Positions 1 to 64,000 of a DNA stretch of 64,000 nt are shown here, one piece after another. The notes below the pieces were generated by a model that had not been told where the DNA came from, searched no databases, and worked only from the letters and a program-made list of their open reading frames with translations. The translations under genes were made by a program, and so were the position numbers. This DNA is from an uncultured Pelagibacteraceae bacterium (GTDB taxonomy: Bacteria; Pseudomonadota; Alphaproteobacteria; Pelagibacterales; Pelagibacteraceae). Numbering within the stretch: position 1 is the stretch's first letter; every line of letters starts with the position of its first letter. The stretch lies in assembly GCA_902589315.1 (NCBI GenBank), contig CACISK010000003.1, forward strand, positions 121,460-185,459. Direction: 5' to 3'.

Positions 1-697
1 AATTGGTTATTCAATTTTAGGATTGAGAGGTCATTACTTTGCAATTTGTACATTGGGTTTAGGAGTTGCAGCAGGTGAAATTTCTGGAGGTATTGAAATT
101 ATTGGAGCTGGACAGGGCTTTACCACTCCTCCTTTTCCAAACATAGGTGGTTTAGAGGCAAGAGGTGAATTTTTTTATTTTTTAAGTTTCGGCGCACTGG
201 TACTCACATTCATTGCTGTAAGAGCAATTTACACAACAAGATTTAGATTAATTCTGAATGCGATCAGAGATAATGAAGACAAGGCTGAAGCAATGGGAAT
301 AGAGACTATGAAATATAAAATTTCTGGATGGATGATCTCAGCTTTCTTTTGTGGTCTTGCTGGTGGAATAATGGGAGGTTTAGTTGGTTACATAGACTCA
401 ACTGATGTTGCATTTGATGGAAGAGAAATGGGAGTATTCATGGTTTTGATGGCAATCCTTGGAGGTAAGGGGACTTTATGGGGCCCAATTATTGGTGCAA
501 CTTTATTTCACTTTTTTAAAGAAGGTTTTTGGACATTCTTCCTTGGATGGCAGTATGTTGCATTAGGGGTTTTAATTGTTGTTATAGTTATTTATTTTCC
601 TGAAGGTCTGATGGGATGGTTAAGAGAAAAATATCCAGAAAGATTTGGTGAAGTTGTTGATGAAGCTGATCGAAAAGCACAGGTGGAGCTAAAATGA
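1..697 (+). CDS. livM: Branched-chain amino acid-type ABC transporter permease (LivM family), 5'-truncated by window edge
   Basis: Frame stays open upstream of the listed TTG (reads IGYSILGLRGHYFAICTLGLG from position 2); LivM-like RAIRDNEDKAEAMGI motif and hydrophobic segments; followed by livG/livF. Confidence 0.9.
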   Translation, partial: IGYSILGLRGHYFAICTLGLGVAAGEISGGIEIIGAGQGFTTPPFPNIGGLEARGEFFYFLSFGALVLTFIAVRAIYTTRFRLILNAIRDNEDKAEAMGIETMKYKISGWMISAFFCGLAGGIMGGLVGYIDSTDVAFDGREMGVFMVLMAILGGKGTLWGPIIGATLFHFFKEGFWTFFLGWQYVALGVLIVVIVIYFPEGLMGWLREKYPERFGEVVDEADRKAQVELK

Positions 698-1434
698 GCA
701 TTTTAGAAGTCAACAATGTAAGTAAATCATTTGGTGGTGTTAAAGCTAATGTAGATATTTCAATGTCGGTTGAAAAAGGAAAGATAGTTGGTCTTATTGG
801 ACCTAATGGATCTGGTAAAACTACTTTATTTAATTCAATAGTTGGTACTTATCCAATAGATAATGGTTCAATTAAGTTCAATGGAAAAGAAGTATCTGAA
901 TTACCGGTACCAGTAATTGCAAAATTGGGATTATTGAGAACATTTCAACAAACTAGAATCTATGGAAAATTAAACTGTGTAGATAACATGCTTATCAGTC
1001 ACAAAGGTAGTGATGAAAGTTTGTTTAAAATTTTCTCTAAAATTCCAAAAGAGCTCACAGAAAAAGCTGAAAACTTACTTAATTTTGTTGGATTGTATCA
1101 AAAAAGAAAACTCAGGGCAGGTGACCTATCTTTTGGTCAGCAAAAATTATTAGAACTTGCAATGGCACTAATGAATGAACCAGAAATGCTACTATTAGAT
1201 GAGCCAACAGCAGGTATTAATCCTACTTTAATTAATGGAATTATTGATAGACTAATCAAAGTTAATCAAGATTTTGGAATAACATTACTTGTTATTGAGC
1301 ACAATATGAGAGTGATTATGCAATTAGCTGAAGACATATTTTGTCTTGCACATGGTAAAATGCTTGCAAATGGTACTCCTGAAGAAATTAAAAATGATAA
1401 AAGAGTAGTTGATGCATATTTGGGGGCTCAATAA
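694..1434 (+). CDS. livG: Liv-type ABC transporter ATP-binding protein (LivG family)
   Basis: Walker A GPNGSGKTT, LSFGQQ signature, Walker B LLLDEPTAG; 4-nt overlap with the upstream permease. Confidence 0.93.
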   Translation: MSILEVNNVSKSFGGVKANVDISMSVEKGKIVGLIGPNGSGKTTLFNSIVGTYPIDNGSIKFNGKEVSELPVPVIAKLGLLRTFQQTRIYGKLNCVDNMLISHKGSDESLFKIFSKIPKELTEKAENLLNFVGLYQKRKLRAGDLSFGQQKLLELAMALMNEPEMLLLDEPTAGINPTLINGIIDRLIKVNQDFGITLLVIEHNMRVIMQLAEDIFCLAHGKMLANGTPEEIKNDKRVVDAYLGAQ

Positions 1435-2219
1435 TGTCTAATCAATATGAAGTTTTGGGAAAAGCACCTGTTGCAGAAGATTTAAAAAACTTATCTTCTG
1501 AAGATATTCATTTAACAATAAAAAATTTGAATGCTGGATATGGTAAAATGGAAATTTTACATAATTTTGATTTATTTGTAAGCAAAGCTCAATCTTTATG
1601 CTTAATTGGTCCAAATGGAGCAGGCAAATCAACAATACTTCACTCAATATATGGATTTACAAATATTTTCTCAGGTAAAATAGAAATTGATGGAAAAGAA
1701 ATAACAAAATTAACCCCAGCTGAAAAATTAAAAACGGTTGGCATAGCTTATATTCTGCAAGATAATTCAGTTTTTCCAGATATGACTGTTGAAGAAAATT
1801 TGTTAATGGGTGGTTTTATCAAAGATAAAACAGAAGAGTCATATCAAGAAGCAGAAAAGATTTTAGACAAATATGAAAGATTAAGGAATAGAAGAAATCA
1901 ACCAGCAAAAGTTTTATCAGGTGGAGAAAGAAGATTACTGGAAATATCTAGAGCCTTAGTAATGAAACCTTCTGTTCTTTTAGTTGATGAACCTTCTATT
2001 GGATTAGAGCCAAAATATATTGATATGGTATTTGAAATTTTAGGTGACTTACAAAAAAATGAAAAGAAAACAATTATTCTAGTAGAGCAAAATGCCAAAA
2101 AAGGTTTAGAGTTTTCTGATATTGGATATGTATTAGTATCTGGTCAAACGGCAATAGCCGGAAGAGGTGATGATTTACTTAAAAATGATGATGTTGGACG
2201 TCTATTCCTAGGCGGATGA
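1434..2219 (+). CDS. livF: Liv-type ABC transporter ATP-binding protein (LivF family)
   Basis: Walker A GPNGAGKST, LSGGERR signature, LLVDEPSIGL; overlaps livG stop. Confidence 0.92.
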   Translation: MSNQYEVLGKAPVAEDLKNLSSEDIHLTIKNLNAGYGKMEILHNFDLFVSKAQSLCLIGPNGAGKSTILHSIYGFTNIFSGKIEIDGKEITKLTPAEKLKTVGIAYILQDNSVFPDMTVEENLLMGGFIKDKTEESYQEAEKILDKYERLRNRRNQPAKVLSGGERRLLEISRALVMKPSVLLVDEPSIGLEPKYIDMVFEILGDLQKNEKKTIILVEQNAKKGLEFSDIGYVLVSGQTAIAGRGDDLLKNDDVGRLFLGG

Positions 2220-2920
2220 TTAACACAAAATATTTTTTAAAAGGAATTCTTTGTGCAAAAGAATTTGATAGCCCTGCAATTGCTCTTGGTTTAAGCTTTT
2301 TAGCAATTGGTGCTTTATTAAAAAATTTAGGTTTCACAATTCAAGAAAGTATTTTTTCTACTTTTTTAACTTATGCATTACCTGGTTCACTTGTGATGGC
2401 AGAATCGATTTTGATTGGAGTTTCGTTACTTAATTTATTTTTTGCAGTTTGGTTAGTGAATGCAAGATTGTATCCGATGACTGTATCTTTAATGCCATTA
2501 TTAAAACATCAAAGCCAACCGAGATGGAAGTATTATCTTTCATCTCATTTTGTTGCAGTATCTTCATGGTTAATTCTTAAAAACAATTATAAAGATATTG
2601 AAAAAAAATATAGAGTCGACTTTTGGATAGGAATTGGAACTGCAACTTGGTTGATAGCAATTTTTTCAACTGTGTTAGGTTATTACTCTGCTGATTTCTT
2701 AAATAGAGAAATGATGATTGGACTAGCTATAATTAATCCAATTTATTTTACTTGCACAATGATAGGGGTGATGAAGTCTATACAATTAAATGTTTCAATA
2801 ATTTTAGGAGCTATCTTAGGACCTTTATTTTATCTTATTAGTCCTGATTGGTGTGTTTTGATTGGTGGGTTTATTGCTGGAACTGTTGCTTTTGTAATAG
2901 GAGAGAAAAATGTCAGCTAA
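2216..2920 (+). CDS. azlC: AzlC family branched-chain amino acid exporter subunit
   Basis: AzlC-like N-terminus (ALGLSFLAIGALLKNLGFTIQESIFSTFLTYALPGSLVMAES), paired with a small AzlD-like ORF; ATGA overlap with livF. Confidence 0.8.
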   Translation: MINTKYFLKGILCAKEFDSPAIALGLSFLAIGALLKNLGFTIQESIFSTFLTYALPGSLVMAESILIGVSLLNLFFAVWLVNARLYPMTVSLMPLLKHQSQPRWKYYLSSHFVAVSSWLILKNNYKDIEKKYRVDFWIGIGTATWLIAIFSTVLGYYSADFLNREMMIGLAIINPIYFTCTMIGVMKSIQLNVSIILGAILGPLFYLISPDWCVLIGGFIAGTVAFVIGEKNVS

Positions 2921-3236
2921 TGTTGTTTTAATAATAGTTATTACATCTTTAGCAACTTATATCTCAAGGTTTTTAGGAGCTTTCACATCTGAAATAATAG
3001 ATGAAAATACTAAAATATATAGGTGGTTTAATTATTTAGCGTATTCGACATTGGCTGCTCTAATTTCTAGAATGATAATATTTCCAGCTGGTGCACTTTC
3101 TGATAGTAATTATTTATCTAGATTTATTGTTGTATTTTTAGCAATAATAATTTTTAAATTAACTAGAAATAATTTAGTTTACCCAACTTTATTCTCTGCT
3201 ATCATTATGTTTTTATTAAGTAGCTTTACGATATAA
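2910..3236 (+). CDS. azlD: AzlD family small membrane protein
   Basis: 108 aa hydrophobic protein overlapping the azlC 3' end; TYISRFLGAF motif. Confidence 0.75.
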   Translation: MSANVVLIIVITSLATYISRFLGAFTSEIIDENTKIYRWFNYLAYSTLAALISRMIIFPAGALSDSNYLSRFIVVFLAIIIFKLTRNNLVYPTLFSAIIMFLLSSFTI

Positions 3237-3743
3237 ATGAAAAAAATTATTTTACTATTTTTCTTGATTTTAATACCAGGTATTTCACAAGCAGCATGTG
3301 ACGATCCTTTAACCGATGGTGTTGATTATACTAACTGTAGATTTTCAGATGGACAAGATTTACAAGGCAGTTATTTGCCCAACTCAAATTTATCATTTGC
3401 AAGTTTTATACAAGTAAATTTTGATAAAAGTATTATGATGACATCAAATTTGTCATTTGGAACTTTTCCAGAGTCAACATTTGTAAGAGCTAACTTGTAT
3501 GAGTCAACTCTCGTTGGTGGAAATTTTGAAAAAGCTAATTTTACAGGAGCAAATATGACGAGGGTTGACTTTATGGGCTCAACATTAATTGAAGCAAATT
3601 TTCAAAATGCAAATCTAATGGAAGCTAATTTTACCTCGTCAAATATGACCAATGCTAATTTTGATGGAGCAAATTTAATTGGAGCAACATGGACTAACGG
3701 TGAAACATGTGGACCAAATTCAATTGGAGTTTGTAATAAATAA
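3237..3743 (+). CDS. Secreted pentapeptide-repeat protein
   Basis: Signal peptide (MKKIILLFFLILIPGISQAA) followed by A(N/D)(L/F)xx repeats (ANLYESTLVGGNFEKANFTGANMTRVDFMGSTLIEANFQNANLMEANF). Confidence 0.88.
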   Translation: MKKIILLFFLILIPGISQAACDDPLTDGVDYTNCRFSDGQDLQGSYLPNSNLSFASFIQVNFDKSIMMTSNLSFGTFPESTFVRANLYESTLVGGNFEKANFTGANMTRVDFMGSTLIEANFQNANLMEANFTSSNMTNANFDGANLIGATWTNGETCGPNSIGVCNK

Positions 3744-3748
3744 TTATA

Positions 3749-4669
3749 ATGGATAGCTTAGATACTATTCAAGGGTTTGATATTTCATTTAGTGATTATT
3801 CCAAAAGAATAATAAATATTAAAATTGAAGATGAAATTATAGATAAACTAATATTTCCTTTTAAAAAATTTGATATTACAGCTCTTGAATATAAACCTTT
3901 TACTAGATTTACACTTGCAAAATCTTTAGATGATTCAACAGGTGGAAAGCTAGGAAAATTTATAAACTCTATATTGAGAGATAGAGATACAGGTTGTTTT
4001 ATTATAGGGCCTAAAAATAAATCTAAAAAAATTGATAACAATTTTCTTATTAAACTATCAACAGCTGTAACACACTTACTAGGTAATCCAAATTTTGATT
4101 CAATGGCTGGAAAATATTATGCAAGATTTCATGTTAAACATGAGGACAATAGCGATTCATATCTTAGAAAAGCATATACAAATATGGATCTTCATACTGA
4201 TGGTACTTATGTTAAAGAAAAAACTGACTGGTTATTAATGTTAAAAATGGAGGAAGAAAATGTACAAGGTGGAGAAACTGCAATGTTGCACCTTGATGAT
4301 TGGGAACATTTAGATAGCTTAACTAATGATAAAGTTGGAAAACAAAAATTTATATGGGGTTCTCCAAAAAGTAAAAATGTTGACTATAAAGTAGAACATC
4401 CTGTTTTTTCAGAAGACGAAAATGGAAAGCCACAAATTTCTTACATAGACCAATTTCCTGAGCCTAAAAATATGGAACAAGGACTATTTCTACAAAAATT
4501 ATCAGACTCTTTAGAGGGAAGTCAAAAAAAGATTGTAATGCCATTACCAGTTGGCTTTTCAGTAGTTGCAAATAACTATTTCTGGCTTCATGGTAGAAAA
4601 CCATTTGTAGAAAATAAAAAATTATCAAGAGAATTACTAAGAATTAGAGGTTCTTTTTTTACTAATTAA
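3749..4669 (+). CDS. glaH: CsiD/GlaH-like Fe(II)/2-oxoglutarate-dependent oxygenase (putative glutarate 2-hydroxylase)
   Basis: Blocks matching E. coli CsiD as recalled: ALEYKPFTRF, NFDSMAGKYYARFHVKHEDNSDSYLRKAY, HTDGTYV (HxD), LHLDDWEHLD, YIDQF, FWLHGR (distal His), RELLRIRG. Confidence 0.82.
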   Translation: MDSLDTIQGFDISFSDYSKRIINIKIEDEIIDKLIFPFKKFDITALEYKPFTRFTLAKSLDDSTGGKLGKFINSILRDRDTGCFIIGPKNKSKKIDNNFLIKLSTAVTHLLGNPNFDSMAGKYYARFHVKHEDNSDSYLRKAYTNMDLHTDGTYVKEKTDWLLMLKMEEENVQGGETAMLHLDDWEHLDSLTNDKVGKQKFIWGSPKSKNVDYKVEHPVFSEDENGKPQISYIDQFPEPKNMEQGLFLQKLSDSLEGSQKKIVMPLPVGFSVVANNYFWLHGRKPFVENKKLSRELLRIRGSFFTN

Positions 4670-4702
4670 TTAATTTTAGTGATAATAATCACTTAGTTTA
4701 TC

Positions 4703-5476
4703 ATGAAAATCGGATTTATTGGTACAGGACATATCTCAAAATCAGTAATCAATGGAATACTGGGATCAAAATTAAAAATTAATAAAATAATTGTATCAAA
4801 GAGAAATTCAAAAATTTCAAGTGAACTTAAAAGAAAAAGTAAAAAGATAAAAATATCTGCTGATAATCAGGATATTATAAATCAATCAAATTGGGTTTTT
4901 TTAGCAGTAACACCAACAACTGGAAAAATTATTCTTCCAAAACTAAAATTTAAAAAAGGTCAAACAATAGTGAGTTTTATATCAACTATAAAAATGACTG
5001 AATTAAAAAAATATATTAAAGTCAAAACTAAGATAATTAGAGCAATTCCTTTGCCTCCAATTTCTCTTAGAAAAGGACCAGTACCAATTTTTCCACCAGA
5101 TAAACAAGTTAGAAATTTTTTTAATAAGCTTGGCACATCTGTTGAAATAAAAAATGAAAACTTATCACTAAATTTTTGGTCAACTTCATCAATGATGGCA
5201 CCATTTTATGAATTACTACAAACTCTGAGTGAATGGTTAGTAAAAAAGGGAATTAATAGAAGTGACTCTCAAAAGTATATTACTTCGTTATTTATTGCTT
5301 TATCAGAGGATGCAAAAATGAATTCAAATAAAGATTTAAAAGTACTCGTTAAAAATTCACAAACCCCAAAAGGTTTAAATGAACAAGCTGTTAAAGAATT
5401 AAGAAAACTTGGATTTTATAAATCTCTAAATAAAACAGTAAATAGCGTCTTGAATAGATTAAAAAAAAGTAAGTAA
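4703..5476 (+). CDS. Pyrroline-5-carboxylate reductase-like NADP oxidoreductase (ProC family)
   Basis: N-terminal Rossmann motif MKIGFIGTGHISKSVINGIL; ProC-like RAIPLPP region; 257 aa. Confidence 0.7.
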   Translation: MKIGFIGTGHISKSVINGILGSKLKINKIIVSKRNSKISSELKRKSKKIKISADNQDIINQSNWVFLAVTPTTGKIILPKLKFKKGQTIVSFISTIKMTELKKYIKVKTKIIRAIPLPPISLRKGPVPIFPPDKQVRNFFNKLGTSVEIKNENLSLNFWSTSSMMAPFYELLQTLSEWLVKKGINRSDSQKYITSLFIALSEDAKMNSNKDLKVLVKNSQTPKGLNEQAVKELRKLGFYKSLNKTVNSVLNRLKKSK

Positions 5477-5477
5477 A

Positions 5478-6266
5478 ATGTCTGACAATATCTTACAGGT
5501 AAATAAACTTACAAAATTATTTGGAGGACTAGCAGCAGTTTCAAATTGCTCATTAAATATTAAATCGGGTTCAATCACTGGAATAATCGGCCCAAACGGT
5601 TCTGGAAAAACAACATTATTTAATTTAATAGCTGGAAATTTAAAATCTAATGATGGAGAGGTAATATTTAACGATGAAAATATTACTGATATACCATCGC
5701 ATGAGTTGTTTGGCAGAGGATTATTAAGAACCTTTCAGATTGCACATGAATTTTCAAACCTAACAGTTTTAGAAAACTTAATGATGGTGCCATCAAATCA
5801 AAGTGGAGAAAATTTATTAAATGCACTTATTAAACCTGGACTAGTTAAAAAAGAGGAAAAAGTTATTAGAGAAAAAGCCTATGAGGTTGTAGATTTTCTT
5901 AATTTAACACATTTAGCTAATGAAAGAGCTGGAAACCTATCAGGAGGTCAAAAAAAATTATTAGAATTAGGACGGACTATGATGGTTGATGCAAAATTGG
6001 TTTTACTTGATGAAGTAGGAGCGGGAGTTAATAGAACACTTTTAAAAGATCTAGGAACTGCAATATTAAAATTGAATAAAGAAAAAAATTATACTTTTTG
6101 TATGATAGAGCATGATATGGATTTTATAAGCAGAATGTGTGATCCGGTAATAGTAATGGCAGATGGTTCAGTTTTATTTGAAGGAACATCTGAAGAAGTG
6201 AAAAAAAACGAAAAAGTAATTGAAAGTTATTTAGGAAAGTCAAACTTAACAAAAAAAGAAAATTAA
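5478..6266 (+). CDS. livG: Liv-type ABC transporter ATP-binding protein (LivG family, second set)
   Basis: Walker A GPNGSGKTT, LSGGQKK, LVLLDEVGAGV; immediately followed by a LivF-like ORF. Confidence 0.9.
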   Translation: MSDNILQVNKLTKLFGGLAAVSNCSLNIKSGSITGIIGPNGSGKTTLFNLIAGNLKSNDGEVIFNDENITDIPSHELFGRGLLRTFQIAHEFSNLTVLENLMMVPSNQSGENLLNALIKPGLVKKEEKVIREKAYEVVDFLNLTHLANERAGNLSGGQKKLLELGRTMMVDAKLVLLDEVGAGVNRTLLKDLGTAILKLNKEKNYTFCMIEHDMDFISRMCDPVIVMADGSVLFEGTSEEVKKNEKVIESYLGKSNLTKKEN

Positions 6267-6973
6267 TGGCATACTTTGAAGGAGCAAAAATGACAGCTGG
6301 TTATGGGGACGGACCTGATATAATTAGTTCATGTTCCATAACTGCTAATAGAGGAGAGATAGTAGCTATTCTAGGTCCTAATGGTGCTGGCAAATCAACA
6401 GCCATGAAAGCGATGCTCGGATTATTAAAATTAAAGTCAGGATCAGTAACTTTGAATGGTGAAGATATTTCAAATATTAATCCTCAAGATCGTGTAAAAA
6501 AGGGCATTTCATTTGTTCCACAAACAAGAAATGTATTTGCAGAATTAACTGTAAGAGAAAATTTAGAGATAGGTGGCTTTTTGACAGAAGGGAGTTTAGA
6601 AAACAAAATTGAGAGTATTTATAGTTTATTTCCAATCTTAAGTGAAAAAAAATCTCAAATCGTTGGTCAATTATCTGGTGGACAACGTCAGCAAGTAGCG
6701 CTTGGAAGAGCTTTGATGAGTGATCCGTCAGTTCTTATGTTAGATGAGCCCACCGCTGGAGTTTCTCCAATTGTAATGGATGAATTGTTTGAACATATAA
6801 TAAAAGTTAAAAAAACAAATGTTGCCGTTATTATGGTTGAGCAAAATGCAAAGCAAGCATTAAGTATTTCAGATCGAGGCTATGTATTGGTAACAGGTCA
6901 AAATAAATTTGAGGGATCCGGCAATGATTTGCTTGAGGATCCCGAAGTTCGTAGATCATTTTTGGGAGCATAA
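6266..6973 (+). CDS. livF: Liv-type ABC transporter ATP-binding protein (LivF family, second set)
   Basis: Walker A GPNGAGKST, LSGGQRQQVALGRALM, LMLDEPTAGVSP. Confidence 0.92.
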   Translation: MAYFEGAKMTAGYGDGPDIISSCSITANRGEIVAILGPNGAGKSTAMKAMLGLLKLKSGSVTLNGEDISNINPQDRVKKGISFVPQTRNVFAELTVRENLEIGGFLTEGSLENKIESIYSLFPILSEKKSQIVGQLSGGQRQQVALGRALMSDPSVLMLDEPTAGVSPIVMDELFEHIIKVKKTNVAVIMVEQNAKQALSISDRGYVLVTGQNKFEGSGNDLLEDPEVRRSFLGA

Positions 6974-7983
6974 TGGATTTCTTAAATGCAATAATTGTAC
7001 TTTTAAATTTCACAGTAATACCAGCGTTAGCTTATGGTTCACAATTAGCTTTAGGTGCTATTTTTGTTACTTTAATTTATGCAGTTTTAAGATTTGCTAA
7101 TTTTGCAACTGGAGACATGATGTCTTTTGGAACCATGTTTGCAGTTATTTTAACATATTATTTTCAGTCATTAGGTATTGGATTAGGTGTTTTGCCAACA
7201 GCACTTTTAACAATTCCTTTCGCGATCTTAATGATGATTCTATATATGTTAATTATAGACAAATTTGTTTTCAGTTATTATAGGATAAAAAAAAGTCCTC
7301 CAGTTCAGTTCGCAATGGTTAGCGTAGGGGTAATGTTTGTCACTCAAGCCTTAATTAGAATAATCATCGGACCATCAGATAGAAGATTTTTAGATGGTGA
7401 AAAATTTATACTTAAAGCAACAGAATTTAAAGAAATGACAGGTCTTGCTGAAGGTATAACTTTAAAATCAACACAAGCAATAACAATCATTGTAACTCTA
7501 ATTGTTGTTTCAATAATGTTTTGGTTTTTAAATAGAACTAAAACTGGAACAAGTATGAGAGCTTATTCAGACAATGAAGATTTAGCATTATTGTCTGGTA
7601 TAGATCCTAAGAGAGTTGTTTTGATAACATGGGTCATCGCAGGAATTTTGGCTACTATTGGTGGAGTATTATACGGGTTAGATAAAAGTTATAGACCTTT
7701 TGTTTATTTTAATAATATGCTTCCAATATTCGCCGCAGCAATTGTTGGAGGAATCGGAAATCCATTTGGAGCCTTCCTAGGTGGATACGTTATAGCTTTT
7801 GCAGAAATATTTGTAACTTACGCATACAAAAGATTTATTTCATATCTATTACCTGAACATCTTGAGCCAGACTCTTTACTCCAGTTATTATCGACAGATT
7901 ACAAGTTTGCAGTTTCATTCTCAATTTTAGTAATTGTTTTATTAATAAGGCCGTCCGGTATCTTTAAAGGAAAAGTAATATGA
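6973..7983 (+). CDS. livH: Liv-type ABC transporter permease (LivH family)
   Basis: LAYGSQLALGAIFVTLIYAVLRFANFATGDMM; AIVGGIGNPFGAFLGGYV; operon position. Confidence 0.9.
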   Translation: MDFLNAIIVLLNFTVIPALAYGSQLALGAIFVTLIYAVLRFANFATGDMMSFGTMFAVILTYYFQSLGIGLGVLPTALLTIPFAILMMILYMLIIDKFVFSYYRIKKSPPVQFAMVSVGVMFVTQALIRIIIGPSDRRFLDGEKFILKATEFKEMTGLAEGITLKSTQAITIIVTLIVVSIMFWFLNRTKTGTSMRAYSDNEDLALLSGIDPKRVVLITWVIAGILATIGGVLYGLDKSYRPFVYFNNMLPIFAAAIVGGIGNPFGAFLGGYVIAFAEIFVTYAYKRFISYLLPEHLEPDSLLQLLSTDYKFAVSFSILVIVLLIRPSGIFKGKVI

Positions 7984-9350
7984 GGAATTATAAAAATGTC
8001 ATCGCCGCATATTCAATCATGATATTTTTAATAATTTTGGTTGGGATATTTCAATCCTGGTCTATTGCATTAACTATTTTAAATTATTGTTTAATTTCCG
8101 CAGTTATGACAATTGGGGCAAATATACAATGGGGTTATGCTGGATTAATTAATTTTGGGATAATGGGATATACAGCATTAGGAGGATTAGCTGTAGTCTT
8201 AGTTTCGGTTGAACCAGTTAAAAAAGCTTGGCAAGTTGGAGGTTTAAATATTTTAGCTTGTATATGGATAATTGTTGCAATTATCTTTGTAGTTAAATTT
8301 ATACTAAATAGATTTGAAAAATCTAAATTAAGAAATTACTCAGTAGCCTCTGTAATTTTAGGTGGAATAATTTTATTAAGAGTAACTGCTGCACCAGGAA
8401 TAGAGGCTATCGAATCAGTTGATCCAGCAAAGACAGGATTTCTCGGTGGCATGGGATTACCAGTTTTATTTTCCTGGATTGTCGGTGCACTTTTGGCTGG
8501 CAGTTTAGCATTTGTCATAGGGAAGATTGCATTAGGTCTTCGTGCTGATTATTTAGCTATTGCAACATTACTAATAGCAGAAATTATCGTTTCAATTATT
8601 AAACATGAGGAATGGTTGGCAAGAGGTGTAAAAAATGTAATAGGATTAAAAAGACCAGCACCATACGAAATAGATCTACAAACTTCAGAATGGTTTATAA
8701 ATTTAGTTACAAAATTTAATTCATCAAAATTAAATTTAAGTAATTCAATCTCTGATAAGCAAGAAGCTCTAAATCAAATGGTTATTGATGCATCCTCAGT
8801 TTATGTAAAATTATGTTTTACAGGTTTATTTCTTACTGTTGTTATTATCTTGTTAATTGTGACTCAGAAAGCCCTTTATTCACCTTGGGGAAGAAAAATG
8901 AGAGCTATAAGAGATAATGAAGAGGCGGCAAGTGCAATGGGTAAAAATATTGTTAAAGAGCATCTTCTTATTTTTATTTTGGGATCTGCAATTGTTGGCT
9001 TAGCTGGAGCTATGATGGTTACTAATGACGGCTTGTTTACACCAGGTAGCTACAGACCTATGAGATATACTTTTGTAATTTGGGTCATGGTTATAGTAGG
9101 TGGAACAGGAAATAATTTCGGAGCAATATTAGGGGGATTTGTAGTTTGGTTTTTATGGGTCGAAGCTGCTCCAATTGCATTATTTTTAATTAATTTGTTT
9201 ACATCCCATCTGCCAGAAACTAATGCAGTGAGAGTTCACTTAATTGAAAGTGCTCCATATTTTAGATTCTTAGTTATTGGAATTGGTTTACTTTTAATAA
9301 TGCGTTATAGACCACAGGGAATTATTCCGGAAAAAATTATTAAACAATAA
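7980..9350 (+). CDS. livM: Liv-type ABC transporter permease (LivM family)
   Basis: GYAGLINFGIMGYTALGG; RAIRDNEEAASAMGKN; VIVGGTGNNFGAILGG; overlaps livH. Confidence 0.9.
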   Translation: MRNYKNVIAAYSIMIFLIILVGIFQSWSIALTILNYCLISAVMTIGANIQWGYAGLINFGIMGYTALGGLAVVLVSVEPVKKAWQVGGLNILACIWIIVAIIFVVKFILNRFEKSKLRNYSVASVILGGIILLRVTAAPGIEAIESVDPAKTGFLGGMGLPVLFSWIVGALLAGSLAFVIGKIALGLRADYLAIATLLIAEIIVSIIKHEEWLARGVKNVIGLKRPAPYEIDLQTSEWFINLVTKFNSSKLNLSNSISDKQEALNQMVIDASSVYVKLCFTGLFLTVVIILLIVTQKALYSPWGRKMRAIRDNEEAASAMGKNIVKEHLLIFILGSAIVGLAGAMMVTNDGLFTPGSYRPMRYTFVIWVMVIVGGTGNNFGAILGGFVVWFLWVEAAPIALFLINLFTSHLPETNAVRVHLIESAPYFRFLVIGIGLLLIMRYRPQGIIPEKIIKQ

Positions 9351-9418
9351 TGTATTATATTTTATTAGGTATTGTTTTAGGATTAATATTTTATTTATCT
9401 GACAAATATTTATTTTAA
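9350..9418 (+). CDS. Putative 22-aa single-pass hydrophobic micropeptide (MYYILLGIVLGLIFYLSDKYLF)
   Basis: ATG overlaps the livM stop (TAATG); in-frame TAA at 9416-9418, directly before the terminator; not in the supplied ORF track. Confidence 0.4.
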   Translation: MYYILLGIVLGLIFYLSDKYLF

Positions 9419-9444
9419 AACCCCAGTTAAGAAACTGGGGTTTT
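9417..9444. terminator. Bidirectional intrinsic terminator between convergent livM and the binding-protein gene
   Basis: AAAA-CCCCAGTT-aaga-AACTGGGG-TTTT perfect hairpin with flanking A/T tracts. Confidence 0.93.
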
Positions 9445-9453
9445 AATTTCTAA

Positions 9454-10644
9454 TTATCTTTGCTTTTTGTCTTTAAACTTTCCGCCTTTTATTTCTTTTT
9501 CAATAAAAGATCCAAAAGCTTCACCAACATCTGTAAATTCAACAGCTGTAGCACCCTCATAGTTTACCGCTTTACCTTTAGCTAATAAATCAAGTGCTTT
9601 CTTTAATTCGCCTGGATAAATTTTTGTTCCAGGAGCATTGGCAACTGACATTACATTTTTTTGAACAGTCATTCTGTCAGCTTTTCCACCAGCTTGTATT
9701 GCAAGCGTGATTAATGCTGCTGCATCATAACTTTCACCTGTGTAAGGACCTGATGAGTCAATACCACCAGCACTAGCAACTTCTTTAAATATACCAGCAC
9801 CTTTACCCATTGATCCAGGCAAAGATCCAAATGATTTATTTAAATCTTTTCCAAATCTGTCAGTAAGAGAGTCACCAATCATTCCATCTGAAAGAACAAA
9901 AGTATCGAATGATCCAGAGTCTAATGATCCTTGAATTATACTACCACCAGCTTGATCTAAGTAACCTAAAACAGCAAGAGCATCTCCACCTGCTGCTGCA
10001 AGTGTTGCTACTTCTGCACCATAGTCACCTTTACCTTCTTCGTGTGCTGTAACAGCTGTTACTTTAATACCATGAGCTTTAACTGCAGCTACATAAACAT
10101 CAGCTAAACCTTTTCCGTAGTCATTGTTAGTATGAGTTACAGCTAATGATTTAACTTTTCTGTCCTTTGTAATATCCGCTAAGACTTGTCCTCCTCTAGC
10201 ATCTGATGGAGCAGTTCTGAAGAAATATCCATTATCATTAAGATCAGTTAATCCTGGAGATGTAGCTGATGGTGAAATCATAACAACACCATTTGGCACG
10301 GCAACATTAGTTGCTATTGCACCTGTAACACCAGAACAATCAGCACCCATAATAGCAACAACACCACCTGAAACTAAACCTTCGGCAGCAGTTGTAGCAG
10401 CAGCAGAATCAACACAAGTTGAATCAGCTCTTTCTACAGATATTTTCTTTCCACCCAGTAATGAACCAGAGTCCGAAGCTTCTTTAAATGCAAGTTCAGC
10501 AGAAGCAGCCATTGCAGGTGTTAGGGTTTCAATTGGGCCAGTAAATCCTAAAATAATACCCATTTTAATTCCATGCCCATCTGAAAAAGCTTTTGAAGTA
10601 AAGCCTAAGATAAACACGAATATACCTATTAGTAATTTTTTCAT
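9454..10644 (-). CDS. ABC transporter substrate-binding protein, Leu/Ile/Val-binding (Peripla_BP_6-like) family
   Basis: Signal peptide MKKLLIGIFVFILGFTSKAFS; IKMGIILGFTGPIETLTPAMAASAELAFKEA; adjacent to the liv genes. Confidence 0.9.
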   Translation of the reverse strand: MKKLLIGIFVFILGFTSKAFSDGHGIKMGIILGFTGPIETLTPAMAASAELAFKEASDSGSLLGGKKISVERADSTCVDSAAATTAAEGLVSGGVVAIMGADCSGVTGAIATNVAVPNGVVMISPSATSPGLTDLNDNGYFFRTAPSDARGGQVLADITKDRKVKSLAVTHTNNDYGKGLADVYVAAVKAHGIKVTAVTAHEEGKGDYGAEVATLAAAGGDALAVLGYLDQAGGSIIQGSLDSGSFDTFVLSDGMIGDSLTDRFGKDLNKSFGSLPGSMGKGAGIFKEVASAGGIDSSGPYTGESYDAAALITLAIQAGGKADRMTVQKNVMSVANAPGTKIYPGELKKALDLLAKGKAVNYEGATAVEFTDVGEAFGSFIEKEIKGGKFKDKKQR

Positions 10645-10655
10645 ATTTTCCCTTT

Positions 10656-10669
10656 AATTGTTAACAATT
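10656..10669. promoter_or_regulatory. 14-bp perfect palindrome AATTGTTAACAATT just 5' of the binding-protein Shine-Dalgarno
   Basis: Read directly; 11 nt from the start codon of the minus-strand CDS ending at 10644. Confidence 0.45.
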
Positions 10670-10768
10670 TATATAATTAAAATTAAATCCTATTAAATTA
10701 TTATTTCAATTAGAAAATTATCAATTTTACCGCAGAATATTAATAAATTATTAACAAAAATTTATTTT

Positions 10769-13700
10769 TTAAAAACTTAAAGACCCAAATAAAAGAAATT
10801 CAGTATTTAAATCTCTATCTTTAATATGTCCGATATCATCGGTTATAATAGTCTTTAATCCTAAATTAATATTCTTATTTATAGATTTTTTATAACTTAG
10901 AGTTAAATCTTTTTGCCTTCCTGAAGGACTTAAATTAATTTTATGATCTTTAAATGGTATTATTCCATTTTTATTAGATAGACCAATTAATCTTAAATTC
11001 ATCTCTCCTTTTTCAACTCTATTTGGTTGGGAAAGCGTTAGATTAAACTTATCATTTCCAAAAAAGTTATTTACTTCATAATCAATTTCAAAGCTTGTAC
11101 TCATTACATCTGTAGAACCTAGAACAAAATTATTATTATTATTTTTAATATTTGAAAAACTAAAAGTATTATTAAATGATAAGTTTTGATTTTTATAAAA
11201 ATTTTTTATTAAATTTACCCCATAAAAATTTGTAACATTCTCATTTTCAAATCCAAAAGCACCACTAGACTTAGAGAGAAGAAAGCTCTCTTTTTCTTTT
11301 AATACACCAGCTGTTAGTGAAAATTTTTCAAACAAATTATTGTTTAAATTTAATGATAACGCAAACGTCTCTAGCGGTAAAATGATATCATGATTTATAT
11401 TTGTTAAAGGATTTAGTTTTGAATTATTATAACTTAAAAATAAATCATTTCCTGAGATATAAAGTTTCTGATTTAAACCTACTCCATTATTTTCTGATAG
11501 AAATGGGTTTGTATAAAAATTATTTTTTGGAATAGTATTTTGAATAGCTAAACTTGGGTTATCTAATGTGATGCTTGGACCATAATTATATTGATTTTTA
11601 AAATTAAAAAATTCTCCTTTAAATATATTTTTGGATATTTTGTTTTGGATTTCAAAACTATTCAATTTTTCAATCTCATCTATTAAATTAATTTCAATTT
11701 TTTGGCTTTCTAAATTTTCCTCGTTTATAAAATCTGATAAATATAATTTGAAACCTCCATGAAGGGCATCGTAGGCATAGGTATATTTATTTTTTAGTCC
11801 ATTAGAAATAGAATTGCCTAGTGAGCTAGATGAAGTAAATGATGTTTGTGAGACAGGATATTTCTTCATTGCTGAAAAAGGCATAGCATTACCAGATCCA
11901 CCACCTCCAGATCCCCCACCTCCAGATCCCCCACCGCCACCGAATGACAAAGGATTCTTACTTGTGGTTATTGGTGACAAGGCCGCATAAAGATCAGGAA
12001 CGCCGTGACCCCATGTATCATTATAACCGTGTTTAATTGATGCTCCATGAGTAGTAAATGTTGTGTTTCCTGAAGGTGTAAACCATGCATTATTTGCAGA
12101 TGCTAATAATCTATCAGTTAGTTGTTCAGGTGTGTGATTTGGAAAAGCTTGACCAAGTAAAGCTATCATTCCTGAAACTTGTGGAGCTCCCATTGAAGAT
12201 CCGCCAAGAGAGGCATACTGACTGGTGCCACCACTATCAACATATCCTGCTGCTCCTATTTCTTGGTCATCAACTACTAAGCACCATTCTTTGGCGTTTC
12301 CACAAGGATTACCTAATCTATTAAAATCAGACTCTGTAGCTCCAGTTAAGGATGTACCTGTAAATTCTGCCCACATAACCGATAACCAAGCATCAGATAA
12401 ATCAACTGAGTCTTGCACTCCATCAAAATATGCTGGCAATCCCCCTTCTAAACCAACATCACTATCATTTACATAATTAGAACTTGCCCAGACAATTACT
12501 CCATTATTTTGAAAATTATCCATTGCTGTAATATAACTTGATACAGCCGCTGAACCTCCCCAGTAATTTGCTAACTGCTCTCTAATAGTAACTCCATTAT
12601 TAGTTGCAGCTGTTTTGACCTCATTAAATTCTAAAGCACTCGTTCTAGCATTATTTTGAATTCCCCAGCTATTATTAACGACTATAGGTGCATGATTAGT
12701 TCTCGCTGTATCATAATCAGTAGCTAAATTTGCATAAGAGCTTGTATCAAAAGATGCAAGTACAAGATCTGCATCAGGGGCAACCCCATGAGTTGTCCCA
12801 TTGATATCTCCAGCAGCTATACTTGCAACATGGTCTCCATGATTAAAAGATGTAGTATTTGGAGTAGTTACATCAATTACAGTAACTGTTTTATTGTCAT
12901 ATGTTTCATGAGCAGGAGTAAATTTATCATCTATAACAAATATTGTTTCACCTTCACCAGTCAAATATTGCCCTCCGCTATCTTTGTAAGAATGAGCTTT
13001 GTGTAAATTAAATAATTCGTAAGGGTGCACATTGTTACTAGATTGATCTACAGTGGTCCATGCGGACCTATTCTTGATAGTATTTTGAACCGATGTATCT
13101 TCAGAATAAGCAGTTGAATTACAAGCTAAAACATAATCATGTATAGTTATAGTGGTACTAGTATTACCTGTTGAGGATACATCTGTTGTGCTAGCTGTTA
13201 CTATAACCGTTTCAGATGTTTCATTAGTAGTATCATTTACTGGAGATAGTGTTATTGATGCAGAAGTTCCACCAGCTACAATTGTTGAACTTGTTGATGA
13301 CAAATTATAATCGACGCCATCAGTTGCTGTGCCTCCAGTACTATAAGTTATTGAAACATTAGATGAATGAGCTTTAGTTAAATTTGCGGTAAAAGTAATG
13401 GATGTTCCACATTCACTGATACTACTTGATGATTTGCTATATGAAATGGTGGCTGGCCCTGATGAACTGCTACCTCCTCCTCCACCACCACCACCAACAG
13501 CCAATCCAACTACTCCAACTGCTGCAGCAACTCCCAAGCTTGGACTTCCTAATACAGAATTTGAAATAATTGTATCTGGAGCCAAACTATTAAAATATAT
13601 AATGTCAAAAGAGTTATAAATATTTAAAAGTAACTCTTGTCTTTTGAATTCTGATAAATAACCCATATCAAATGATAAATAATTTATGTCTTCTGTCAGA

Positions 13701-14164
13701 GCATATATATCCTTAGGGTTATTCCTTATATGATTATTTAATTTCTTAAAATCTTTATCATTAAGATTAAAATTTTTTTCTTCATTATAATTTTCAGAAA
13801 ATACGGACTTTTTATTGAATATATTTTCTTCTTGAGCAATTTTATCTAAATCCGGATTAAAAATTTCATTTAATTTTTGTTTAAAACTTTTTTTTTTAGC
13901 AACAGTTTCTTTATCTGGAAGTTTTAAATCAACAATATCATTAATAATACCACTTTTCTTTTCAATTAATTTTATTGAGTCATTCTTTATATTTATGCCC
14001 TGATCTTTAAAACATTTTTTAAGCTGAAATTTAAAGTTAGTAAATGTAACATAATTATCCAAACATTTATCTAGCTCTGAATAATTTTTAAAATTAACTG
14101 CTAATGCATTATTTAGATTAATTAGATTAAAAAAAATAAAAAATAAAAATAATTTGACTTTCAT
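10769..14164 (-). CDS. Subtilisin-like (S8) serine protease autotransporter with Calx-beta-like domain
   Basis: Signal peptide; Asp (FVIDDKF), His (NHGDHVASIAAG) and Ser (GGSSMGAPQVSGM) motifs; Calx-beta-like repeat (GTATDGVDYN...TTITI); C-terminal ~300 aa beta-rich region ending in aromatic F. Confidence 0.85.
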   Translation of the reverse strand: MKVKLFLFFIFFNLINLNNALAVNFKNYSELDKCLDNYVTFTNFKFQLKKCFKDQGINIKNDSIKLIEKKSGIINDIVDLKLPDKETVAKKKSFKQKLNEIFNPDLDKIAQEENIFNKKSVFSENYNEEKNFNLNDKDFKKLNNHIRNNPKDIYALTEDINYLSFDMGYLSEFKRQELLLNIYNSFDIIYFNSLAPDTIISNSVLGSPSLGVAAAVGVVGLAVGGGGGGGGSSSSGPATISYSKSSSSISECGTSITFTANLTKAHSSNVSITYSTGGTATDGVDYNLSSTSSTIVAGGTSASITLSPVNDTTNETSETVIVTASTTDVSSTGNTSTTITIHDYVLACNSTAYSEDTSVQNTIKNRSAWTTVDQSSNNVHPYELFNLHKAHSYKDSGGQYLTGEGETIFVIDDKFTPAHETYDNKTVTVIDVTTPNTTSFNHGDHVASIAAGDINGTTHGVAPDADLVLASFDTSSYANLATDYDTARTNHAPIVVNNSWGIQNNARTSALEFNEVKTAATNNGVTIREQLANYWGGSAAVSSYITAMDNFQNNGVIVWASSNYVNDSDVGLEGGLPAYFDGVQDSVDLSDAWLSVMWAEFTGTSLTGATESDFNRLGNPCGNAKEWCLVVDDQEIGAAGYVDSGGTSQYASLGGSSMGAPQVSGMIALLGQAFPNHTPEQLTDRLLASANNAWFTPSGNTTFTTHGASIKHGYNDTWGHGVPDLYAALSPITTSKNPLSFGGGGGSGGGGSGGGGSGNAMPFSAMKKYPVSQTSFTSSSSLGNSISNGLKNKYTYAYDALHGGFKLYLSDFINEENLESQKIEINLIDEIEKLNSFEIQNKISKNIFKGEFFNFKNQYNYGPSITLDNPSLAIQNTIPKNNFYTNPFLSENNGVGLNQKLYISGNDLFLSYNNSKLNPLTNINHDIILPLETFALSLNLNNNLFEKFSLTAGVLKEKESFLLSKSSGAFGFENENVTNFYGVNLIKNFYKNQNLSFNNTFSFSNIKNNNNNFVLGSTDVMSTSFEIDYEVNNFFGNDKFNLTLSQPNRVEKGEMNLRLIGLSNKNGIIPFKDHKINLSPSGRQKDLTLSYKKSINKNINLGLKTIITDDIGHIKDRDLNTEFLLFGSLSF
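11894..11938. repeat. Three tandem 15-bp copies encoding GGGGS units
   Basis: agatccaccacctcc / agatcccccacctcc / agatcccccaccgcc; encode the GGGGGSGGGGSGGGGSG linker in the autotransporter. Confidence 0.9.
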
Positions 14165-14169
14165 AAATT

Positions 14170-15117
14170 TTATCTATTTGGTGTATCAGTAGCTATCATC
14201 TGATTTCTAACCTTTTCTCTGAAATAAATATATACTCCAGCAGTGATAATGATCCCTGCTCCAAAAAAAGTTCGGGGGGTTGGGATGGTTTCAAATAGAA
14301 TATAACCAGCGATCATAGCAAAAATTATATAAGAATATTCAAATAATGAAATTATGGATGGTGACGCAATACTATAAGCAGAGAAAACACAAAAAAATGA
14401 TATTGAAGCTACAATTCCCATTACTAAAACATATGGCCATGAAGCCGAAGGGTTAGTAAACCATTCTCTAACAATAAATTGTAAAGTAGGATCAGAAAAA
14501 TTATTAAATTTCCCGTCTCCACTAACAAGATAAATAATTAAACTTACAGCAACTGCAAAAATATAAAGTAAAGTCATTTGAGTATAAATATTATCTTTAT
14601 CAGAAGTATATTTTGTGATTGTCATTGAGCACGCATAACAAAGTGCACATCCTACAGGTGCTAATTTGAAAAAATTAAATTCTTCAACTGTTGGATTAAG
14701 TACAATCAATACTCCAATAAAACCTACAACAATTGCACTCCATCTTCTAATTCCAATTTGTTCATTTAAGAAAAATTTAGCAAACATAGACATAAAAAAA
14801 GGACATGAGAAAAACAAAGCGCTAACCATCGCTAAAGACATAAAGGTTAAAGAAATATAAAAAAAAGCAAATCCAAAAAAGAAACAAACAACCCTAACTA
14901 AAGTTAAAAAAGGATAATGAGTTTTAAGAGTAAATTTTTTTTTTGTTATTAAAAAAAAAGATATTAGAATAGTTGCTTGTATTAAAGTTCTTCCCAAATA
15001 TAACTCAAATAATGCAATATCTTCAAAAATGAACTTTATTAATGAGTCTTGAATGGAAAAAAAGGCCATTCCAGTCATGATGAATAAAATCCCTTTTGTA
15101 TTATCGTTTGTTTGCAT
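14170..15117 (-). CDS. EamA/DMT superfamily transporter
   Basis: 315 aa with ~10 hydrophobic segments; internal EamA duplication (SAIVVGFIGVLIVLNPT). Confidence 0.88.
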   Translation of the reverse strand: MQTNDNTKGILFIMTGMAFFSIQDSLIKFIFEDIALFELYLGRTLIQATILISFFLITKKKFTLKTHYPFLTLVRVVCFFFGFAFFYISLTFMSLAMVSALFFSCPFFMSMFAKFFLNEQIGIRRWSAIVVGFIGVLIVLNPTVEEFNFFKLAPVGCALCYACSMTITKYTSDKDNIYTQMTLLYIFAVAVSLIIYLVSGDGKFNNFSDPTLQFIVREWFTNPSASWPYVLVMGIVASISFFCVFSAYSIASPSIISLFEYSYIIFAMIAGYILFETIPTPRTFFGAGIIITAGVYIYFREKVRNQMIATDTPNR

Positions 15118-15179
15118 ATCGCACCTATATCAAAAAAACTTTAACCTTCATAATTAATAAGATACTCTAAAATTTACTT

Positions 15180-15656
15180 ATGAAAGATTTTGAACCAATT
15201 TATGGTGAATGTATTTGTGGGAGTATAAAATATTCAATTAGTAGCAAGCCTCTTTTTACTCAAGTCTGCCATTGTTTAGATTGCAAAAAATTAACCGGGT
15301 CATCTTATGTAATGAATACTAGTATTTTTGATAATTCTTTAGAAATAAGTGGTGAACTATTAAAAGCCGAATTGATAGCAGGGAGTGGGAAAAAATGTAC
15401 TCATTATTTTTGTAAAAAATGTGGAGTTTATATTTATGCTGATTATGAATTTGCAATTAGAAGATTGACAGTTAGAACAAAGACTCTTTTGAAACCGAAA
15501 GACTTTCCACCTCAAGCACATATATTTGTAAAAGACAAAGACCCATGGATTAATATACAGGACAAAAATATTTGCTATGATGAAATGTATGATCCAAAAA
15601 TTGCTTGGCCTAAAGAAAGTTTAGATAGATATAAAGAATATCTCGAGACTAATTAA
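15180..15656 (+). CDS. GFA-family (glutathione-dependent formaldehyde-activating-like) protein
   Basis: GECICGSIKY, CHCLDCKKLTGSSY, HYFCKKCGVYIY zinc motifs. Confidence 0.88.
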   Translation: MKDFEPIYGECICGSIKYSISSKPLFTQVCHCLDCKKLTGSSYVMNTSIFDNSLEISGELLKAELIAGSGKKCTHYFCKKCGVYIYADYEFAIRRLTVRTKTLLKPKDFPPQAHIFVKDKDPWINIQDKNICYDEMYDPKIAWPKESLDRYKEYLETN

Positions 15657-17229
15657 GTATAAAATGAGCTGCTCTTTCTCCTATCATTAAAGTTGGTGCA
15701 TTTAAATTACCGCTTGTAATCTCTGGCATAACTGAGGCATCTGCAACTCTTAAGCTTTCTAAACCATGAACTTTCAATTTTTCGTCAACCACTGCCATTT
15801 TGTCCACTCCCATTTTTAATGTACAGGATGGATGATAAGCTGTTTCAGCTTTTGATCTTATATACTCTGTGATTTGCTCATCATCGGTTGCACTTTCACC
15901 TGGACCAATCTCTTTTCCAGCATAAGGCTTCATTGAGTTTTGACCTAAAATCTTTCTGGCTACACGAACACACTTAATTGTTTCTTTTAAATCATATTCA
16001 TCTTCTAAATAATTAAATTGAATTTTTGGGTAATCGTATGGATTTGAGCTATTCAATTTAATATGTCCTCTACTTTTAGGTTGGTTCAAACTTGCATGTA
16101 ATTGATAACCATGTCTGTCAGGATCAACCAATCCATGATCGATTACAAAAGCTGGAAAAAAATGAAATTGTATGTTCGGATAACTTTTGTCCTCTGAAGA
16201 CTTGCAGAAACCACCTGCTTCTAAAAATGAAGTAGAACATGGACCACTTTTTGAAAGAAACCATTGAATACCTATTTTAAGCATATTTATTTTGTTAACA
16301 TAAGAATAGAGCGTATCTTTAGTTTTGCACTCCTGCTGAATGTAGGTTTCTAAGTGATCTTGTAAATTTTGACCCACTCCTTCTAAAGAGTGGATAACCT
16401 TAATCCCTTTATCTTTTAAATCTTTTTCAGGTCCTACACCTGATAACATCAGTAGTTGTGGTGAATTGATTGAACCTCCACTCAACACAATTTCTTTATT
16501 TGCATAAACTTTTGTGACTTTATTTTTTATATTTACTTCTATGCCGACTGCTTTCTTTCCTTCAAAAATAATTCTTTCAGCAAACGAATTTGTAAAGACT
16601 TTTAAATTCTTTCTTTTTTTTGCTGGTTCTAGATAATATTTAGAAGCGCTAGCTCTTTGTCCTTTATGAATTGTAATATCATACATTCCAAATCCCTCTT
16701 GATCTTCTCCGTTCATATCAACATTTTTTTTATATCCAGCTTCAACAGATGCATTAATAAAAGCACCAAACAATGGATTTTTGTTTTTGGATTGATTTAC
16801 TGGTAAAATTCCTTTCCCACCTCTGAATTCATTCTCTCCTTCAGACCATGTCTCAATTTTTTTAAAAAATGGTAAAACATTTTCATAAGACCATGATTTT
16901 AGACCAAATGAAGCCCATCTTTCATAATCATTTTTGTTTCCTCGAACGTAAACCATCCCATTATGTGCAGAACAACCACCTATCATTTTTCCTCTTGGGC
17001 AAAATAATCTCCTATTATTTAAATTAGGTTCTGGTTCCGAATAATATTTATAATTATATTTTGGATCGTGCATTGCATATAGAATTGCCAGAGGCATATT
17101 AACTTTCCAAATATCACTAGATCCACCCGCTTCAAATAAAGCAACTTTAAATTTACCATTTTCGCTTAGTCTATTTGCAAGAACACAACCTGCTGTGCCA
17201 GCACCGATTATTATGTAGTCAAAATTCAT
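15649..17229 (-). CDS. GMC-family FAD oxidoreductase (choline dehydrogenase-like)
   Basis: DYIIIGAGTAGCVLANRLSE; PRGKMIGGCSAHNGMVYVRG; SGGSINSPQLLMLSGVGP; AYHPSCTLKMG. Confidence 0.92.
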   Translation of the reverse strand: MNFDYIIIGAGTAGCVLANRLSENGKFKVALFEAGGSSDIWKVNMPLAILYAMHDPKYNYKYYSEPEPNLNNRRLFCPRGKMIGGCSAHNGMVYVRGNKNDYERWASFGLKSWSYENVLPFFKKIETWSEGENEFRGGKGILPVNQSKNKNPLFGAFINASVEAGYKKNVDMNGEDQEGFGMYDITIHKGQRASASKYYLEPAKKRKNLKVFTNSFAERIIFEGKKAVGIEVNIKNKVTKVYANKEIVLSGGSINSPQLLMLSGVGPEKDLKDKGIKVIHSLEGVGQNLQDHLETYIQQECKTKDTLYSYVNKINMLKIGIQWFLSKSGPCSTSFLEAGGFCKSSEDKSYPNIQFHFFPAFVIDHGLVDPDRHGYQLHASLNQPKSRGHIKLNSSNPYDYPKIQFNYLEDEYDLKETIKCVRVARKILGQNSMKPYAGKEIGPGESATDDEQITEYIRSKAETAYHPSCTLKMGVDKMAVVDEKLKVHGLESLRVADASVMPEITSGNLNAPTLMIGERAAHFILN

Positions 17230-17697
17230 TTACTTTTTAAGTTTATCTGAAAGTACTAATTTTTCTGATTTAAAACTATTTTTATTTTCATTAATAAAAT
17301 CATCCATAATTTTTATTTTATCTTCTTCAAATTCTGTAACTTTTCTTTTTTCAAGATCTATATAAAGAGATATACTTTCTGTAGTTGCAGCAAGTTTTCT
17401 TGTTTTTTTTTCGATCATCTCACATTTTAAATGCAACCTTTTCTTATCATGATCAAAGAAAGTGCAATAAATATCAACTTCTTCATTTTCCTTAACTTCA
17501 TTGTCATAAGTTGTTCTTGTTTCAACAACCATTGTACTTCTTTTATTTATTTGTGCTTTAGCTCCACCCATCTCAAATTTATTAAGCATGGTTTCCCATG
17601 CTTCATCAAAAATTAAAACATAATAAGCCATGTTCATATGCTCATTATAATCCGTCCAATCTTTAATTATTTTTCTCGAAGCTAAATGAAATGTCAT
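17230..17697 (-). CDS. Hot-dog acyl-CoA thioesterase (candidate betainyl-CoA thioesterase, CdhB-like)
   Basis: KDWTDYNEHMNMAYYVLIFDEAWE hot-dog motif; 1 bp from the GMC gene; context of BKACE and carnitine dehydrogenase. Confidence 0.75.
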   Translation of the reverse strand: MTFHLASRKIIKDWTDYNEHMNMAYYVLIFDEAWETMLNKFEMGGAKAQINKRSTMVVETRTTYDNEVKENEEVDIYCTFFDHDKKRLHLKCEMIEKKTRKLAATTESISLYIDLEKRKVTEFEEDKIKIMDDFINENKNSFKSEKLVLSDKLKK

Positions 17698-17701
17698 TTT
17701 A

Positions 17702-18562
17702 TTAGCTTTTGTTTATTTTATCCGCTACTAACAATTTTCTTTGCATTTCTCTTAAAACAGGTCTTTCAATCAATTTGCCATCTATTACAACTAAACCTGT
17801 ATTTGCTTTTTTAAACTGATCCATAATTTTTTTAGCTTTACTGATTTCCTCTTCAGACGGAGTAAAAATTTCATTTAAAATACTTATTTGTTTTGGATGA
17901 ATCGATCCTTTTCCAGTGAAACCTAAATTTTTAACAAACTGTGCTTCTTTTTTCATTCCTTCCATATCTTCTAAATTTAAATAAGGAACATCAATAACAT
18001 CAACTCCTTTACTTGCTCCAGCATGAACTAATCTTGATCTTGCATAAACTAAATTTTCTAATTTGTTTTCTACTCTTAATTCTGCTGCCATATCTTCTCC
18101 ACCAAAATATAAAGCAACTATTCTGTTACTAGAATGGGCAATATCGTAAATACTTTCAAGAGCTTGATTAGTTTCCATTATGACATGAAGATCGGTTTCT
18201 AATCCACAATCAGTAAGCATGTCATCAATAAATTTAATTTCATCTGGTGTTTTTACCTTTGGTAGCATGATTGCTTTAACTTTTAATTTATTTGATGCAA
18301 TTGCTTCTAGGTCTAAAAGACCGTTTTTAGTTCTTTGACAATTTAATCTAACAACTAATTCAACATCATTTTTAATTTCTAGTGTCTTTAATGCTTCAAT
18401 GGTATTTTTCCTTGCCTCATCTTTATCTTTCATGGCAATTCCATCTTCTAATTCTATACAAACCATATCAGCCCCTGAAGCTAAGGCTTTTGGAAACATC
18501 TCTGGTTGAAGACCTGGTGTAAATATAAAACTACGTCTAACCCTTAGTTTATTTAAGTCCAT
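17702..18562 (-). CDS. HpcH/HpaI aldolase / CitE-like lyase family protein
   Basis: RRSFIFTPGLQPEMFPKALASGADMVCIELEDGIA; ALYFGGEDMAAEL; GKGSIHPKQI. Confidence 0.88.
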   Translation of the reverse strand: MDLNKLRVRRSFIFTPGLQPEMFPKALASGADMVCIELEDGIAMKDKDEARKNTIEALKTLEIKNDVELVVRLNCQRTKNGLLDLEAIASNKLKVKAIMLPKVKTPDEIKFIDDMLTDCGLETDLHVIMETNQALESIYDIAHSSNRIVALYFGGEDMAAELRVENKLENLVYARSRLVHAGASKGVDVIDVPYLNLEDMEGMKKEAQFVKNLGFTGKGSIHPKQISILNEIFTPSEEEISKAKKIMDQFKKANTGLVVIDGKLIERPVLREMQRKLLVADKINKS

Positions 18563-18621
18563 TTAATTTTTATTTCCTATAATTATTGATGATATGATAA
18601 TATATTTTTCTAGAAATAAAA

Positions 18622-19509
18622 ATGAACAATAAGGTCTTCATCTCATGTGCAGTTACAGGATCTGGTGATACAGCTAATAAACATCCTGATTTACCTAAAA
18701 CTCCAGATCAAATTGCAAAAGCAGCAATAGACTCTGCTAAAGCTGGAGCTGCAATTGCCCATATTCATGTTAGAGAGGAAGATGGTACCCCAAGTAGACG
18801 ACTTGAGCTTTATAAAGAAGTGGTTGACAGAGTGAGATCATCTGAAACTGATGTAATTATAAATCTTACAACAGGTATGGGTGGTGATTTAGATATTGGC
18901 CAAGGCAAGAACCCTTTAGATTTTGGTCCAATGACAGACATGGCAAATGTAATGGAGAGAATTGCTAATGCAGAACAATTTCTACCAGAAATATGCACAC
19001 TTGATTGTGGTACTTTAAATTTTGGAGATAGTTCAGTTATCACAGTCAATACACCTAACGATTTAAGAAAAGCTGCAAAAAAACTTCAAGAAATAAAAGT
19101 TAAACCTGAAATAGAAGCTTTTGATTTAGGAAATATGTGGTTTGGCGCTCAATTATATAAAGAGGGATTATTAAGTGATCCGCCTCTTTTTCAAATGTGT
19201 TTAGGAATTCCATGGGGAGCACCGGCAACACCATTAGCTATGCAAGCGATGAAAGATATAATGCCTAAAGAAGGTGTATGGTCAGGTTTTGCAATATCTA
19301 AAAACGAAATGCCATATGTTGCTCAAACTGTAGTAATGGGAGGTAACCCAAGGGTTGGTCTGGAGGATAATTTATATTTGTCCAAAGGAAAATTGGCAAC
19401 AAATCCTCAATTAGTTGAGAAAGCCATAAGGATCGTCACAGATCTTGGTGTAGAGATTATGTCACCTTCAGAAACAAGAGAAAAATTAAAGCTTGTAAAA
19501 CACAAGTAA
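18622..19509 (+). CDS. BKACE (DUF849) beta-keto acid cleavage enzyme; candidate 3-dehydrocarnitine cleavage enzyme
   Basis: KVFISCAVTGSGDT..., AAIAHIHVREEDGTPSRRLELY, NLTTGMGG; directly upstream of carnitine-dehydrogenase-like ORF. Confidence 0.85.
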   Translation: MNNKVFISCAVTGSGDTANKHPDLPKTPDQIAKAAIDSAKAGAAIAHIHVREEDGTPSRRLELYKEVVDRVRSSETDVIINLTTGMGGDLDIGQGKNPLDFGPMTDMANVMERIANAEQFLPEICTLDCGTLNFGDSSVITVNTPNDLRKAAKKLQEIKVKPEIEAFDLGNMWFGAQLYKEGLLSDPPLFQMCLGIPWGAPATPLAMQAMKDIMPKEGVWSGFAISKNEMPYVAQTVVMGGNPRVGLEDNLYLSKGKLATNPQLVEKAIRIVTDLGVEIMSPSETREKLKLVKHK

Positions 19510-20450
19510 TGTCAAAAATTAAAACTGTAGGAATAGTTGGAACTGGTGTCATCGGGACTGGCTGGATAATAAGGAATTTAGCTCACAACAAAATTGTTCA
19601 TGCATATGATCAAAACAAAAATCTTAAAAATTATGTTTTAAAAGAAATAAAAAGAACTTCAGTAAGTATAAAAAAACTTTTTGGAAAAAAAATTATAATT
19701 AAAAATTTAAAATTCTTTAATTCTTTGGAAAAGGCTCTTTCAAATGTTGACTTTGTTCAAGAAAGTGTATTAGAGAATTACAAAGTTAAAACTGATTTAA
19801 TCCAAAAAATCTCTAAATACGTAAAATCAAATGTAATTATTTCTTCAAGTTCGTCAGGACTTTTGCCCTCTAAAATTTTTTCTAAGAGTAAAAATCCTCA
19901 AAGAGGTATAATTGGACATCCATTTAATCCAGCGTATTTATTACCAGCGGTTGAAATAGTTCCTGGAAAAAAAACCACAAGAAAGTTTCTTTCAGATGCA
20001 AACAAATATTACAAATCAATCTCGATGAAGCCAATTATGCTTAAAAAAGAATTACCAGGTTATTTATCGGATAGACTTCAAGAGGCATTGTGGAGAGAGG
20101 GTTTACATATTATTAATGAAAATTATGCAACAACACAGGAATTAGATCGTGCAATAGAAGATGGACCAGGTCTTAGATACTCAATAATGGGCACCTTTTT
20201 AACCTTTCATCTTGCTGGAGGTAATGCAGGAATGAAACATATGTTAAAGCAATTTGGTCCAGCCTTAAAATTACCTTGGACAAAATTAAAAGCTCCAAAG
20301 TTAACAAATAAATTATCTTCTAAACTTATATCAGGTACAAAAAAACAAGCTAAAGGTAAATCAATTAATATGCTTTCAAATATTAGGGACCAATATTTAG
20401 TTGATGTATTAAAAATTAGAAAAAAATATGAGAATAAAATTAGAAATTGA
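19509..20450 (+). CDS. L-carnitine dehydrogenase-like 3-hydroxyacyl-CoA dehydrogenase family protein
   Basis: GIVGTGVIGTGWIIRNLAHN, GHPFNPAYLLPAVEIVPG, DRLQEALWREGLHI; overlaps BKACE stop. Confidence 0.8.
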   Translation: MSKIKTVGIVGTGVIGTGWIIRNLAHNKIVHAYDQNKNLKNYVLKEIKRTSVSIKKLFGKKIIIKNLKFFNSLEKALSNVDFVQESVLENYKVKTDLIQKISKYVKSNVIISSSSSGLLPSKIFSKSKNPQRGIIGHPFNPAYLLPAVEIVPGKKTTRKFLSDANKYYKSISMKPIMLKKELPGYLSDRLQEALWREGLHIINENYATTQELDRAIEDGPGLRYSIMGTFLTFHLAGGNAGMKHMLKQFGPALKLPWTKLKAPKLTNKLSSKLISGTKKQAKGKSINMLSNIRDQYLVDVLKIRKKYENKIRN

Positions 20451-20860
20451 TGAAAGAAAAAATTTTTATAAATAAAACTGGTGGATGTATCTGTGGAAAT
20501 ATAACTTTTAAGGTTAAGCTTGATGAAGTCCCTTTAGTTTTCAATTGTCATTGTATTGATTGTAGAAAAAAAATAGGAGGAATAATGACAATTATACTGC
20601 TTAGAGATGGAGCAATAGATATAGATAAGTCTAAATTAAAAATTTATGAACATGAAGGTGGCAGTGGTAATAAAATTAAAAAACATTTTTGTGGGAAATG
20701 TGCTGCTCCTATTTTAACTTATGTAGAAAAGTATAAAAAATACTATTTATATGCAGGTTTACTAGACGATATTAGTTTTTTAAATAAAGCAGAGAACATA
20801 CACTATAAAGAGTCTCATTTTCCATTTATGGAAATAAGCGAAAAAAATATTAAAGTTTAA
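20450..20860 (+). CDS. GFA-family zinc protein (second copy)
   Basis: GGCICGNITF, CHCIDCRKKIGG, HFCGKCAAPI; ATG at 20450 overlaps the preceding TGA. Confidence 0.83.
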   Translation: MKEKIFINKTGGCICGNITFKVKLDEVPLVFNCHCIDCRKKIGGIMTIILLRDGAIDIDKSKLKIYEHEGGSGNKIKKHFCGKCAAPILTYVEKYKKYYLYAGLLDDISFLNKAENIHYKESHFPFMEISEKNIKV

Positions 20861-20863
20861 ATA

Positions 20864-21649
20864 CTAATGCATTTTTAAAGTATTGCCGTCTACAGCAATT
20901 ACTTGTCCTGATATCCTTGGTGCATCATTCGAAATTAAAAAGCTACAGATTCTTCCAATATCCTCTTCATAGACCCATGTATTCATAGAAGTCATTGAAA
21001 CAAATTCTTTTTCTATTAATTTTTTTGAAATATTTAAAAACTTCGATTTATCCCTTATTACTCTACCCATTCTATCCCCCTTTATTGTTCCAGGACAAAT
21101 AGCGTTTACTCTAATTTTAAATTTTCCTAGTTCCATTGCTAGTGTTTTGGTTATACCAACAACTGCCCACTTACTTGCACAGTAAGGGGATCTTAATGGA
21201 AATCCAAATATACCTGCGGTTGATGATAAATTTATTATAGCTCCACCTTTATTTTTTTTTAACATTGGAATTGAATATTTTGAAAAATAAAAATGGCTAA
21301 TAACGTTTACCTTTAATGTATTTTCCCAATCCTTACTTTTTAATTTTTCAAGTGTCCCAGTTGGCCCAGCAATTCCAACGTTATTTATAAGAGCATCAAT
21401 TTTTTTTGTTTTTTTTAATATTTTGCTAAAAAAATTTTTTACTTGGTTTTCATCAGAGGCATCGCACTGAAATACAAATAATTTTTTATTATTGAGCTTG
21501 TGCGTCTTGCATTTATTCAGAAAAGTTGGATTGATATCACAAAGATATACTATTGCACCTTTATCTAAAAATATTTTTGCCGAACTCCATCCAATACCCG
21601 AACCTCCTGCGGATATGATTATTTTTTTATTTTTTAAGGTTATGCTCAT
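20864..21649 (-). CDS. Short-chain dehydrogenase/reductase
   Basis: IIISAGGSGIGWSSAKIF cofactor motif, NNVGIAG, S...YCASKWAV catalytic Ser-Tyr-Lys; start chosen at MSITLKNKK. Confidence 0.88.
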   Translation of the reverse strand: MSITLKNKKIIISAGGSGIGWSSAKIFLDKGAIVYLCDINPTFLNKCKTHKLNNKKLFVFQCDASDENQVKNFFSKILKKTKKIDALINNVGIAGPTGTLEKLKSKDWENTLKVNVISHFYFSKYSIPMLKKNKGGAIINLSSTAGIFGFPLRSPYCASKWAVVGITKTLAMELGKFKIRVNAICPGTIKGDRMGRVIRDKSKFLNISKKLIEKEFVSMTSMNTWVYEEDIGRICSFLISNDAPRISGQVIAVDGNTLKMH

Positions 21650-21751
21650 TTTTAATTTTAAAAGATAAATCAAACTAACAAATCTTCAAACTATTAATAT
21701 GTCAACTAATAATTGAATTGAGCATTAAATTATTTTATATTGATATTGATT

Positions 21752-22876
21752 ATGCACTCAATTTCAAAAATCTCAAAAAATGGGACTTATCTTCAAGTAA
21801 TTTGGGATGACGGGAAAGAGAGTAAATTTAATTATATGTGGCTGAGAGATAATTGCCCTACAGCACACGATAAAGATTCTAGACATCGAATGTTTAATAT
21901 TTTAGATGTATCAGAAAATATAAACCCAAAAAAATATAATCTTAATAGCGATGGTAAATTAGAAATAGAATGGAGTGAGGGAAATCATGTAAGCCATTAT
22001 GATGTTAGTTGGCTTAGAGAAAATTGTTACACAATTAAAAATAACGAAGAATACAAATCACCTTATCAATTATGGGATGGAAGTTTAGAAAAAAATATTC
22101 ATAGTATATATATAGATCACAATGAAATTATATCTTCTGAAGAGGGATTAGTTAAATGGTTAGAGCTTCTTCATTATAAAGGAATTGCCATAGTTTTTAA
22201 TGCTCCAGTAGAAAAAAATTCTGCTTTTCCTGTTTTAAATAGAATTAGTCACACAAGAGAGACATTTTTTAAAACACCTTTTGAAGTTATAAATATACCA
22301 AAACCAAATAACTCAGCTTATACAGCTCATGCACTTCAAAATCATATGGATTTACCGTGGTTTGAAAATCCTCCTGGGTATCAATTTTTACATTGTTTGG
22401 TTAATTCAGCAAAAGGGGGTGACTCATCAGCAGTTGATGCATTTGCAGTAGCAGAATATTTAAAGAATAACGACAGAGATACTTTTGATACGTTAACAAA
22501 AATTCCCCTAAAGTTTAGAGACAAAGATTATACACAAGAAGCTCATAGAAGCTTTTATGGCACTGCAATAAGTCTAACAAAAGATGGTGATTATAATGAT
22601 GTTAGATTTAGTACTGCAACTATGGACGCCTTAGATTGTCATCCAGATCAAATGGATAAAGTTTATAAATCTCATCATAAATTTGGAAAACTTTTACACG
22701 ATGACAAATTTCAAATAAAATTTAGGCTAAGACCAGGAGATATATATACATTTAATAATAGAAGAGTACTTCACGGAAGAACAGAATTTGATCCAAATTC
22801 TGGACACAGACACCTACAAGGTTATTACATGGATAGAGATGAAATTGTGGGTCGATTAAATTATCTTAAGAAATAA
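21752..22876 (+). CDS. Gamma-butyrobetaine hydroxylase-like Fe(II)/2OG dioxygenase
   Basis: N-terminal MWLRDNCPTAHD domain of BBOX/TMLH family; NHMDLPWFENPPGYQFLHCL (HxD); FNNRRVLHGRTEF (distal His); start chosen at MHSISK. Confidence 0.85.
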   Translation: MHSISKISKNGTYLQVIWDDGKESKFNYMWLRDNCPTAHDKDSRHRMFNILDVSENINPKKYNLNSDGKLEIEWSEGNHVSHYDVSWLRENCYTIKNNEEYKSPYQLWDGSLEKNIHSIYIDHNEIISSEEGLVKWLELLHYKGIAIVFNAPVEKNSAFPVLNRISHTRETFFKTPFEVINIPKPNNSAYTAHALQNHMDLPWFENPPGYQFLHCLVNSAKGGDSSAVDAFAVAEYLKNNDRDTFDTLTKIPLKFRDKDYTQEAHRSFYGTAISLTKDGDYNDVRFSTATMDALDCHPDQMDKVYKSHHKFGKLLHDDKFQIKFRLRPGDIYTFNNRRVLHGRTEFDPNSGHRHLQGYYMDRDEIVGRLNYLKK

Positions 22877-22878
22877 AA

Positions 22879-22909
22879 AAAAAGGGCTTTGAAAATCAAA
22901 GCCCTTTTT
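22879..22909. terminator. Intrinsic terminator between convergent BBOX-like gene and proX
   Basis: A-tract, GGGCTTTGA-aaa-TCAAAGCCC hairpin, T-tract. Confidence 0.93.
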
Positions 22910-22930
22910 ATCTAATTTATTTTAAAGTTA

Positions 22931-23941
22931 TTATGGAAGCCAACTTTTCCATTTATCTGGATTATTGTCTAACCACTCATTAACAACTTCTTTTACATCT
23001 CTTTTCTTAATATCAACTTCAACTAACATTTTAGCTTGGTCAATATTTTGTAAAGACATTTTTTCAAAGAACTTCTTAGCATCAGCATGTTCTGCACTAG
23101 CAAAAGTAGCTGGGTTTCCGTAGTTCATCGTGTAATCTTTAGCCCAACCAGTTGCTGGCCATCCTTTTGTTCCACAATCTTTCCAGTTTCCTGCTTCTGT
23201 GAACGTATCTGGATCACAAACTTTATGTTCAGGTAGTTGCACTCCAACCATATCAAACTCTCCAAAGAACCAATGCGGAGACCATAGATAAAGTAGGAAT
23301 GGTTCTTTTCGCATGTAAGCAGCTTTTGCTTCTGCGATAGCAGCAGCTTCTGTTCCAAGTTCGTCAGCTTGGAAGTCTATTCCTAAGAGATCAAGTCTTT
23401 TTTGGTCATGACAGTTCCAACCTGCAACCGGACATCCAATTAGTCTACCTCTCTTACCACTTTCAATAGTTGCAAATTTTGCTTTATGTTTGTTTAAATC
23501 TTTCCAAGTTTTTATGCCAAGTTCCTCTGCTGCATATCTAGGTATCCAATAATCAGATAAACCAATTATTCCAGATGTCCCTAAAAGATCTACACTTCCA
23601 TCACCGTTGTATGTTCCAACGACTTTACCTTCGTATATTAGGTCTTCTTTTAACATTACAGAATCAGCTTCAGCATAACTTGGCCAACTTTCACATGCAA
23701 AATCTAGTTCTCCAGCAGCAATAGCTTCCCATAATCCAGTTCCAGATGGGAATACTGTTTGTTTAACTTTATATCCCATTTCTCTTTCAAGGATTGCAAC
23801 TGCAACTTCACATGTAATTATCCCACCAGTCCAATCTGCTATAGCCGCATGAAGTCTTTTGGCAGCATTCGCATGACCAAAAGATCCAATTAGCAACACT
23901 ACAGAAAGAATAAGTGTTGATATTTTCTTTGATAACTTCAT
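22931..23941 (-). CDS. proX: Glycine betaine/quaternary amine ABC transporter substrate-binding protein (ProX/OpuAC-like)
   Basis: Signal peptide; ADWTGGIITCEVAVAILEREMGY; adjacent ProW and ProV. Confidence 0.88.
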   Translation of the reverse strand: MKLSKKISTLILSVVLLIGSFGHANAAKRLHAAIADWTGGIITCEVAVAILEREMGYKVKQTVFPSGTGLWEAIAAGELDFACESWPSYAEADSVMLKEDLIYEGKVVGTYNGDGSVDLLGTSGIIGLSDYWIPRYAAEELGIKTWKDLNKHKAKFATIESGKRGRLIGCPVAGWNCHDQKRLDLLGIDFQADELGTEAAAIAEAKAAYMRKEPFLLYLWSPHWFFGEFDMVGVQLPEHKVCDPDTFTEAGNWKDCGTKGWPATGWAKDYTMNYGNPATFASAEHADAKKFFEKMSLQNIDQAKMLVEVDIKKRDVKEVVNEWLDNNPDKWKSWLP

Positions 23942-23955
23942 TTACTTCCTCTCTT

Positions 23956-23969
23956 TTTAATTAATTAAA
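23956..23969. promoter_or_regulatory. 14-bp perfect palindrome TTTAATTAATTAAA just 5' of the proX Shine-Dalgarno
   Basis: Read directly; 14 nt from the proX start codon. Confidence 0.35.
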
Positions 23970-24032
23970 GTCCTATTTTAGAACAAATTATAACTGTCTG
24001 TAAACCTTGCAAATCACCACTATTTTATTGGT

Positions 24033-26147
24033 TTATAAACCCAAGGCTTCTCTTTGTTTCTTTGTATATGCAAGTGTAATTCTATCGATGATTATAGCTA
24101 AAAGTACAATTCCAATCCCTGCCGCTAGACCTCTACCAGTATCGGACCTTGCTAGACCATTAAATACCTCTAAACCCAAGCCCTTACCACCAATAAGTGG
24201 TGTAACTATTTGCATAGCAAAAGCCATAATTACAGTCTGATTAAATCCAATAACTAAACTTGGAACAGCTAATGGGAATTTGACTTTATTTAATGTTTGA
24301 ATAAGTGTTCCACCAAATGATCTTGATACTTCAGAGTAAGTACCAGAAACCTGTGTTAAACCTAGTGATGTTAATCTAATTATTGGTGGAATTGAATATA
24401 TTACAGTTGCAAGAACAGCTGAAACTGTTCCACCTCCAAAAAACATTAGAACAGGAATTAAATAACAGAAATAAGGAAGTGTTTGCATTGCATCTAACAC
24501 AACGTTTTGAATATTTCTAAATCTTTCATTGTAAGATGCAATTATTCCAAGAGGAACTCCTATAACAAAACATAGCACAACTGACACAAGTACTGACGAT
24601 AAAGTTATCATTGATTGAGTCCATATTCCACATGCACCAATAAATAGAAGAAGGACTGCAGTAATTATTGCAAATCTTATTCCAACAGTTATATAACCCA
24701 AAGCTGCAAATACTGCCAATGTATACCACCAAGGTATTTGGGTTAGAAAAACATCTAAAGGTCTTAACAAATTTAAATAAACAAAAGCTCTTAAACCTTT
24801 TGCAAAAGAAATAAATCCTGGATTTACAGTCAGGCTTTCCACTGCATTAGTAATTGGTTGTCTTATCGATAATTTCCATTCTTTTGGAAATGTTCCAATT
24901 TCTAAAAAGTAATGATCTATAAATGCAATTAGAAATAAAACTAGAAAATAAGGAATAACATAAAATCTTTTACTAATAAATTCACCAATGTTTTCTGCTG
25001 TAGATTTATTAAAAACCGAAATTAAGATTCTAAATACTACTGCTATAGCAGATGTAACTGTTTGACATATACTTTTTAAAATCTTATTTCCAAAACTTAG
25101 TGGCATTTCTAAAATTTTTGCGATTTGGTATTTTTCCCAACTTTGAGGAAGCAAGTAAAATCTTTGTACATCTGAAGGAAGCCTTTCTTTATTTTTACTA
25201 AACGCTAAACTAAATCTATCAAACATTATCGCCATAAATAAAATGCATAACCCACCTTCCATTGCCCAACCAACATCCAATCTTCTTATTGCTTGCCAAA
25301 CTTGACCACCAATACCTTCAGCACCTATAAAACATGCAAGAACCACTAACGCTAATGCCATCATTATTACCTGGTTAATACCCATCATTATACTTGGTAA
25401 AGATAATGGAATTTTAATTTTAAATAACAATTGAAGTTTACTTGAACCAAAGGAAGTTGCAGACTCAATAGTTTGAGCTGGCACTTGTCTTATACCAGTG
25501 TTTGTCAATCTAATTATTGGAGGCATTGCATATATCATTGTAGCTAATATTGCTGGTGCACCCCCTATCCCAAAAAAAAATAGTGCTGGGAACAAATACA
25601 CAAATGCTGGCATTACCTGCATAGTATCTAAGACTGGCTTCATAAAATTTTCAAATCTATTACTTTGTGAACACAAGACACCCAGTATAAATCCAAAAAA
25701 CACACATAATAAAACTGATAAACCCATTAATGCCACTGTTTGCAAGGATGGTTCCCACATTCCTGTTGCTCCCCAAAAATAAACTACAAAGGAAGAATAA
25801 ATTCCTAATCGCAAACCACCTGCAATTATGCAGGGTATAACAATTATTGCAGCTATCAAAATCCAAGGAGACTCTAGTAAAAAGTCTTCTAAAAAATAAT
25901 AAGTTTCTTTTATATAGCTTGCTATAAGTTTAGTTACCCATCTGTAATTTTTTTTTAAATAATCTTCTCCATCATTCACCCAAGCTGTAAATGTAAATTT
26001 ATCAGTGACTTCTTTAGGAAATTTTGAAGGCCCTTCACTTTGAGTCGATAGCCACAGAGCTACCAAAAAAACAACTCCAATAATTACATAAGTTATTATG
26101 TTTTTTGATTGATTTGATTTATCTATTAAATCAGTTCTAGTAGCCAT
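24033..26147 (-). CDS. proW: Glycine betaine-type ABC permease with two tandem ProW domains in one polypeptide
   Basis: 704 aa; two copies of the permease core (VLDTMQVMPAFVYLFPALFFFGIGGAPAILATMIYAMPPIIRLTNTGIRQV and VLDAMQTLPYFCYLIPVLMFFGGGTVSAVLATVIYSIPPIIRLTSLGLTQV). Confidence 0.92.
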   Translation of the reverse strand: MATRTDLIDKSNQSKNIITYVIIGVVFLVALWLSTQSEGPSKFPKEVTDKFTFTAWVNDGEDYLKKNYRWVTKLIASYIKETYYFLEDFLLESPWILIAAIIVIPCIIAGGLRLGIYSSFVVYFWGATGMWEPSLQTVALMGLSVLLCVFFGFILGVLCSQSNRFENFMKPVLDTMQVMPAFVYLFPALFFFGIGGAPAILATMIYAMPPIIRLTNTGIRQVPAQTIESATSFGSSKLQLLFKIKIPLSLPSIMMGINQVIMMALALVVLACFIGAEGIGGQVWQAIRRLDVGWAMEGGLCILFMAIMFDRFSLAFSKNKERLPSDVQRFYLLPQSWEKYQIAKILEMPLSFGNKILKSICQTVTSAIAVVFRILISVFNKSTAENIGEFISKRFYVIPYFLVLFLIAFIDHYFLEIGTFPKEWKLSIRQPITNAVESLTVNPGFISFAKGLRAFVYLNLLRPLDVFLTQIPWWYTLAVFAALGYITVGIRFAIITAVLLLFIGACGIWTQSMITLSSVLVSVVLCFVIGVPLGIIASYNERFRNIQNVVLDAMQTLPYFCYLIPVLMFFGGGTVSAVLATVIYSIPPIIRLTSLGLTQVSGTYSEVSRSFGGTLIQTLNKVKFPLAVPSLVIGFNQTVIMAFAMQIVTPLIGGKGLGLEVFNGLARSDTGRGLAAGIGIVLLAIIIDRITLAYTKKQREALGL

Positions 26148-26168
26148 GTTAGCAAGTTAAAATAAATG

Positions 26169-26189
26169 ATTTTACATTTAAAGTAAAAT
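26169..26189. promoter_or_regulatory. Inverted repeat ATTTTAC-N7-GTAAAAT in the divergent proW/proV intergenic region
   Basis: 7-bp perfect arms around atttaaa in a 77-bp divergent promoter region. Confidence 0.45.
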
Positions 26190-26224
26190 ATTGTCTATTT
26201 TTGGGGTAATATTATTTATTAAAA

Positions 26225-27271
26225 ATGGCCTTAGAACAAAAAATCACTTGTACAAATATATGGAAGTTATTTGGACCCGACGAAAAAAGAATTATTAAAA
26301 ACCTTGATAAAAATTTAAGTATTAAGGAAGTTCAAGAAAAGACTGGACATGTTGTTGCTGTTAAAGATGTCAGTTTCTCAATTCAAAAAGGTGAAACATT
26401 TGTTGTAATGGGATTATCTGGTAGTGGAAAATCAACACTAGTCAGATGTATTTCGAGATTGATTGAACCAACAGCTGGCATGGTGAAAATGGATGATGTT
26501 GAAGTTACAAAAATGAGCGCAAGTGAATTATTAGAATTAAGAAGAAATAAAATGAGCATGGTTTTCCAACATTTTGGTTTATTTCCTCATAGAACAGTCC
26601 TAGAAAATATTGGTTATGGATTAGAAGTAAGGGGAACAAAAAAAGATATAAGAACAGATAAGTCAATGGAAGTTTTAAAAATGGTTGGCTTAGATGGTTG
26701 GCATAATAATTATCCAAGAGAATTATCTGGAGGTATGCAGCAAAGGGTAGGACTTGCAAGAGCGTTAGCTGTGGATCCTGAAATATTAATTTTTGATGAA
26801 CCTTTTTCAGCTTTGGATCCTTTGATTAGAAGAGAAATGCAAGATGAGCTTTTAAAGATCCAAGAGAAGCTCCAAAAAACTATGGTATTTATAACTCACG
26901 ATTTTTTAGAGGCAATTAAAATGGGAGATCACATAGCAATTATGAAAGATGGAGAAGTTTCTCAAGTTGGCACACCTGAAGAAATTGTATCTAATCCAAA
27001 AGATCAATATGTTAAAGATTTTTGCGAAGATGTTCCTAAATATAAAGTATTAAGTGCAGGCAAAGTCATGAGAACAGAATGCTGCAATGAAACAAAAAAT
27101 TTATTTGAGAATGGAAAAGATAATATTTTAGATAATTCTAAAATTGAAAATTTAATAGATAGGCTAATTGATAATGATAAAACTTATCCAGTAGTTTGTA
27201 ACGAAAGTGGAAAGCTATTAGGTGAAATAGATAGAGTAATAGTCATGAAATCTATGAGATCAAATCAATAA
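26225..27271 (+). CDS. proV: Glycine betaine/proline-type ABC transporter ATP-binding protein
   Basis: GLSGSGKSTLVRCISRLIEPTAG, VFQHFGLFPHRTVLENIGYGLEVRG, LSGGMQQRVGLARALA; short C-terminal CBS-like tail. Confidence 0.93.
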   Translation: MALEQKITCTNIWKLFGPDEKRIIKNLDKNLSIKEVQEKTGHVVAVKDVSFSIQKGETFVVMGLSGSGKSTLVRCISRLIEPTAGMVKMDDVEVTKMSASELLELRRNKMSMVFQHFGLFPHRTVLENIGYGLEVRGTKKDIRTDKSMEVLKMVGLDGWHNNYPRELSGGMQQRVGLARALAVDPEILIFDEPFSALDPLIRREMQDELLKIQEKLQKTMVFITHDFLEAIKMGDHIAIMKDGEVSQVGTPEEIVSNPKDQYVKDFCEDVPKYKVLSAGKVMRTECCNETKNLFENGKDNILDNSKIENLIDRLIDNDKTYPVVCNESGKLLGEIDRVIVMKSMRSNQ

Positions 27272-28197
27272 ATTTGCTTATTACCCTCTATTGATTTCTT
27301 TTTAACATTATCTCTCCATATAATAATCATACCAGCAAAAATAATTACTATCACTCCAGGAAATAGCTGTCCCCATGGAGCTTCATTAAAGAAAATCCAA
27401 CCAAGAATAAAAGATGATGGTATACCAAGATACTCAAATGAAGCAATTTTACTTGCTGAAATTAAACGGTAAGAGTAAATAAATAATATTGCTGCTGTAC
27501 CACCCAAAACCCCAGTCATTGTCATCAAAATAAAATCTTTAAAATTCTTAATTTCAACATGTCCTGTAGTAACAAAAAATAATATTAAACCACCAATGAC
27601 ATTAAATATTAACGTGTATAATTGAATTTTAGCAGTTGAATGATTGCCTTGAATGAATTTTAAAATTATGACTGTGAAAGCCCATGCTATAGCGGTTAAA
27701 ATTGGAAAGATTGAGTATAAACTAAAAATTTCACTTGTTGGTTTCATTATCATAACTACACCAACAAAACCGATTATAACTGCTGACCATCTATAAATAC
27801 CAATTTTTTCACTCAATAAAACTATTGATAGTATTACTATGAAGAAAGGTGACGAAAAGGTTAGCGTCATTGCAGTTGCAAACTCCAGATTTACTACCGA
27901 AATAAAAATAAATACATTCATAGAAAGAAAACATATTCCTCTCAAGCAACTCAATATCAAAAACTTATTTCCTATGTTTTTAAATATTGTTGAAAATTCA
28001 TTTGTGAATAAGATCAATAATAGCAAAGGTATAATTGCTGCTACATTTCTAAATAAAGTTAATTGAATTATTGAGTATTCATCACCTAAAAATTTAATAA
28101 TAACCATGTAAAGATCTATACACAAAATTGCTAAGAGCATTGTAGCAATTGCTAAATATGTTTTTTTTAGATCTGTTTTTTCGGATGAAATTTTCAT
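27265..28197 (-). CDS. EamA/DMT superfamily transporter
   Basis: 310 aa polytopic; SAVIIGFVGVVMIMKP; duplicated EamA halves. Confidence 0.87.
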   Translation of the reverse strand: MKISSEKTDLKKTYLAIATMLLAILCIDLYMVIIKFLGDEYSIIQLTLFRNVAAIIPLLLLILFTNEFSTIFKNIGNKFLILSCLRGICFLSMNVFIFISVVNLEFATAMTLTFSSPFFIVILSIVLLSEKIGIYRWSAVIIGFVGVVMIMKPTSEIFSLYSIFPILTAIAWAFTVIILKFIQGNHSTAKIQLYTLIFNVIGGLILFFVTTGHVEIKNFKDFILMTMTGVLGGTAAILFIYSYRLISASKIASFEYLGIPSSFILGWIFFNEAPWGQLFPGVIVIIFAGMIIIWRDNVKKKSIEGNKQIY

Positions 28198-28235
28198 TTA
28201 ATAATATTGAAATTAGTATAAGTTTTTAAAATATT

Positions 28236-29426
28236 ATGCAAAATTTTAAGCTCAATGAAGAATTTTTATTAAATAATCAGGATTGGACATTTCCAACTTT
28301 TACAGCTTATGGTCCTGGAAGATTTAAAGAAATTGGAAATTTTTGTAAAAATTTTAAAATAAATAACGCATTAATCGTTACTGATAGTGGTAGTGTAAAT
28401 TTATCATTTATAAGTGACTTACAAAATTTGCTTAATGATTCAAAAATCAAATCAGATATTTATTCAAATATATCGCCAAATCCTAGAGATGATGAAATAG
28501 ATTCTGGATGTAAAAAATTTCGTGAAGGCAATCATGATGCAATAATTGCAATAGGCGGTGGAAGTGCAATGGATGGAGGCAAAGCAATTTCTCTTACAGT
28601 TAATAGCGGAGTACCGTTATGGGATTTTGAATTTGAAAAAGAGCCACCAAAATTAACTATGGAAAATCCTTTTCCAAAAATAATTACTATTCCAACTACA
28701 GCAGGAACTGGTGCTGAAACAGAAGTTACAGCTATGGTTACTCATCTTGAAAAAGGAATGAAGTTTTGTTTATGGCATCCAGATGCCCGACCATGTTTAG
28801 CTTTAGTAGATCCAGAGCTAACTTTAAAATTACCAGCAAATCTTACTGCTTGGACAGGTATAGATGCAATGATACATGCAATTGAAGGTTATAGTGTTCC
28901 TATGTTTCATCCACTTTGTGATGGTTCTGCATTAGAAAGTTTAAATTTAATTTCAAAATCACTTTATTCAGCTGTGGAAGAACCCGATAATCTTTTAGCT
29001 AGAGGAGGAATGATCATAGGATCTTATTTGGGCGGAATAGCTTTCTTAAAAGGCCTAGGTTTAGTTCATGCAATTTCACATATGGTTGGAGCTGAATATA
29101 ATACTCATCATGGATTGACTAATGCAATTATACTTCCCGCAGTAATGAAATATAATTTGCCTGGATTAGAAGAAAAAGTTAAAAGAATGTCAGAGGCTAT
29201 GCAGTTTGAAAATCATTCAATTGAAAGTTTTCAAGACAACTTAAATATAATTCTAGATAAATTAAAAATCCCTAAAGGATTAAATGAATTGGGAGTACCA
29301 GAAGATTGCCAGGAGAGAATAGCAAAGAAATCAATGCTAGATCAAGCTTATGGACAAAATCCTAAAAAGGCATCATTAGACGAGGTCAAGACTTTAGTTT
29401 TAGAGAGTATTAGACAAGCAAGATAG
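28236..29426 (+). CDS. Iron-containing alcohol dehydrogenase
   Basis: AIIAIGGGSAMDGGKAI, TIPTTAGTGAETEVTAMVTH, GLGLVHAISHMVGAEYNTHHGLTNAIILP. Confidence 0.93.
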   Translation: MQNFKLNEEFLLNNQDWTFPTFTAYGPGRFKEIGNFCKNFKINNALIVTDSGSVNLSFISDLQNLLNDSKIKSDIYSNISPNPRDDEIDSGCKKFREGNHDAIIAIGGGSAMDGGKAISLTVNSGVPLWDFEFEKEPPKLTMENPFPKIITIPTTAGTGAETEVTAMVTHLEKGMKFCLWHPDARPCLALVDPELTLKLPANLTAWTGIDAMIHAIEGYSVPMFHPLCDGSALESLNLISKSLYSAVEEPDNLLARGGMIIGSYLGGIAFLKGLGLVHAISHMVGAEYNTHHGLTNAIILPAVMKYNLPGLEEKVKRMSEAMQFENHSIESFQDNLNIILDKLKIPKGLNELGVPEDCQERIAKKSMLDQAYGQNPKKASLDEVKTLVLESIRQAR

Positions 29427-29436
29427 GTTTAATTAA

Positions 29437-30849
29437 GTGCTTGAGAATTTTTCTGTCCATCAAATAATTTCAAAAATTAAAGATAGGGAAATTAAAATTG
29501 CAGAGGTAATAAATTTCTATTTAGATAGAATAAAAAAATTCAACCCAAAATTAAATGCTATTATTTCACATATAGATGAAACAAAAATTACTGAAGAAGC
29601 AAAATTAAAAGATGAAAATTTTAATAGTGATAATGACAAAGATGATATTTATGGACTTCCAATTGCTGTTAAAGAATTATTTGATATTAAAAATGAGGTA
29701 ACTTGTTATGGATATAAAGAGTTATTAAAAAATATCCCAAAACAGGACTCTTTATTAGTAGATAATTATAGAAAAAACACTATTTTAATTGGTAAAACAA
29801 ATCTCTCTGAATTTGCTGTTGGTTGTCATACTACTAACAGAGTTTATGGAGCCACTTCCAATGTTTATGACCATAGTAAGTCAGCGGGAGGGTCTTCTGG
29901 TGGTGCAGCAGCAGCTGTTGCGGCAAATTTAATTCCTTTTGCAGATGGCACAGATATGATGGGATCTTGTAGAAACCCAGCAGCATTTGCAAATATTTAT
30001 GGATTAAGACCAACACCTGGTGCGATTGCAGAAGATAGATTTGAAATTAAAAATTTAAAAGATTTTCCTTTAATATCTACAACTGGATGTTTTGCTAGGA
30101 CTCCTAATGACATGGAATTTTTATTTAACTATATAAAAGGGAAGAATGTAAAGGATAAATTATCTTTCGATCTTGAAGTTATAAATATTAAAAAACTTTC
30201 AGATTTAAAAATTGGATGGTGCATTGATCTAAACGAACAATATAAGTATGAAGATGGAATTGTAGACTTATGTGAAAATATTTTAAAAAAATTACAGTCA
30301 AATAATTTAAATATTGAAGATTTAAAAACTGAAATTAATTCAGAAGAATTGTGGTATTCTTGGATAATATTAAGAGCCAAATTTTTGTATGAAAACTTTT
30401 TGTTATATAATTTAAAAAATTTAAATGAATTACCTTCCCAAGCATATTGGGAATATGAAAAAGGGAAAAGCATCAAAACAAACGATGTTTTAAAAGCAAT
30501 AGAAATAAGAAATAAATATATGGATAAAATACAAAACCTATTTAAACATTACGATTTTTTAGCATTACCATCGGCTCAACTATTTCCTTTTGAAAAGAAC
30601 CTAAACAATCCAGAATTTATCAATAAAAATAAAATTGACACTTATCATAGATATATGGAAGTCTATACATTATCAAGTTTGCTTGGTTTGCCAACTATAT
30701 CTATTCCAGTTGGTTTTAATAATAAAGGGCTACCAATGGGAATGCAGATTATAGCAAATGTTAAAGAAGATAATAAACTAATTAACTTTGCCAAATCTTA
30801 TGAAGAAATTTTTAACTTTTCAAAATTTAAACCAGAATTATCGGAATAA
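29437..30849 (+). CDS. Amidase signature family hydrolase (GTG start)
   Basis: LPIAVKELFDI (catalytic Lys), KSAGGSSGGAAAAVAANLIPFADGTDMMGSCRNPAAF. Confidence 0.9.
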   Translation: MLENFSVHQIISKIKDREIKIAEVINFYLDRIKKFNPKLNAIISHIDETKITEEAKLKDENFNSDNDKDDIYGLPIAVKELFDIKNEVTCYGYKELLKNIPKQDSLLVDNYRKNTILIGKTNLSEFAVGCHTTNRVYGATSNVYDHSKSAGGSSGGAAAAVAANLIPFADGTDMMGSCRNPAAFANIYGLRPTPGAIAEDRFEIKNLKDFPLISTTGCFARTPNDMEFLFNYIKGKNVKDKLSFDLEVINIKKLSDLKIGWCIDLNEQYKYEDGIVDLCENILKKLQSNNLNIEDLKTEINSEELWYSWIILRAKFLYENFLLYNLKNLNELPSQAYWEYEKGKSIKTNDVLKAIEIRNKYMDKIQNLFKHYDFLALPSAQLFPFEKNLNNPEFINKNKIDTYHRYMEVYTLSSLLGLPTISIPVGFNNKGLPMGMQIIANVKEDNKLINFAKSYEEIFNFSKFKPELSE

Positions 30850-30851
30850 TA

Positions 30852-31754
30852 ATGACCAGACACCCTCATCATTTTAAAATTTCATTTGCATTAGCTATTG
30901 CTGCTGGTTCATGGGGAATTTATTGGTTACCTCAAAGAATATTAGAAGATGGAGGTTTGACTGGTGGCTGGGGAACAATATCCCAAATGGCGGTTGGAAT
31001 ATTAATATTATCACCAGTCGCAATTTGGAGAGTTATAAAAGGAAAGTCTATTGGATTGGAATTTCCTCTCACTGGTTTTTTTGTTGGAAGTGGATTTGTT
31101 TGTTATGCTCTTAGCTTTCTTCTTACTGATGTAGTTAAAGCATTAATCATGTTTTACATGATACCTGTTTGGACAACAATATTTGAAATTATATTTTTAA
31201 AAAAGAAATTTGGTTGGAAGAGGGTAATCACATTAGGTTTGGCACTAGGAGGTTTATGGATTGTATTCAGTCAAGAAAATATAATTCCATTACCTCAAAA
31301 TGCAGGGGATTGGTTGGCTCTTGCTGGAGGTGCACTATTTGGTGCTGGTTTAATTAGAATGGAAATAATTAAAACAGATGGAGTCTTTCCAATTATATTC
31401 ACATTCTTTTTTTATGGAGGTTTAGCCAGTATACCTATTGGGTTATTCTTAGTAGATTATTTAGGACCAGTTCCATCAGTGGAGGTTATCATGTCAATGT
31501 CCACTTTTTTATTACTTATTTCGATATTTTATTTTATTCCTACAGGAGTAATAATCTTTTGGGCTCCAAGCAAACTAGGAGCCGGCTTATCATCTATTTT
31601 ATTTTTAGCTGAAATAATTGTTGGTGTTGTTAGTGCTAGTATTTTAACAAATGAACCTTTTGGTTGGAGAGAAACAATAGGTAGTATTCTAATAATTCTT
31701 GGTGGTGTAATTGAAGTTGTATATGTTCCAAAGTCAGAGAAGAAATTAGCATAA
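30852..31754 (+). CDS. EamA/DMT superfamily transporter
   Basis: 300 aa, ~10 hydrophobic segments, EamA-like halves. Confidence 0.83.
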   Translation: MTRHPHHFKISFALAIAAGSWGIYWLPQRILEDGGLTGGWGTISQMAVGILILSPVAIWRVIKGKSIGLEFPLTGFFVGSGFVCYALSFLLTDVVKALIMFYMIPVWTTIFEIIFLKKKFGWKRVITLGLALGGLWIVFSQENIIPLPQNAGDWLALAGGALFGAGLIRMEIIKTDGVFPIIFTFFFYGGLASIPIGLFLVDYLGPVPSVEVIMSMSTFLLLISIFYFIPTGVIIFWAPSKLGAGLSSILFLAEIIVGVVSASILTNEPFGWRETIGSILIILGGVIEVVYVPKSEKKLA

Positions 31755-32737
31755 TGGATATTAATGAATTATTGAAATCAAAAAAAAAAGTCTTCTTAGA
31801 TGGTGGAACAGGTTCAGAAATTCAGAGACTTGGTGGAAAAATGGGACCAGCTTTTTCTGGTTTAGCAAATGTTTTCTCACCAGAAATAGTAATCAAAGTA
31901 CACGAAAGTCATATAAAGGCTGGATGTGATATGATAACAACCAATACTTTTGGAACTGCAAGACATTGTCTTGAGCCTTCAAATTTAGGAGATCAGACTA
32001 TAAAAATTAACATTGATACAGTTAAGTTAGCAAGACAAGCAATTAAAAATTCTGGAAAAAAAATTAAAATTGCTGGAAGTATGTCAACATATTTAGCTTT
32101 GGCTGAAAATGAATTTAGACCTGACACAAAATTTGTACCATCATTTGCAAAAGAAGAAAAAAATTATAAAGAACAAGCGAAGGTATTAAAAGAAGAGGGA
32201 GTCGAAGTGCTTATTCTTGAAATGCTTTTAGATATTGATCACGCTAAAATTTTGTTAAATTCCGCTTTAGAAACAGGTTTGCCTGTCTGGGTTGGATTAA
32301 GTTGCTGCATAAGTAAATTTGATGAAACCGTAGTAGGTAGAAATTTTAGAGCAGAAAAAGAGAGATCTATTATATATGACCCTTTAAAATATCCTGATGA
32401 GCCAAAATTCCTTCCTGAAGATAAAATTATTAATTTTGCTGAAATAATTAATTCACTCAAATCTATCGGTGGAGATGTTTATGGCATAATGCATAGTTGG
32501 TTTATTGATACAAAAGAGGGAATGAAAGTTTTAAAATCAAATTGGAATGGGCCAATTATGTTCTATCCAGAGATTCATAAATTTGACACTAGTACTATGC
32601 AGGCATTAATAACTGAAAATGAAATTGAATTTGTTGATAAGTGTTCTGAGTTAATAGACGATCAGGTAAAAATTATTGGGGGGTGTTGTGGCGTCACAGA
32701 TAAACATTTAAAATCATTAATAACTAAATTTTCTTAA
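31754..32737 (+). CDS. Homocysteine S-methyltransferase family protein
   Basis: FLDGGTGSEIQRLGG; DMITTNTFGTARH; SCC and GGCCG zinc-binding cysteines. Confidence 0.9.
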   Translation: MDINELLKSKKKVFLDGGTGSEIQRLGGKMGPAFSGLANVFSPEIVIKVHESHIKAGCDMITTNTFGTARHCLEPSNLGDQTIKINIDTVKLARQAIKNSGKKIKIAGSMSTYLALAENEFRPDTKFVPSFAKEEKNYKEQAKVLKEEGVEVLILEMLLDIDHAKILLNSALETGLPVWVGLSCCISKFDETVVGRNFRAEKERSIIYDPLKYPDEPKFLPEDKIINFAEIINSLKSIGGDVYGIMHSWFIDTKEGMKVLKSNWNGPIMFYPEIHKFDTSTMQALITENEIEFVDKCSELIDDQVKIIGGCCGVTDKHLKSLITKFS

Positions 32738-32738
32738 T

Positions 32739-33896
32739 TTAGTAATCTTTACTAATTATTTGGTCTATCATATTTACCATATCTTTTTTATATTTTTCAT
32801 TTGTTGCAGATTTAGTCTCTAAGACTGAAAAAAAAGCAGCAACAACTTTTGTTTTCAAATTTATTCCTAAAAATTGGCCCCCATAACCAGAGTGACCAAT
32901 CCAGTTACCACATTTCATCAAAGAATTAACATAACAGACAAATTTATCTTTAGATAATTGAATGTATTTGGGTCCCTCACTATTAATAGTTTTACTCAAA
33001 AAAGTTTTAGAACCAATATTTTTTCCATTTATACCTTTTCCAAACCTAGAAAAAAGTAAACCCATTCTTAAAAAATCTCTTGTAATTAAACTTCCACCTC
33101 CAGACATCCACGGTGTTCCAAATCTATCTGTTCCTATATACAATCCTTCTTCAAATCCTGTTGCTTCAACTGTTTCCAACAACCATTGTCTTAAACTTTT
33201 TTTACTTACTTTTTCTACAATTAACCCAATAACATCGGTATTAGCTGATTTATAATGCGCCAGATCGGTATAATTTTTTAAATCTCTGCTTTTTAAAGAT
33301 TTAATTGAATTTAAATATTGTTCCTGGCTTTGAATGTTTTTACCTTTAATAGGCAATCTCCATCCTCCCACAGGCTCATGTAAAAATGAAGACGAATAAG
33401 CTTTTGTATAATCTTCGCTATATAGATTTACAATGTTCATGTCTAAAACGTCTTTTACTTTTGCATTTGCATAACCACTGCCAATTTTTGGCAAGTAAAA
33501 TGAAATTTTCTTATTTAAGTTTATTAGTTTTCTGTCTATCAGCTCTCCCACAAATAAATGTATAAACATTTTTGTAATTGACATAATTGTTTGTGGCTGA
33601 TTTGTAGAAAAGTCCTTTGCATACTGCTCGAATAAAATATCCTGATCTTTACCAACTATTAAAGAGCAAAAAGCTTTATTTTTAGTTACCTTTTTTACAG
33701 AAGATAATTTACCAATTTTCTTATTAATTTTTTTTTTTAATTTTAAAACAAAATCTGATCTAAGGTATATTCCATATCTATTAATTTTATATAAATTTCT
33801 AAAACCCAACCTTCTTTTATTTGGGAGATTCCATTCAGCTTTATTATCTTTTCTTGTAACTAATTCTGGATTTTTTTCTGAAATAATTTTTTTCAA
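32739..33896 (-). CDS. Serine hydrolase, beta-lactamase-like (class C / DD-peptidase fold)
   Basis: TIMSITKMF (SxxK), YKSANTDVIGLIVE (YxN-like), GHSGYGGQ. Confidence 0.75.
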   Translation of the reverse strand: MKKIISEKNPELVTRKDNKAEWNLPNKRRLGFRNLYKINRYGIYLRSDFVLKLKKKINKKIGKLSSVKKVTKNKAFCSLIVGKDQDILFEQYAKDFSTNQPQTIMSITKMFIHLFVGELIDRKLINLNKKISFYLPKIGSGYANAKVKDVLDMNIVNLYSEDYTKAYSSSFLHEPVGGWRLPIKGKNIQSQEQYLNSIKSLKSRDLKNYTDLAHYKSANTDVIGLIVEKVSKKSLRQWLLETVEATGFEEGLYIGTDRFGTPWMSGGGSLITRDFLRMGLLFSRFGKGINGKNIGSKTFLSKTINSEGPKYIQLSKDKFVCYVNSLMKCGNWIGHSGYGGQFLGINLKTKVVAAFFSVLETKSATNEKYKKDMVNMIDQIISKDY

Positions 33897-33907
33897 ATTA
33901 GTATTTT

Positions 33908-34363
33908 TTATCCAAACTTAAGAGATTTATTTTTCTCGTAATTTTGATGATAGCCTTCTGCTTTACAATAGTTTTTTTCTTTGGAAATCTTTGTAGTAAC
34001 TTTTCCATCTAATTTCTCATTCATTTCTTTTAAAATTTTCTCTGCTGTATTTTTTTCATTATCATTATTATAAAATATCTCAGACCGATATTGAATTCCT
34101 ACATAAGTTCCTTGTCTATTTTTTTGAGTTGAGTCATGGAGTTTAAAAAATAATCTGACCATATCTTCATAGCTTAAAATATTTTCATCATATTGAACTT
34201 TAACTACTTCTATGTGACCTGTATCCCCACCACAAACTGCTTTGTAAGTAACATTAGGATCATCACCTCCGCAGTAACCACATTCTGTAGATAGTATTCC
34301 TTTTATACCATCGTATTTAGTTTCGTCCCAAAAACAACCAATACCACCAATAAAAGTTTTCAT
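33908..34363 (-). CDS. msrA: Peptide methionine sulfoxide reductase MsrA
   Basis: GCFWDETKY, GYCGGDDPNVTYKAVCGGDTGHIEVVKVQYD, YHQNY. Confidence 0.93.
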   Translation of the reverse strand: MKTFIGGIGCFWDETKYDGIKGILSTECGYCGGDDPNVTYKAVCGGDTGHIEVVKVQYDENILSYEDMVRLFFKLHDSTQKNRQGTYVGIQYRSEIFYNNDNEKNTAEKILKEMNEKLDGKVTTKISKEKNYCKAEGYHQNYEKNKSLKFG

Positions 34364-34380
34364 AATTTTACAATATATTA

Positions 34381-35292
34381 TTACTTCAAAATTGAAACAG
34401 CTTTTATCTCTTCAACTCCTATACCACAACAACCACCAACAATTTTTACACCTTTGCTAACCCATTTTTTTGCAACTTCCAAATAATCATTGGGTGAAAA
34501 ATTATCTACAAACTTCCAATTTGGTTTTTCGTAATAGCCTTTATTAGGGTAAGCACCAATAACTCCATTATGATTTTTTAATGCAGTATCTAAAGCTGCA
34601 CTCGTTGTTTTAATATCTGAGTGAGCAATTAAAATTGGCCCCTTATGTAATTTACTAAAATTTTTCAACGATACTTCTAAATCCTCGTAAATTTCAGTTT
34701 TATTCTTCACATCATCATAACCAAGTGTAATATTTTTTGTATTCTGATCTATTACACAGGAGATAGAAAGCCAAACAGGTAACTTTATATTTGAAGAACA
34801 CTCAAGCATAGTCTCCACGATTTCTGCTTGAGATGTCATTGCTTCTAAAATTATTAAATCAACACCCTCATTTGATAAAATTTTAATATGTTCATTAAAA
34901 CATGGCTTCATGTTCTTTGTTCCAAGTTTAAGAAAACTTCCATAACTCGAAACACTTCCTGCTAAACAGATGTTCTTTTTTGAATTATTAATTGCTTGTT
35001 TTGCAATTTGAACTGCTTGTTTATTAAATAATTCAATTGAGTCTTCATATCCGTGTTTTCTAAGAGAAATTGGAGTTGTAGCATAAGTATTTGTTGTAAT
35101 AACATCAGCACCTGCATCAATATAATTTTCATGAACTTCTTTTAGAAATTCTGGGCTATCTACCGAACATTTTCCACACCAGAGGTTTTGATCCATTTTA
35201 GCTCCTTTTTTTTCAAGCTCAGCACCTATACCTCCATCAAGTAAAATAATTTTTCCTTGATCAATTTTTTCTTGAATTATAGTGTAAGACAT
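34381..35292 (-). CDS. Homocysteine S-methyltransferase family protein (second copy)
   Basis: ILLDGGIGAELEKKGAKMDQNLW, DVITTNTYATTP, ISCVID, GGCCGIG; start chosen at MSYTIIQEK. Confidence 0.9.
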   Translation of the reverse strand: MSYTIIQEKIDQGKIILLDGGIGAELEKKGAKMDQNLWCGKCSVDSPEFLKEVHENYIDAGADVITTNTYATTPISLRKHGYEDSIELFNKQAVQIAKQAINNSKKNICLAGSVSSYGSFLKLGTKNMKPCFNEHIKILSNEGVDLIILEAMTSQAEIVETMLECSSNIKLPVWLSISCVIDQNTKNITLGYDDVKNKTEIYEDLEVSLKNFSKLHKGPILIAHSDIKTTSAALDTALKNHNGVIGAYPNKGYYEKPNWKFVDNFSPNDYLEVAKKWVSKGVKIVGGCCGIGVEEIKAVSILK

Positions 35293-35672
35293 TAATTGTT
35301 TGTGAAAGCACAAATTTTATTATTATCAAGATCTCGAATATAAGAATAGTAAACTCCAGAACCTTCTGGTCTTTCACCTCCAGCTCCTTCACTTTTTCCT
35401 CCTGCCTTTAGTCCAATCTCATGAAACTTATCAACTATATCTCTTGATGATGTAATAAATGAAACTTGCGTTCCATTTCCATTTGTTGCCTCTTTCATAT
35501 TGACAGGTTTGGTCACATAAAACTCTATAGTTCCATTGCCATTTTTTTCTGTGTAACCAGCGCAAACTTCATCTTTATAATTTCTTTCTAGATTTAAAAC
35601 TTTTAAGACTTCATCATAAAAAATTATTGCCTTTTCTAAGTTATTAGTTCCTACCATTACATAACCAAGCAT
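35292..35672 (-). CDS. VOC/glyoxalase superfamily protein
   Basis: MLGYVMVGTNNLEKAIIFYDEVLK; C-terminal YIRDLDNNKICAF. Confidence 0.87.
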   Translation of the reverse strand: MLGYVMVGTNNLEKAIIFYDEVLKVLNLERNYKDEVCAGYTEKNGNGTIEFYVTKPVNMKEATNGNGTQVSFITSSRDIVDKFHEIGLKAGGKSEGAGGERPEGSGVYYSYIRDLDNNKICAFTNN

Positions 35673-35673
35673 T

Positions 35674-37107
35674 TTAATTTTTCCATTCAGTAATAGTTTT
35701 TACCTCTAGATATTCATGCAATCCCCAAGTTCCACCCTCACGTCCATTTCCGGATTGTCTATAGCCACCAAAAGGAGTTCCAGAGTCTGCTGCTTTATGA
35801 TTTACATACACAATTCCAGATCTTAATTTTTTTGAGACTCTTTTTGCCTTTTCTTTATCCTCTGTTTGTAAATAGTTTCCTAATCCATATTCTGTGTCAT
35901 TTGTAATTTGGATAGCTTCCTCTTCATTCTCAAAAGGAATGATTGACAATACTGGTCCAAATATTTCCTCTTTAGCTATTCTCATATTATTATTAACATC
36001 AGTAAATACTGTCGGCTTAATAAAATAACCTTTCTTTAAGTCTTCAGGTTTATCAGGACCGCCTGCTACTAATGTAGCACCTTCTTCAATTCCACTATTT
36101 ATTAAACTCTGAATTTTATCAAATTGAGTTTTTGAAATTACAGGTCCTATGTGATCACCAGCTTTTGAAGCAAGATCAACTTTAATTTTATTAGCTTCGT
36201 CTGCAGCTTCTTCAACAGCTCTTTTATAAATTGATTTTTCAACAAGCATTCTAGTTGGAGCATCACATGATTGACCTGAATTACTCATTACGTTTCTAAT
36301 GCCATCTCTAACTGCATCAGGATATGCATCAGCAAAAACAATATTTCCACCTTTGCCACCAAGTTCAAGACAAACTCTTTTTATAGTTTCAGCAGCATTC
36401 TTTGTAATTAATTTTCCAGCTCTAGTAGATCCTGTAAATGAGACCATATCAACATCAGGATGCCCTGACAGGTCAGTTCCAACACCAGGCCCATCACCAT
36501 TTACCAAATTAAATACTCCAGCTGGAAATCCAGCCTCATCAATCATCTCTGCAAAAAGCATACCCGACAATGGTGCAATTTCAGATGGTTTAAGCACCAT
36601 TGTACACCCAGTAGCAAAAGCTGGAATTACTTTTAAAGCAATTTGGTTTATGGGCCAATTCCAAGGTGTAATTAATCCACAAACTCCAATTGGCTCATAT
36701 ACAATATGATTAGTAGATCCTTTATCAAAACCTGGTTCGAATTCGAAATCTTTTAATCTTTTTATAAAGTCTTCGATATGACCTGCTCCAGAAGATGTTT
36801 GATTAGCTGAACACCAATCTTTGGGACAACCAAGCTCTGTAGTAATAGCATCAGTCATATCATCCCATCTAGAATTATAAATTTTTAATAATTTTTCTAA
36901 TAAATTTAACCTTTCTTCTTTTGAAGTTTCTTTCCAAGTCTCAAATGTAGATTTTGCTGCTTTGACTGCAGCATTTGTATCATCAGAGCTTCCAAGACTT
37001 ATAATTGCACAAACCTCCTCTGTTGATGGATTAATAACTTCACAATCATTCTTGCTTACTGGCTCAACCCATTTGCCATTGATATAAAACTTTTTTTTAT
37101 CTAACAT
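35674..37107 (-). CDS. NAD(P)-dependent aldehyde dehydrogenase
   Basis: TPWNWPINQIALKVIPAFATGCTMVLKPSE, FTGSTRAG, LELGGKGGNIVF, NSGQSCDAPTRM; start chosen at MLDKKKFYINGKW. Confidence 0.94.
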   Translation of the reverse strand: MLDKKKFYINGKWVEPVSKNDCEVINPSTEEVCAIISLGSSDDTNAAVKAAKSTFETWKETSKEERLNLLEKLLKIYNSRWDDMTDAITTELGCPKDWCSANQTSSGAGHIEDFIKRLKDFEFEPGFDKGSTNHIVYEPIGVCGLITPWNWPINQIALKVIPAFATGCTMVLKPSEIAPLSGMLFAEMIDEAGFPAGVFNLVNGDGPGVGTDLSGHPDVDMVSFTGSTRAGKLITKNAAETIKRVCLELGGKGGNIVFADAYPDAVRDGIRNVMSNSGQSCDAPTRMLVEKSIYKRAVEEAADEANKIKVDLASKAGDHIGPVISKTQFDKIQSLINSGIEEGATLVAGGPDKPEDLKKGYFIKPTVFTDVNNNMRIAKEEIFGPVLSIIPFENEEEAIQITNDTEYGLGNYLQTEDKEKAKRVSKKLRSGIVYVNHKAADSGTPFGGYRQSGNGREGGTWGLHEYLEVKTITEWKN

Positions 37108-37223
37108 TTTTATTTCAAAATTAATTTTTCTTATTATACGTTTATTTACTCTTGCCATTCAAGAAATTAGATGCAGTTTTTAAATTTTAATGATTAATCA
37201 ATAAGTGGTGGTATATTATATTT

Positions 37224-37964
37224 ATGAAATCACAAAAAATAGAACCAAAGTTTGAAAATAACCAAAATCCACGTATTGGGCTCATCGCTTTAGCAACCGA
37301 TCTAGTGATTGAAAAAGATTTTATAAGTGTAATTAAAGATAAAAAAATAGATTTTTTTGTAAATAGAATAGAATGTTACAACCCCTTAACCAAAGAGAAT
37401 TTGATCAAAATGTCAGAGAATATTACTAAAGTAACAAAAGATATCTTGCCAGAGCAAAAATTAGACTGTGTTGTATATGCTTGTACATCAGGAACTATAG
37501 CAGCAGGATATGATAATATTAAAAATAAAATACAAGCAGCAAAACCTGAGGCAAAACTTTCAACACCAAGTACAGCAGCTTTGAAAGCATTGAAAAAATT
37601 AAATATTAAAAAACTTTCTATATTCACACCTTATAGTAAAAAAGTTAACGATGATGTTGTTGATTACTTTAAAGCGTCTGGTTTTGAAATCACCTCAAAT
37701 TCATACTTTGATATTCATTCTGACATGGAGATTGGTAAAGTAGATCAAAATTATTTGTTTGATGTTCTTATAAACTTAGATGTAAATGGGTCAGATGCTT
37801 TATTTGTATCTTGTACTGCTTTACCGGTTCTTTCTCTAATACAAAAATTAGAAGATAAACTTGGAATACCAGTTCTTTCAAGTAATCAAGCTTTAATCTG
37901 GGAGTCTTTAGAAAACATCGGCGAAAATAAATCTGTAAAAGGGTTTGGAAGACTGTTTGATTAA
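37224..37964 (+). CDS. EutA-like Asp/Glu racemase / maleate isomerase superfamily protein
   Basis: PRIGLIALATDLVIEKDF; VVYACTSGTIAAG; SIFTPYSKKVNDDVVDYF; ALFVSCTALP; next to a DoeA/EutD-like ORF. Confidence 0.75.
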   Translation: MKSQKIEPKFENNQNPRIGLIALATDLVIEKDFISVIKDKKIDFFVNRIECYNPLTKENLIKMSENITKVTKDILPEQKLDCVVYACTSGTIAAGYDNIKNKIQAAKPEAKLSTPSTAALKALKKLNIKKLSIFTPYSKKVNDDVVDYFKASGFEITSNSYFDIHSDMEIGKVDQNYLFDVLINLDVNGSDALFVSCTALPVLSLIQKLEDKLGIPVLSSNQALIWESLENIGENKSVKGFGRLFD

Positions 37965-37967
37965 TTT

Positions 37968-39140
37968 ATGTCTTTTTCAAAAGAGGAATACAAACAAAGA
38001 CTATTAAAAGTCCAATCTCTGATGAGAGAGAAAAAAATTGATTTAATTATTTCTCACGACACAAATAACATGAATTATCTTACAGGCTACGATGCTTGGT
38101 CTTTTTATTATGCACAATGTGTATTAGTTCATGTTGATTCAAAAGAACCAATTTGCTTTGTTAGAGATCAGGATTCAGGTGGGGCGTACATAAAAACCTA
38201 TTTAAATAAAGATAATATTATTGTTTATGATGAGAGTTATATTCATACTTGGCCAAAACATCCCTATGATTACTTGACCAAAGTAATTAAAGAAAAAAAA
38301 TGGGATAAATTGTCTATTGGAGTTGAAATGGATGCTCATTATTTCACAGCCTTTTGTTATGAAAAAATTAAAAAGGGATTACCAAATGCAAACATTATTG
38401 ATTCTGATCGACTAGTTAATTGGGCCAGATTAATTAAATCTAATGCAGAGATAAATTATATGAAGTCTGCTGCTTTAATTTCTCAAAAAGGAATGCAAAC
38501 TGCAATGGAAGTAATTAAACCTGGTACAAGACAATGTGATGCTGTTGGAGAAATTCAAAAGTCTTTATTTTATGGTACAGAAGAATTTGGAGGTGAATAT
38601 TCTAGTATCGCAACGCTTCTTCCAACTGGAAAAGGTACATCTGCTTCACATTTAACAGCAACCCAAGATAAATTTATTGAAGGTGAAGTAACTATAATTG
38701 AACTTTCAGGTGTTTATAAAAGATATCACGCGCCTATGGCTCGAACAATTTTATTAGGTAAACCTGATCAATTAAAAATTGATACAATGAATAAAACTAT
38801 TGAAGCTTTACAAGCTGGAATTAATGCTACGAAACCTGGAAACACAGCAAATGATGTTGCCCAAGCTTTTTGGAAAATTTTAGATAAATATGGTATCGAT
38901 AAAAAATCAAGAACAGGTTACTCAATAGGCATTGGATATCCACCAGATTGGGGAGAACATACTTTTAATATTTATAAAGGTGATATGACAGTGCTTGAAC
39001 CAAATGTTTGTTTTCATATGATTGCAGTAATGCAGTTTGGTGATTGGGGAGTAGAAGTATCAGAAGCAATCCGAGTTACCGACCAAGGTTGTGAATTATT
39101 CTGTAATTTTCCAAAAGAGCTACATATTAAGAACTATTAG
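37968..39140 (+). CDS. M24 peptidase-family hydrolase resembling ectoine hydrolase (DoeA/EutD)
   Basis: NNMNYLTGYDAWSFYYAQCVLV, LSGVYKRYHAPMARTILLGKP, GYSIGIGYPPDWGEHTFNIYKGD match recalled DoeA motifs. Confidence 0.75.
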   Translation: MSFSKEEYKQRLLKVQSLMREKKIDLIISHDTNNMNYLTGYDAWSFYYAQCVLVHVDSKEPICFVRDQDSGGAYIKTYLNKDNIIVYDESYIHTWPKHPYDYLTKVIKEKKWDKLSIGVEMDAHYFTAFCYEKIKKGLPNANIIDSDRLVNWARLIKSNAEINYMKSAALISQKGMQTAMEVIKPGTRQCDAVGEIQKSLFYGTEEFGGEYSSIATLLPTGKGTSASHLTATQDKFIEGEVTIIELSGVYKRYHAPMARTILLGKPDQLKIDTMNKTIEALQAGINATKPGNTANDVAQAFWKILDKYGIDKKSRTGYSIGIGYPPDWGEHTFNIYKGDMTVLEPNVCFHMIAVMQFGDWGVEVSEAIRVTDQGCELFCNFPKELHIKNY

Positions 39141-39178
39141 CTATTGATAATTAACTTCTTAAATGTTTTAAACACTGA

Positions 39179-40264
39179 ATGTCTAAAAATACAGAATTCG
39201 TTAAGTTCGATAAAGTTGATAAAAGTTACGATGGTAAAGTCTTAGTAGTAAAAGATTTAAATCTTAATATCTCCGAGGGCGAGTTCATCACTATGCTTGG
39301 CCCATCTGGTTCAGGAAAAACAACTTGTTTAATGATGTTAGCTGGATTTGAAACCCCAACTAATGGCGAAATTTATTTAGACTCTAATCCTATTTCAAAT
39401 ATTCCACCACACAAAAGAGGAATTGGAATGGTTTTTCAAAATTATGCATTGTTTCCTCATATGACAGTTTATGAAAATTTAGCATTTCCCTTAAGAGTAA
39501 GAAAAGTTCAAAAAGATGAAATTGATAAAAAAGTAGATAAAGCTTTGTCGATGGTTTCTCTTTCAGGATTTGAAAGTAGGATGCCTGCACAATTGTCGGG
39601 AGGACAACAGCAAAGAGTAGCTGTTGCAAGAGCTCTCGTATTTGATCCAGCAGTAGTTTTAATGGATGAGCCCCTTGGAGCTTTAGATAAAAACTTAAGA
39701 GAAAGTATGCAATACGAAATTAAACATATTCATGAAAATATTGGTGTCACTGTGGTTTACGTTACACACGATCAAGGAGAAGCATTAACAATGTCAAATA
39801 GGATTGCAGTGTTTAATGATGGTAAGGTTCAACAATTATCAAGTCCTGATAAATTATATGAAGAGCCAGTTAATTCGTTTGTAGCAGAATTTATAGGTGA
39901 AAATAATACTTTTGGAGGAGAAGTGACGGACATTTCAAAAAATGTTTGTAAAGTTAAACTGCAAAATGGTGAAATTTTAGCTAATCCAATTTCAGTTAAT
40001 TCCAAAGGTGACAAAACAACAGTTTCAATAAGACCAGAGAGAGCATTGATAAATCCAAAAGATAAAATGGATAATAATCAAACTGGAAAAATTGAAGAAG
40101 TTATCTACCATGGTGACCACACTAGAGTAAGATTAGATCTTTTAGGCAATAAAGAATTTATTTTAAAAGTTCCAAATAGCTCAAACGAGTTAGATTTAAA
40201 ATTAGGTAACGAGATTAAAGTAGGATGGAATAGTCAAGACGCTAGAGCTTTAGATCCTAAGTAA
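39179..40264 (+). CDS. potA: Spermidine/putrescine-type ABC transporter ATP-binding protein (PotA family)
   Basis: GPSGSGKTTCLMMLAGFETPTNGEI, LSGGQQQRVAVARALV, VLMDEPLGALDKNLRE, C-terminal TOBE-like domain. Confidence 0.9.
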   Translation: MSKNTEFVKFDKVDKSYDGKVLVVKDLNLNISEGEFITMLGPSGSGKTTCLMMLAGFETPTNGEIYLDSNPISNIPPHKRGIGMVFQNYALFPHMTVYENLAFPLRVRKVQKDEIDKKVDKALSMVSLSGFESRMPAQLSGGQQQRVAVARALVFDPAVVLMDEPLGALDKNLRESMQYEIKHIHENIGVTVVYVTHDQGEALTMSNRIAVFNDGKVQQLSSPDKLYEEPVNSFVAEFIGENNTFGGEVTDISKNVCKVKLQNGEILANPISVNSKGDKTTVSIRPERALINPKDKMDNNQTGKIEEVIYHGDHTRVRLDLLGNKEFILKVPNSSNELDLKLGNEIKVGWNSQDARALDPK

Positions 40265-40356
40265 TTTCTCAAATAGCCTAGTATTCCTATAACAAAATGG
40301 CCTGTTGACTCTGAATATCCTTTTTGTTGTACTTCGCTTATATAAATTAATTTATA

Positions 40357-40368
40357 TTAAACGTTTAA
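40357..40368. promoter_or_regulatory. 12-bp perfect palindrome TTAAACGTTTAA just 5' of the potD Shine-Dalgarno GGAGGA
   Basis: Read directly; 11 nt from the potD ATG. Confidence 0.45.
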
Positions 40369-40379
40369 ACGGAGGATAA

Positions 40380-41498
40380 ATGAAAAAATTAAGTAAATTA
40401 TTACTTGCTCTTTCTTTTGCTCTTTCAATAACTTCATCTGCATTTGCGGTTACAGTAGCATCTTGGGGTGGAGCTTATACAGAGTCTCAAAAGCTAGGGT
40501 ATGGTGATCCAACTGCAAAAGCTCTTGGTGTTGATATCAACTGGGTAGACTATTCAGGTGGATTATCTGAGATCAAAGCTCAAAAAGAAGCAGGTGCAAT
40601 TACTTGGGATATTATCGATGTATTCGCATTTGATACTATCAACGGATGTGACGAAGGAATTTTCGTTGAATTCGATTTTGACAAAGACTTCCCTGCAGCT
40701 CCAGATGGAACACCTGCAAGTGAAGATTTCTTTGCTCCAATGCCAAGTAAATGTGCTGTAGGAAACATTCTATATTCATGGAACTACGCATACGATACTA
40801 GAGCGTTTGATGGAAAAGCACCTTCAACTATTAAGGACTTTTTCAATACAAAAAGATTTCCAGGAAAAAGAGCTATTTACAAATCAGCTCTTACAAACCT
40901 TGAAATCGCTTTAGCTGGTGACGGTGTTTACATGGGTAAAGGTGGATCTGAGATCTACAAATTACTAGAAACAGAAGCTGGAGTTAACAGAGCAATGAAT
41001 AAAATCAAAGAGCTTTGCACAGATCCAAATGGCGGATGTGTATTCTGGTCAGCTGGTGCTCAACCACCAGAATTATTAGTTGCTGGTGAAGTTGTAATGG
41101 CAACAGGCTGGAATGGAAGATTCTTCAACGCTGAAGTTGGTGAAGGTGCTCCAATTGCGCAAGTATGGGATGGACAAGGTCTTGACTATGAATATTTCGC
41201 ACTTGTAAAAGGTGGACCGGATGAAGCAAATGCTAAAAAGGCTTTAGCAATGATGACTAACACAGAAATGTTAGCAGGTAGTGCTAAATACATTGCATAC
41301 GCTCCTTACAGATTATCATCTTTAGAAATTATCAAAGCAAATGAGCCTTGGTACAAAGATGGTAAAACTGAAATGATGCCACAAATGCCAACTGCTCCTG
41401 CAAATACTAAAAAATACTTTTTAGTTGATCCATTTTTCTGGGCTGATAACGGTACAGAACTTGGTGAGAAGTGGGAAGCTATGAAAGCTGGTCTATAA
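40380..41498 (+). CDS. potD: Spermidine/putrescine-type ABC transporter substrate-binding protein (PotD family)
   Basis: Signal peptide; VTVASWGGAYTESQKLGYGDP; SWNYAYDTRAF; between potA- and potBC-like genes. Confidence 0.88.
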   Translation: MKKLSKLLLALSFALSITSSAFAVTVASWGGAYTESQKLGYGDPTAKALGVDINWVDYSGGLSEIKAQKEAGAITWDIIDVFAFDTINGCDEGIFVEFDFDKDFPAAPDGTPASEDFFAPMPSKCAVGNILYSWNYAYDTRAFDGKAPSTIKDFFNTKRFPGKRAIYKSALTNLEIALAGDGVYMGKGGSEIYKLLETEAGVNRAMNKIKELCTDPNGGCVFWSAGAQPPELLVAGEVVMATGWNGRFFNAEVGEGAPIAQVWDGQGLDYEYFALVKGGPDEANAKKALAMMTNTEMLAGSAKYIAYAPYRLSSLEIIKANEPWYKDGKTEMMPQMPTAPANTKKYFLVDPFFWADNGTELGEKWEAMKAGL

Positions 41499-41534
41499 AA
41501 GAGTATAAAAGACTAGAATAATATAATATATATG

Positions 41535-41560
41535 GGGCGACTTTTTTAAGTCGCCCTTTT
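41535..41560 (+). terminator. Intrinsic terminator between potD and potB
   Basis: GGGCGACTT-tttt-AAGTCGCCC hairpin followed by TTTTT; 6 nt before potB ATG. Confidence 0.92.
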
Positions 41561-41565
41561 TATTT

Positions 41566-42828
41566 ATGAGCAGTGAAACAAAACAAATACTTACAACTGA
41601 CGGAATTCCTTTAGAGATAAGCTTAAAAAAAGCTGAAAGGAAAAACAAAATTAAAGCATTTCTACTTGTTGCTCCATTATTACTTTTTCTGATTATCACT
41701 TATATTTTTCCAATCGGGGAAATGTTTACGAGAAGCATTGATGATAAAATGATTACAAACATGCTTCCAAAAACATTTAAGTCTATGGAAACATGGGATG
41801 GTAAAGAGCTTCCACCAGAAGAAGTATTCGCTTCATTCTTATCTGACTTTAAAATTCTTGTTGATAAAAAAGAACATGGAAAATTAGCTCAAAGACTTAA
41901 TAAAGAAAAAAATGGGTTCAACACCATTACAAAAAAATTATTCAGACAGGTAAAAAGAAATAAAATTGACGAGACACAAAGTATTAAAGAACAAATAATG
42001 AAAGTTCATAAGAGATGGAGAAATGTAGAATATTGGCAAGCAATTAAAAGAACTGCACCTCCTTACACTTCAGCTAAATATTTAAAAGCTATGGATATGT
42101 ATTTGAATGAAGATAACAAAATCACTCAGGTTAGTGAAGATAGAAGAATACATAGAATTTTATGGTTGAGAACCGTAGAGGTAGCTTTTTTTGTTACTGT
42201 ATTCTGTTTTCTAATGGGTTACCCCATAGCACATTTACTTGCAACACTCCCGATGAAGTACAGTAATTTGTTGATGATTTGCGTTCTACTTCCATTTTGG
42301 ACGTCACTATTAGTTAGAACAGCTAGCTGGATGATTTTACTTCAACAGCAAGGAGTAGTTAATGATTTCTTTGTAATGATTGGACTTGTGGCTGACGGTA
42401 ATAGGCCAGAAATGATGTACAATAAAGTTGGAACTTATGTTGCAATGACTCAAATTCTCTTACCGTTTATGGTTTTGCCACTTTACAGTGTGATGAAAAC
42501 TATCTCACCAAGTTTAATGAGAGCAGGTAAATCTCTTGGCGGAACACCTTTTGTGGCTTTTTGGAAAGTATATTTTCCATTAACAATACCAGGAATTGGT
42601 GCAGGGTGTCTTTTAGTTTTTATTTTAGCAATAGGATATTATATTACACCAGCATTAGTTGGGGGAGCATCAGGAACCTTAATAAGTAACCAAATTGCTT
42701 ATCATATGAAGACTACTTTAGATTGGAGTTTTGCTTCAGCGATGGGACTAATGTTATTAGGAGGAGTTTTGGTTATCTATTGGCTTTATAATAAATTAGT
42801 TGGAGTTGATAATATTAAGTTAGGTTAG
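41566..42828 (+). CDS. potB: Spermidine/putrescine-type ABC permease (PotB family), long form
   Basis: 420 aa; LLPFWTSLLVRTASWMILLQQQGVVNDF; ~110-aa charged insert after the first TM. Confidence 0.88.
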   Translation: MSSETKQILTTDGIPLEISLKKAERKNKIKAFLLVAPLLLFLIITYIFPIGEMFTRSIDDKMITNMLPKTFKSMETWDGKELPPEEVFASFLSDFKILVDKKEHGKLAQRLNKEKNGFNTITKKLFRQVKRNKIDETQSIKEQIMKVHKRWRNVEYWQAIKRTAPPYTSAKYLKAMDMYLNEDNKITQVSEDRRIHRILWLRTVEVAFFVTVFCFLMGYPIAHLLATLPMKYSNLLMICVLLPFWTSLLVRTASWMILLQQQGVVNDFFVMIGLVADGNRPEMMYNKVGTYVAMTQILLPFMVLPLYSVMKTISPSLMRAGKSLGGTPFVAFWKVYFPLTIPGIGAGCLLVFILAIGYYITPALVGGASGTLISNQIAYHMKTTLDWSFASAMGLMLLGGVLVIYWLYNKLVGVDNIKLG

Positions 42829-42829
42829 T

Positions 42830-43684
42830 ATGGCATTACCAAAGTATACAGAAACTAGATATAGAATTTGGCACTACTTTTACATTGCTATATGTACTTT
42901 TGTTTTTATTTTTTTAATAGCACCTTTGTTTGTAATATTTCCATTATCATTTAATGCAGAAGAGTTTCTTGTTTTTTCAGAAGGAATGAAGAATTTAGAC
43001 CCAGATGCTTTTTCATTAAGATGGTATAAAGATATGGTTTACGGTACAAAGAATCCTTGGGGTCTTGCTGCAAAAAATAGTTTTATTATTGCTATATTTG
43101 CAACTTTAGGGTCAGTAATTTTAGGTACGGTTGCTGCATTAGGATTGAGCAGCAGACACATGCCATTTAAAGGGATAATAATGGCAACTTTGATTTCACC
43201 TATGATAGTTCCACTTATTATATCTGGTGTTGCAATATTTTTCTTTATGGCAAAGGCAGGTTTAGCGGCAACTCATACAGGAATAGTTTTAGCTCATATA
43301 ATTTTGGGAACACCTTTCGTTGTAATAACAGTTACTGCAACGTTATCAGGTTTTGATCATAGTGTAACAAGAGCAGCAGCTAGTTTAGGTAGTAACCCAG
43401 TAAATACATTTATGAAAGTAACACTTCCGTTAATTTTACCTGGAGTAATTTCAGGAGGTTTGTTTGCTTTTGTAACCTCTTTTGATGAAGTTGTAGTCGT
43501 TTTATTTTTAGCTGGTCTTGAAAACACAACAATTCCAATTCAAATGTGGACAGGTTTAAGAGAACAATTAAGCCCGACAATTCTAGCAGTTGCTACATGT
43601 TTAATCGTTTTATCAACCCTAATATTGATTAGTGCAGAATTATTGAGGAGAAGATCAGAGCGTTTAAGAGGAATTAATAGATAA
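42830..43684 (+). CDS. potC: Spermidine/putrescine-type ABC permease (PotC family)
   Basis: VIFPLSFNAEEFLVF; FSLRWYKDM; AAASLGSNPVNTFMKVTLPLILPGVISGGLFAFVTSFDEVVV. Confidence 0.9.
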   Translation: MALPKYTETRYRIWHYFYIAICTFVFIFLIAPLFVIFPLSFNAEEFLVFSEGMKNLDPDAFSLRWYKDMVYGTKNPWGLAAKNSFIIAIFATLGSVILGTVAALGLSSRHMPFKGIIMATLISPMIVPLIISGVAIFFFMAKAGLAATHTGIVLAHIILGTPFVVITVTATLSGFDHSVTRAAASLGSNPVNTFMKVTLPLILPGVISGGLFAFVTSFDEVVVVLFLAGLENTTIPIQMWTGLREQLSPTILAVATCLIVLSTLILISAELLRRRSERLRGINR

Positions 43685-44809
43685 TTAATTTACCGACTCG
43701 ATTACTGTCGCAATACCCATGCCTAAACCGATACATTGAGTAGATAAAGCGTATTTCTTATTTTCACGTCTAAGCAAATCCGCAGCTTTGCCGGTAATTC
43801 TAGCTCCTGTTGCTCCTAGAGGATGACCAAGTGCTAAGGCTCCACCATCTAAATTAGCTTTCTTTTGATCGATACCAAGATCTTTTAAACATGCTATTGA
43901 TTGAGATGCGAAAGCTTCATTAATTTCTACAATATCAATATCATTAATTGATAAATTTGCTCTCTCTAATGCTTTTTTAGTTGCTCCTATAGGTCCAAGT
44001 CCCATCACATCAGGCTCACACCCTTTAACTCCAGTTGCAACAATTCTACCTAAAATCTCTAATCCATTTTCTTTTGCATAGCTTTCTTCACATATCAATG
44101 TTGCTGCTGCTCCATCGGTAAGAGGCGAGGATGTTGCTGCTGTAACAGTTCCTTCTTGATCAAATGCAAGTTTTAAACCATCTAAAGTTTCTTGATTGCT
44201 TTTTGGACGTATGTTTCCATCTTTTGTGCAGCCAGCGATTTCAACTATTTCATTTTTAAATTTACCATTAACTTCAGCTTCATTAGCTTTTTGATGACTT
44301 TGAATTGCAAACTCTTGTTGTTCAGTTCTTGAAATATTATATCTCTTGGCAACATTTTCAGCAGTTATACCCATTGAAAAATAAACATTTGGATTTTCTT
44401 TATCTGTGTAAGGATAGGGTATTGGTTCAAAGCCAGTTGTAACTCTAGTCATACTTTCAACACCTCCGCACACAAAAACTTTACCTGCGCCCATTGCTAT
44501 TTTACCGGCTGCAACATGAATAGCTTCCATAGATGAACCGCACCATCTATCAACAGTCATTCCTGATGTATGTATTTCCATTCCAGATAAAAATGTTGTG
44601 AGCTTCCCAATATTAAAACTCTGCTCTCCAACTTGGAAGGCACAACCAACAACAATATCTTCTATATCAGCAGGATTTACTTTTGTTTTAGACACAAGAT
44701 TTTTAACTACTTCTGCAAACATATTTACAGGCTTAACGTCAATTAATTCACCTTTTCTTGCCATTGTAAAAGGTGATCTTGAATATCCTGCTATAACTGC
44801 TTTTTTCAT
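43685..44809 (-). CDS. Acetyl-CoA acyltransferase/thiolase
   Basis: VDRWCGSSMEAI, NEAFASQ, GGALALGHPLGATGAR, CIGLGMG. Confidence 0.93.
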   Translation of the reverse strand: MKKAVIAGYSRSPFTMARKGELIDVKPVNMFAEVVKNLVSKTKVNPADIEDIVVGCAFQVGEQSFNIGKLTTFLSGMEIHTSGMTVDRWCGSSMEAIHVAAGKIAMGAGKVFVCGGVESMTRVTTGFEPIPYPYTDKENPNVYFSMGITAENVAKRYNISRTEQQEFAIQSHQKANEAEVNGKFKNEIVEIAGCTKDGNIRPKSNQETLDGLKLAFDQEGTVTAATSSPLTDGAAATLICEESYAKENGLEILGRIVATGVKGCEPDVMGLGPIGATKKALERANLSINDIDIVEINEAFASQSIACLKDLGIDQKKANLDGGALALGHPLGATGARITGKAADLLRRENKKYALSTQCIGLGMGIATVIESVN

Positions 44810-44832
44810 ATAAGTCTTATACTCACTAATTA

Positions 44833-45996
44833 TTATTTTGAAAATGGTAAAGAGGACACAATTCCTTTTCTTAATTTGTTATCTGGAGTGTGCACTAAAA
44901 CTTCTGACCCTATTTTACAAAATTCATTTAAAATCATGGATAAACCAATATTTTTTTTGAATTTTGGTGAATAAATCCCTGAGGTTATTTTACCAATTAA
45001 TTTCTTATCTTTTGAATAAAGCGGAAAAGGAATTGAACATGGAGGACAATCTACACCATCAAATAATACTCCTTTTAATTTTTGTTTTACACCTTGTTTC
45101 TTAATTTTCTTTAAAGCATTTTTTCCAATGAAATCATGATCGCTCTCGTAATTACAATATTTTTCTAAGTTACATTCAATTGGATTGTTTTCTTTTGTAA
45201 AATCATTTCCATAAGACATTAATCCCGCTTCTATTCTGTCAATTAAATTCGGGCATCCTGGAGCAATATTAAATTCTTTGCCTGCTTTCCATATTATATC
45301 CCAAATTTTTTCTCCCATTTCATTTTTGTCGAAGTAATCTTCAAAGCATTTAAAATAAATTTCAAATCCATCTTGTTTGCTATATCCCGATCTTGCAATA
45401 ACCTGTTTTGTTCCCAAGAAATCAAATATTCTAAAATTAAAAAATTTTAATTTTCTAATATCTTCTCCAAATATTGATGCCATCAAATCTTCAGACTTTG
45501 GACCTTGTACTGCAAGAGGATATACATCCGGTTCTGTTATATTTACATTCAAATTTAAACCAACTGCAATACCTTTTGCCCATAGCAATACATCTGAGTC
45601 TGCTATAGAAATCCAAAACATATCGTCATCTAATTTTAACAATACTGGATCATTTATCATTCCAGCATTTTCATCAATCAGAGGAATATAAAAACATTTT
45701 CCAGTTTCCATATTTTTTAATGATCTTGGTGTCATTTTTTGAACTAATAAGCTCGCATCTGGACCCGATATCTGAACTTGTCTTTGACAAGAAACATCCC
45801 ATAATTGAACATGTTCATTTAAATGCCAATAATCATCTTCAACAGATTTTTGAAATCTTTTTGGTAAAAGCATATGATTTACAACAGTAAAATCAGTTAC
45901 ACCACACTCTTCAACTCTCTTGGTGTAAGGAGTTCTTCTTATTCTCCTAGACATATTTAGTTTTGTGCTAATTTTGCTTTGTATCAATGAAGCCAT
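44833..45996 (-). CDS. GcvT-fold THF-dependent methyltransferase resembling DMSP demethylase DmdA
   Basis: MSRRIRRTPYTKRVEECGVTDFTVVNHMLLP, EDDYWHLNEHVQLWDVSCQRQVQISGPDA, PLAVQGPKSEDLM; similar to recalled SAR11 DmdA. Confidence 0.72.
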   Translation of the reverse strand: MASLIQSKISTKLNMSRRIRRTPYTKRVEECGVTDFTVVNHMLLPKRFQKSVEDDYWHLNEHVQLWDVSCQRQVQISGPDASLLVQKMTPRSLKNMETGKCFYIPLIDENAGMINDPVLLKLDDDMFWISIADSDVLLWAKGIAVGLNLNVNITEPDVYPLAVQGPKSEDLMASIFGEDIRKLKFFNFRIFDFLGTKQVIARSGYSKQDGFEIYFKCFEDYFDKNEMGEKIWDIIWKAGKEFNIAPGCPNLIDRIEAGLMSYGNDFTKENNPIECNLEKYCNYESDHDFIGKNALKKIKKQGVKQKLKGVLFDGVDCPPCSIPFPLYSKDKKLIGKITSGIYSPKFKKNIGLSMILNEFCKIGSEVLVHTPDNKLRKGIVSSLPFSK

Positions 45997-45999
45997 ATA

Positions 46000-46335
46000 T
46001 TATTTAGACCACCATACTGTATAGCTGTTAGGAGAAATTATTATTGGCAAATGATAATTTTTTTTATTATCAGTCATTTTAAATTTTATAACTATTTCAC
46101 CCACAATTTTTTTCTTTTTAAAGTATCTTTTAATATCACAAATCATTTCATAATCGCATTTACAATCTTTTTTGTTAAGATTGAATTGCTGATTAATTCT
46201 ACCATTTCCATCCGTCTTTGTATTCAAAAAAAGCTTTTTTAATTTTGAGGTTTGTATTTGATAAATCTTTACTTTGACATTACTTGCATGAGTTCCATCA
46301 GAACCATTCAATAAATGTGAGCTAAATTTTGCCAT
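46000..46335 (-). CDS. Transthyretin-like / 5-hydroxyisourate hydrolase-like protein
   Basis: SSHLLNGSDGTHASNVKVKIYQ, DGNGRINQ, YHLPIIISPNSYTVWWSK; 111 aa. Confidence 0.78.
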   Translation of the reverse strand: MAKFSSHLLNGSDGTHASNVKVKIYQIQTSKLKKLFLNTKTDGNGRINQQFNLNKKDCKCDYEMICDIKRYFKKKKIVGEIVIKFKMTDNKKNYHLPIIISPNSYTVWWSK

Positions 46336-46336
46336 T

Positions 46337-48076
46337 TTACTCTATTGATGATTTTTCTCTCTTGCTGGCCACAGCAGCAACAATTGGACTTAATACTGGT
46401 TTAGCTTTTACGTTTACACAAGCAGTTTTACCGCTTGTAATAGCTCTTTTTAGTGCTGGACCCAGTTCTTCTCTTTTCGTTACTAATTCTCCATGACCCC
46501 CAAAGCCTTCAAATATACTGTGGAAAGGTATATCTCTAAAGTCTGTTGCAACTCTTTTTCCGCTTTCAAATAATCTCTCTTGTTGTTGCCCAATTGATGC
46601 TAAGCCACCATTATTGTCAATAACAACAACGATTGGTTTCTTTTCAAAAAATGCAGTTTCTATAGACATGCCTCCAGATAAAAAAGCACCATCTCCACTA
46701 ATTAAAATTACATTCGATTTAGGGTTATTATTTTTTGCAGATAATGCAAATGATACACCGACACCCAGCATACTAAATGTGCCTGGATGTAAAATTCCAC
46801 CCAATTTTTTTCCTTGAGCTCCTGCTAAATTTATTGCGATCTCCGACCAGAAATGAGTATTTCCTCCATCAATTATAAGCCAATCTTTCTCATCCATTAC
46901 GTCTTGAACGTCTAACGCTAATTGCAGTGGATGAATTTTTCCACCATTTTTTTTTGCTTTATCAGCTTCAATCTTTAATTCATTTAAAGATTTATCTACC
47001 CAATCTTTCTTTTTATTTTTATTATCTTGAAACCAACTATTTCCTAAATTCCATTTATTATTTTTCTTTAAATTACATAGAGTATCCAAAAATACTCCTG
47101 GGTCACATAAAAGGTTATGATCAGCAGCTCTATTAAATTCAATTTCTTCATGGGAACCGTTAATACAAACTAAAGTTGTTGTTTTAGGAATGAAAGGAGG
47201 GTTACCAAAATTCATTTGGTTATCTAATCTTGCACCAATCATCAAAACTAAGTCTGAATTATGTAATGCAAATTCCGAGGGTGGATATTGGTGAATATCT
47301 GCTAAACCCATGTATGCATTTGCCTCTTCTCCTAAAAGTTTTTGATGGTAAGGCACATTAAAAACTGGAATATTTAAACTTTCACCAGCAGTCTCTAAAT
47401 TTTTTTCTGAGTTTGACCACCAAACACCGTGTCCTCCAATTATGACAGGTTTTTTTGCATTACATGCTAACTCAAGTATTTTTGATAGAGCATTTGGATC
47501 TGGCCATGCCTTAGCAACTGGCTTTGCTTTATGTGAAAATGGTCTTTCTTCAAACCCAACATTTTCTTCAAATGAAGAAAACATTATATCTACTGGCAAA
47601 CTTAGATGAACAGCTCCAGGATATCCATTCGTTGCAATTCTGTAAGCTTTATCAACAAATTCTCTAATTCTTGTTCCATCTGTAATGCTTGCACTATATT
47701 TTGTAAGAGGAGCAGCTATTGAAACATCATCAATTTCTTTAAAGCCACCTGACCCTTGTCTTTTTAAACTACTTGATCCGGTTATATAAATTATTGGTGT
47801 TCTTTCTCCCCATGCTTCCATCATGGATGGCACTGCATTTGCAAAACCTTCTGGCCCAACTAAACATACAGATGGTTTTCTTGTAATTCTTGTGTGTCCA
47901 TCTGCTAAGTGTCCAGCTATTTGTTCATGAGGACAATTGACTACATCAATTTGACATTCCATGAAACCTTCAATTGCAGGATTACAAAATCCACCAGATA
48001 GAGTAAAAACTTTATTAATACCTTTATCTTTTAATGCTCTTGCAATTAATGCTCCACCTCTTATTTTTTTTTCCAT
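46337..48076 (-). CDS. Thiamine diphosphate-dependent enzyme (acetolactate synthase / 2-hydroxyacyl-CoA lyase-like)
   Basis: CPHEQIAGHLADGHTRI (catalytic Glu), GPEGFANAVPSMMEAW, ISGDGAFLSGGMSIETAFFEKKPIVVVIDNN ThDP motif. Confidence 0.88.
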   Translation of the reverse strand: MEKKIRGGALIARALKDKGINKVFTLSGGFCNPAIEGFMECQIDVVNCPHEQIAGHLADGHTRITRKPSVCLVGPEGFANAVPSMMEAWGERTPIIYITGSSSLKRQGSGGFKEIDDVSIAAPLTKYSASITDGTRIREFVDKAYRIATNGYPGAVHLSLPVDIMFSSFEENVGFEERPFSHKAKPVAKAWPDPNALSKILELACNAKKPVIIGGHGVWWSNSEKNLETAGESLNIPVFNVPYHQKLLGEEANAYMGLADIHQYPPSEFALHNSDLVLMIGARLDNQMNFGNPPFIPKTTTLVCINGSHEEIEFNRAADHNLLCDPGVFLDTLCNLKKNNKWNLGNSWFQDNKNKKKDWVDKSLNELKIEADKAKKNGGKIHPLQLALDVQDVMDEKDWLIIDGGNTHFWSEIAINLAGAQGKKLGGILHPGTFSMLGVGVSFALSAKNNNPKSNVILISGDGAFLSGGMSIETAFFEKKPIVVVIDNNGGLASIGQQQERLFESGKRVATDFRDIPFHSIFEGFGGHGELVTKREELGPALKRAITSGKTACVNVKAKPVLSPIVAAVASKREKSSIE

Positions 48077-48077
48077 A

Positions 48078-49238
48078 TTAGTAAGTTGTATTCATAAATA
48101 GTTTCTGTTCAATTATATCAGAAGAAATTTCATTAATATCATTTAATCCAACCAAACCTAGCGTTGTGCTTGTTTCTTCTTTGATAATATCTACAATTCT
48201 TCTTAACCCGCTTGCTCCATCAGCTCCCATTGCATACATTACTGGTCTTCCAATCATTGAAAAATCTGCTCCTAAAGCTAATGATCTTACAATATCACTA
48301 CCACTTCTTATTCCACTATCAAATATAATTGGAAAATTATTTCCTACTGCTTCTCTAATAAAAGGTAAAATATTTATTGCTGCTGAGGCACTATCTAATT
48401 GTCTACCTCCGTGATTTGAAACTTGTATGGCATCAGCACCCATTTCTTTAATTTTAATTGCATCATCAGATGACATGACACCTTTTACAATTAATTTACC
48501 TTTCCATTTATTTCTTACTCTTTTTAGAGTTTCCCAATCTGTTTTTCCTCTACTTTCTTTTCTTTTAAAAATACCTTTTCCACTTTTTGAAGTTTCGTAA
48601 TTCATTGGCTTTGGTATTCCATTAAGCAATGTAGATATTGACCAAACTGGATGAGTTGCAAAATCAAAAAATTGTTTAGGTCCAATTTTAAATGGATATG
48701 AAAATCCATTTTTATCATCTCTAGTTCTCCTAGATAAAACTGGAACATCAACAGTAAGTATAGCAACTTCATAACCAGTTTTTTCTGCTCTATCGAGCAA
48801 TTCCATAACAAAAGCTTCATCCTGAAAAATATAAAGTTGAAGCCATGAATGACCTTCAGAAAGCTCATACATTTTTTCTAAGGTTGTTGTTGAAGCCATC
48901 GATACGCAGGTTGGTATGTTATTTCTTGCACTCTCTTTTGCCAACATAGAATCTGCACCTGGCCATGAAAGATTTGTCATACCCATTGGGGCAAATCCAA
49001 AAGGATAGTTATAGTTAAATCCAAGAATATTTTTTTTTAGTTTTCTTTCCTCTACATTTCTTAGAACTCTTGGCTCAAGACGTATTTGATCTAAAGCAAA
49101 ACTATTAATTTCTGATAATTTTTCATCTCCTGATGCGCCATCAATAAAATCATAAACTAGCTTTGGTAATCTTTTCTTTGATAGTTTTTTTGCGTCTTCA
49201 ATGCTAAAAATTTTATTACTGGCTTTAATATTATCCAT
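48078..49238 (-). CDS. FMN-dependent alpha-hydroxy acid oxidase/dehydrogenase (LldD family)
   Basis: GFAPMGMTNLSWPGAD, IFDSGIRSGSDIVRSLALGADFSMIGRPV, QVSNHGGRQLDSA. Confidence 0.92.
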   Translation of the reverse strand: MDNIKASNKIFSIEDAKKLSKKRLPKLVYDFIDGASGDEKLSEINSFALDQIRLEPRVLRNVEERKLKKNILGFNYNYPFGFAPMGMTNLSWPGADSMLAKESARNNIPTCVSMASTTTLEKMYELSEGHSWLQLYIFQDEAFVMELLDRAEKTGYEVAILTVDVPVLSRRTRDDKNGFSYPFKIGPKQFFDFATHPVWSISTLLNGIPKPMNYETSKSGKGIFKRKESRGKTDWETLKRVRNKWKGKLIVKGVMSSDDAIKIKEMGADAIQVSNHGGRQLDSASAAINILPFIREAVGNNFPIIFDSGIRSGSDIVRSLALGADFSMIGRPVMYAMGADGASGLRRIVDIIKEETSTTLGLVGLNDINEISSDIIEQKLFMNTTY

Positions 49239-49926
49239 TTAATTTCTTTATATAAGTTTTTAAACTAATCTTATCATGTTTAGTCACATAATAAGCATCA
49301 TGATTAATTCTCGAAGAATAAACCTCTGAAGGAACTCCGTCAATAAAAAGCACAGCTACACCATCATCAATAGCTATTCCATCTGGCAAATTTCCATCTT
49401 TAATTTCTGAAATAAATTGTTGAAGTCGATTATTATCTGACGAATGAGGTGTGCAACTTCCATCTAAAAAATTTATTCCTTTTAAAGGACTTAGCTCTTC
49501 ATTGACTGAGTCTGACAGTATCCAATCAAACCAACAGACAGCACCTGCACTTATTCCACTCAGAATTATTCCTTTTTCATATGCATCTTTAAATACTTTG
49601 ATAAGATCATATCTCTTCCAAATATTAATCATTTCAGAGGTATTGCCACCCCCTACATAAATTATATCTTTGCTTAACATCCATTCATTAAAACCTTCCA
49701 CACTTGAACAGAGATTAAAATGAGATAATTTAAATTTTTGTGATTTAAATCTTTTATAAAAAAGATCAGTCTTTTCTTGATTATCATTGCTAGCTGTAGG
49801 TAAAAAACCGATATTGATATTTGATTTATTAACTTGATTTAAAACATATTCATCCAAGTCTTCATCAGAAGAATGTGTAAATCCACCACCACCAATTGCT
49901 ATTATTATTTTTTTATTCCTGACCAC
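49231..49926 (-). CDS. Peptidase E (S51)-family protein
   Basis: IIAIGGGGFTHSSD; YVGGGNTSEMINIW; LSGISAGAVCWFDW (nucleophile Ser). Confidence 0.85.
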   Translation of the reverse strand: MVRNKKIIIAIGGGGFTHSSDEDLDEYVLNQVNKSNINIGFLPTASNDNQEKTDLFYKRFKSQKFKLSHFNLCSSVEGFNEWMLSKDIIYVGGGNTSEMINIWKRYDLIKVFKDAYEKGIILSGISAGAVCWFDWILSDSVNEELSPLKGINFLDGSCTPHSSDNNRLQQFISEIKDGNLPDGIAIDDGVAVLFIDGVPSEVYSSRINHDAYYVTKHDKISLKTYIKKLNG

Positions 49927-51128
49927 GGAGAAGGACCTGTTGGAATATCGATTTTTAGACCTCTTACAATTTCATTTTTAAAGTCATACATTGGCAAGGT
50001 GCATATTTCACCTTTATGAATTTTATTATCACTACAATTTACGTCCACTATTAATCCAGGTTTATGTTTTGTAGAATTCATTAAAACTATTCCAACACCA
50101 CATTTTTGAAAAGGCGACCAAGTACTTGATGTAATTTTTCCAATTATTTCATTATTGAATTTTATGTAAGTTCCTTTTAAACCTGTTCCATTTTCTACCC
50201 GTATTCCCCAACATCTTTTTTCTTTATCAGCAGTCATCAATGCCGCTTTTCCAATAAAATAATTTTTTTTTAAATCGACATATTTACCTAAACCAACATC
50301 ATATGGATTTGTTTCATGATTAAAGTCTTGTCCAGCTGATAATAATCCAGATTCTATTCTTTTACATCTGAAACCAGGGGTACCTGTGAGTATCATTCCC
50401 ATTTTTTTTCCTTCTTCAAGAATGTAATCTCCAACTTTTTCAGTATTATTATTTTTTCTAAAATAAATTTCCCAACCAAGTTCATTACTAAATCCTGATC
50501 TACTTATGATTACTTTTTCATTTAGTATAGTAACTTCTTTCCAATCAAAATATTTCCAATTATCAGGAAAAGTCTCTTTACTTAAAACTTTTAAAAGATC
50601 CATAGATTTTGGCCCCTGAATTTGACTAACCCAAACATCTGGGTCAGAAATTTTTACATTAAGATTATCAGTGTGAGCTTTGTACCATGAAAAAAGATCT
50701 CCATCAGCTTGAACAAACCAAAATTTATTTTCTTCAAGTCTTAGCAAAACTCCATCTGTCAGCATACCTCCATCATTGTAACAAGCAAATTGGTATGAGC
50801 ATCTTCCTACTTTTACTTTTGAGATATCTCTTGTGAATATTTTTTGTAAAAGTTTTTCTGCATCAGGACCAGATATTTCATATGGATGTTCACCAGTATG
50901 ACGAAAAATTACCTCTTGTCTTACTTTCCAATACATTTCATCAGCAGTAGCATGTGAAAGTACTTCTGGATTTAATCTTCCTGCATAAAATGAATACTCA
51001 GGATCATAGGGAAGTTCTTGATATGCTAGAGGATGTATCCCGACAGTTCGCGCAAGCTCAACAACTTTATTATCATTGGATTTTAAAGGTTTTACAGAAA
51101 ATCTGACTTTGTTTAATTCGTTTTGCAT
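49905..51128 (-). CDS. GcvT-fold aminomethyltransferase-like protein
   Basis: ISGPDAEKLLQKIFTRDISKVKVGRCSYQFAC, QIQGPKSMDLL, SRSGFSNELGWEIYF, FIGKAAL. Confidence 0.83.
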   Translation of the reverse strand: MQNELNKVRFSVKPLKSNDNKVVELARTVGIHPLAYQELPYDPEYSFYAGRLNPEVLSHATADEMYWKVRQEVIFRHTGEHPYEISGPDAEKLLQKIFTRDISKVKVGRCSYQFACYNDGGMLTDGVLLRLEENKFWFVQADGDLFSWYKAHTDNLNVKISDPDVWVSQIQGPKSMDLLKVLSKETFPDNWKYFDWKEVTILNEKVIISRSGFSNELGWEIYFRKNNNTEKVGDYILEEGKKMGMILTGTPGFRCKRIESGLLSAGQDFNHETNPYDVGLGKYVDLKKNYFIGKAALMTADKEKRCWGIRVENGTGLKGTYIKFNNEIIGKITSSTWSPFQKCGVGIVLMNSTKHKPGLIVDVNCSDNKIHKGEICTLPMYDFKNEIVRGLKIDIPTGPSPWSGIKK

Positions 51129-51269
51129 TTATAAATTTAGAAAAAGTGTATATTAATTAAAATATCTATTCAATTAGTAGATGAATCACTACATTTTGCA
51201 TGTTGTTATCTAGTTCTGGAATTGTTATCTTTTTGATTATTTAAACAACGAAAGAAAAAGAGGGAACTT

Positions 51270-52757
51270 ATGAAATACATACTTAAAGTTTTTTCAGCGA
51301 CTTTTATGTCACTGATATTATCTTTTTCTATTGCCAATGCATCAAGTGGAGTATTTAAAGTATCACATGATCTTGGATTTGGAAAAGATACTAACTTAGA
51401 TGCCATAACAAAAGGGCGTTTATTTCAAGTTGTCATCAAAACACAAAATAGATTAGTAAGACCTGATATGAACGGTGTTCCATCACCTTCATTATCAACA
51501 GATTGGAGCGCTAATTCTGATGCAACTGAATGGACATTTAATTTAAGAAAAGGAATATATTTTCATGATGGATCAGCATTTGATGCTCCAGATGTAAAAT
51601 ATTCTCTAATGAGAGCTAAAGATCCTGATATCGGATCTCCAGTTAGAAAAAGTTTAAATGTAGTTGAAGATATTGAGGTAGTTGATCAGCATACAGTTAA
51701 AATGAAGTTATCAACTTCATTTGCTGACTTTCCGTTATTATTAACTGACTACAGATTAAGAATGATACCTGAAGGATCAGGAGATACTATAGGACAAACC
51801 GGAGTTGGTACTGGACCATTCATGGTTGATAAATTTGATCCAGAAGGAACTACAATTCTAAAAGCTAACCCAGAATATTGGGAAGGTGCACCAGGAGTTG
51901 CAGAAGTTCATGTCATTGCGATCCCAGATGCTCAAGCAAGAATTCAAGCTCTTTTAACTGGTCAAATTGATATGAATAGATATGTACCTTTCAATCAAAA
52001 AAAGATATTTGACAGTAATTCTAAATTTACAACAACTGTAATTCCAACTGGAAACTGGAGAGGTGTGGTTATGAGAACTGATACTGCTCCATTCGATAAT
52101 CCTAAAGTAAGAAAAGCTTTTAGGTTAGCAGTTGATAGACAAGAACTTGTAGACTTAGTGATGGGTGGTGCAGCAACTGTATCTTGTGATACACCTGTAA
52201 TGCCTTCTGATCAATATCGTTTACAAATGGATTGTCCTCAAAATATCAGTAAAGCAAAAAATTTACTAAGAGAAGCAGGATTTCCAAATGGAATTGAATT
52301 GACTGTTTACCCAGCGACTTTAGAACCAACTTGGCCTACGATTGCAGAAGTTGTTCAGCAACAAGTTGCAAAAGCAGGAATTAAAGTTAATATTGAGATG
52401 GTACCATCTAAAGGTTATTGGAATGAAGTCTGGATGAAAAAGCCAGTTTCAATGACACGTTGGAACCAAAGACCAGCAGACACAATCTTACATGAAGCAT
52501 ATCATAGTGGAGCAAAATGGAATGAGTCTTATTTCAAAAATGCTGACTTTGATAAAAATTTAGCTGATGCTAGAAGTGAGTTGGATTTCAATAAAAGAAA
52601 AAAAGCATATCAAAATGCTCAAATGACTTTATGGGAACAAAGTGGAACAATGATCCCATACCACGTATCTAGACTAGTAGTAACTTCATCAAAAGTTAAA
52701 AACCTTGATGCTGTAGATCACTTTTCTATACAGTGGCACAAAGTTAAAGTTGACTAA
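51270..52757 (+). CDS. Oligopeptide/dipeptide-type ABC transporter substrate-binding protein (SBP family 5)
   Basis: Signal peptide; TDWSANSDATEWTFNLRKGIYFHDGSAFDAPDVKYSL; followed by DppBC/DF-like genes. Confidence 0.93.
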   Translation: MKYILKVFSATFMSLILSFSIANASSGVFKVSHDLGFGKDTNLDAITKGRLFQVVIKTQNRLVRPDMNGVPSPSLSTDWSANSDATEWTFNLRKGIYFHDGSAFDAPDVKYSLMRAKDPDIGSPVRKSLNVVEDIEVVDQHTVKMKLSTSFADFPLLLTDYRLRMIPEGSGDTIGQTGVGTGPFMVDKFDPEGTTILKANPEYWEGAPGVAEVHVIAIPDAQARIQALLTGQIDMNRYVPFNQKKIFDSNSKFTTTVIPTGNWRGVVMRTDTAPFDNPKVRKAFRLAVDRQELVDLVMGGAATVSCDTPVMPSDQYRLQMDCPQNISKAKNLLREAGFPNGIELTVYPATLEPTWPTIAEVVQQQVAKAGIKVNIEMVPSKGYWNEVWMKKPVSMTRWNQRPADTILHEAYHSGAKWNESYFKNADFDKNLADARSELDFNKRKKAYQNAQMTLWEQSGTMIPYHVSRLVVTSSKVKNLDAVDHFSIQWHKVKVD

Positions 52758-52769
52758 AAGTATTTAGAT

Positions 52770-52800
52770 AAAGGCCGCATATAAGCGGCCTTTATTTTAT
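52770..52800 (+). terminator. Intrinsic terminator between the SBP-5 gene and its permease genes
   Basis: AAAGGCCGC-atataa-GCGGCCTTT hairpin with T-rich tail. Confidence 0.92.
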
Positions 52801-52842
52801 TTCTATTTAATTTATTTTTGTTAAAAAGTTCTAGTTAATCTT

Positions 52843-53799
52843 ATGCTTTTATTAATTTTAAAAAGAATTGGACTAGGGCTTATCACTTTATTTATAGTTT
52901 CATTGATTACATTTGTAGGTGTTGAAGTTTTACCTGGGGATGCATGCACAACATATTTAGAAAGAGAAGCTTATGGAGCAGCTCTTGATGCTTGCATAAA
53001 AAGACTTGGTCTAGATGTTCCTGCTTATGAAAGATACTTAGACTGGGCATCAAATGTTATAAGAGGTGATTTTGGTTACTCTTTAAGTGGAGAAATGCCA
53101 ATTAATGAAGTACTAGGTCCAAGAGTTAAAAACTCTTTAGTTTTAGCCTCTGTTTCAATACTTATAGGAATTCCTTTAGCAATCGTATTAGGAATAATAA
53201 CTGCTCTTTGGAGAGATAAGCTCCCGGATATTATGATCTCTACTATCACAATTTTTTCAATGACTATTCCTGAGTTTATTAGTGCTACTTTGCTTATTTT
53301 AATTGTTGCAATTTGGCTTGGTTGGCTACCAGGCATTGTGATTATACCATCAGATGCAACTTTTTATGAATTACTCTCAAATATAATTTTACCTGTTGTT
53401 GCAATTTCAATGATTATGACTGCGCACATGGCAAGAATGGTACGTTCAAGTGTAATTCAAGTAATGGCTAGTGATTATGTACAAATGGCAATTTTAAAAG
53501 GTGTTCCATATTGGAAAATGGTATTTAAACATGTATTGCCAAATGCATTATTACCAGCAATAAATGTAGTAGCGTTAACAATTGCTTGGTTGTTAGGCGG
53601 TGTTGTTGTTACAGAAGTTGTCTTTAATTATCCGGGTTTAGGCAGATTGGTAATTGAGTCTATATCAAATAGAGATTTACCTGTTGTTCAAGCATTAGCA
53701 ATAATATTAGCATCTATCTATGTGGGAATAAATTTAATAGCAGATTTAATGACACTTATGCTTAATCCAAGATTAAAAAGTTTACAGATAAGAAAATAA
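52843..53799 (+). CDS. dppB: Dipeptide-type ABC permease (DppB family)
   Basis: LITFVGVEVLPGDAC; ARMVRSSVIQVMASDYVQMAILKG; VVTEVVFNYPGLG. Confidence 0.92.
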   Translation: MLLLILKRIGLGLITLFIVSLITFVGVEVLPGDACTTYLEREAYGAALDACIKRLGLDVPAYERYLDWASNVIRGDFGYSLSGEMPINEVLGPRVKNSLVLASVSILIGIPLAIVLGIITALWRDKLPDIMISTITIFSMTIPEFISATLLILIVAIWLGWLPGIVIIPSDATFYELLSNIILPVVAISMIMTAHMARMVRSSVIQVMASDYVQMAILKGVPYWKMVFKHVLPNALLPAINVVALTIAWLLGGVVVTEVVFNYPGLGRLVIESISNRDLPVVQALAIILASIYVGINLIADLMTLMLNPRLKSLQIRK

Positions 53800-53800
53800 T

Positions 53801-54694
53801 ATGGAGAGTAATTTAATTACAGAAAATAAACAAAAAAATAAGCTAGAAAAGGCTTTTGAGATTTTAAAAACTATGGCCTCCAAGCCTTCTGGATTAATTG
53901 GACTTACAATTGTTTTATTTCATGTAGTCTTAGCATTAATAAGCCCTTACATTGCACCATACGATTACAAAGCAATTAGCCCAAATACCATGTTACTTGC
54001 ACCTTCGGCAGAGCATTGGTTTGGAACAGATAGCTTGGGTAGAGATGTTTTCACAAGAACAATACTTGGAGGGAGAACAGCTCTTACTGTAACTTTCTTT
54101 GGATCACTTATAGCTCTTCTGTGGGGAGGATTACTTGGAATTTTTTGTGGTTTAGTTGGAGGTAAAATTGACGATGTTGTAATGAGAGTTGTTGATGCAT
54201 TTCTTTCTATTCCTTGGATACTTGCAATGCTATTAATTGTTTCTCTTTTAGGAACATCAACAGAGGTTTTAATTCCTGCACTAGGTTTTTTTTATGGTAA
54301 AGGAATAGTAAGAGTTGCTAGAGCTGCTACTCACGATGTTATTGCTAAAGACTTTATAATTTCAGCTAGAGCTCGAGGTCATAGCAATTTGTCTATTATA
54401 TGGAATGAAATTATTCCAAATGTTAGAGACGCTATATTAGTAGAAGGAGCAATGAGATGGTCTTGGATGTTATTAGGATTTAGCTCATTGTCATTTTTAG
54501 GTTTTGGTGTAAGTCCTCCAACACCCGATTGGGGCTTAATGATCTCCAATGCCAGAGGATTGATGTCGTTTGCATATTGGTCTGTAATTGCTCCGATAGT
54601 AGGATTAAGTTCATTAATAATTGGAATAAATTTAACGGCTGATGCATTTGCAAAAGCTTTAGGAATTGATCGTTCAACAAAGGCACCTGTTTAA
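53801..54694 (+). CDS. dppC: Dipeptide-type ABC permease (DppC family)
   Basis: HWFGTDSLGRDVFTRTILGGRTAL; ARARGHSNLSIIWNEIIPN; SFLGFGVSPPTPDWGLMI. Confidence 0.93.
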   Translation: MESNLITENKQKNKLEKAFEILKTMASKPSGLIGLTIVLFHVVLALISPYIAPYDYKAISPNTMLLAPSAEHWFGTDSLGRDVFTRTILGGRTALTVTFFGSLIALLWGGLLGIFCGLVGGKIDDVVMRVVDAFLSIPWILAMLLIVSLLGTSTEVLIPALGFFYGKGIVRVARAATHDVIAKDFIISARARGHSNLSIIWNEIIPNVRDAILVEGAMRWSWMLLGFSSLSFLGFGVSPPTPDWGLMISNARGLMSFAYWSVIAPIVGLSSLIIGINLTADAFAKALGIDRSTKAPV

Positions 54695-56722
54695 ATGAAT
54701 GAAATAATTGAAAGCGTTAAAAATTTATCAATTGGATTTAGCAGTCAGAAGGGCAAACAAATTTCAATACTCAGAAATGTTTCAACCAATATAAAAAAAG
54801 GAGAGACTGTAGGGATCGTGGGGGAGTCAGGTTCTGGAAAAAGCACATTAGCACTTGCTATGATGGGCTATATAAAACAAGGCTTATTTCCTCTTAAGGG
54901 TGAATGCCTCTTTAAATCTGAGGATTTATTGAAAATGAGCAGTAGACAGCTGGAAAAAATTAGAGGTAGAAAAATAGCTATGATACCTCAAAATGCAGGA
55001 CAAGCTTTAACACCGAATTTAAAAATTGGATACCAAATTGATGAAGCATTAAGATTACATACAGATCTAAAAAAAACAGAGAGAGATAAAAAAATTTCAG
55101 AGTTACTGAATAAAGTTAGACTTCCTTCACCTGAAACTATGGCTTTTCGTTATCCACACGAGCTTTCTGGAGGGCAGCAACAGAGAGTGGCCGTTGCAAT
55201 GGCATTGGCTGGCAAACCAGATTTACTTTTATTAGATGAACCAACAACTGGATTAGATGTTACAACACAAGCACATGTATTAGAACTATTAAGATTTATA
55301 GCAAAAGATACCGGAACATCTATGATCTATGTTAGTCATGACCTTGGAGCTATAGCACAAGTCAGTGATAGAATAGTTGTAATGTATGCGGGAGAAATTG
55401 TTTTAGAAGGACCAGCAAGAAAAATATTAAAAGAACCTATTCATCCTTATACTTATGGATTGTTAAAATCGATACCTAAACTTTCACTAGATGGACTTCC
55501 AGCTTCTATGCCAGGAAGCCAACCTCAACCTGGAAGCATAAATGAAGGTTGTAGTTTTTATGATAGATGTAACTTAGCAACTGATCATTGTAAAAAAAAT
55601 TCACCAGATCTAGAACATATTAAAGAATTAGATACAAAGGTAAGATGTTTCAATCATAAAGAATTAATAAACAAAAATAATAATTTACAAACTTCAATAA
55701 CAAAAAAATCAAATAATAGTGAAGCAATTGAAGTTTTAAAATTAAAGGATGTTTCAATAAGTTATGCAAAGCAGAAATTTTTTGATCAATTATTAAACAA
55801 AATCTCTGATCAAAACCCAACAGTTAAAGATATAAATATAGATATAAAAAAAGGAGAGACTATTGCCCTAGTTGGAGAATCTGGAAGTGGCAAGTCTACT
55901 ATCCTAAAATCAATTGCTGGGTTACTCAAAACAAAAGATGGTCAAATTAAATTTGAAAATGATCGTATATTATCTTCTGATTTAAAAATGAGAAATCCAA
56001 ATGATCTTCGAGCAATACAACTTATATTTCAAAATCCAGACGAGTCATTAAATCCCAACCACACAGTTGAGCAAATACTTTCTCAACCTTTAAAGTTGTA
56101 TTTTAATTTATCAGGAGAAGAATTAAAAAAAAATATTATCGATCTACTAAAAAAAGTTAGGTTAGGAAAGTTTTATATGTCAAGATACCCTAGACAATTA
56201 TCAGGTGGTGAGAAACAAAGAGTTGCAGTTGCAAGAGCATTTGCTGCTAAGCCGGATATAATTTTGTGCGATGAGGTTACATCAGCTTTAGATGTTTCGG
56301 TTCAAGCAGCTGTTTTAAACTTATTACAACAATTGAAAGAAGATCTAGGAACAACTTACGTATTTGTTTCTCATGATTTGGCTGTTGTTAGAGCAATTAG
56401 TGATAGAGTTGCAGTTTTATATCAAGGAAGATTATGTGAAATTGGTCCTTCTCAAAATGTCTACAAATTTCCATCACATCCTTATACCGAAGTATTATTA
56501 GGTGCTGTTTTGGAACCAGATCCAGATATAAAACCAAAATTAGTAGCCGAGGATATAGTAGAGGAAAAACCCCCTGAAAAAGGCTGTTCTTTTCAAGGAA
56601 GATGCCCCAGGAAAATAGGTGATATTTGTAATTCAGAGGTTCCACCATGGCAAATAGGTGAAAATGGTAACGCTATTAGATGTCATATTAATATTGAAGA
56701 ATTAGCAAGTTTACAGCAGTAG
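54695..56722 (+). CDS. Fused dipeptide-type ABC ATPase (DppD-DppF)
   Basis: 675 aa with two complete ATPase domains (GESGSGKSTLALAMM and GESGSGKSTILKSIAG; two LSGG motifs), each with the oligopeptide-ATPase C-terminal Cys motif (CSFYDRC, CSFQGRCP). Confidence 0.94.
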   Translation: MNEIIESVKNLSIGFSSQKGKQISILRNVSTNIKKGETVGIVGESGSGKSTLALAMMGYIKQGLFPLKGECLFKSEDLLKMSSRQLEKIRGRKIAMIPQNAGQALTPNLKIGYQIDEALRLHTDLKKTERDKKISELLNKVRLPSPETMAFRYPHELSGGQQQRVAVAMALAGKPDLLLLDEPTTGLDVTTQAHVLELLRFIAKDTGTSMIYVSHDLGAIAQVSDRIVVMYAGEIVLEGPARKILKEPIHPYTYGLLKSIPKLSLDGLPASMPGSQPQPGSINEGCSFYDRCNLATDHCKKNSPDLEHIKELDTKVRCFNHKELINKNNNLQTSITKKSNNSEAIEVLKLKDVSISYAKQKFFDQLLNKISDQNPTVKDINIDIKKGETIALVGESGSGKSTILKSIAGLLKTKDGQIKFENDRILSSDLKMRNPNDLRAIQLIFQNPDESLNPNHTVEQILSQPLKLYFNLSGEELKKNIIDLLKKVRLGKFYMSRYPRQLSGGEKQRVAVARAFAAKPDIILCDEVTSALDVSVQAAVLNLLQQLKEDLGTTYVFVSHDLAVVRAISDRVAVLYQGRLCEIGPSQNVYKFPSHPYTEVLLGAVLEPDPDIKPKLVAEDIVEEKPPEKGCSFQGRCPRKIGDICNSEVPPWQIGENGNAIRCHINIEELASLQQ

Positions 56723-56779
56723 TTATGACATTTATTTTATTTCCTACTCAGTCTCAATTTAATATAAGAAATCTTCTTT

Positions 56780-59002
56780 ATGAAAATAAATAATGTTGTT
56801 GTAATTGGTTCTGGAACAATGGGCAGCGGTATAGCTGCACATTTGTGTAACGCAAATGTTCCTGTCACTTTGTTGGATTTAACTACAGAAATTAGTCAAA
56901 AGGCTAAAGAGAGAATAGGAAAATCTAGACCTCCTTTATTAATAGATAAATCAAAATTAGATAATATACATGTGGGAAACATTGAAGAAAACTTTGATGT
57001 AGTTTCGAATGCAGATTGGATTGTAGAAGCTGTTGTAGAAAGAATAGATATAAAACATAATATTTACGAAAAAATTTTTAAACATAGAAAAAAAGAGTCT
57101 GTTGTTTCATCTAATACCTCATCTATTCCAATAAGTGTTCTATCAGAAAAATTATCTGATCAAGACAAAAAGGATTTTTGCATAACTCACTTCTTTAATC
57201 CTGTTAGATACATGGATTTACTTGAAATAGTAAAAAGTAATGAAAGTGATTTAGATAAAGTTAAACTTTTAAAAGACTTTTGTGAAATAGACTTAGGTAA
57301 AGGTGCAATTATCTGTAACGACACTCCAGGATTTTTAGGTAATAGAATTGGAGTTTACGCAATGCAAATTGCAATGACCGAAGCAATTAATATGAAACTT
57401 AGTGTAGAAGAAGCTGATGCTGTATTTGGCAGACCAATGGGTATACCTAAAACTGGAGTATTTGGATTGTATGACCTAATTGGTATTGATTTAATGGCAG
57501 ATGTATTGAAAAGTTTTATTAAAGAATTACCTGAAAGTGATCCATTTCAACCTGTAGCAAGAGAAATGCCACTTGTAAAAAAATTAATAGAGACCGGATA
57601 TACTGGTCGAAAAGGAAAAGGTGGATTTTATAGAATGAATAAAGAGGGTGGTAAGAAAATTTTAGAGGCCATCAATCTTGAAACTGGGGAATATTCTCCT
57701 TCAAAAAAAATAGATATTAAATCTGAAAAAGTTGATTTAAAAAAATTAATTAATCGTGGAGATAAATATGGGGATTATGCTTGGTCAGTAATTTCTAAAA
57801 TAATAAAATATTCTTCTTCATTAGTTCCAGGTATTACAGATAAATTTAACGACATTGATGAAGCAATGAGACTTGGCTTCAATTGGTCTAGAGGGCCTTT
57901 TGAAATGTTAAAAGAAATTGGAGTAAATAATTTTTTTGAAAAAATTGATAATTTTGAAGGAAATAAATTTTTAGAAAATTTGTCAAAATCCAAAGATGAA
58001 AATTTTTATGGTGAAAGACAACAATATACTGAAATTGAAACTTTAGGAAAAATTAAACCAAGAGCCCTTAAACTTGATAAAAATAATTCTGCTGAAATTT
58101 ACAGATTTCCTGAATTTAACATTGTCGAATTTACAACTAAAGCAAACGCTTTGGATTATGACTCAATGGACTCTTTAAAAAACGCTACAGACAAACCATT
58201 GATAATTATTAATGAAAGTATGCAGTTTTCTGCTGGTGTTAATTTAACATATACTATGAATTTTGCAGATAAAGGTGACTTTAAATCAATAGAAAAATTT
58301 GTCGGTTATTTTCAAGAAACATGCAAACACTTAAAATACTCAAAATTTCCAGTAGTTTCAGCACCATCAGGTCTTACACTTGGAGGGGGTTTTGAAGTTT
58401 TAGTTCAAAGTAACTTTGTTGCTTCGCATACAAATATTGTAGTTGGATTAGTTGAAACATTGGTTGGTTTAGTTCCAGCTGGAGGAGGATGTAAAGAAAT
58501 GTTATGGAGATGGTCTCAAACAGACGAGGCAAAAAATGATCCAGATTTTGCACCTTTAAAAGTTTTTGATATCATTGGTTATGCAAAAACTGCAACATCT
58601 CCAGTAGAAGCTGAACCTCTAAAGTATTTAATCCCTGAAAATAAAAAAATTATGAGCAGAAATAGCTTATTAAACGAAGCTAGAAAAATTTTGGATCAAA
58701 ATAAAGAATTTACTCCTCCAAAAGAATGCACATTTAATTTATCTGGCAAATCTTTAAAAGACAAAATGGTTGGTATGTTAGAAAAACTGTATAACGATAA
58801 AATTATATTAGATCATGGAATGATGGTTGGAACAGAGCTAGCAAATGTTTTAAGTGGTGGTGATACAACTATAGATAAAACGCTTACAGAAGATCAGTTG
58901 TTAAAATTAGAGTTAGATGCTTTCATGAAATTAATCGAGACAAGTAAAACCCAAGATAGAATTAAACACACATTATCAACTGGAAAACCTCTATTTAACT
59001 AA
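56780..59002 (+). CDS. Fused 3-hydroxyacyl-CoA dehydrogenase (N-term) / enoyl-CoA hydratase (C-term), FadN-like order
   Basis: VVVIGSGTMGSGIAAHL at N-terminus; CNDTPGFLGNRIG; C-terminal LTLGGGFEVLVQSNFVASHTNIVVGLVETLVGLVPAGGGCKE crotonase motif. Confidence 0.88.
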   Translation: MKINNVVVIGSGTMGSGIAAHLCNANVPVTLLDLTTEISQKAKERIGKSRPPLLIDKSKLDNIHVGNIEENFDVVSNADWIVEAVVERIDIKHNIYEKIFKHRKKESVVSSNTSSIPISVLSEKLSDQDKKDFCITHFFNPVRYMDLLEIVKSNESDLDKVKLLKDFCEIDLGKGAIICNDTPGFLGNRIGVYAMQIAMTEAINMKLSVEEADAVFGRPMGIPKTGVFGLYDLIGIDLMADVLKSFIKELPESDPFQPVAREMPLVKKLIETGYTGRKGKGGFYRMNKEGGKKILEAINLETGEYSPSKKIDIKSEKVDLKKLINRGDKYGDYAWSVISKIIKYSSSLVPGITDKFNDIDEAMRLGFNWSRGPFEMLKEIGVNNFFEKIDNFEGNKFLENLSKSKDENFYGERQQYTEIETLGKIKPRALKLDKNNSAEIYRFPEFNIVEFTTKANALDYDSMDSLKNATDKPLIIINESMQFSAGVNLTYTMNFADKGDFKSIEKFVGYFQETCKHLKYSKFPVVSAPSGLTLGGGFEVLVQSNFVASHTNIVVGLVETLVGLVPAGGGCKEMLWRWSQTDEAKNDPDFAPLKVFDIIGYAKTATSPVEAEPLKYLIPENKKIMSRNSLLNEARKILDQNKEFTPPKECTFNLSGKSLKDKMVGMLEKLYNDKIILDHGMMVGTELANVLSGGDTTIDKTLTEDQLLKLELDAFMKLIETSKTQDRIKHTLSTGKPLFN

Positions 59003-59638
59003 TAACTTTAGATTTTTAATATAATCAGGCTTTAATACGTAGGTTGATTTATTTCCCGCTTTAATTTTTTTTAAAGAATCCATTCCTGCAATTACTCTTC
59101 CAATTGGAGTAAATTCACCTTGATATATTGGTATATCTATTAAAGTAATAAAAAATTCACTATCTTCTGTGTCGAATTGATCTTTCCTAGCAAAAGCCAC
59201 AGAGCCAGCATTAAATAAAAAATTACTACTAAGTTCAGATTTAATTGTTCCTAAACCAGACTTACCAGTTCCTACTTTAGAATAATTTAGATTAGATACA
59301 TTTCCATATTCAATATCTCCAGCTTGTATTAAAGTATTTTCTATTACTCGATAAAAAGTTGAACCATTATAGGAACCTCTATTTATTAACTTCTTAAATC
59401 GATTTACAGCTTTAGGTGCAATTTTAGGATCTAATTCTATTAGAACGTTACCACATTCAACCTCCATAATTACAATATTCTGCTTATCTTTAAAATCAAT
59501 GTTATTTAAATCGATTTTTTTTACAAAAAGACATTTATTACTTAATACATAAAATGAAACTAAAGTTAAAATAATAAGCAGAATAAGAAAAATAAATAAT
59601 ATTTTTTCAGATAGTGATGGTTTAATTTTTTTTATCAT
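58991..59638 (-). CDS. Membrane-anchored cyclophilin-type peptidylprolyl isomerase
   Basis: N-terminal TM; IELDPKIAPKAVNRFKKLINRGSYNGSTFYRVI; VAFARKDQFDTEDSEFFITLID. Confidence 0.88.
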   Translation of the reverse strand: MIKKIKPSLSEKILFIFLILLIILTLVSFYVLSNKCLFVKKIDLNNIDFKDKQNIVIMEVECGNVLIELDPKIAPKAVNRFKKLINRGSYNGSTFYRVIENTLIQAGDIEYGNVSNLNYSKVGTGKSGLGTIKSELSSNFLFNAGSVAFARKDQFDTEDSEFFITLIDIPIYQGEFTPIGRVIAGMDSLKKIKAGNKSTYVLKPDYIKNLKLLVK

Positions 59639-60370
59639 TCAAAAAATAAACTTTTCATCTATTTCTTTAAGACCGTTTATTAAGAAATTTTTCTTCTTAG
59701 TTAGAATATTATCTTTTTTAATTAATAAATCTATTTCTTTAAAGTTTGTTTTTAATAATGAATAAATTTCAGCCATATCTTCTTCGGCTGTGCTCATTGA
59801 ATATTCTGTTAAAAAGCCTTTCGTAACTTCTAAATCTAAACCTAATAAATCAGTGCATGTAGAACATTCTGCGTATGAAAAATCTTTATTATTAAGTTCG
59901 CTCCACTTATTTTTTTCAAAAAGCTCTGGAAAACTGTTGTCAATCATATGAAATATTTCATGATGGATCATTCTTTCGAAATAGTTTTGGTTAAATGTTA
60001 AGTCTAAGATTAAAGTCCTGAATTTATTATCTGGTATACCTCCTGTATTAATGCCTGAAATTTGTAAGTTTCTGCATAGAACTACAAATTTCAAATTTAT
60101 TTTCCTTAAGAAATTTGAGTTATAATCCCTCAGATTATTTTGAATTGTGTTAAATTCACGATCCAAATCACTATTATTTATGCCGTTACATTTAATATTA
60201 TTTGTATCACCTATTACAAAACCTCTTTTTGATACCAAATATTTGATACCATTTAAATTATCAACCTTATAAACTTCTAAATTAGGAATTTTAATCAAAT
60301 TATATATTGCATCTGCATTTACATAAGAAAAATTAAAAAATAATAGAAATATTAATATAATGTATCTCAT
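59639..60370 (-). CDS. Secreted hypothetical protein with HEXXH zinc-protease motif
   Basis: Signal peptide MRYIILIFLLFFNFSYVNADA; MIHHEIFHMID; downstream STAEEDMAEIYS. Confidence 0.7.
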   Translation of the reverse strand: MRYIILIFLLFFNFSYVNADAIYNLIKIPNLEVYKVDNLNGIKYLVSKRGFVIGDTNNIKCNGINNSDLDREFNTIQNNLRDYNSNFLRKINLKFVVLCRNLQISGINTGGIPDNKFRTLILDLTFNQNYFERMIHHEIFHMIDNSFPELFEKNKWSELNNKDFSYAECSTCTDLLGLDLEVTKGFLTEYSMSTAEEDMAEIYSLLKTNFKEIDLLIKKDNILTKKKNFLINGLKEIDEKFIF

Positions 60371-60423
60371 TTTAATAATTTTGATGATATTAGATATAAT
60401 ATGAATGTGATAGGATTTATTTA

Positions 60424-60558
60424 ATGAAAAAAAGAAAAAGAAAAAAAAATATTAATAGAGATCATGAGTCAGTGCCTAAGATGTTTGCAAAAAAATACAT
60501 ATATTTTTATTATCCCTTTTTCTGGATCATTCTAATAATATTCTTATTACTAAAATGA
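60424..60558 (+). CDS. Putative 44-aa small membrane protein with Lys/Arg-rich N-terminus
   Basis: MKKRKRKKNINRDHESVPKMFAKKYIYFYYPFFWIILIIFLLLK; stop overlaps ureohydrolase ATG (ATGA); not in the supplied ORF track. Confidence 0.55.
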   Translation: MKKRKRKKNINRDHESVPKMFAKKYIYFYYPFFWIILIIFLLLK

Positions 60559-61508
60559 CAAAGTCTAAAAAACCTATTCAGCCTGTTAGTGGCACAGAAG
60601 TGCCAAGATATGCTGGCCCTTCTACATTTGCAAGATTACCTGAGCTAAGAGATGTAGAAAGTTGTGATGTTGCTATTGTCGGAGTTCCATTTGATTCAGG
60701 AACTAGTTATAGACCAGGTGCAAGATTTGGCCCACAAAGTATTAGACAAGCATCTAGACATTTAAGGATTAATTATCATCCTAATTATGATGTAGAACCA
60801 TTCAAAGTACAACAAGTTGCAGATGCAGGTGACATTACTTGTAATCCATTTAATATTGATGAAGCCATCAAACAAATTGAAGTAGAAGCAACCAATTTAT
60901 TAAATAAAGTTGGAGGAATAATAAGCCTTGGAGGAGATCACACAATTGCTGTGCCTTTGCTTAGAGCAGCCAATAAAAAGAATAATGGACCCGTATCACT
61001 TGTTCATTTTGATGCCCATTTAGATACCTGGGATACCTACTTTGGAGCACCATATACGCATGGCACTCCATTTAGAAGAGCTCGTGAGGAAAATTTATTT
61101 TTAGATGATGCCTCTATGCATGTAGGTATAAGAGGTCCACTTTATAGCAGAGATGATATAAAAAATGATGAAAGCTTTGGATTTAAAATTATTCATTGTG
61201 ATGAATTTCAAACAGAAGGAATTGATAAAATCGTTGAAAGAATAAAAAATAGAGTAGGTGATAATGCATTATATTTGTCCATTGATATTGATGTATTAGA
61301 TCCAGCATTTGCACCAGGTACAGGAACACCTGAAATTGCAGGAATGACCACAAGAGAAATGGTAAACGTCCTCAGGGGTTTATCAGGCTTAAATTTGATT
61401 TCTGCAGATGTAGTTGAAGTTGCACCTGCTTATGACCATGCAGAAGTAACTTCTCTTGCTGCAGCAACAATTGTTTATGAATTAACAAATTTATTTGCAA
61501 AATCATAA
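60555..61508 (+). CDS. Ureohydrolase (agmatinase/guanidinobutyrase-like)
   Basis: SLGGDHTIAVPLLRA, VHFDAHLDTWD, SIDIDVLDPAFAPGTGTPE Mn-binding motifs. Confidence 0.9.
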   Translation: MTKSKKPIQPVSGTEVPRYAGPSTFARLPELRDVESCDVAIVGVPFDSGTSYRPGARFGPQSIRQASRHLRINYHPNYDVEPFKVQQVADAGDITCNPFNIDEAIKQIEVEATNLLNKVGGIISLGGDHTIAVPLLRAANKKNNGPVSLVHFDAHLDTWDTYFGAPYTHGTPFRRAREENLFLDDASMHVGIRGPLYSRDDIKNDESFGFKIIHCDEFQTEGIDKIVERIKNRVGDNALYLSIDIDVLDPAFAPGTGTPEIAGMTTREMVNVLRGLSGLNLISADVVEVAPAYDHAEVTSLAAATIVYELTNLFAKS

Positions 61509-61528
61509 AGAAAGGATAATTTGCGCGC

Positions 61529-62962
61529 ATGATTGAAAAGAGAAATTTTTATATTAATGGTTCATGGGTTCCCCCAAAAAACCCAAAAGATATTGAGGTC
61601 ATAAATCCAGCAACAGAAAAAAATTGTGCAGTAATTTCTTTAGGCAGCAAGGAGGATATCAATGATGCAGTTTTAGCAGCTAAAGAAGCTTTTAAAACCT
61701 GGGGATTTACCTCTAAAGAAGAAAGATTGTCATTATTAGAAGTTTTTTACTCATTATATAAAAAAAGATGGAATGATATTACAGAAGCAATTATTCAAGA
61801 GATGGGAGCACCAAAAGACTTTGCGTCAAAACTACAAACAGGAACTGGTGCGAGTCATACAAAATCATTTATTCGTTATCTAAAAGAATTTGAATTCGAA
61901 AAACCTTTGGGAGATCATGCAAAAAATCAAAGAATAATATACGAGCCTAAAGGAGTGTGTGCATTAATAACACCGTGGAACTGGCCAATAAATCAAGTTA
62001 CTTTAAAAGTCATTCCTGCATTGGCCTCTGGTTGTACTATGATTTTAAAACCTTCGGAACTTGCACCTTTATCGGCAATGATCATAGCTGAGTTAATAGA
62101 TGAAGCAAAATTTCCGAAAGGTGTTTTTAATTTAGTAAATGGAGATGGGGAAATAACTGGAGATGCATTAACAAGTCATCCAGATGTAAATATGATTTCA
62201 TTCACTGGCTCTACAAGAGCAGGGGCTTTAATTTCTCAAAATGCCGCAAAGGACTTTAAAAGAGTAAGTCTGGAGCTAGGAGGAAAAGGTGCAAATATTA
62301 TATTTGAAGATGCTGATGCTGAAGCAATAGAAAGAGGTGCATTTAGATGTTTTAGAAATTCAGGACAATCATGTAATGCCCCTACAAGAATGCTTGTTGA
62401 AAAATCAATTTACAATGAAGCGATAGAAAGATTAAGAAAATATGCAAATGAATTTAAAGTAGATGATCCAAATAAAAATGGAGAGCATATTGGTCCTGTA
62501 ATTTCTGAAACTCAATTCAATAAAATTCAAGGTTTAATTCAAAAAGGAATAGATGAAGGAGCAAAATTAGTTGCAGGTGGAGTTGGAAAACCAAACGGAT
62601 TAAATGATGGTTATTATGTAAAACCGACAGTTTTTGCAGATGTAAAAAATGAAATGGAAATTGCAAGAACAGAAATATTTGGTCCTGTTTTATCTGTTAT
62701 TCCATTTGAAACTGAAGAAGAGGCAATTAAAATTGCAAATGATACTGATTATGGATTAACAAACTATATTCAAACTCAAGATAAGGAAAAGGTACAAAGA
62801 GTTGCCAGAAAACTTAGATCTGGAATGGTTGATGTAAATGGTGCTGGTATTGCAGTTGATGCACCTTTTGGAGGTTTCAAACATTCTGGAATTGGAAGGG
62901 AAGCGGGTAAAGAAGGATTACTTGAATTTCTAGAAGTTAAATCTGTAGGTGGTTGGAATTAA
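61529..62962 (+). CDS. NAD(P)-dependent aldehyde dehydrogenase (paralogue of 35674-37107)
   Basis: TPWNWPINQVTLKVIPALASGCTMILKPSE, LELGGKGANIIF, NSGQSCNAPTRM. Confidence 0.94.
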   Translation: MIEKRNFYINGSWVPPKNPKDIEVINPATEKNCAVISLGSKEDINDAVLAAKEAFKTWGFTSKEERLSLLEVFYSLYKKRWNDITEAIIQEMGAPKDFASKLQTGTGASHTKSFIRYLKEFEFEKPLGDHAKNQRIIYEPKGVCALITPWNWPINQVTLKVIPALASGCTMILKPSELAPLSAMIIAELIDEAKFPKGVFNLVNGDGEITGDALTSHPDVNMISFTGSTRAGALISQNAAKDFKRVSLELGGKGANIIFEDADAEAIERGAFRCFRNSGQSCNAPTRMLVEKSIYNEAIERLRKYANEFKVDDPNKNGEHIGPVISETQFNKIQGLIQKGIDEGAKLVAGGVGKPNGLNDGYYVKPTVFADVKNEMEIARTEIFGPVLSVIPFETEEEAIKIANDTDYGLTNYIQTQDKEKVQRVARKLRSGMVDVNGAGIAVDAPFGGFKHSGIGREAGKEGLLEFLEVKSVGGWN

Positions 62963-64000
62963 TTTATAGATTTATCTTTTACACCTTTTAAAAAGTCTAG
63001 ACATTTCTTTAATTCACTAAGTTCTATATATTCATCAATTTTATGAGCCTGTTCAATCGAACCGGGCCCACAAACTACAGTGCTAATACCAACTTCTTGA
63101 AAGAGTCCAGCCTCTGTTCCAAATGAAACAGCTTCTCTTGAATTGTCACCAGTTATACTAGAAACAAATTCACAAGCTTCGGAATCGTTCAATCTATTAA
63201 ATCCAACTACTTCGCCTATAATTTCTTTTTTAATATAAGCATCTGAAAAAACTTTTTTCATTTCTGGCAAAAGTTCTTTATCAACATAATCGTCTATTAT
63301 TTGATTAACAAAATCTCCATCTTCTCTGACCACTGGTCTAGTTTCCCATTCAACTTTACATTTATCAGCGATAACATTATGAGCTATACCACCTGAAACT
63401 CCACCAACTGATAATGTAGAATATGGTGGATTAAATATACAATCTTCAGGAGCTCTATCTTTTAGTTTTGATCTAATTTCTAGTAATTTGTTTACATACC
63501 TCGATGCATATTCAACTGCATTAACTCCTTGGCCTGGTTTAGAACTATGACCAGCTAAACCTCCAAAGTGAACTGTATATTCATTCATACCTTTATGGGC
63601 ATCAATGATTTTCATATTGGTTGGTTCACCAATAATGCAAATTCCATCTTTAATATCTCTTTTTTTCAATTCTTTTATTAATAATGGTGCACCGATGCAT
63701 GCGGTTTCTTCATCGAATGTAAATGAAAAGTGAATGTCTCTATCTAAATTATTTTCTTGAAATACAGGAGCATATGCTAGAGCACATGCAATAAAACCTT
63801 TCATATCACAAGAACCTCTCCCAAATAATTTCTCATTTTTTATAGTTGCAACAAATGGATCAGTAGACCAGCCTTTTGAAACCGGGACTACATCTGTATG
63901 ACCCGAAAGAATAATAGGTTTTTTACCATTTCCATTTTTAGATTTTAAAGAAGCAAAAAGATTAACCCTTTTTTTATCACTATCAAAAATTCTAAATGAA
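62959..64000 (-). CDS. M20-family deacetylase (acetylornithine deacetylase ArgE-like), N-terminus beyond window
   Basis: Open frame continues upstream of the listed Met: SGHTDVVPVSKGWSTDPF...GRGSCDMKGF; GEPTNMKIIDAHKG; GTEAGLFQ. Confidence 0.88.
   Translation of the reverse strand, partial: SFRIFDSDKKRVNLFASLKSKNGNGKKPIILSGHTDVVPVSKGWSTDPFVATIKNEKLFGRGSCDMKGFIACALAYAPVFQENNLDRDIHFSFTFDEETACIGAPLLIKELKKRDIKDGICIIGEPTNMKIIDAHKGMNEYTVHFGGLAGHSSKPGQGVNAVEYASRYVNKLLEIRSKLKDRAPEDCIFNPPYSTLSVGGVSGGIAHNVIADKCKVEWETRPVVREDGDFVNQIIDDYVDKELLPEMKKVFSDAYIKKEIIGEVVGFNRLNDSEACEFVSSITGDNSREAVSFGTEAGLFQEVGISTVVCGPGSIEQAHKIDEYIELSELKKCLDFLKGVKDKSIN

Follow-up and report, generated by a model that had tools for sequence, protein, structure and literature searches.

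A seven-gene Pelagibacteraceae operon with a core shared across alphaproteobacterial families most likely defines a catabolic pathway not described before

SAR11 and SAR116 rank with the most common bacteria of the ocean surface, and the substrates that they use shape the marine flow of carbon and sulfur. The described systems closest to the locus reported here include the mandelate pathway, with its adjacent FMN 2-hydroxy-acid dehydrogenase and ThDP enzyme (MdlB/MdlC), the sulfolactate/DHPS branch on Roseobacter plasmids (loci L205 and L206), in which L-2-hydroxy-acid oxidation is followed by ThDP decarboxylation, and the 5-hydroxyisourate (HIU) hydrolases UraH/PucM. Regarding demethylation, the closest systems are the DMSP demethylase DmdA, in which alignment position W171 was reported as DMSP-interacting (PMC7487153), and the demethylation of glycine betaine, for which marine bacteria have MtgBCD while SAR11 has Bhmt and lacks MtgC (PMC12478193). 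The characterised members of the MttB superfamily act on quaternary amines (PMC8604678, PMC12155760). A described pathway with the gene set of the present locus was not found in the open-access literature, and the locus most likely defines a catabolic pathway not described before.

The window, i.e., the whole stretch of DNA analysed, comprises 64,000 nucleotides of contig CACISK010000003.1 from an uncultured Pelagibacteraceae bacterium, whose genome falls in the Pelagibacter group. An earlier note on this sequence had described a minus-strand block of seven genes with tiny gaps or overlaps, and all seven ORFs were found at that place and on that strand, occupying positions 43685-51128 with spacing near zero (Table 1); the family assignments of the note were likewise borne out, as each of the seven has a Pfam match above the gathering score. 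In the 5' to 3' direction the genes are ordered GcvT_A, S51, LldD, ThDP, HIU-like, GcvT_B and thiolase, with overlaps of 22 nt (GcvT_A/S51) and 8 nt (S51/LldD) and gaps of 1 nt (LldD-ThDP), 1 nt (ThDP-HIU-like), 3 nt (HIU-like-GcvT_B) and 23 nt (GcvT_B-thiolase), the S51 ORF being called from a GTG start within the 3' end of GcvT_A. Promoter-like sites (35 against 42 expected) and terminator-like sites (4 against 4 expected) gave no convincing internal promoter or terminator inside the block.

Table 1. Features of the operon and its neighbours in the window, with the evidence for each.
Feature	Position	Strand	Evidence
GcvT_A, THF methyltransferase with GcvT fold, 5'-most operon gene	49905..51128	-	PF01571 143 bits; NF009133 203 bits (below the cut-off of 410)
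S51 peptidase E/cyanophycinase-like hydrolase	49231..49926	-	PF03575 122 bits; alignment with 14 homologues
LldD-family FMN L-2-hydroxy-acid dehydrogenase	48078..49238	-	PF01070 394 bits; alignment
ThDP-dependent C-C lyase/decarboxylase-fold enzyme	46337..48076	-	three TPP domains; alignment of 16 orthologues
HIU-hydrolase/transthyretin-fold paralogue (HIU-like)	46000..46335	-	PF00576 72 bits; alignments; structure model
GcvT_B, THF methyltransferase probably of the DmdA radiation	44833..45996	-	NF009133 534 bits (above the cut-off of 410); tree; residues
Thiolase, 3'-most operon gene in Pelagibacter loci	43685..44809	-	PF00108/PF02803; synteny
Dpp-type (SBP_bac_5) ABC transporter, oriented away from the operon (divergent), likely importer	51270..56722	+	DppA 55-59% identical in SAR116; synteny
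3-hydroxyacyl-CoA dehydrogenase/enoyl-CoA hydratase fusion, after the Dpp operon in Pelagibacter	56780..59002	+	synteny

The block was found in 11 of 37 genomes of the same genus and in 80 named contigs, nearly all from single-cell genomes, and it is also present in SAR116-type genomes and two further alphaproteobacterial families, the core spanning four families in total as judged from synteny. Since the order and the 1-nt junctions recur at about 80 loci and other alphaproteobacterial families share the core, the cluster did not arise by chance; the earlier note had made its proposal depend on a neighbourhood conserved in related genomes, which is what was found. As a unit, however, only part of the seven-gene set is conserved: the order LldD-ThDP-(HIU-like)-GcvT_B is kept as an inner core, with ThDP and HIU-like innermost, a recurring 1-nt LldD-ThDP junction and 66-82% identity of the ThDP enzyme in the copies from other alphaproteobacterial families, whereas both ends vary and the thiolase and GcvT_A are lineage-specific. 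The thiolase is replaced by OsmC and an enoyl-CoA hydratase in one family, and no thiolase adjoining the module was found in the SAR116 loci examined. Three f82 genomes contain the ThDP enzyme and the HIU-like protein and have neither a local LldD nor a GcvT_B orthologue, so that demethylation is separable from the core. The plasmid scan gave no match to the ThDP enzyme above approximately 30% identity, and the viral scan detected none in viral contigs.

Regarding 2-hydroxy-acid oxidation, His276, Arg279 and Lys252 are invariant in the LldD alignment, the protein matches (S)-mandelate dehydrogenase structures, and it has an extended loop which, judged by eye, resembles that of membrane-associated members. 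It is 47% identical to the alpha-hydroxy-acid oxidase encoded beside ComDE, and its relatives on Roseobacter plasmids adjoin sulfopyruvate decarboxylase, i.e., the operon and the sulfolactate/DHPS branch have the same logic of an oxidase followed by a decarboxylase; however, the ThDP enzyme of the operon is a single chain of 579 aa instead of the two small ComD/ComE subunits, and the operon has no HpsN-like gene. The same logic of oxidation and 2-oxo-acid decarboxylation by adjacent genes links the operon to MdlB/MdlC, but the mandelate pathway has no counterpart for the demethylases, the S51 hydrolase or the HIU-like protein, and the best structure matches of the ThDP enzyme are HACL/HACS/OXC/benzaldehyde lyase, not benzoylformate decarboxylase. 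Orthologues of the ThDP enzyme (16 aligned, 66-90% identity) all retain Glu51 of the PHEQ motif and the GDG...NN motif, and Ser126, His161 and the IDDG acid region of S51 are conserved in 14 homologues.

The gene described earlier as transthyretin/HIU-hydrolase-like does have that fold and the catalytic triad, His7/Arg46/His95 being invariant in the alignments, but it encodes a diverged paralogue and not a typical HIU hydrolase. Its structure model (pLDDT 90) has HIU hydrolases as top PDB matches (TM 0.86 to 4q14), while its score of 71.9 bits falls below the curated TIGR02962 cut-off of 87.45. In contrast to UraH/PucM, all operon members have lost the C-terminal YRGS, with W[WYIL]S in its place, have a new invariant His16 and lie outside a purine context. 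Among 385 genomes of the class, this clade (158-168 bits, next best 82) is present in exactly the six that have the ThDP enzyme, a pairing for which we know of no precedent.

Two distinct GcvT-fold genes are present, as proposed earlier, but the two differ in kind. GcvT_B appears to fall within the DmdA radiation; it is approximately 46-49% identical to P. ubique DmdA (3tfh) with its THF-site residues kept (for the SAR116 orthologue, identity to Roseobacter-type DmdA is 50-55%), and it scores above the NCBI DMSP-demethylase cut-off; within that radiation it forms a separate clade nesting with proven DmdA types, the operon clade being monophyletic (100/98) and joining Pelagibacter and Roseobacter DmdA at 90/80 under midpoint rooting. 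All 24 operon rows have Val at 3tfh position 32, which is Tyr in every DmdA or paralogue examined, a canonical DmdA distinct from GcvT_B is also present in this genome, and the operon contains no DMSP genes. Trp197, to which we map the reported W171, is Tyr in GcvT_B, but this was rejected as an argument against GcvT_B being DmdA, since many Roseobacter-type DmdA likewise have Tyr; the AlphaFold model of GcvT_B (pLDDT 53) was too poor for use. GcvT_B is probably mislabelled by annotation pipelines as the DMSP-degrading enzyme.

The first slot of the operon is swappable, being filled by GcvT_A in most Pelagibacter loci, by a homocysteine-methyltransferase (HMT) family protein directly upstream of S51 in locus L093, and by an MttB homologue in SAR116. 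The three families are mutually unrelated, and their characterised members demethylate onium compounds. A stand-alone corrinoid protein is present in SAR116 genomes, and no B12-binding_2 match was detected in genome G000. This swap between an MttB-type/corrinoid and a corrinoid-free methyltransferase resembles glycine betaine demethylation (PMC12478193); however, the operon continues with LldD-ThDP-HIU-like and contains no dimethylglycine or sarcosine dehydrogenase genes, and Pelagibacter mostly uses GcvT_A.

Combining the families, catalytic residues, synteny, gene swaps and phylogeny observed, we infer a substrate class, an order of steps and individual reactions. With about even chances, the products of the operon together break down one small methyl-onium zwitterion, a quaternary ammonium or dimethylsulfonium compound, by a single catabolic pathway. 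Import would be through the adjacent Dpp-type ABC transporter, or through a TRAP transporter in other genomes. GcvT_A would move a methyl group from an onium centre to THF, with the MttB-type/corrinoid (SAR116) or homocysteine methyltransferase (other SAR11) systems as stand-ins, and GcvT_B, as a diverged DmdA, may demethylate a sulfonium or related onium centre. The S51 hydrolase would open an amide or peptide-like bond, the resulting L-2-hydroxy acid would be oxidized at the membrane to the 2-oxo acid by LldD, and the ThDP enzyme would decarboxylate or cleave this acid, working with the HIU-like protein, which would open either what the ThDP enzyme forms or the substrate after cyclisation; the thiolase would deliver CoA esters, probably with the neighbouring 3-hydroxyacyl-CoA dehydrogenase. 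The earlier proposal of an undescribed catabolic unit with folate-dependent demethylation, hydrolysis, 2-hydroxy-acid oxidation and ThDP cleavage is in keeping with families, catalytic residues and conservation, while its thiolytic end is lineage-specific. Regarding a single substrate, MttB suggests an N-methyl and GcvT_B an S-methyl group, two indications that point different ways. A DmdA-type enzyme would not be expected to take a methyl group from a tertiary amine, so that it would be awkward to demethylate one nitrogen twice in a row.

GcvT_B could instead be a second DMSP demethylase making MMPA, with LldD, ThDP and HIU-like serving an unrelated co-regulated substrate, which would fit its score, its nesting with proven DmdA types and its being the sole protein above the cut-off in four SAR116 genomes; this is unlikely given the canonical DmdA in G000 and relatives, the constant Val32, and the locking of GcvT_B to LldD-ThDP-HIU-like in several families, the operon containing no known DMSP genes. 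A dimethylsulfonio 2-hydroxy acid, e.g., 4-dimethylsulfonio-2-hydroxybutyrate (DMSHB), which GcvT_B would convert to MTHB, LldD to MTOB and the ThDP enzyme to methional, would suit the altered residue of a DmdA-clade enzyme that is encoded together with an oxidase of 2-hydroxy acids and a decarboxylase of 2-oxo acids. LldD enzymes take L-acids, however, whereas algal DMSHB is reportedly the D form. DMSHB does occur as an intermediate in DMSP producers (PMC11306096), but no paper on its breakdown by bacteria was found in the open-access literature, and S51, HIU-like, the thiolase and the first demethylase would be left unexplained, which makes this substrate distinctly improbable.

If the substrate were instead a quaternary-ammonium betaine that also contains an amide or a 2-hydroxy acid, GcvT_B would have switched from sulfonium to ammonium. 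This agrees with the quaternary amines used by the MttB members mentioned above, with gamma-butyrobetaine-dioxygenase-like genes near L093 and L102, and with OpuAC and BKACE genes near L093; but few loci have the dioxygenase neighbours, whose scores lie under the NCBIfam cut-offs, and the closest kin of GcvT_B are sulfonium enzymes, leaving this substrate a small chance. Breakdown of a purine or ureide that carries a methyl group, in which HIU-like would act as a genuine HIU or methyl-HIU hydrolase, would account for the fold and triad and was rejected as highly improbable, given the loss of YRGS, the separate canonical HIU hydrolase in several host genomes, and the absence of urate oxidase, OHCU decarboxylase and allantoinase from the operon and its Pfam/NCBIfam-annotated neighbours (roughly 26-63 kb). 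Mycosporine (MAA) catabolism was raised on chemical grounds, and a supporting gene or open-access paper was not found.

Returning to a methyl-onium pathway, we consider, with chances just short of even, that the locus serves the use of a methyl-onium metabolite, unrecognised so far and probably abundant, by an undescribed marine pathway in which a new enzyme of the HIU-hydrolase fold works beside a ThDP lyase, and that many SAR116 "dmdA" belong here and not to DMSP demethylation. As GcvT_B is the sole protein above the cut-off in the four SAR116 genomes tested, "dmdA" calls there are suspect. The locus also suggests that, in SAR116, dmdA annotation by the NCBI equivalog model captures an enzyme other than the DMSP demethylase. 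If true, dmdA-based estimates of DMSP demethylation would be biased by SAR116 mis-annotation, and the transthyretin/HIU-hydrolase fold would gain a new function in the HIU-like clade.

The functional unit extends to the adjacent Dpp-type ABC and/or TRAP transporter; the Dpp-type system, which also adjoins most SAR116 versions of the operon, is the likely importer, and the 3-hydroxyacyl-CoA dehydrogenase/enoyl-CoA hydratase fusion is a possible partner of the thiolase. A methanethiol-oxidase-like gene beside the f82 cluster scored 156 bits, with the cut-off at 650, and was set aside as too weak to prove sulfur chemistry. PotABCD and an EutA/DoeA-like pair are not core members, their place being taken in several loci by TRAP or other genes.

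Regarding the seven-gene minus-strand operon at 43685-51128, we rate it as belonging with the catabolism of methyl-onium compounds (N or S), and we infer for the proposed pathway its substrate class, step order and reactions. What the analysis establishes is the gene content, synteny, gene swaps, phylogeny and catalytic residues. Each protein family in it is already known, and no description of the gene combination or of at least two of its clades (HIU-like, GcvT_B) was found in the open literature searched. The seven open reading frames placed by the earlier note proved exact in position on re-checking, all seven of its family calls were backed by Pfam, and the tight spacing that it described holds: two junctions overlap, by 22 and 8 nt, and the other four are separated by 1, 1, 3 and 23 nt. 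Promoter- or terminator-like sites in the operon did not rise above shuffled sequence in a consensus scan, and an Rfam scan gave zero matches.

Conservation of the gene neighbourhood, which the same note had put forward as a check, was borne out: the block recurs in same-genus genomes, where the ThDP protein is present in 11 of 37 and gene order is retained in every contig of sufficient length, and on 80 named contigs, nearly all from marine single-cell genomes. The median gap is 1 nt at both the LldD-ThDP (79 loci) and ThDP-HIU-like (78 loci) junctions. The ThDP enzyme was detected in six of 385 genomes of a class-wide sample (that of the window, one of family f142, three of f110 and one of f82), with no additional match in a phylum-wide sample of 299 genomes. 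In f110, which we take to be SAR116, 23 of 61 genomes are above the search threshold, 22 of them with an orthologue of at least 70% identity.

Layouts differ by lineage (see table), some Pelagibacter loci adding a branched-chain aminotransferase or TRAP transporter. The innermost pair is ThDP plus HIU-like, because the f82 genomes G426, G448 and G449 keep these two genes and no GcvT_B orthologue was found in them; upstream of the pair an amidase-type gene (S51 or asparaginase) is recurrent.

Layouts of the operon by lineage, and neighbouring or related features
Lineage or contig	Positions (strand)	Genes	Remark
Pelagibacter		GcvT_A, S51, LldD, ThDP, HIU-like, GcvT_B, thiolase	divergent Dpp-type ABC transporter and 3-hydroxyacyl-CoA dehydrogenase fusion
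SAR116		Dpp ABC or TRAP, S51, MttB-like, LysR, LldD, ThDP, HIU-like, GcvT_B	completeness varies
f142		HMT-like, GcvT_A, LldD, ThDP, HIU-like, GcvT_B, OsmC, enoyl-CoA hydratase	
f82 (G452)		LysR, LldD, ThDP, HIU-like, GcvT_B, TRAP	
f82 (G426, G448)		L-asparaginase-family gene, ThDP, HIU-like	
f82 (G449)		a different gene, ThDP, HIU-like	
Window	31754-32737 (+), 34381-35313 (-)	two homocysteine S-methyltransferase family genes	methyl/sulfur-themed stretch, 31754-35313
Window	32739-33896	beta-lactamase-fold	near these two genes
Window	33908-34363	MsrA-like	near these two genes
Window	37224-39140 (+)	EutA-like, DoeA/EutD-like	221 bits (cut-off 318), 447 bits (cut-off 613)
Window	39179-43684	Pot-type ABC transporter	after the EutA-like/DoeA-like pair
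Window	56780-59002 (+)	3-hydroxyacyl-CoA dehydrogenase, crotonase domain C-terminal	reverse of usual FadB order; after Dpp operon in many Pelagibacter loci
L093	766-1653, 17300-19627	BKACE, OpuAC, gamma-butyrobetaine-dioxygenase-like	either side of cluster copy
L102	20719	gamma-butyrobetaine-dioxygenase-like	
L101	3076-3440	HIU-like	frame broken near homopolymer
L085	7270-8140	ThDP/GcvT_A join	looks like assembly chimera
L147 (one SAR116 genome)	13327-15913	LldD adjoining PxpABC-like (5-oxoprolinase subunits)	judged by eye
L204 (Ruegeria pomeroyi megaplasmid)	8932-19228	LysR, MttB-like, aminotransferase, two large FAD oxidoreductases, ThDP enzyme	best match of the ThDP enzyme is sulfoacetaldehyde acetyltransferase, with a score under that family's cut-off; cluster resembles a further uncharacterised pathway for methylated amines
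L205, L206 (Roseobacter plasmids)	288-9125, 312-9122	DHPS-type clusters; LldD-family oxidase adjoining ComDE	oxidase a candidate sulfolactate dehydrogenase

In alignments, Ser126 and His161 of S51 are invariant and LldD retains the catalytic residues of FMN oxidases; the nearest plasmid relatives of LldD adjoin sulfopyruvate decarboxylase in DHPS-type clusters. The ThDP enzyme (66-90% identity across 16 orthologues) has its best structure matches in HACL/HACS/OXC and reached no NCBIfam cut-off among the matches listed. A profile built from the HIU-like operon members gives them 158-168 bits, against 82 for the highest-scoring other member of the HIU-hydrolase family, and its six high scorers in the class sample are precisely the six genomes with the ThDP enzyme. 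The predicted structure (pLDDT 90; best PDB matches HIU hydrolases, TM 0.86) supports a HIU-hydrolase fold. The His/Arg/His triad is invariant, W[WYIL]S stands in place of the YRGS tail, and an invariant His16 replaces a Pro of the canonical enzyme. A canonical copy is present as well in SAR116, in part of the f82 hosts and in certain others; we interpret the HIU-like protein as a paralogue that acts on a new substrate.

The first methyltransferase slot is interchangeable, being occupied by GcvT_A, an MttB-like protein or an HMT-family protein, the last immediately before S51 on contig L093. Glycine betaine demethylation in marine bacteria involves the MttB-type MtgB and the corrinoid protein MtgC, whereas in SAR11 Bhmt is used and MtgC is missing (PMC12478193), the same contrast as in the operon's slot swap. 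SAR116 genomes have a stand-alone corrinoid protein with an adjoining conserved gene, and no B12-binding_2 domain was found in the genome containing the window (1.18 Mb, 81% complete). By analogy, the slot swap and corrinoid distribution support an onium demethylation, though they fall short of proof.

GcvT_B scores above the cut-off of the NCBI DMSP-demethylase model (NF009133, 410 bits). A tree built from 54 different sequences places it in a single clade of its own (support 100/98), which joins Pelagibacter DmdA and Roseobacter-type DmdA with support 90/80 under a midpoint root. Val32 occurs only in this operon clade and Tyr197 also outside it. A separate canonical DmdA is present in the window's genome (G000:C4), and four SAR116 genomes were tested (G273, G441, G463, G480), in each of which GcvT_B is the sole protein above the cut-off. 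One study called dmdABC across most SAR116 (2025; PMC12262181), and another confined dmdA to one SAR116 subclade (2021; PMC8547437). Another DmdA-like clade in SAR116 (contigs L171-L174) has Trp197 and stays under the NF009133 cut-off at 383-392 bits; the true DMSP demethylase of SAR116, or else a different methyltransferase, may be among its members.

EutA belongs to ectoine utilisation and DoeA/EutD is ectoine hydrolase; for the EutA-like/DoeA-like pair and Pot-type transporter, the substrate is perhaps a cyclic amidine or a related compound.
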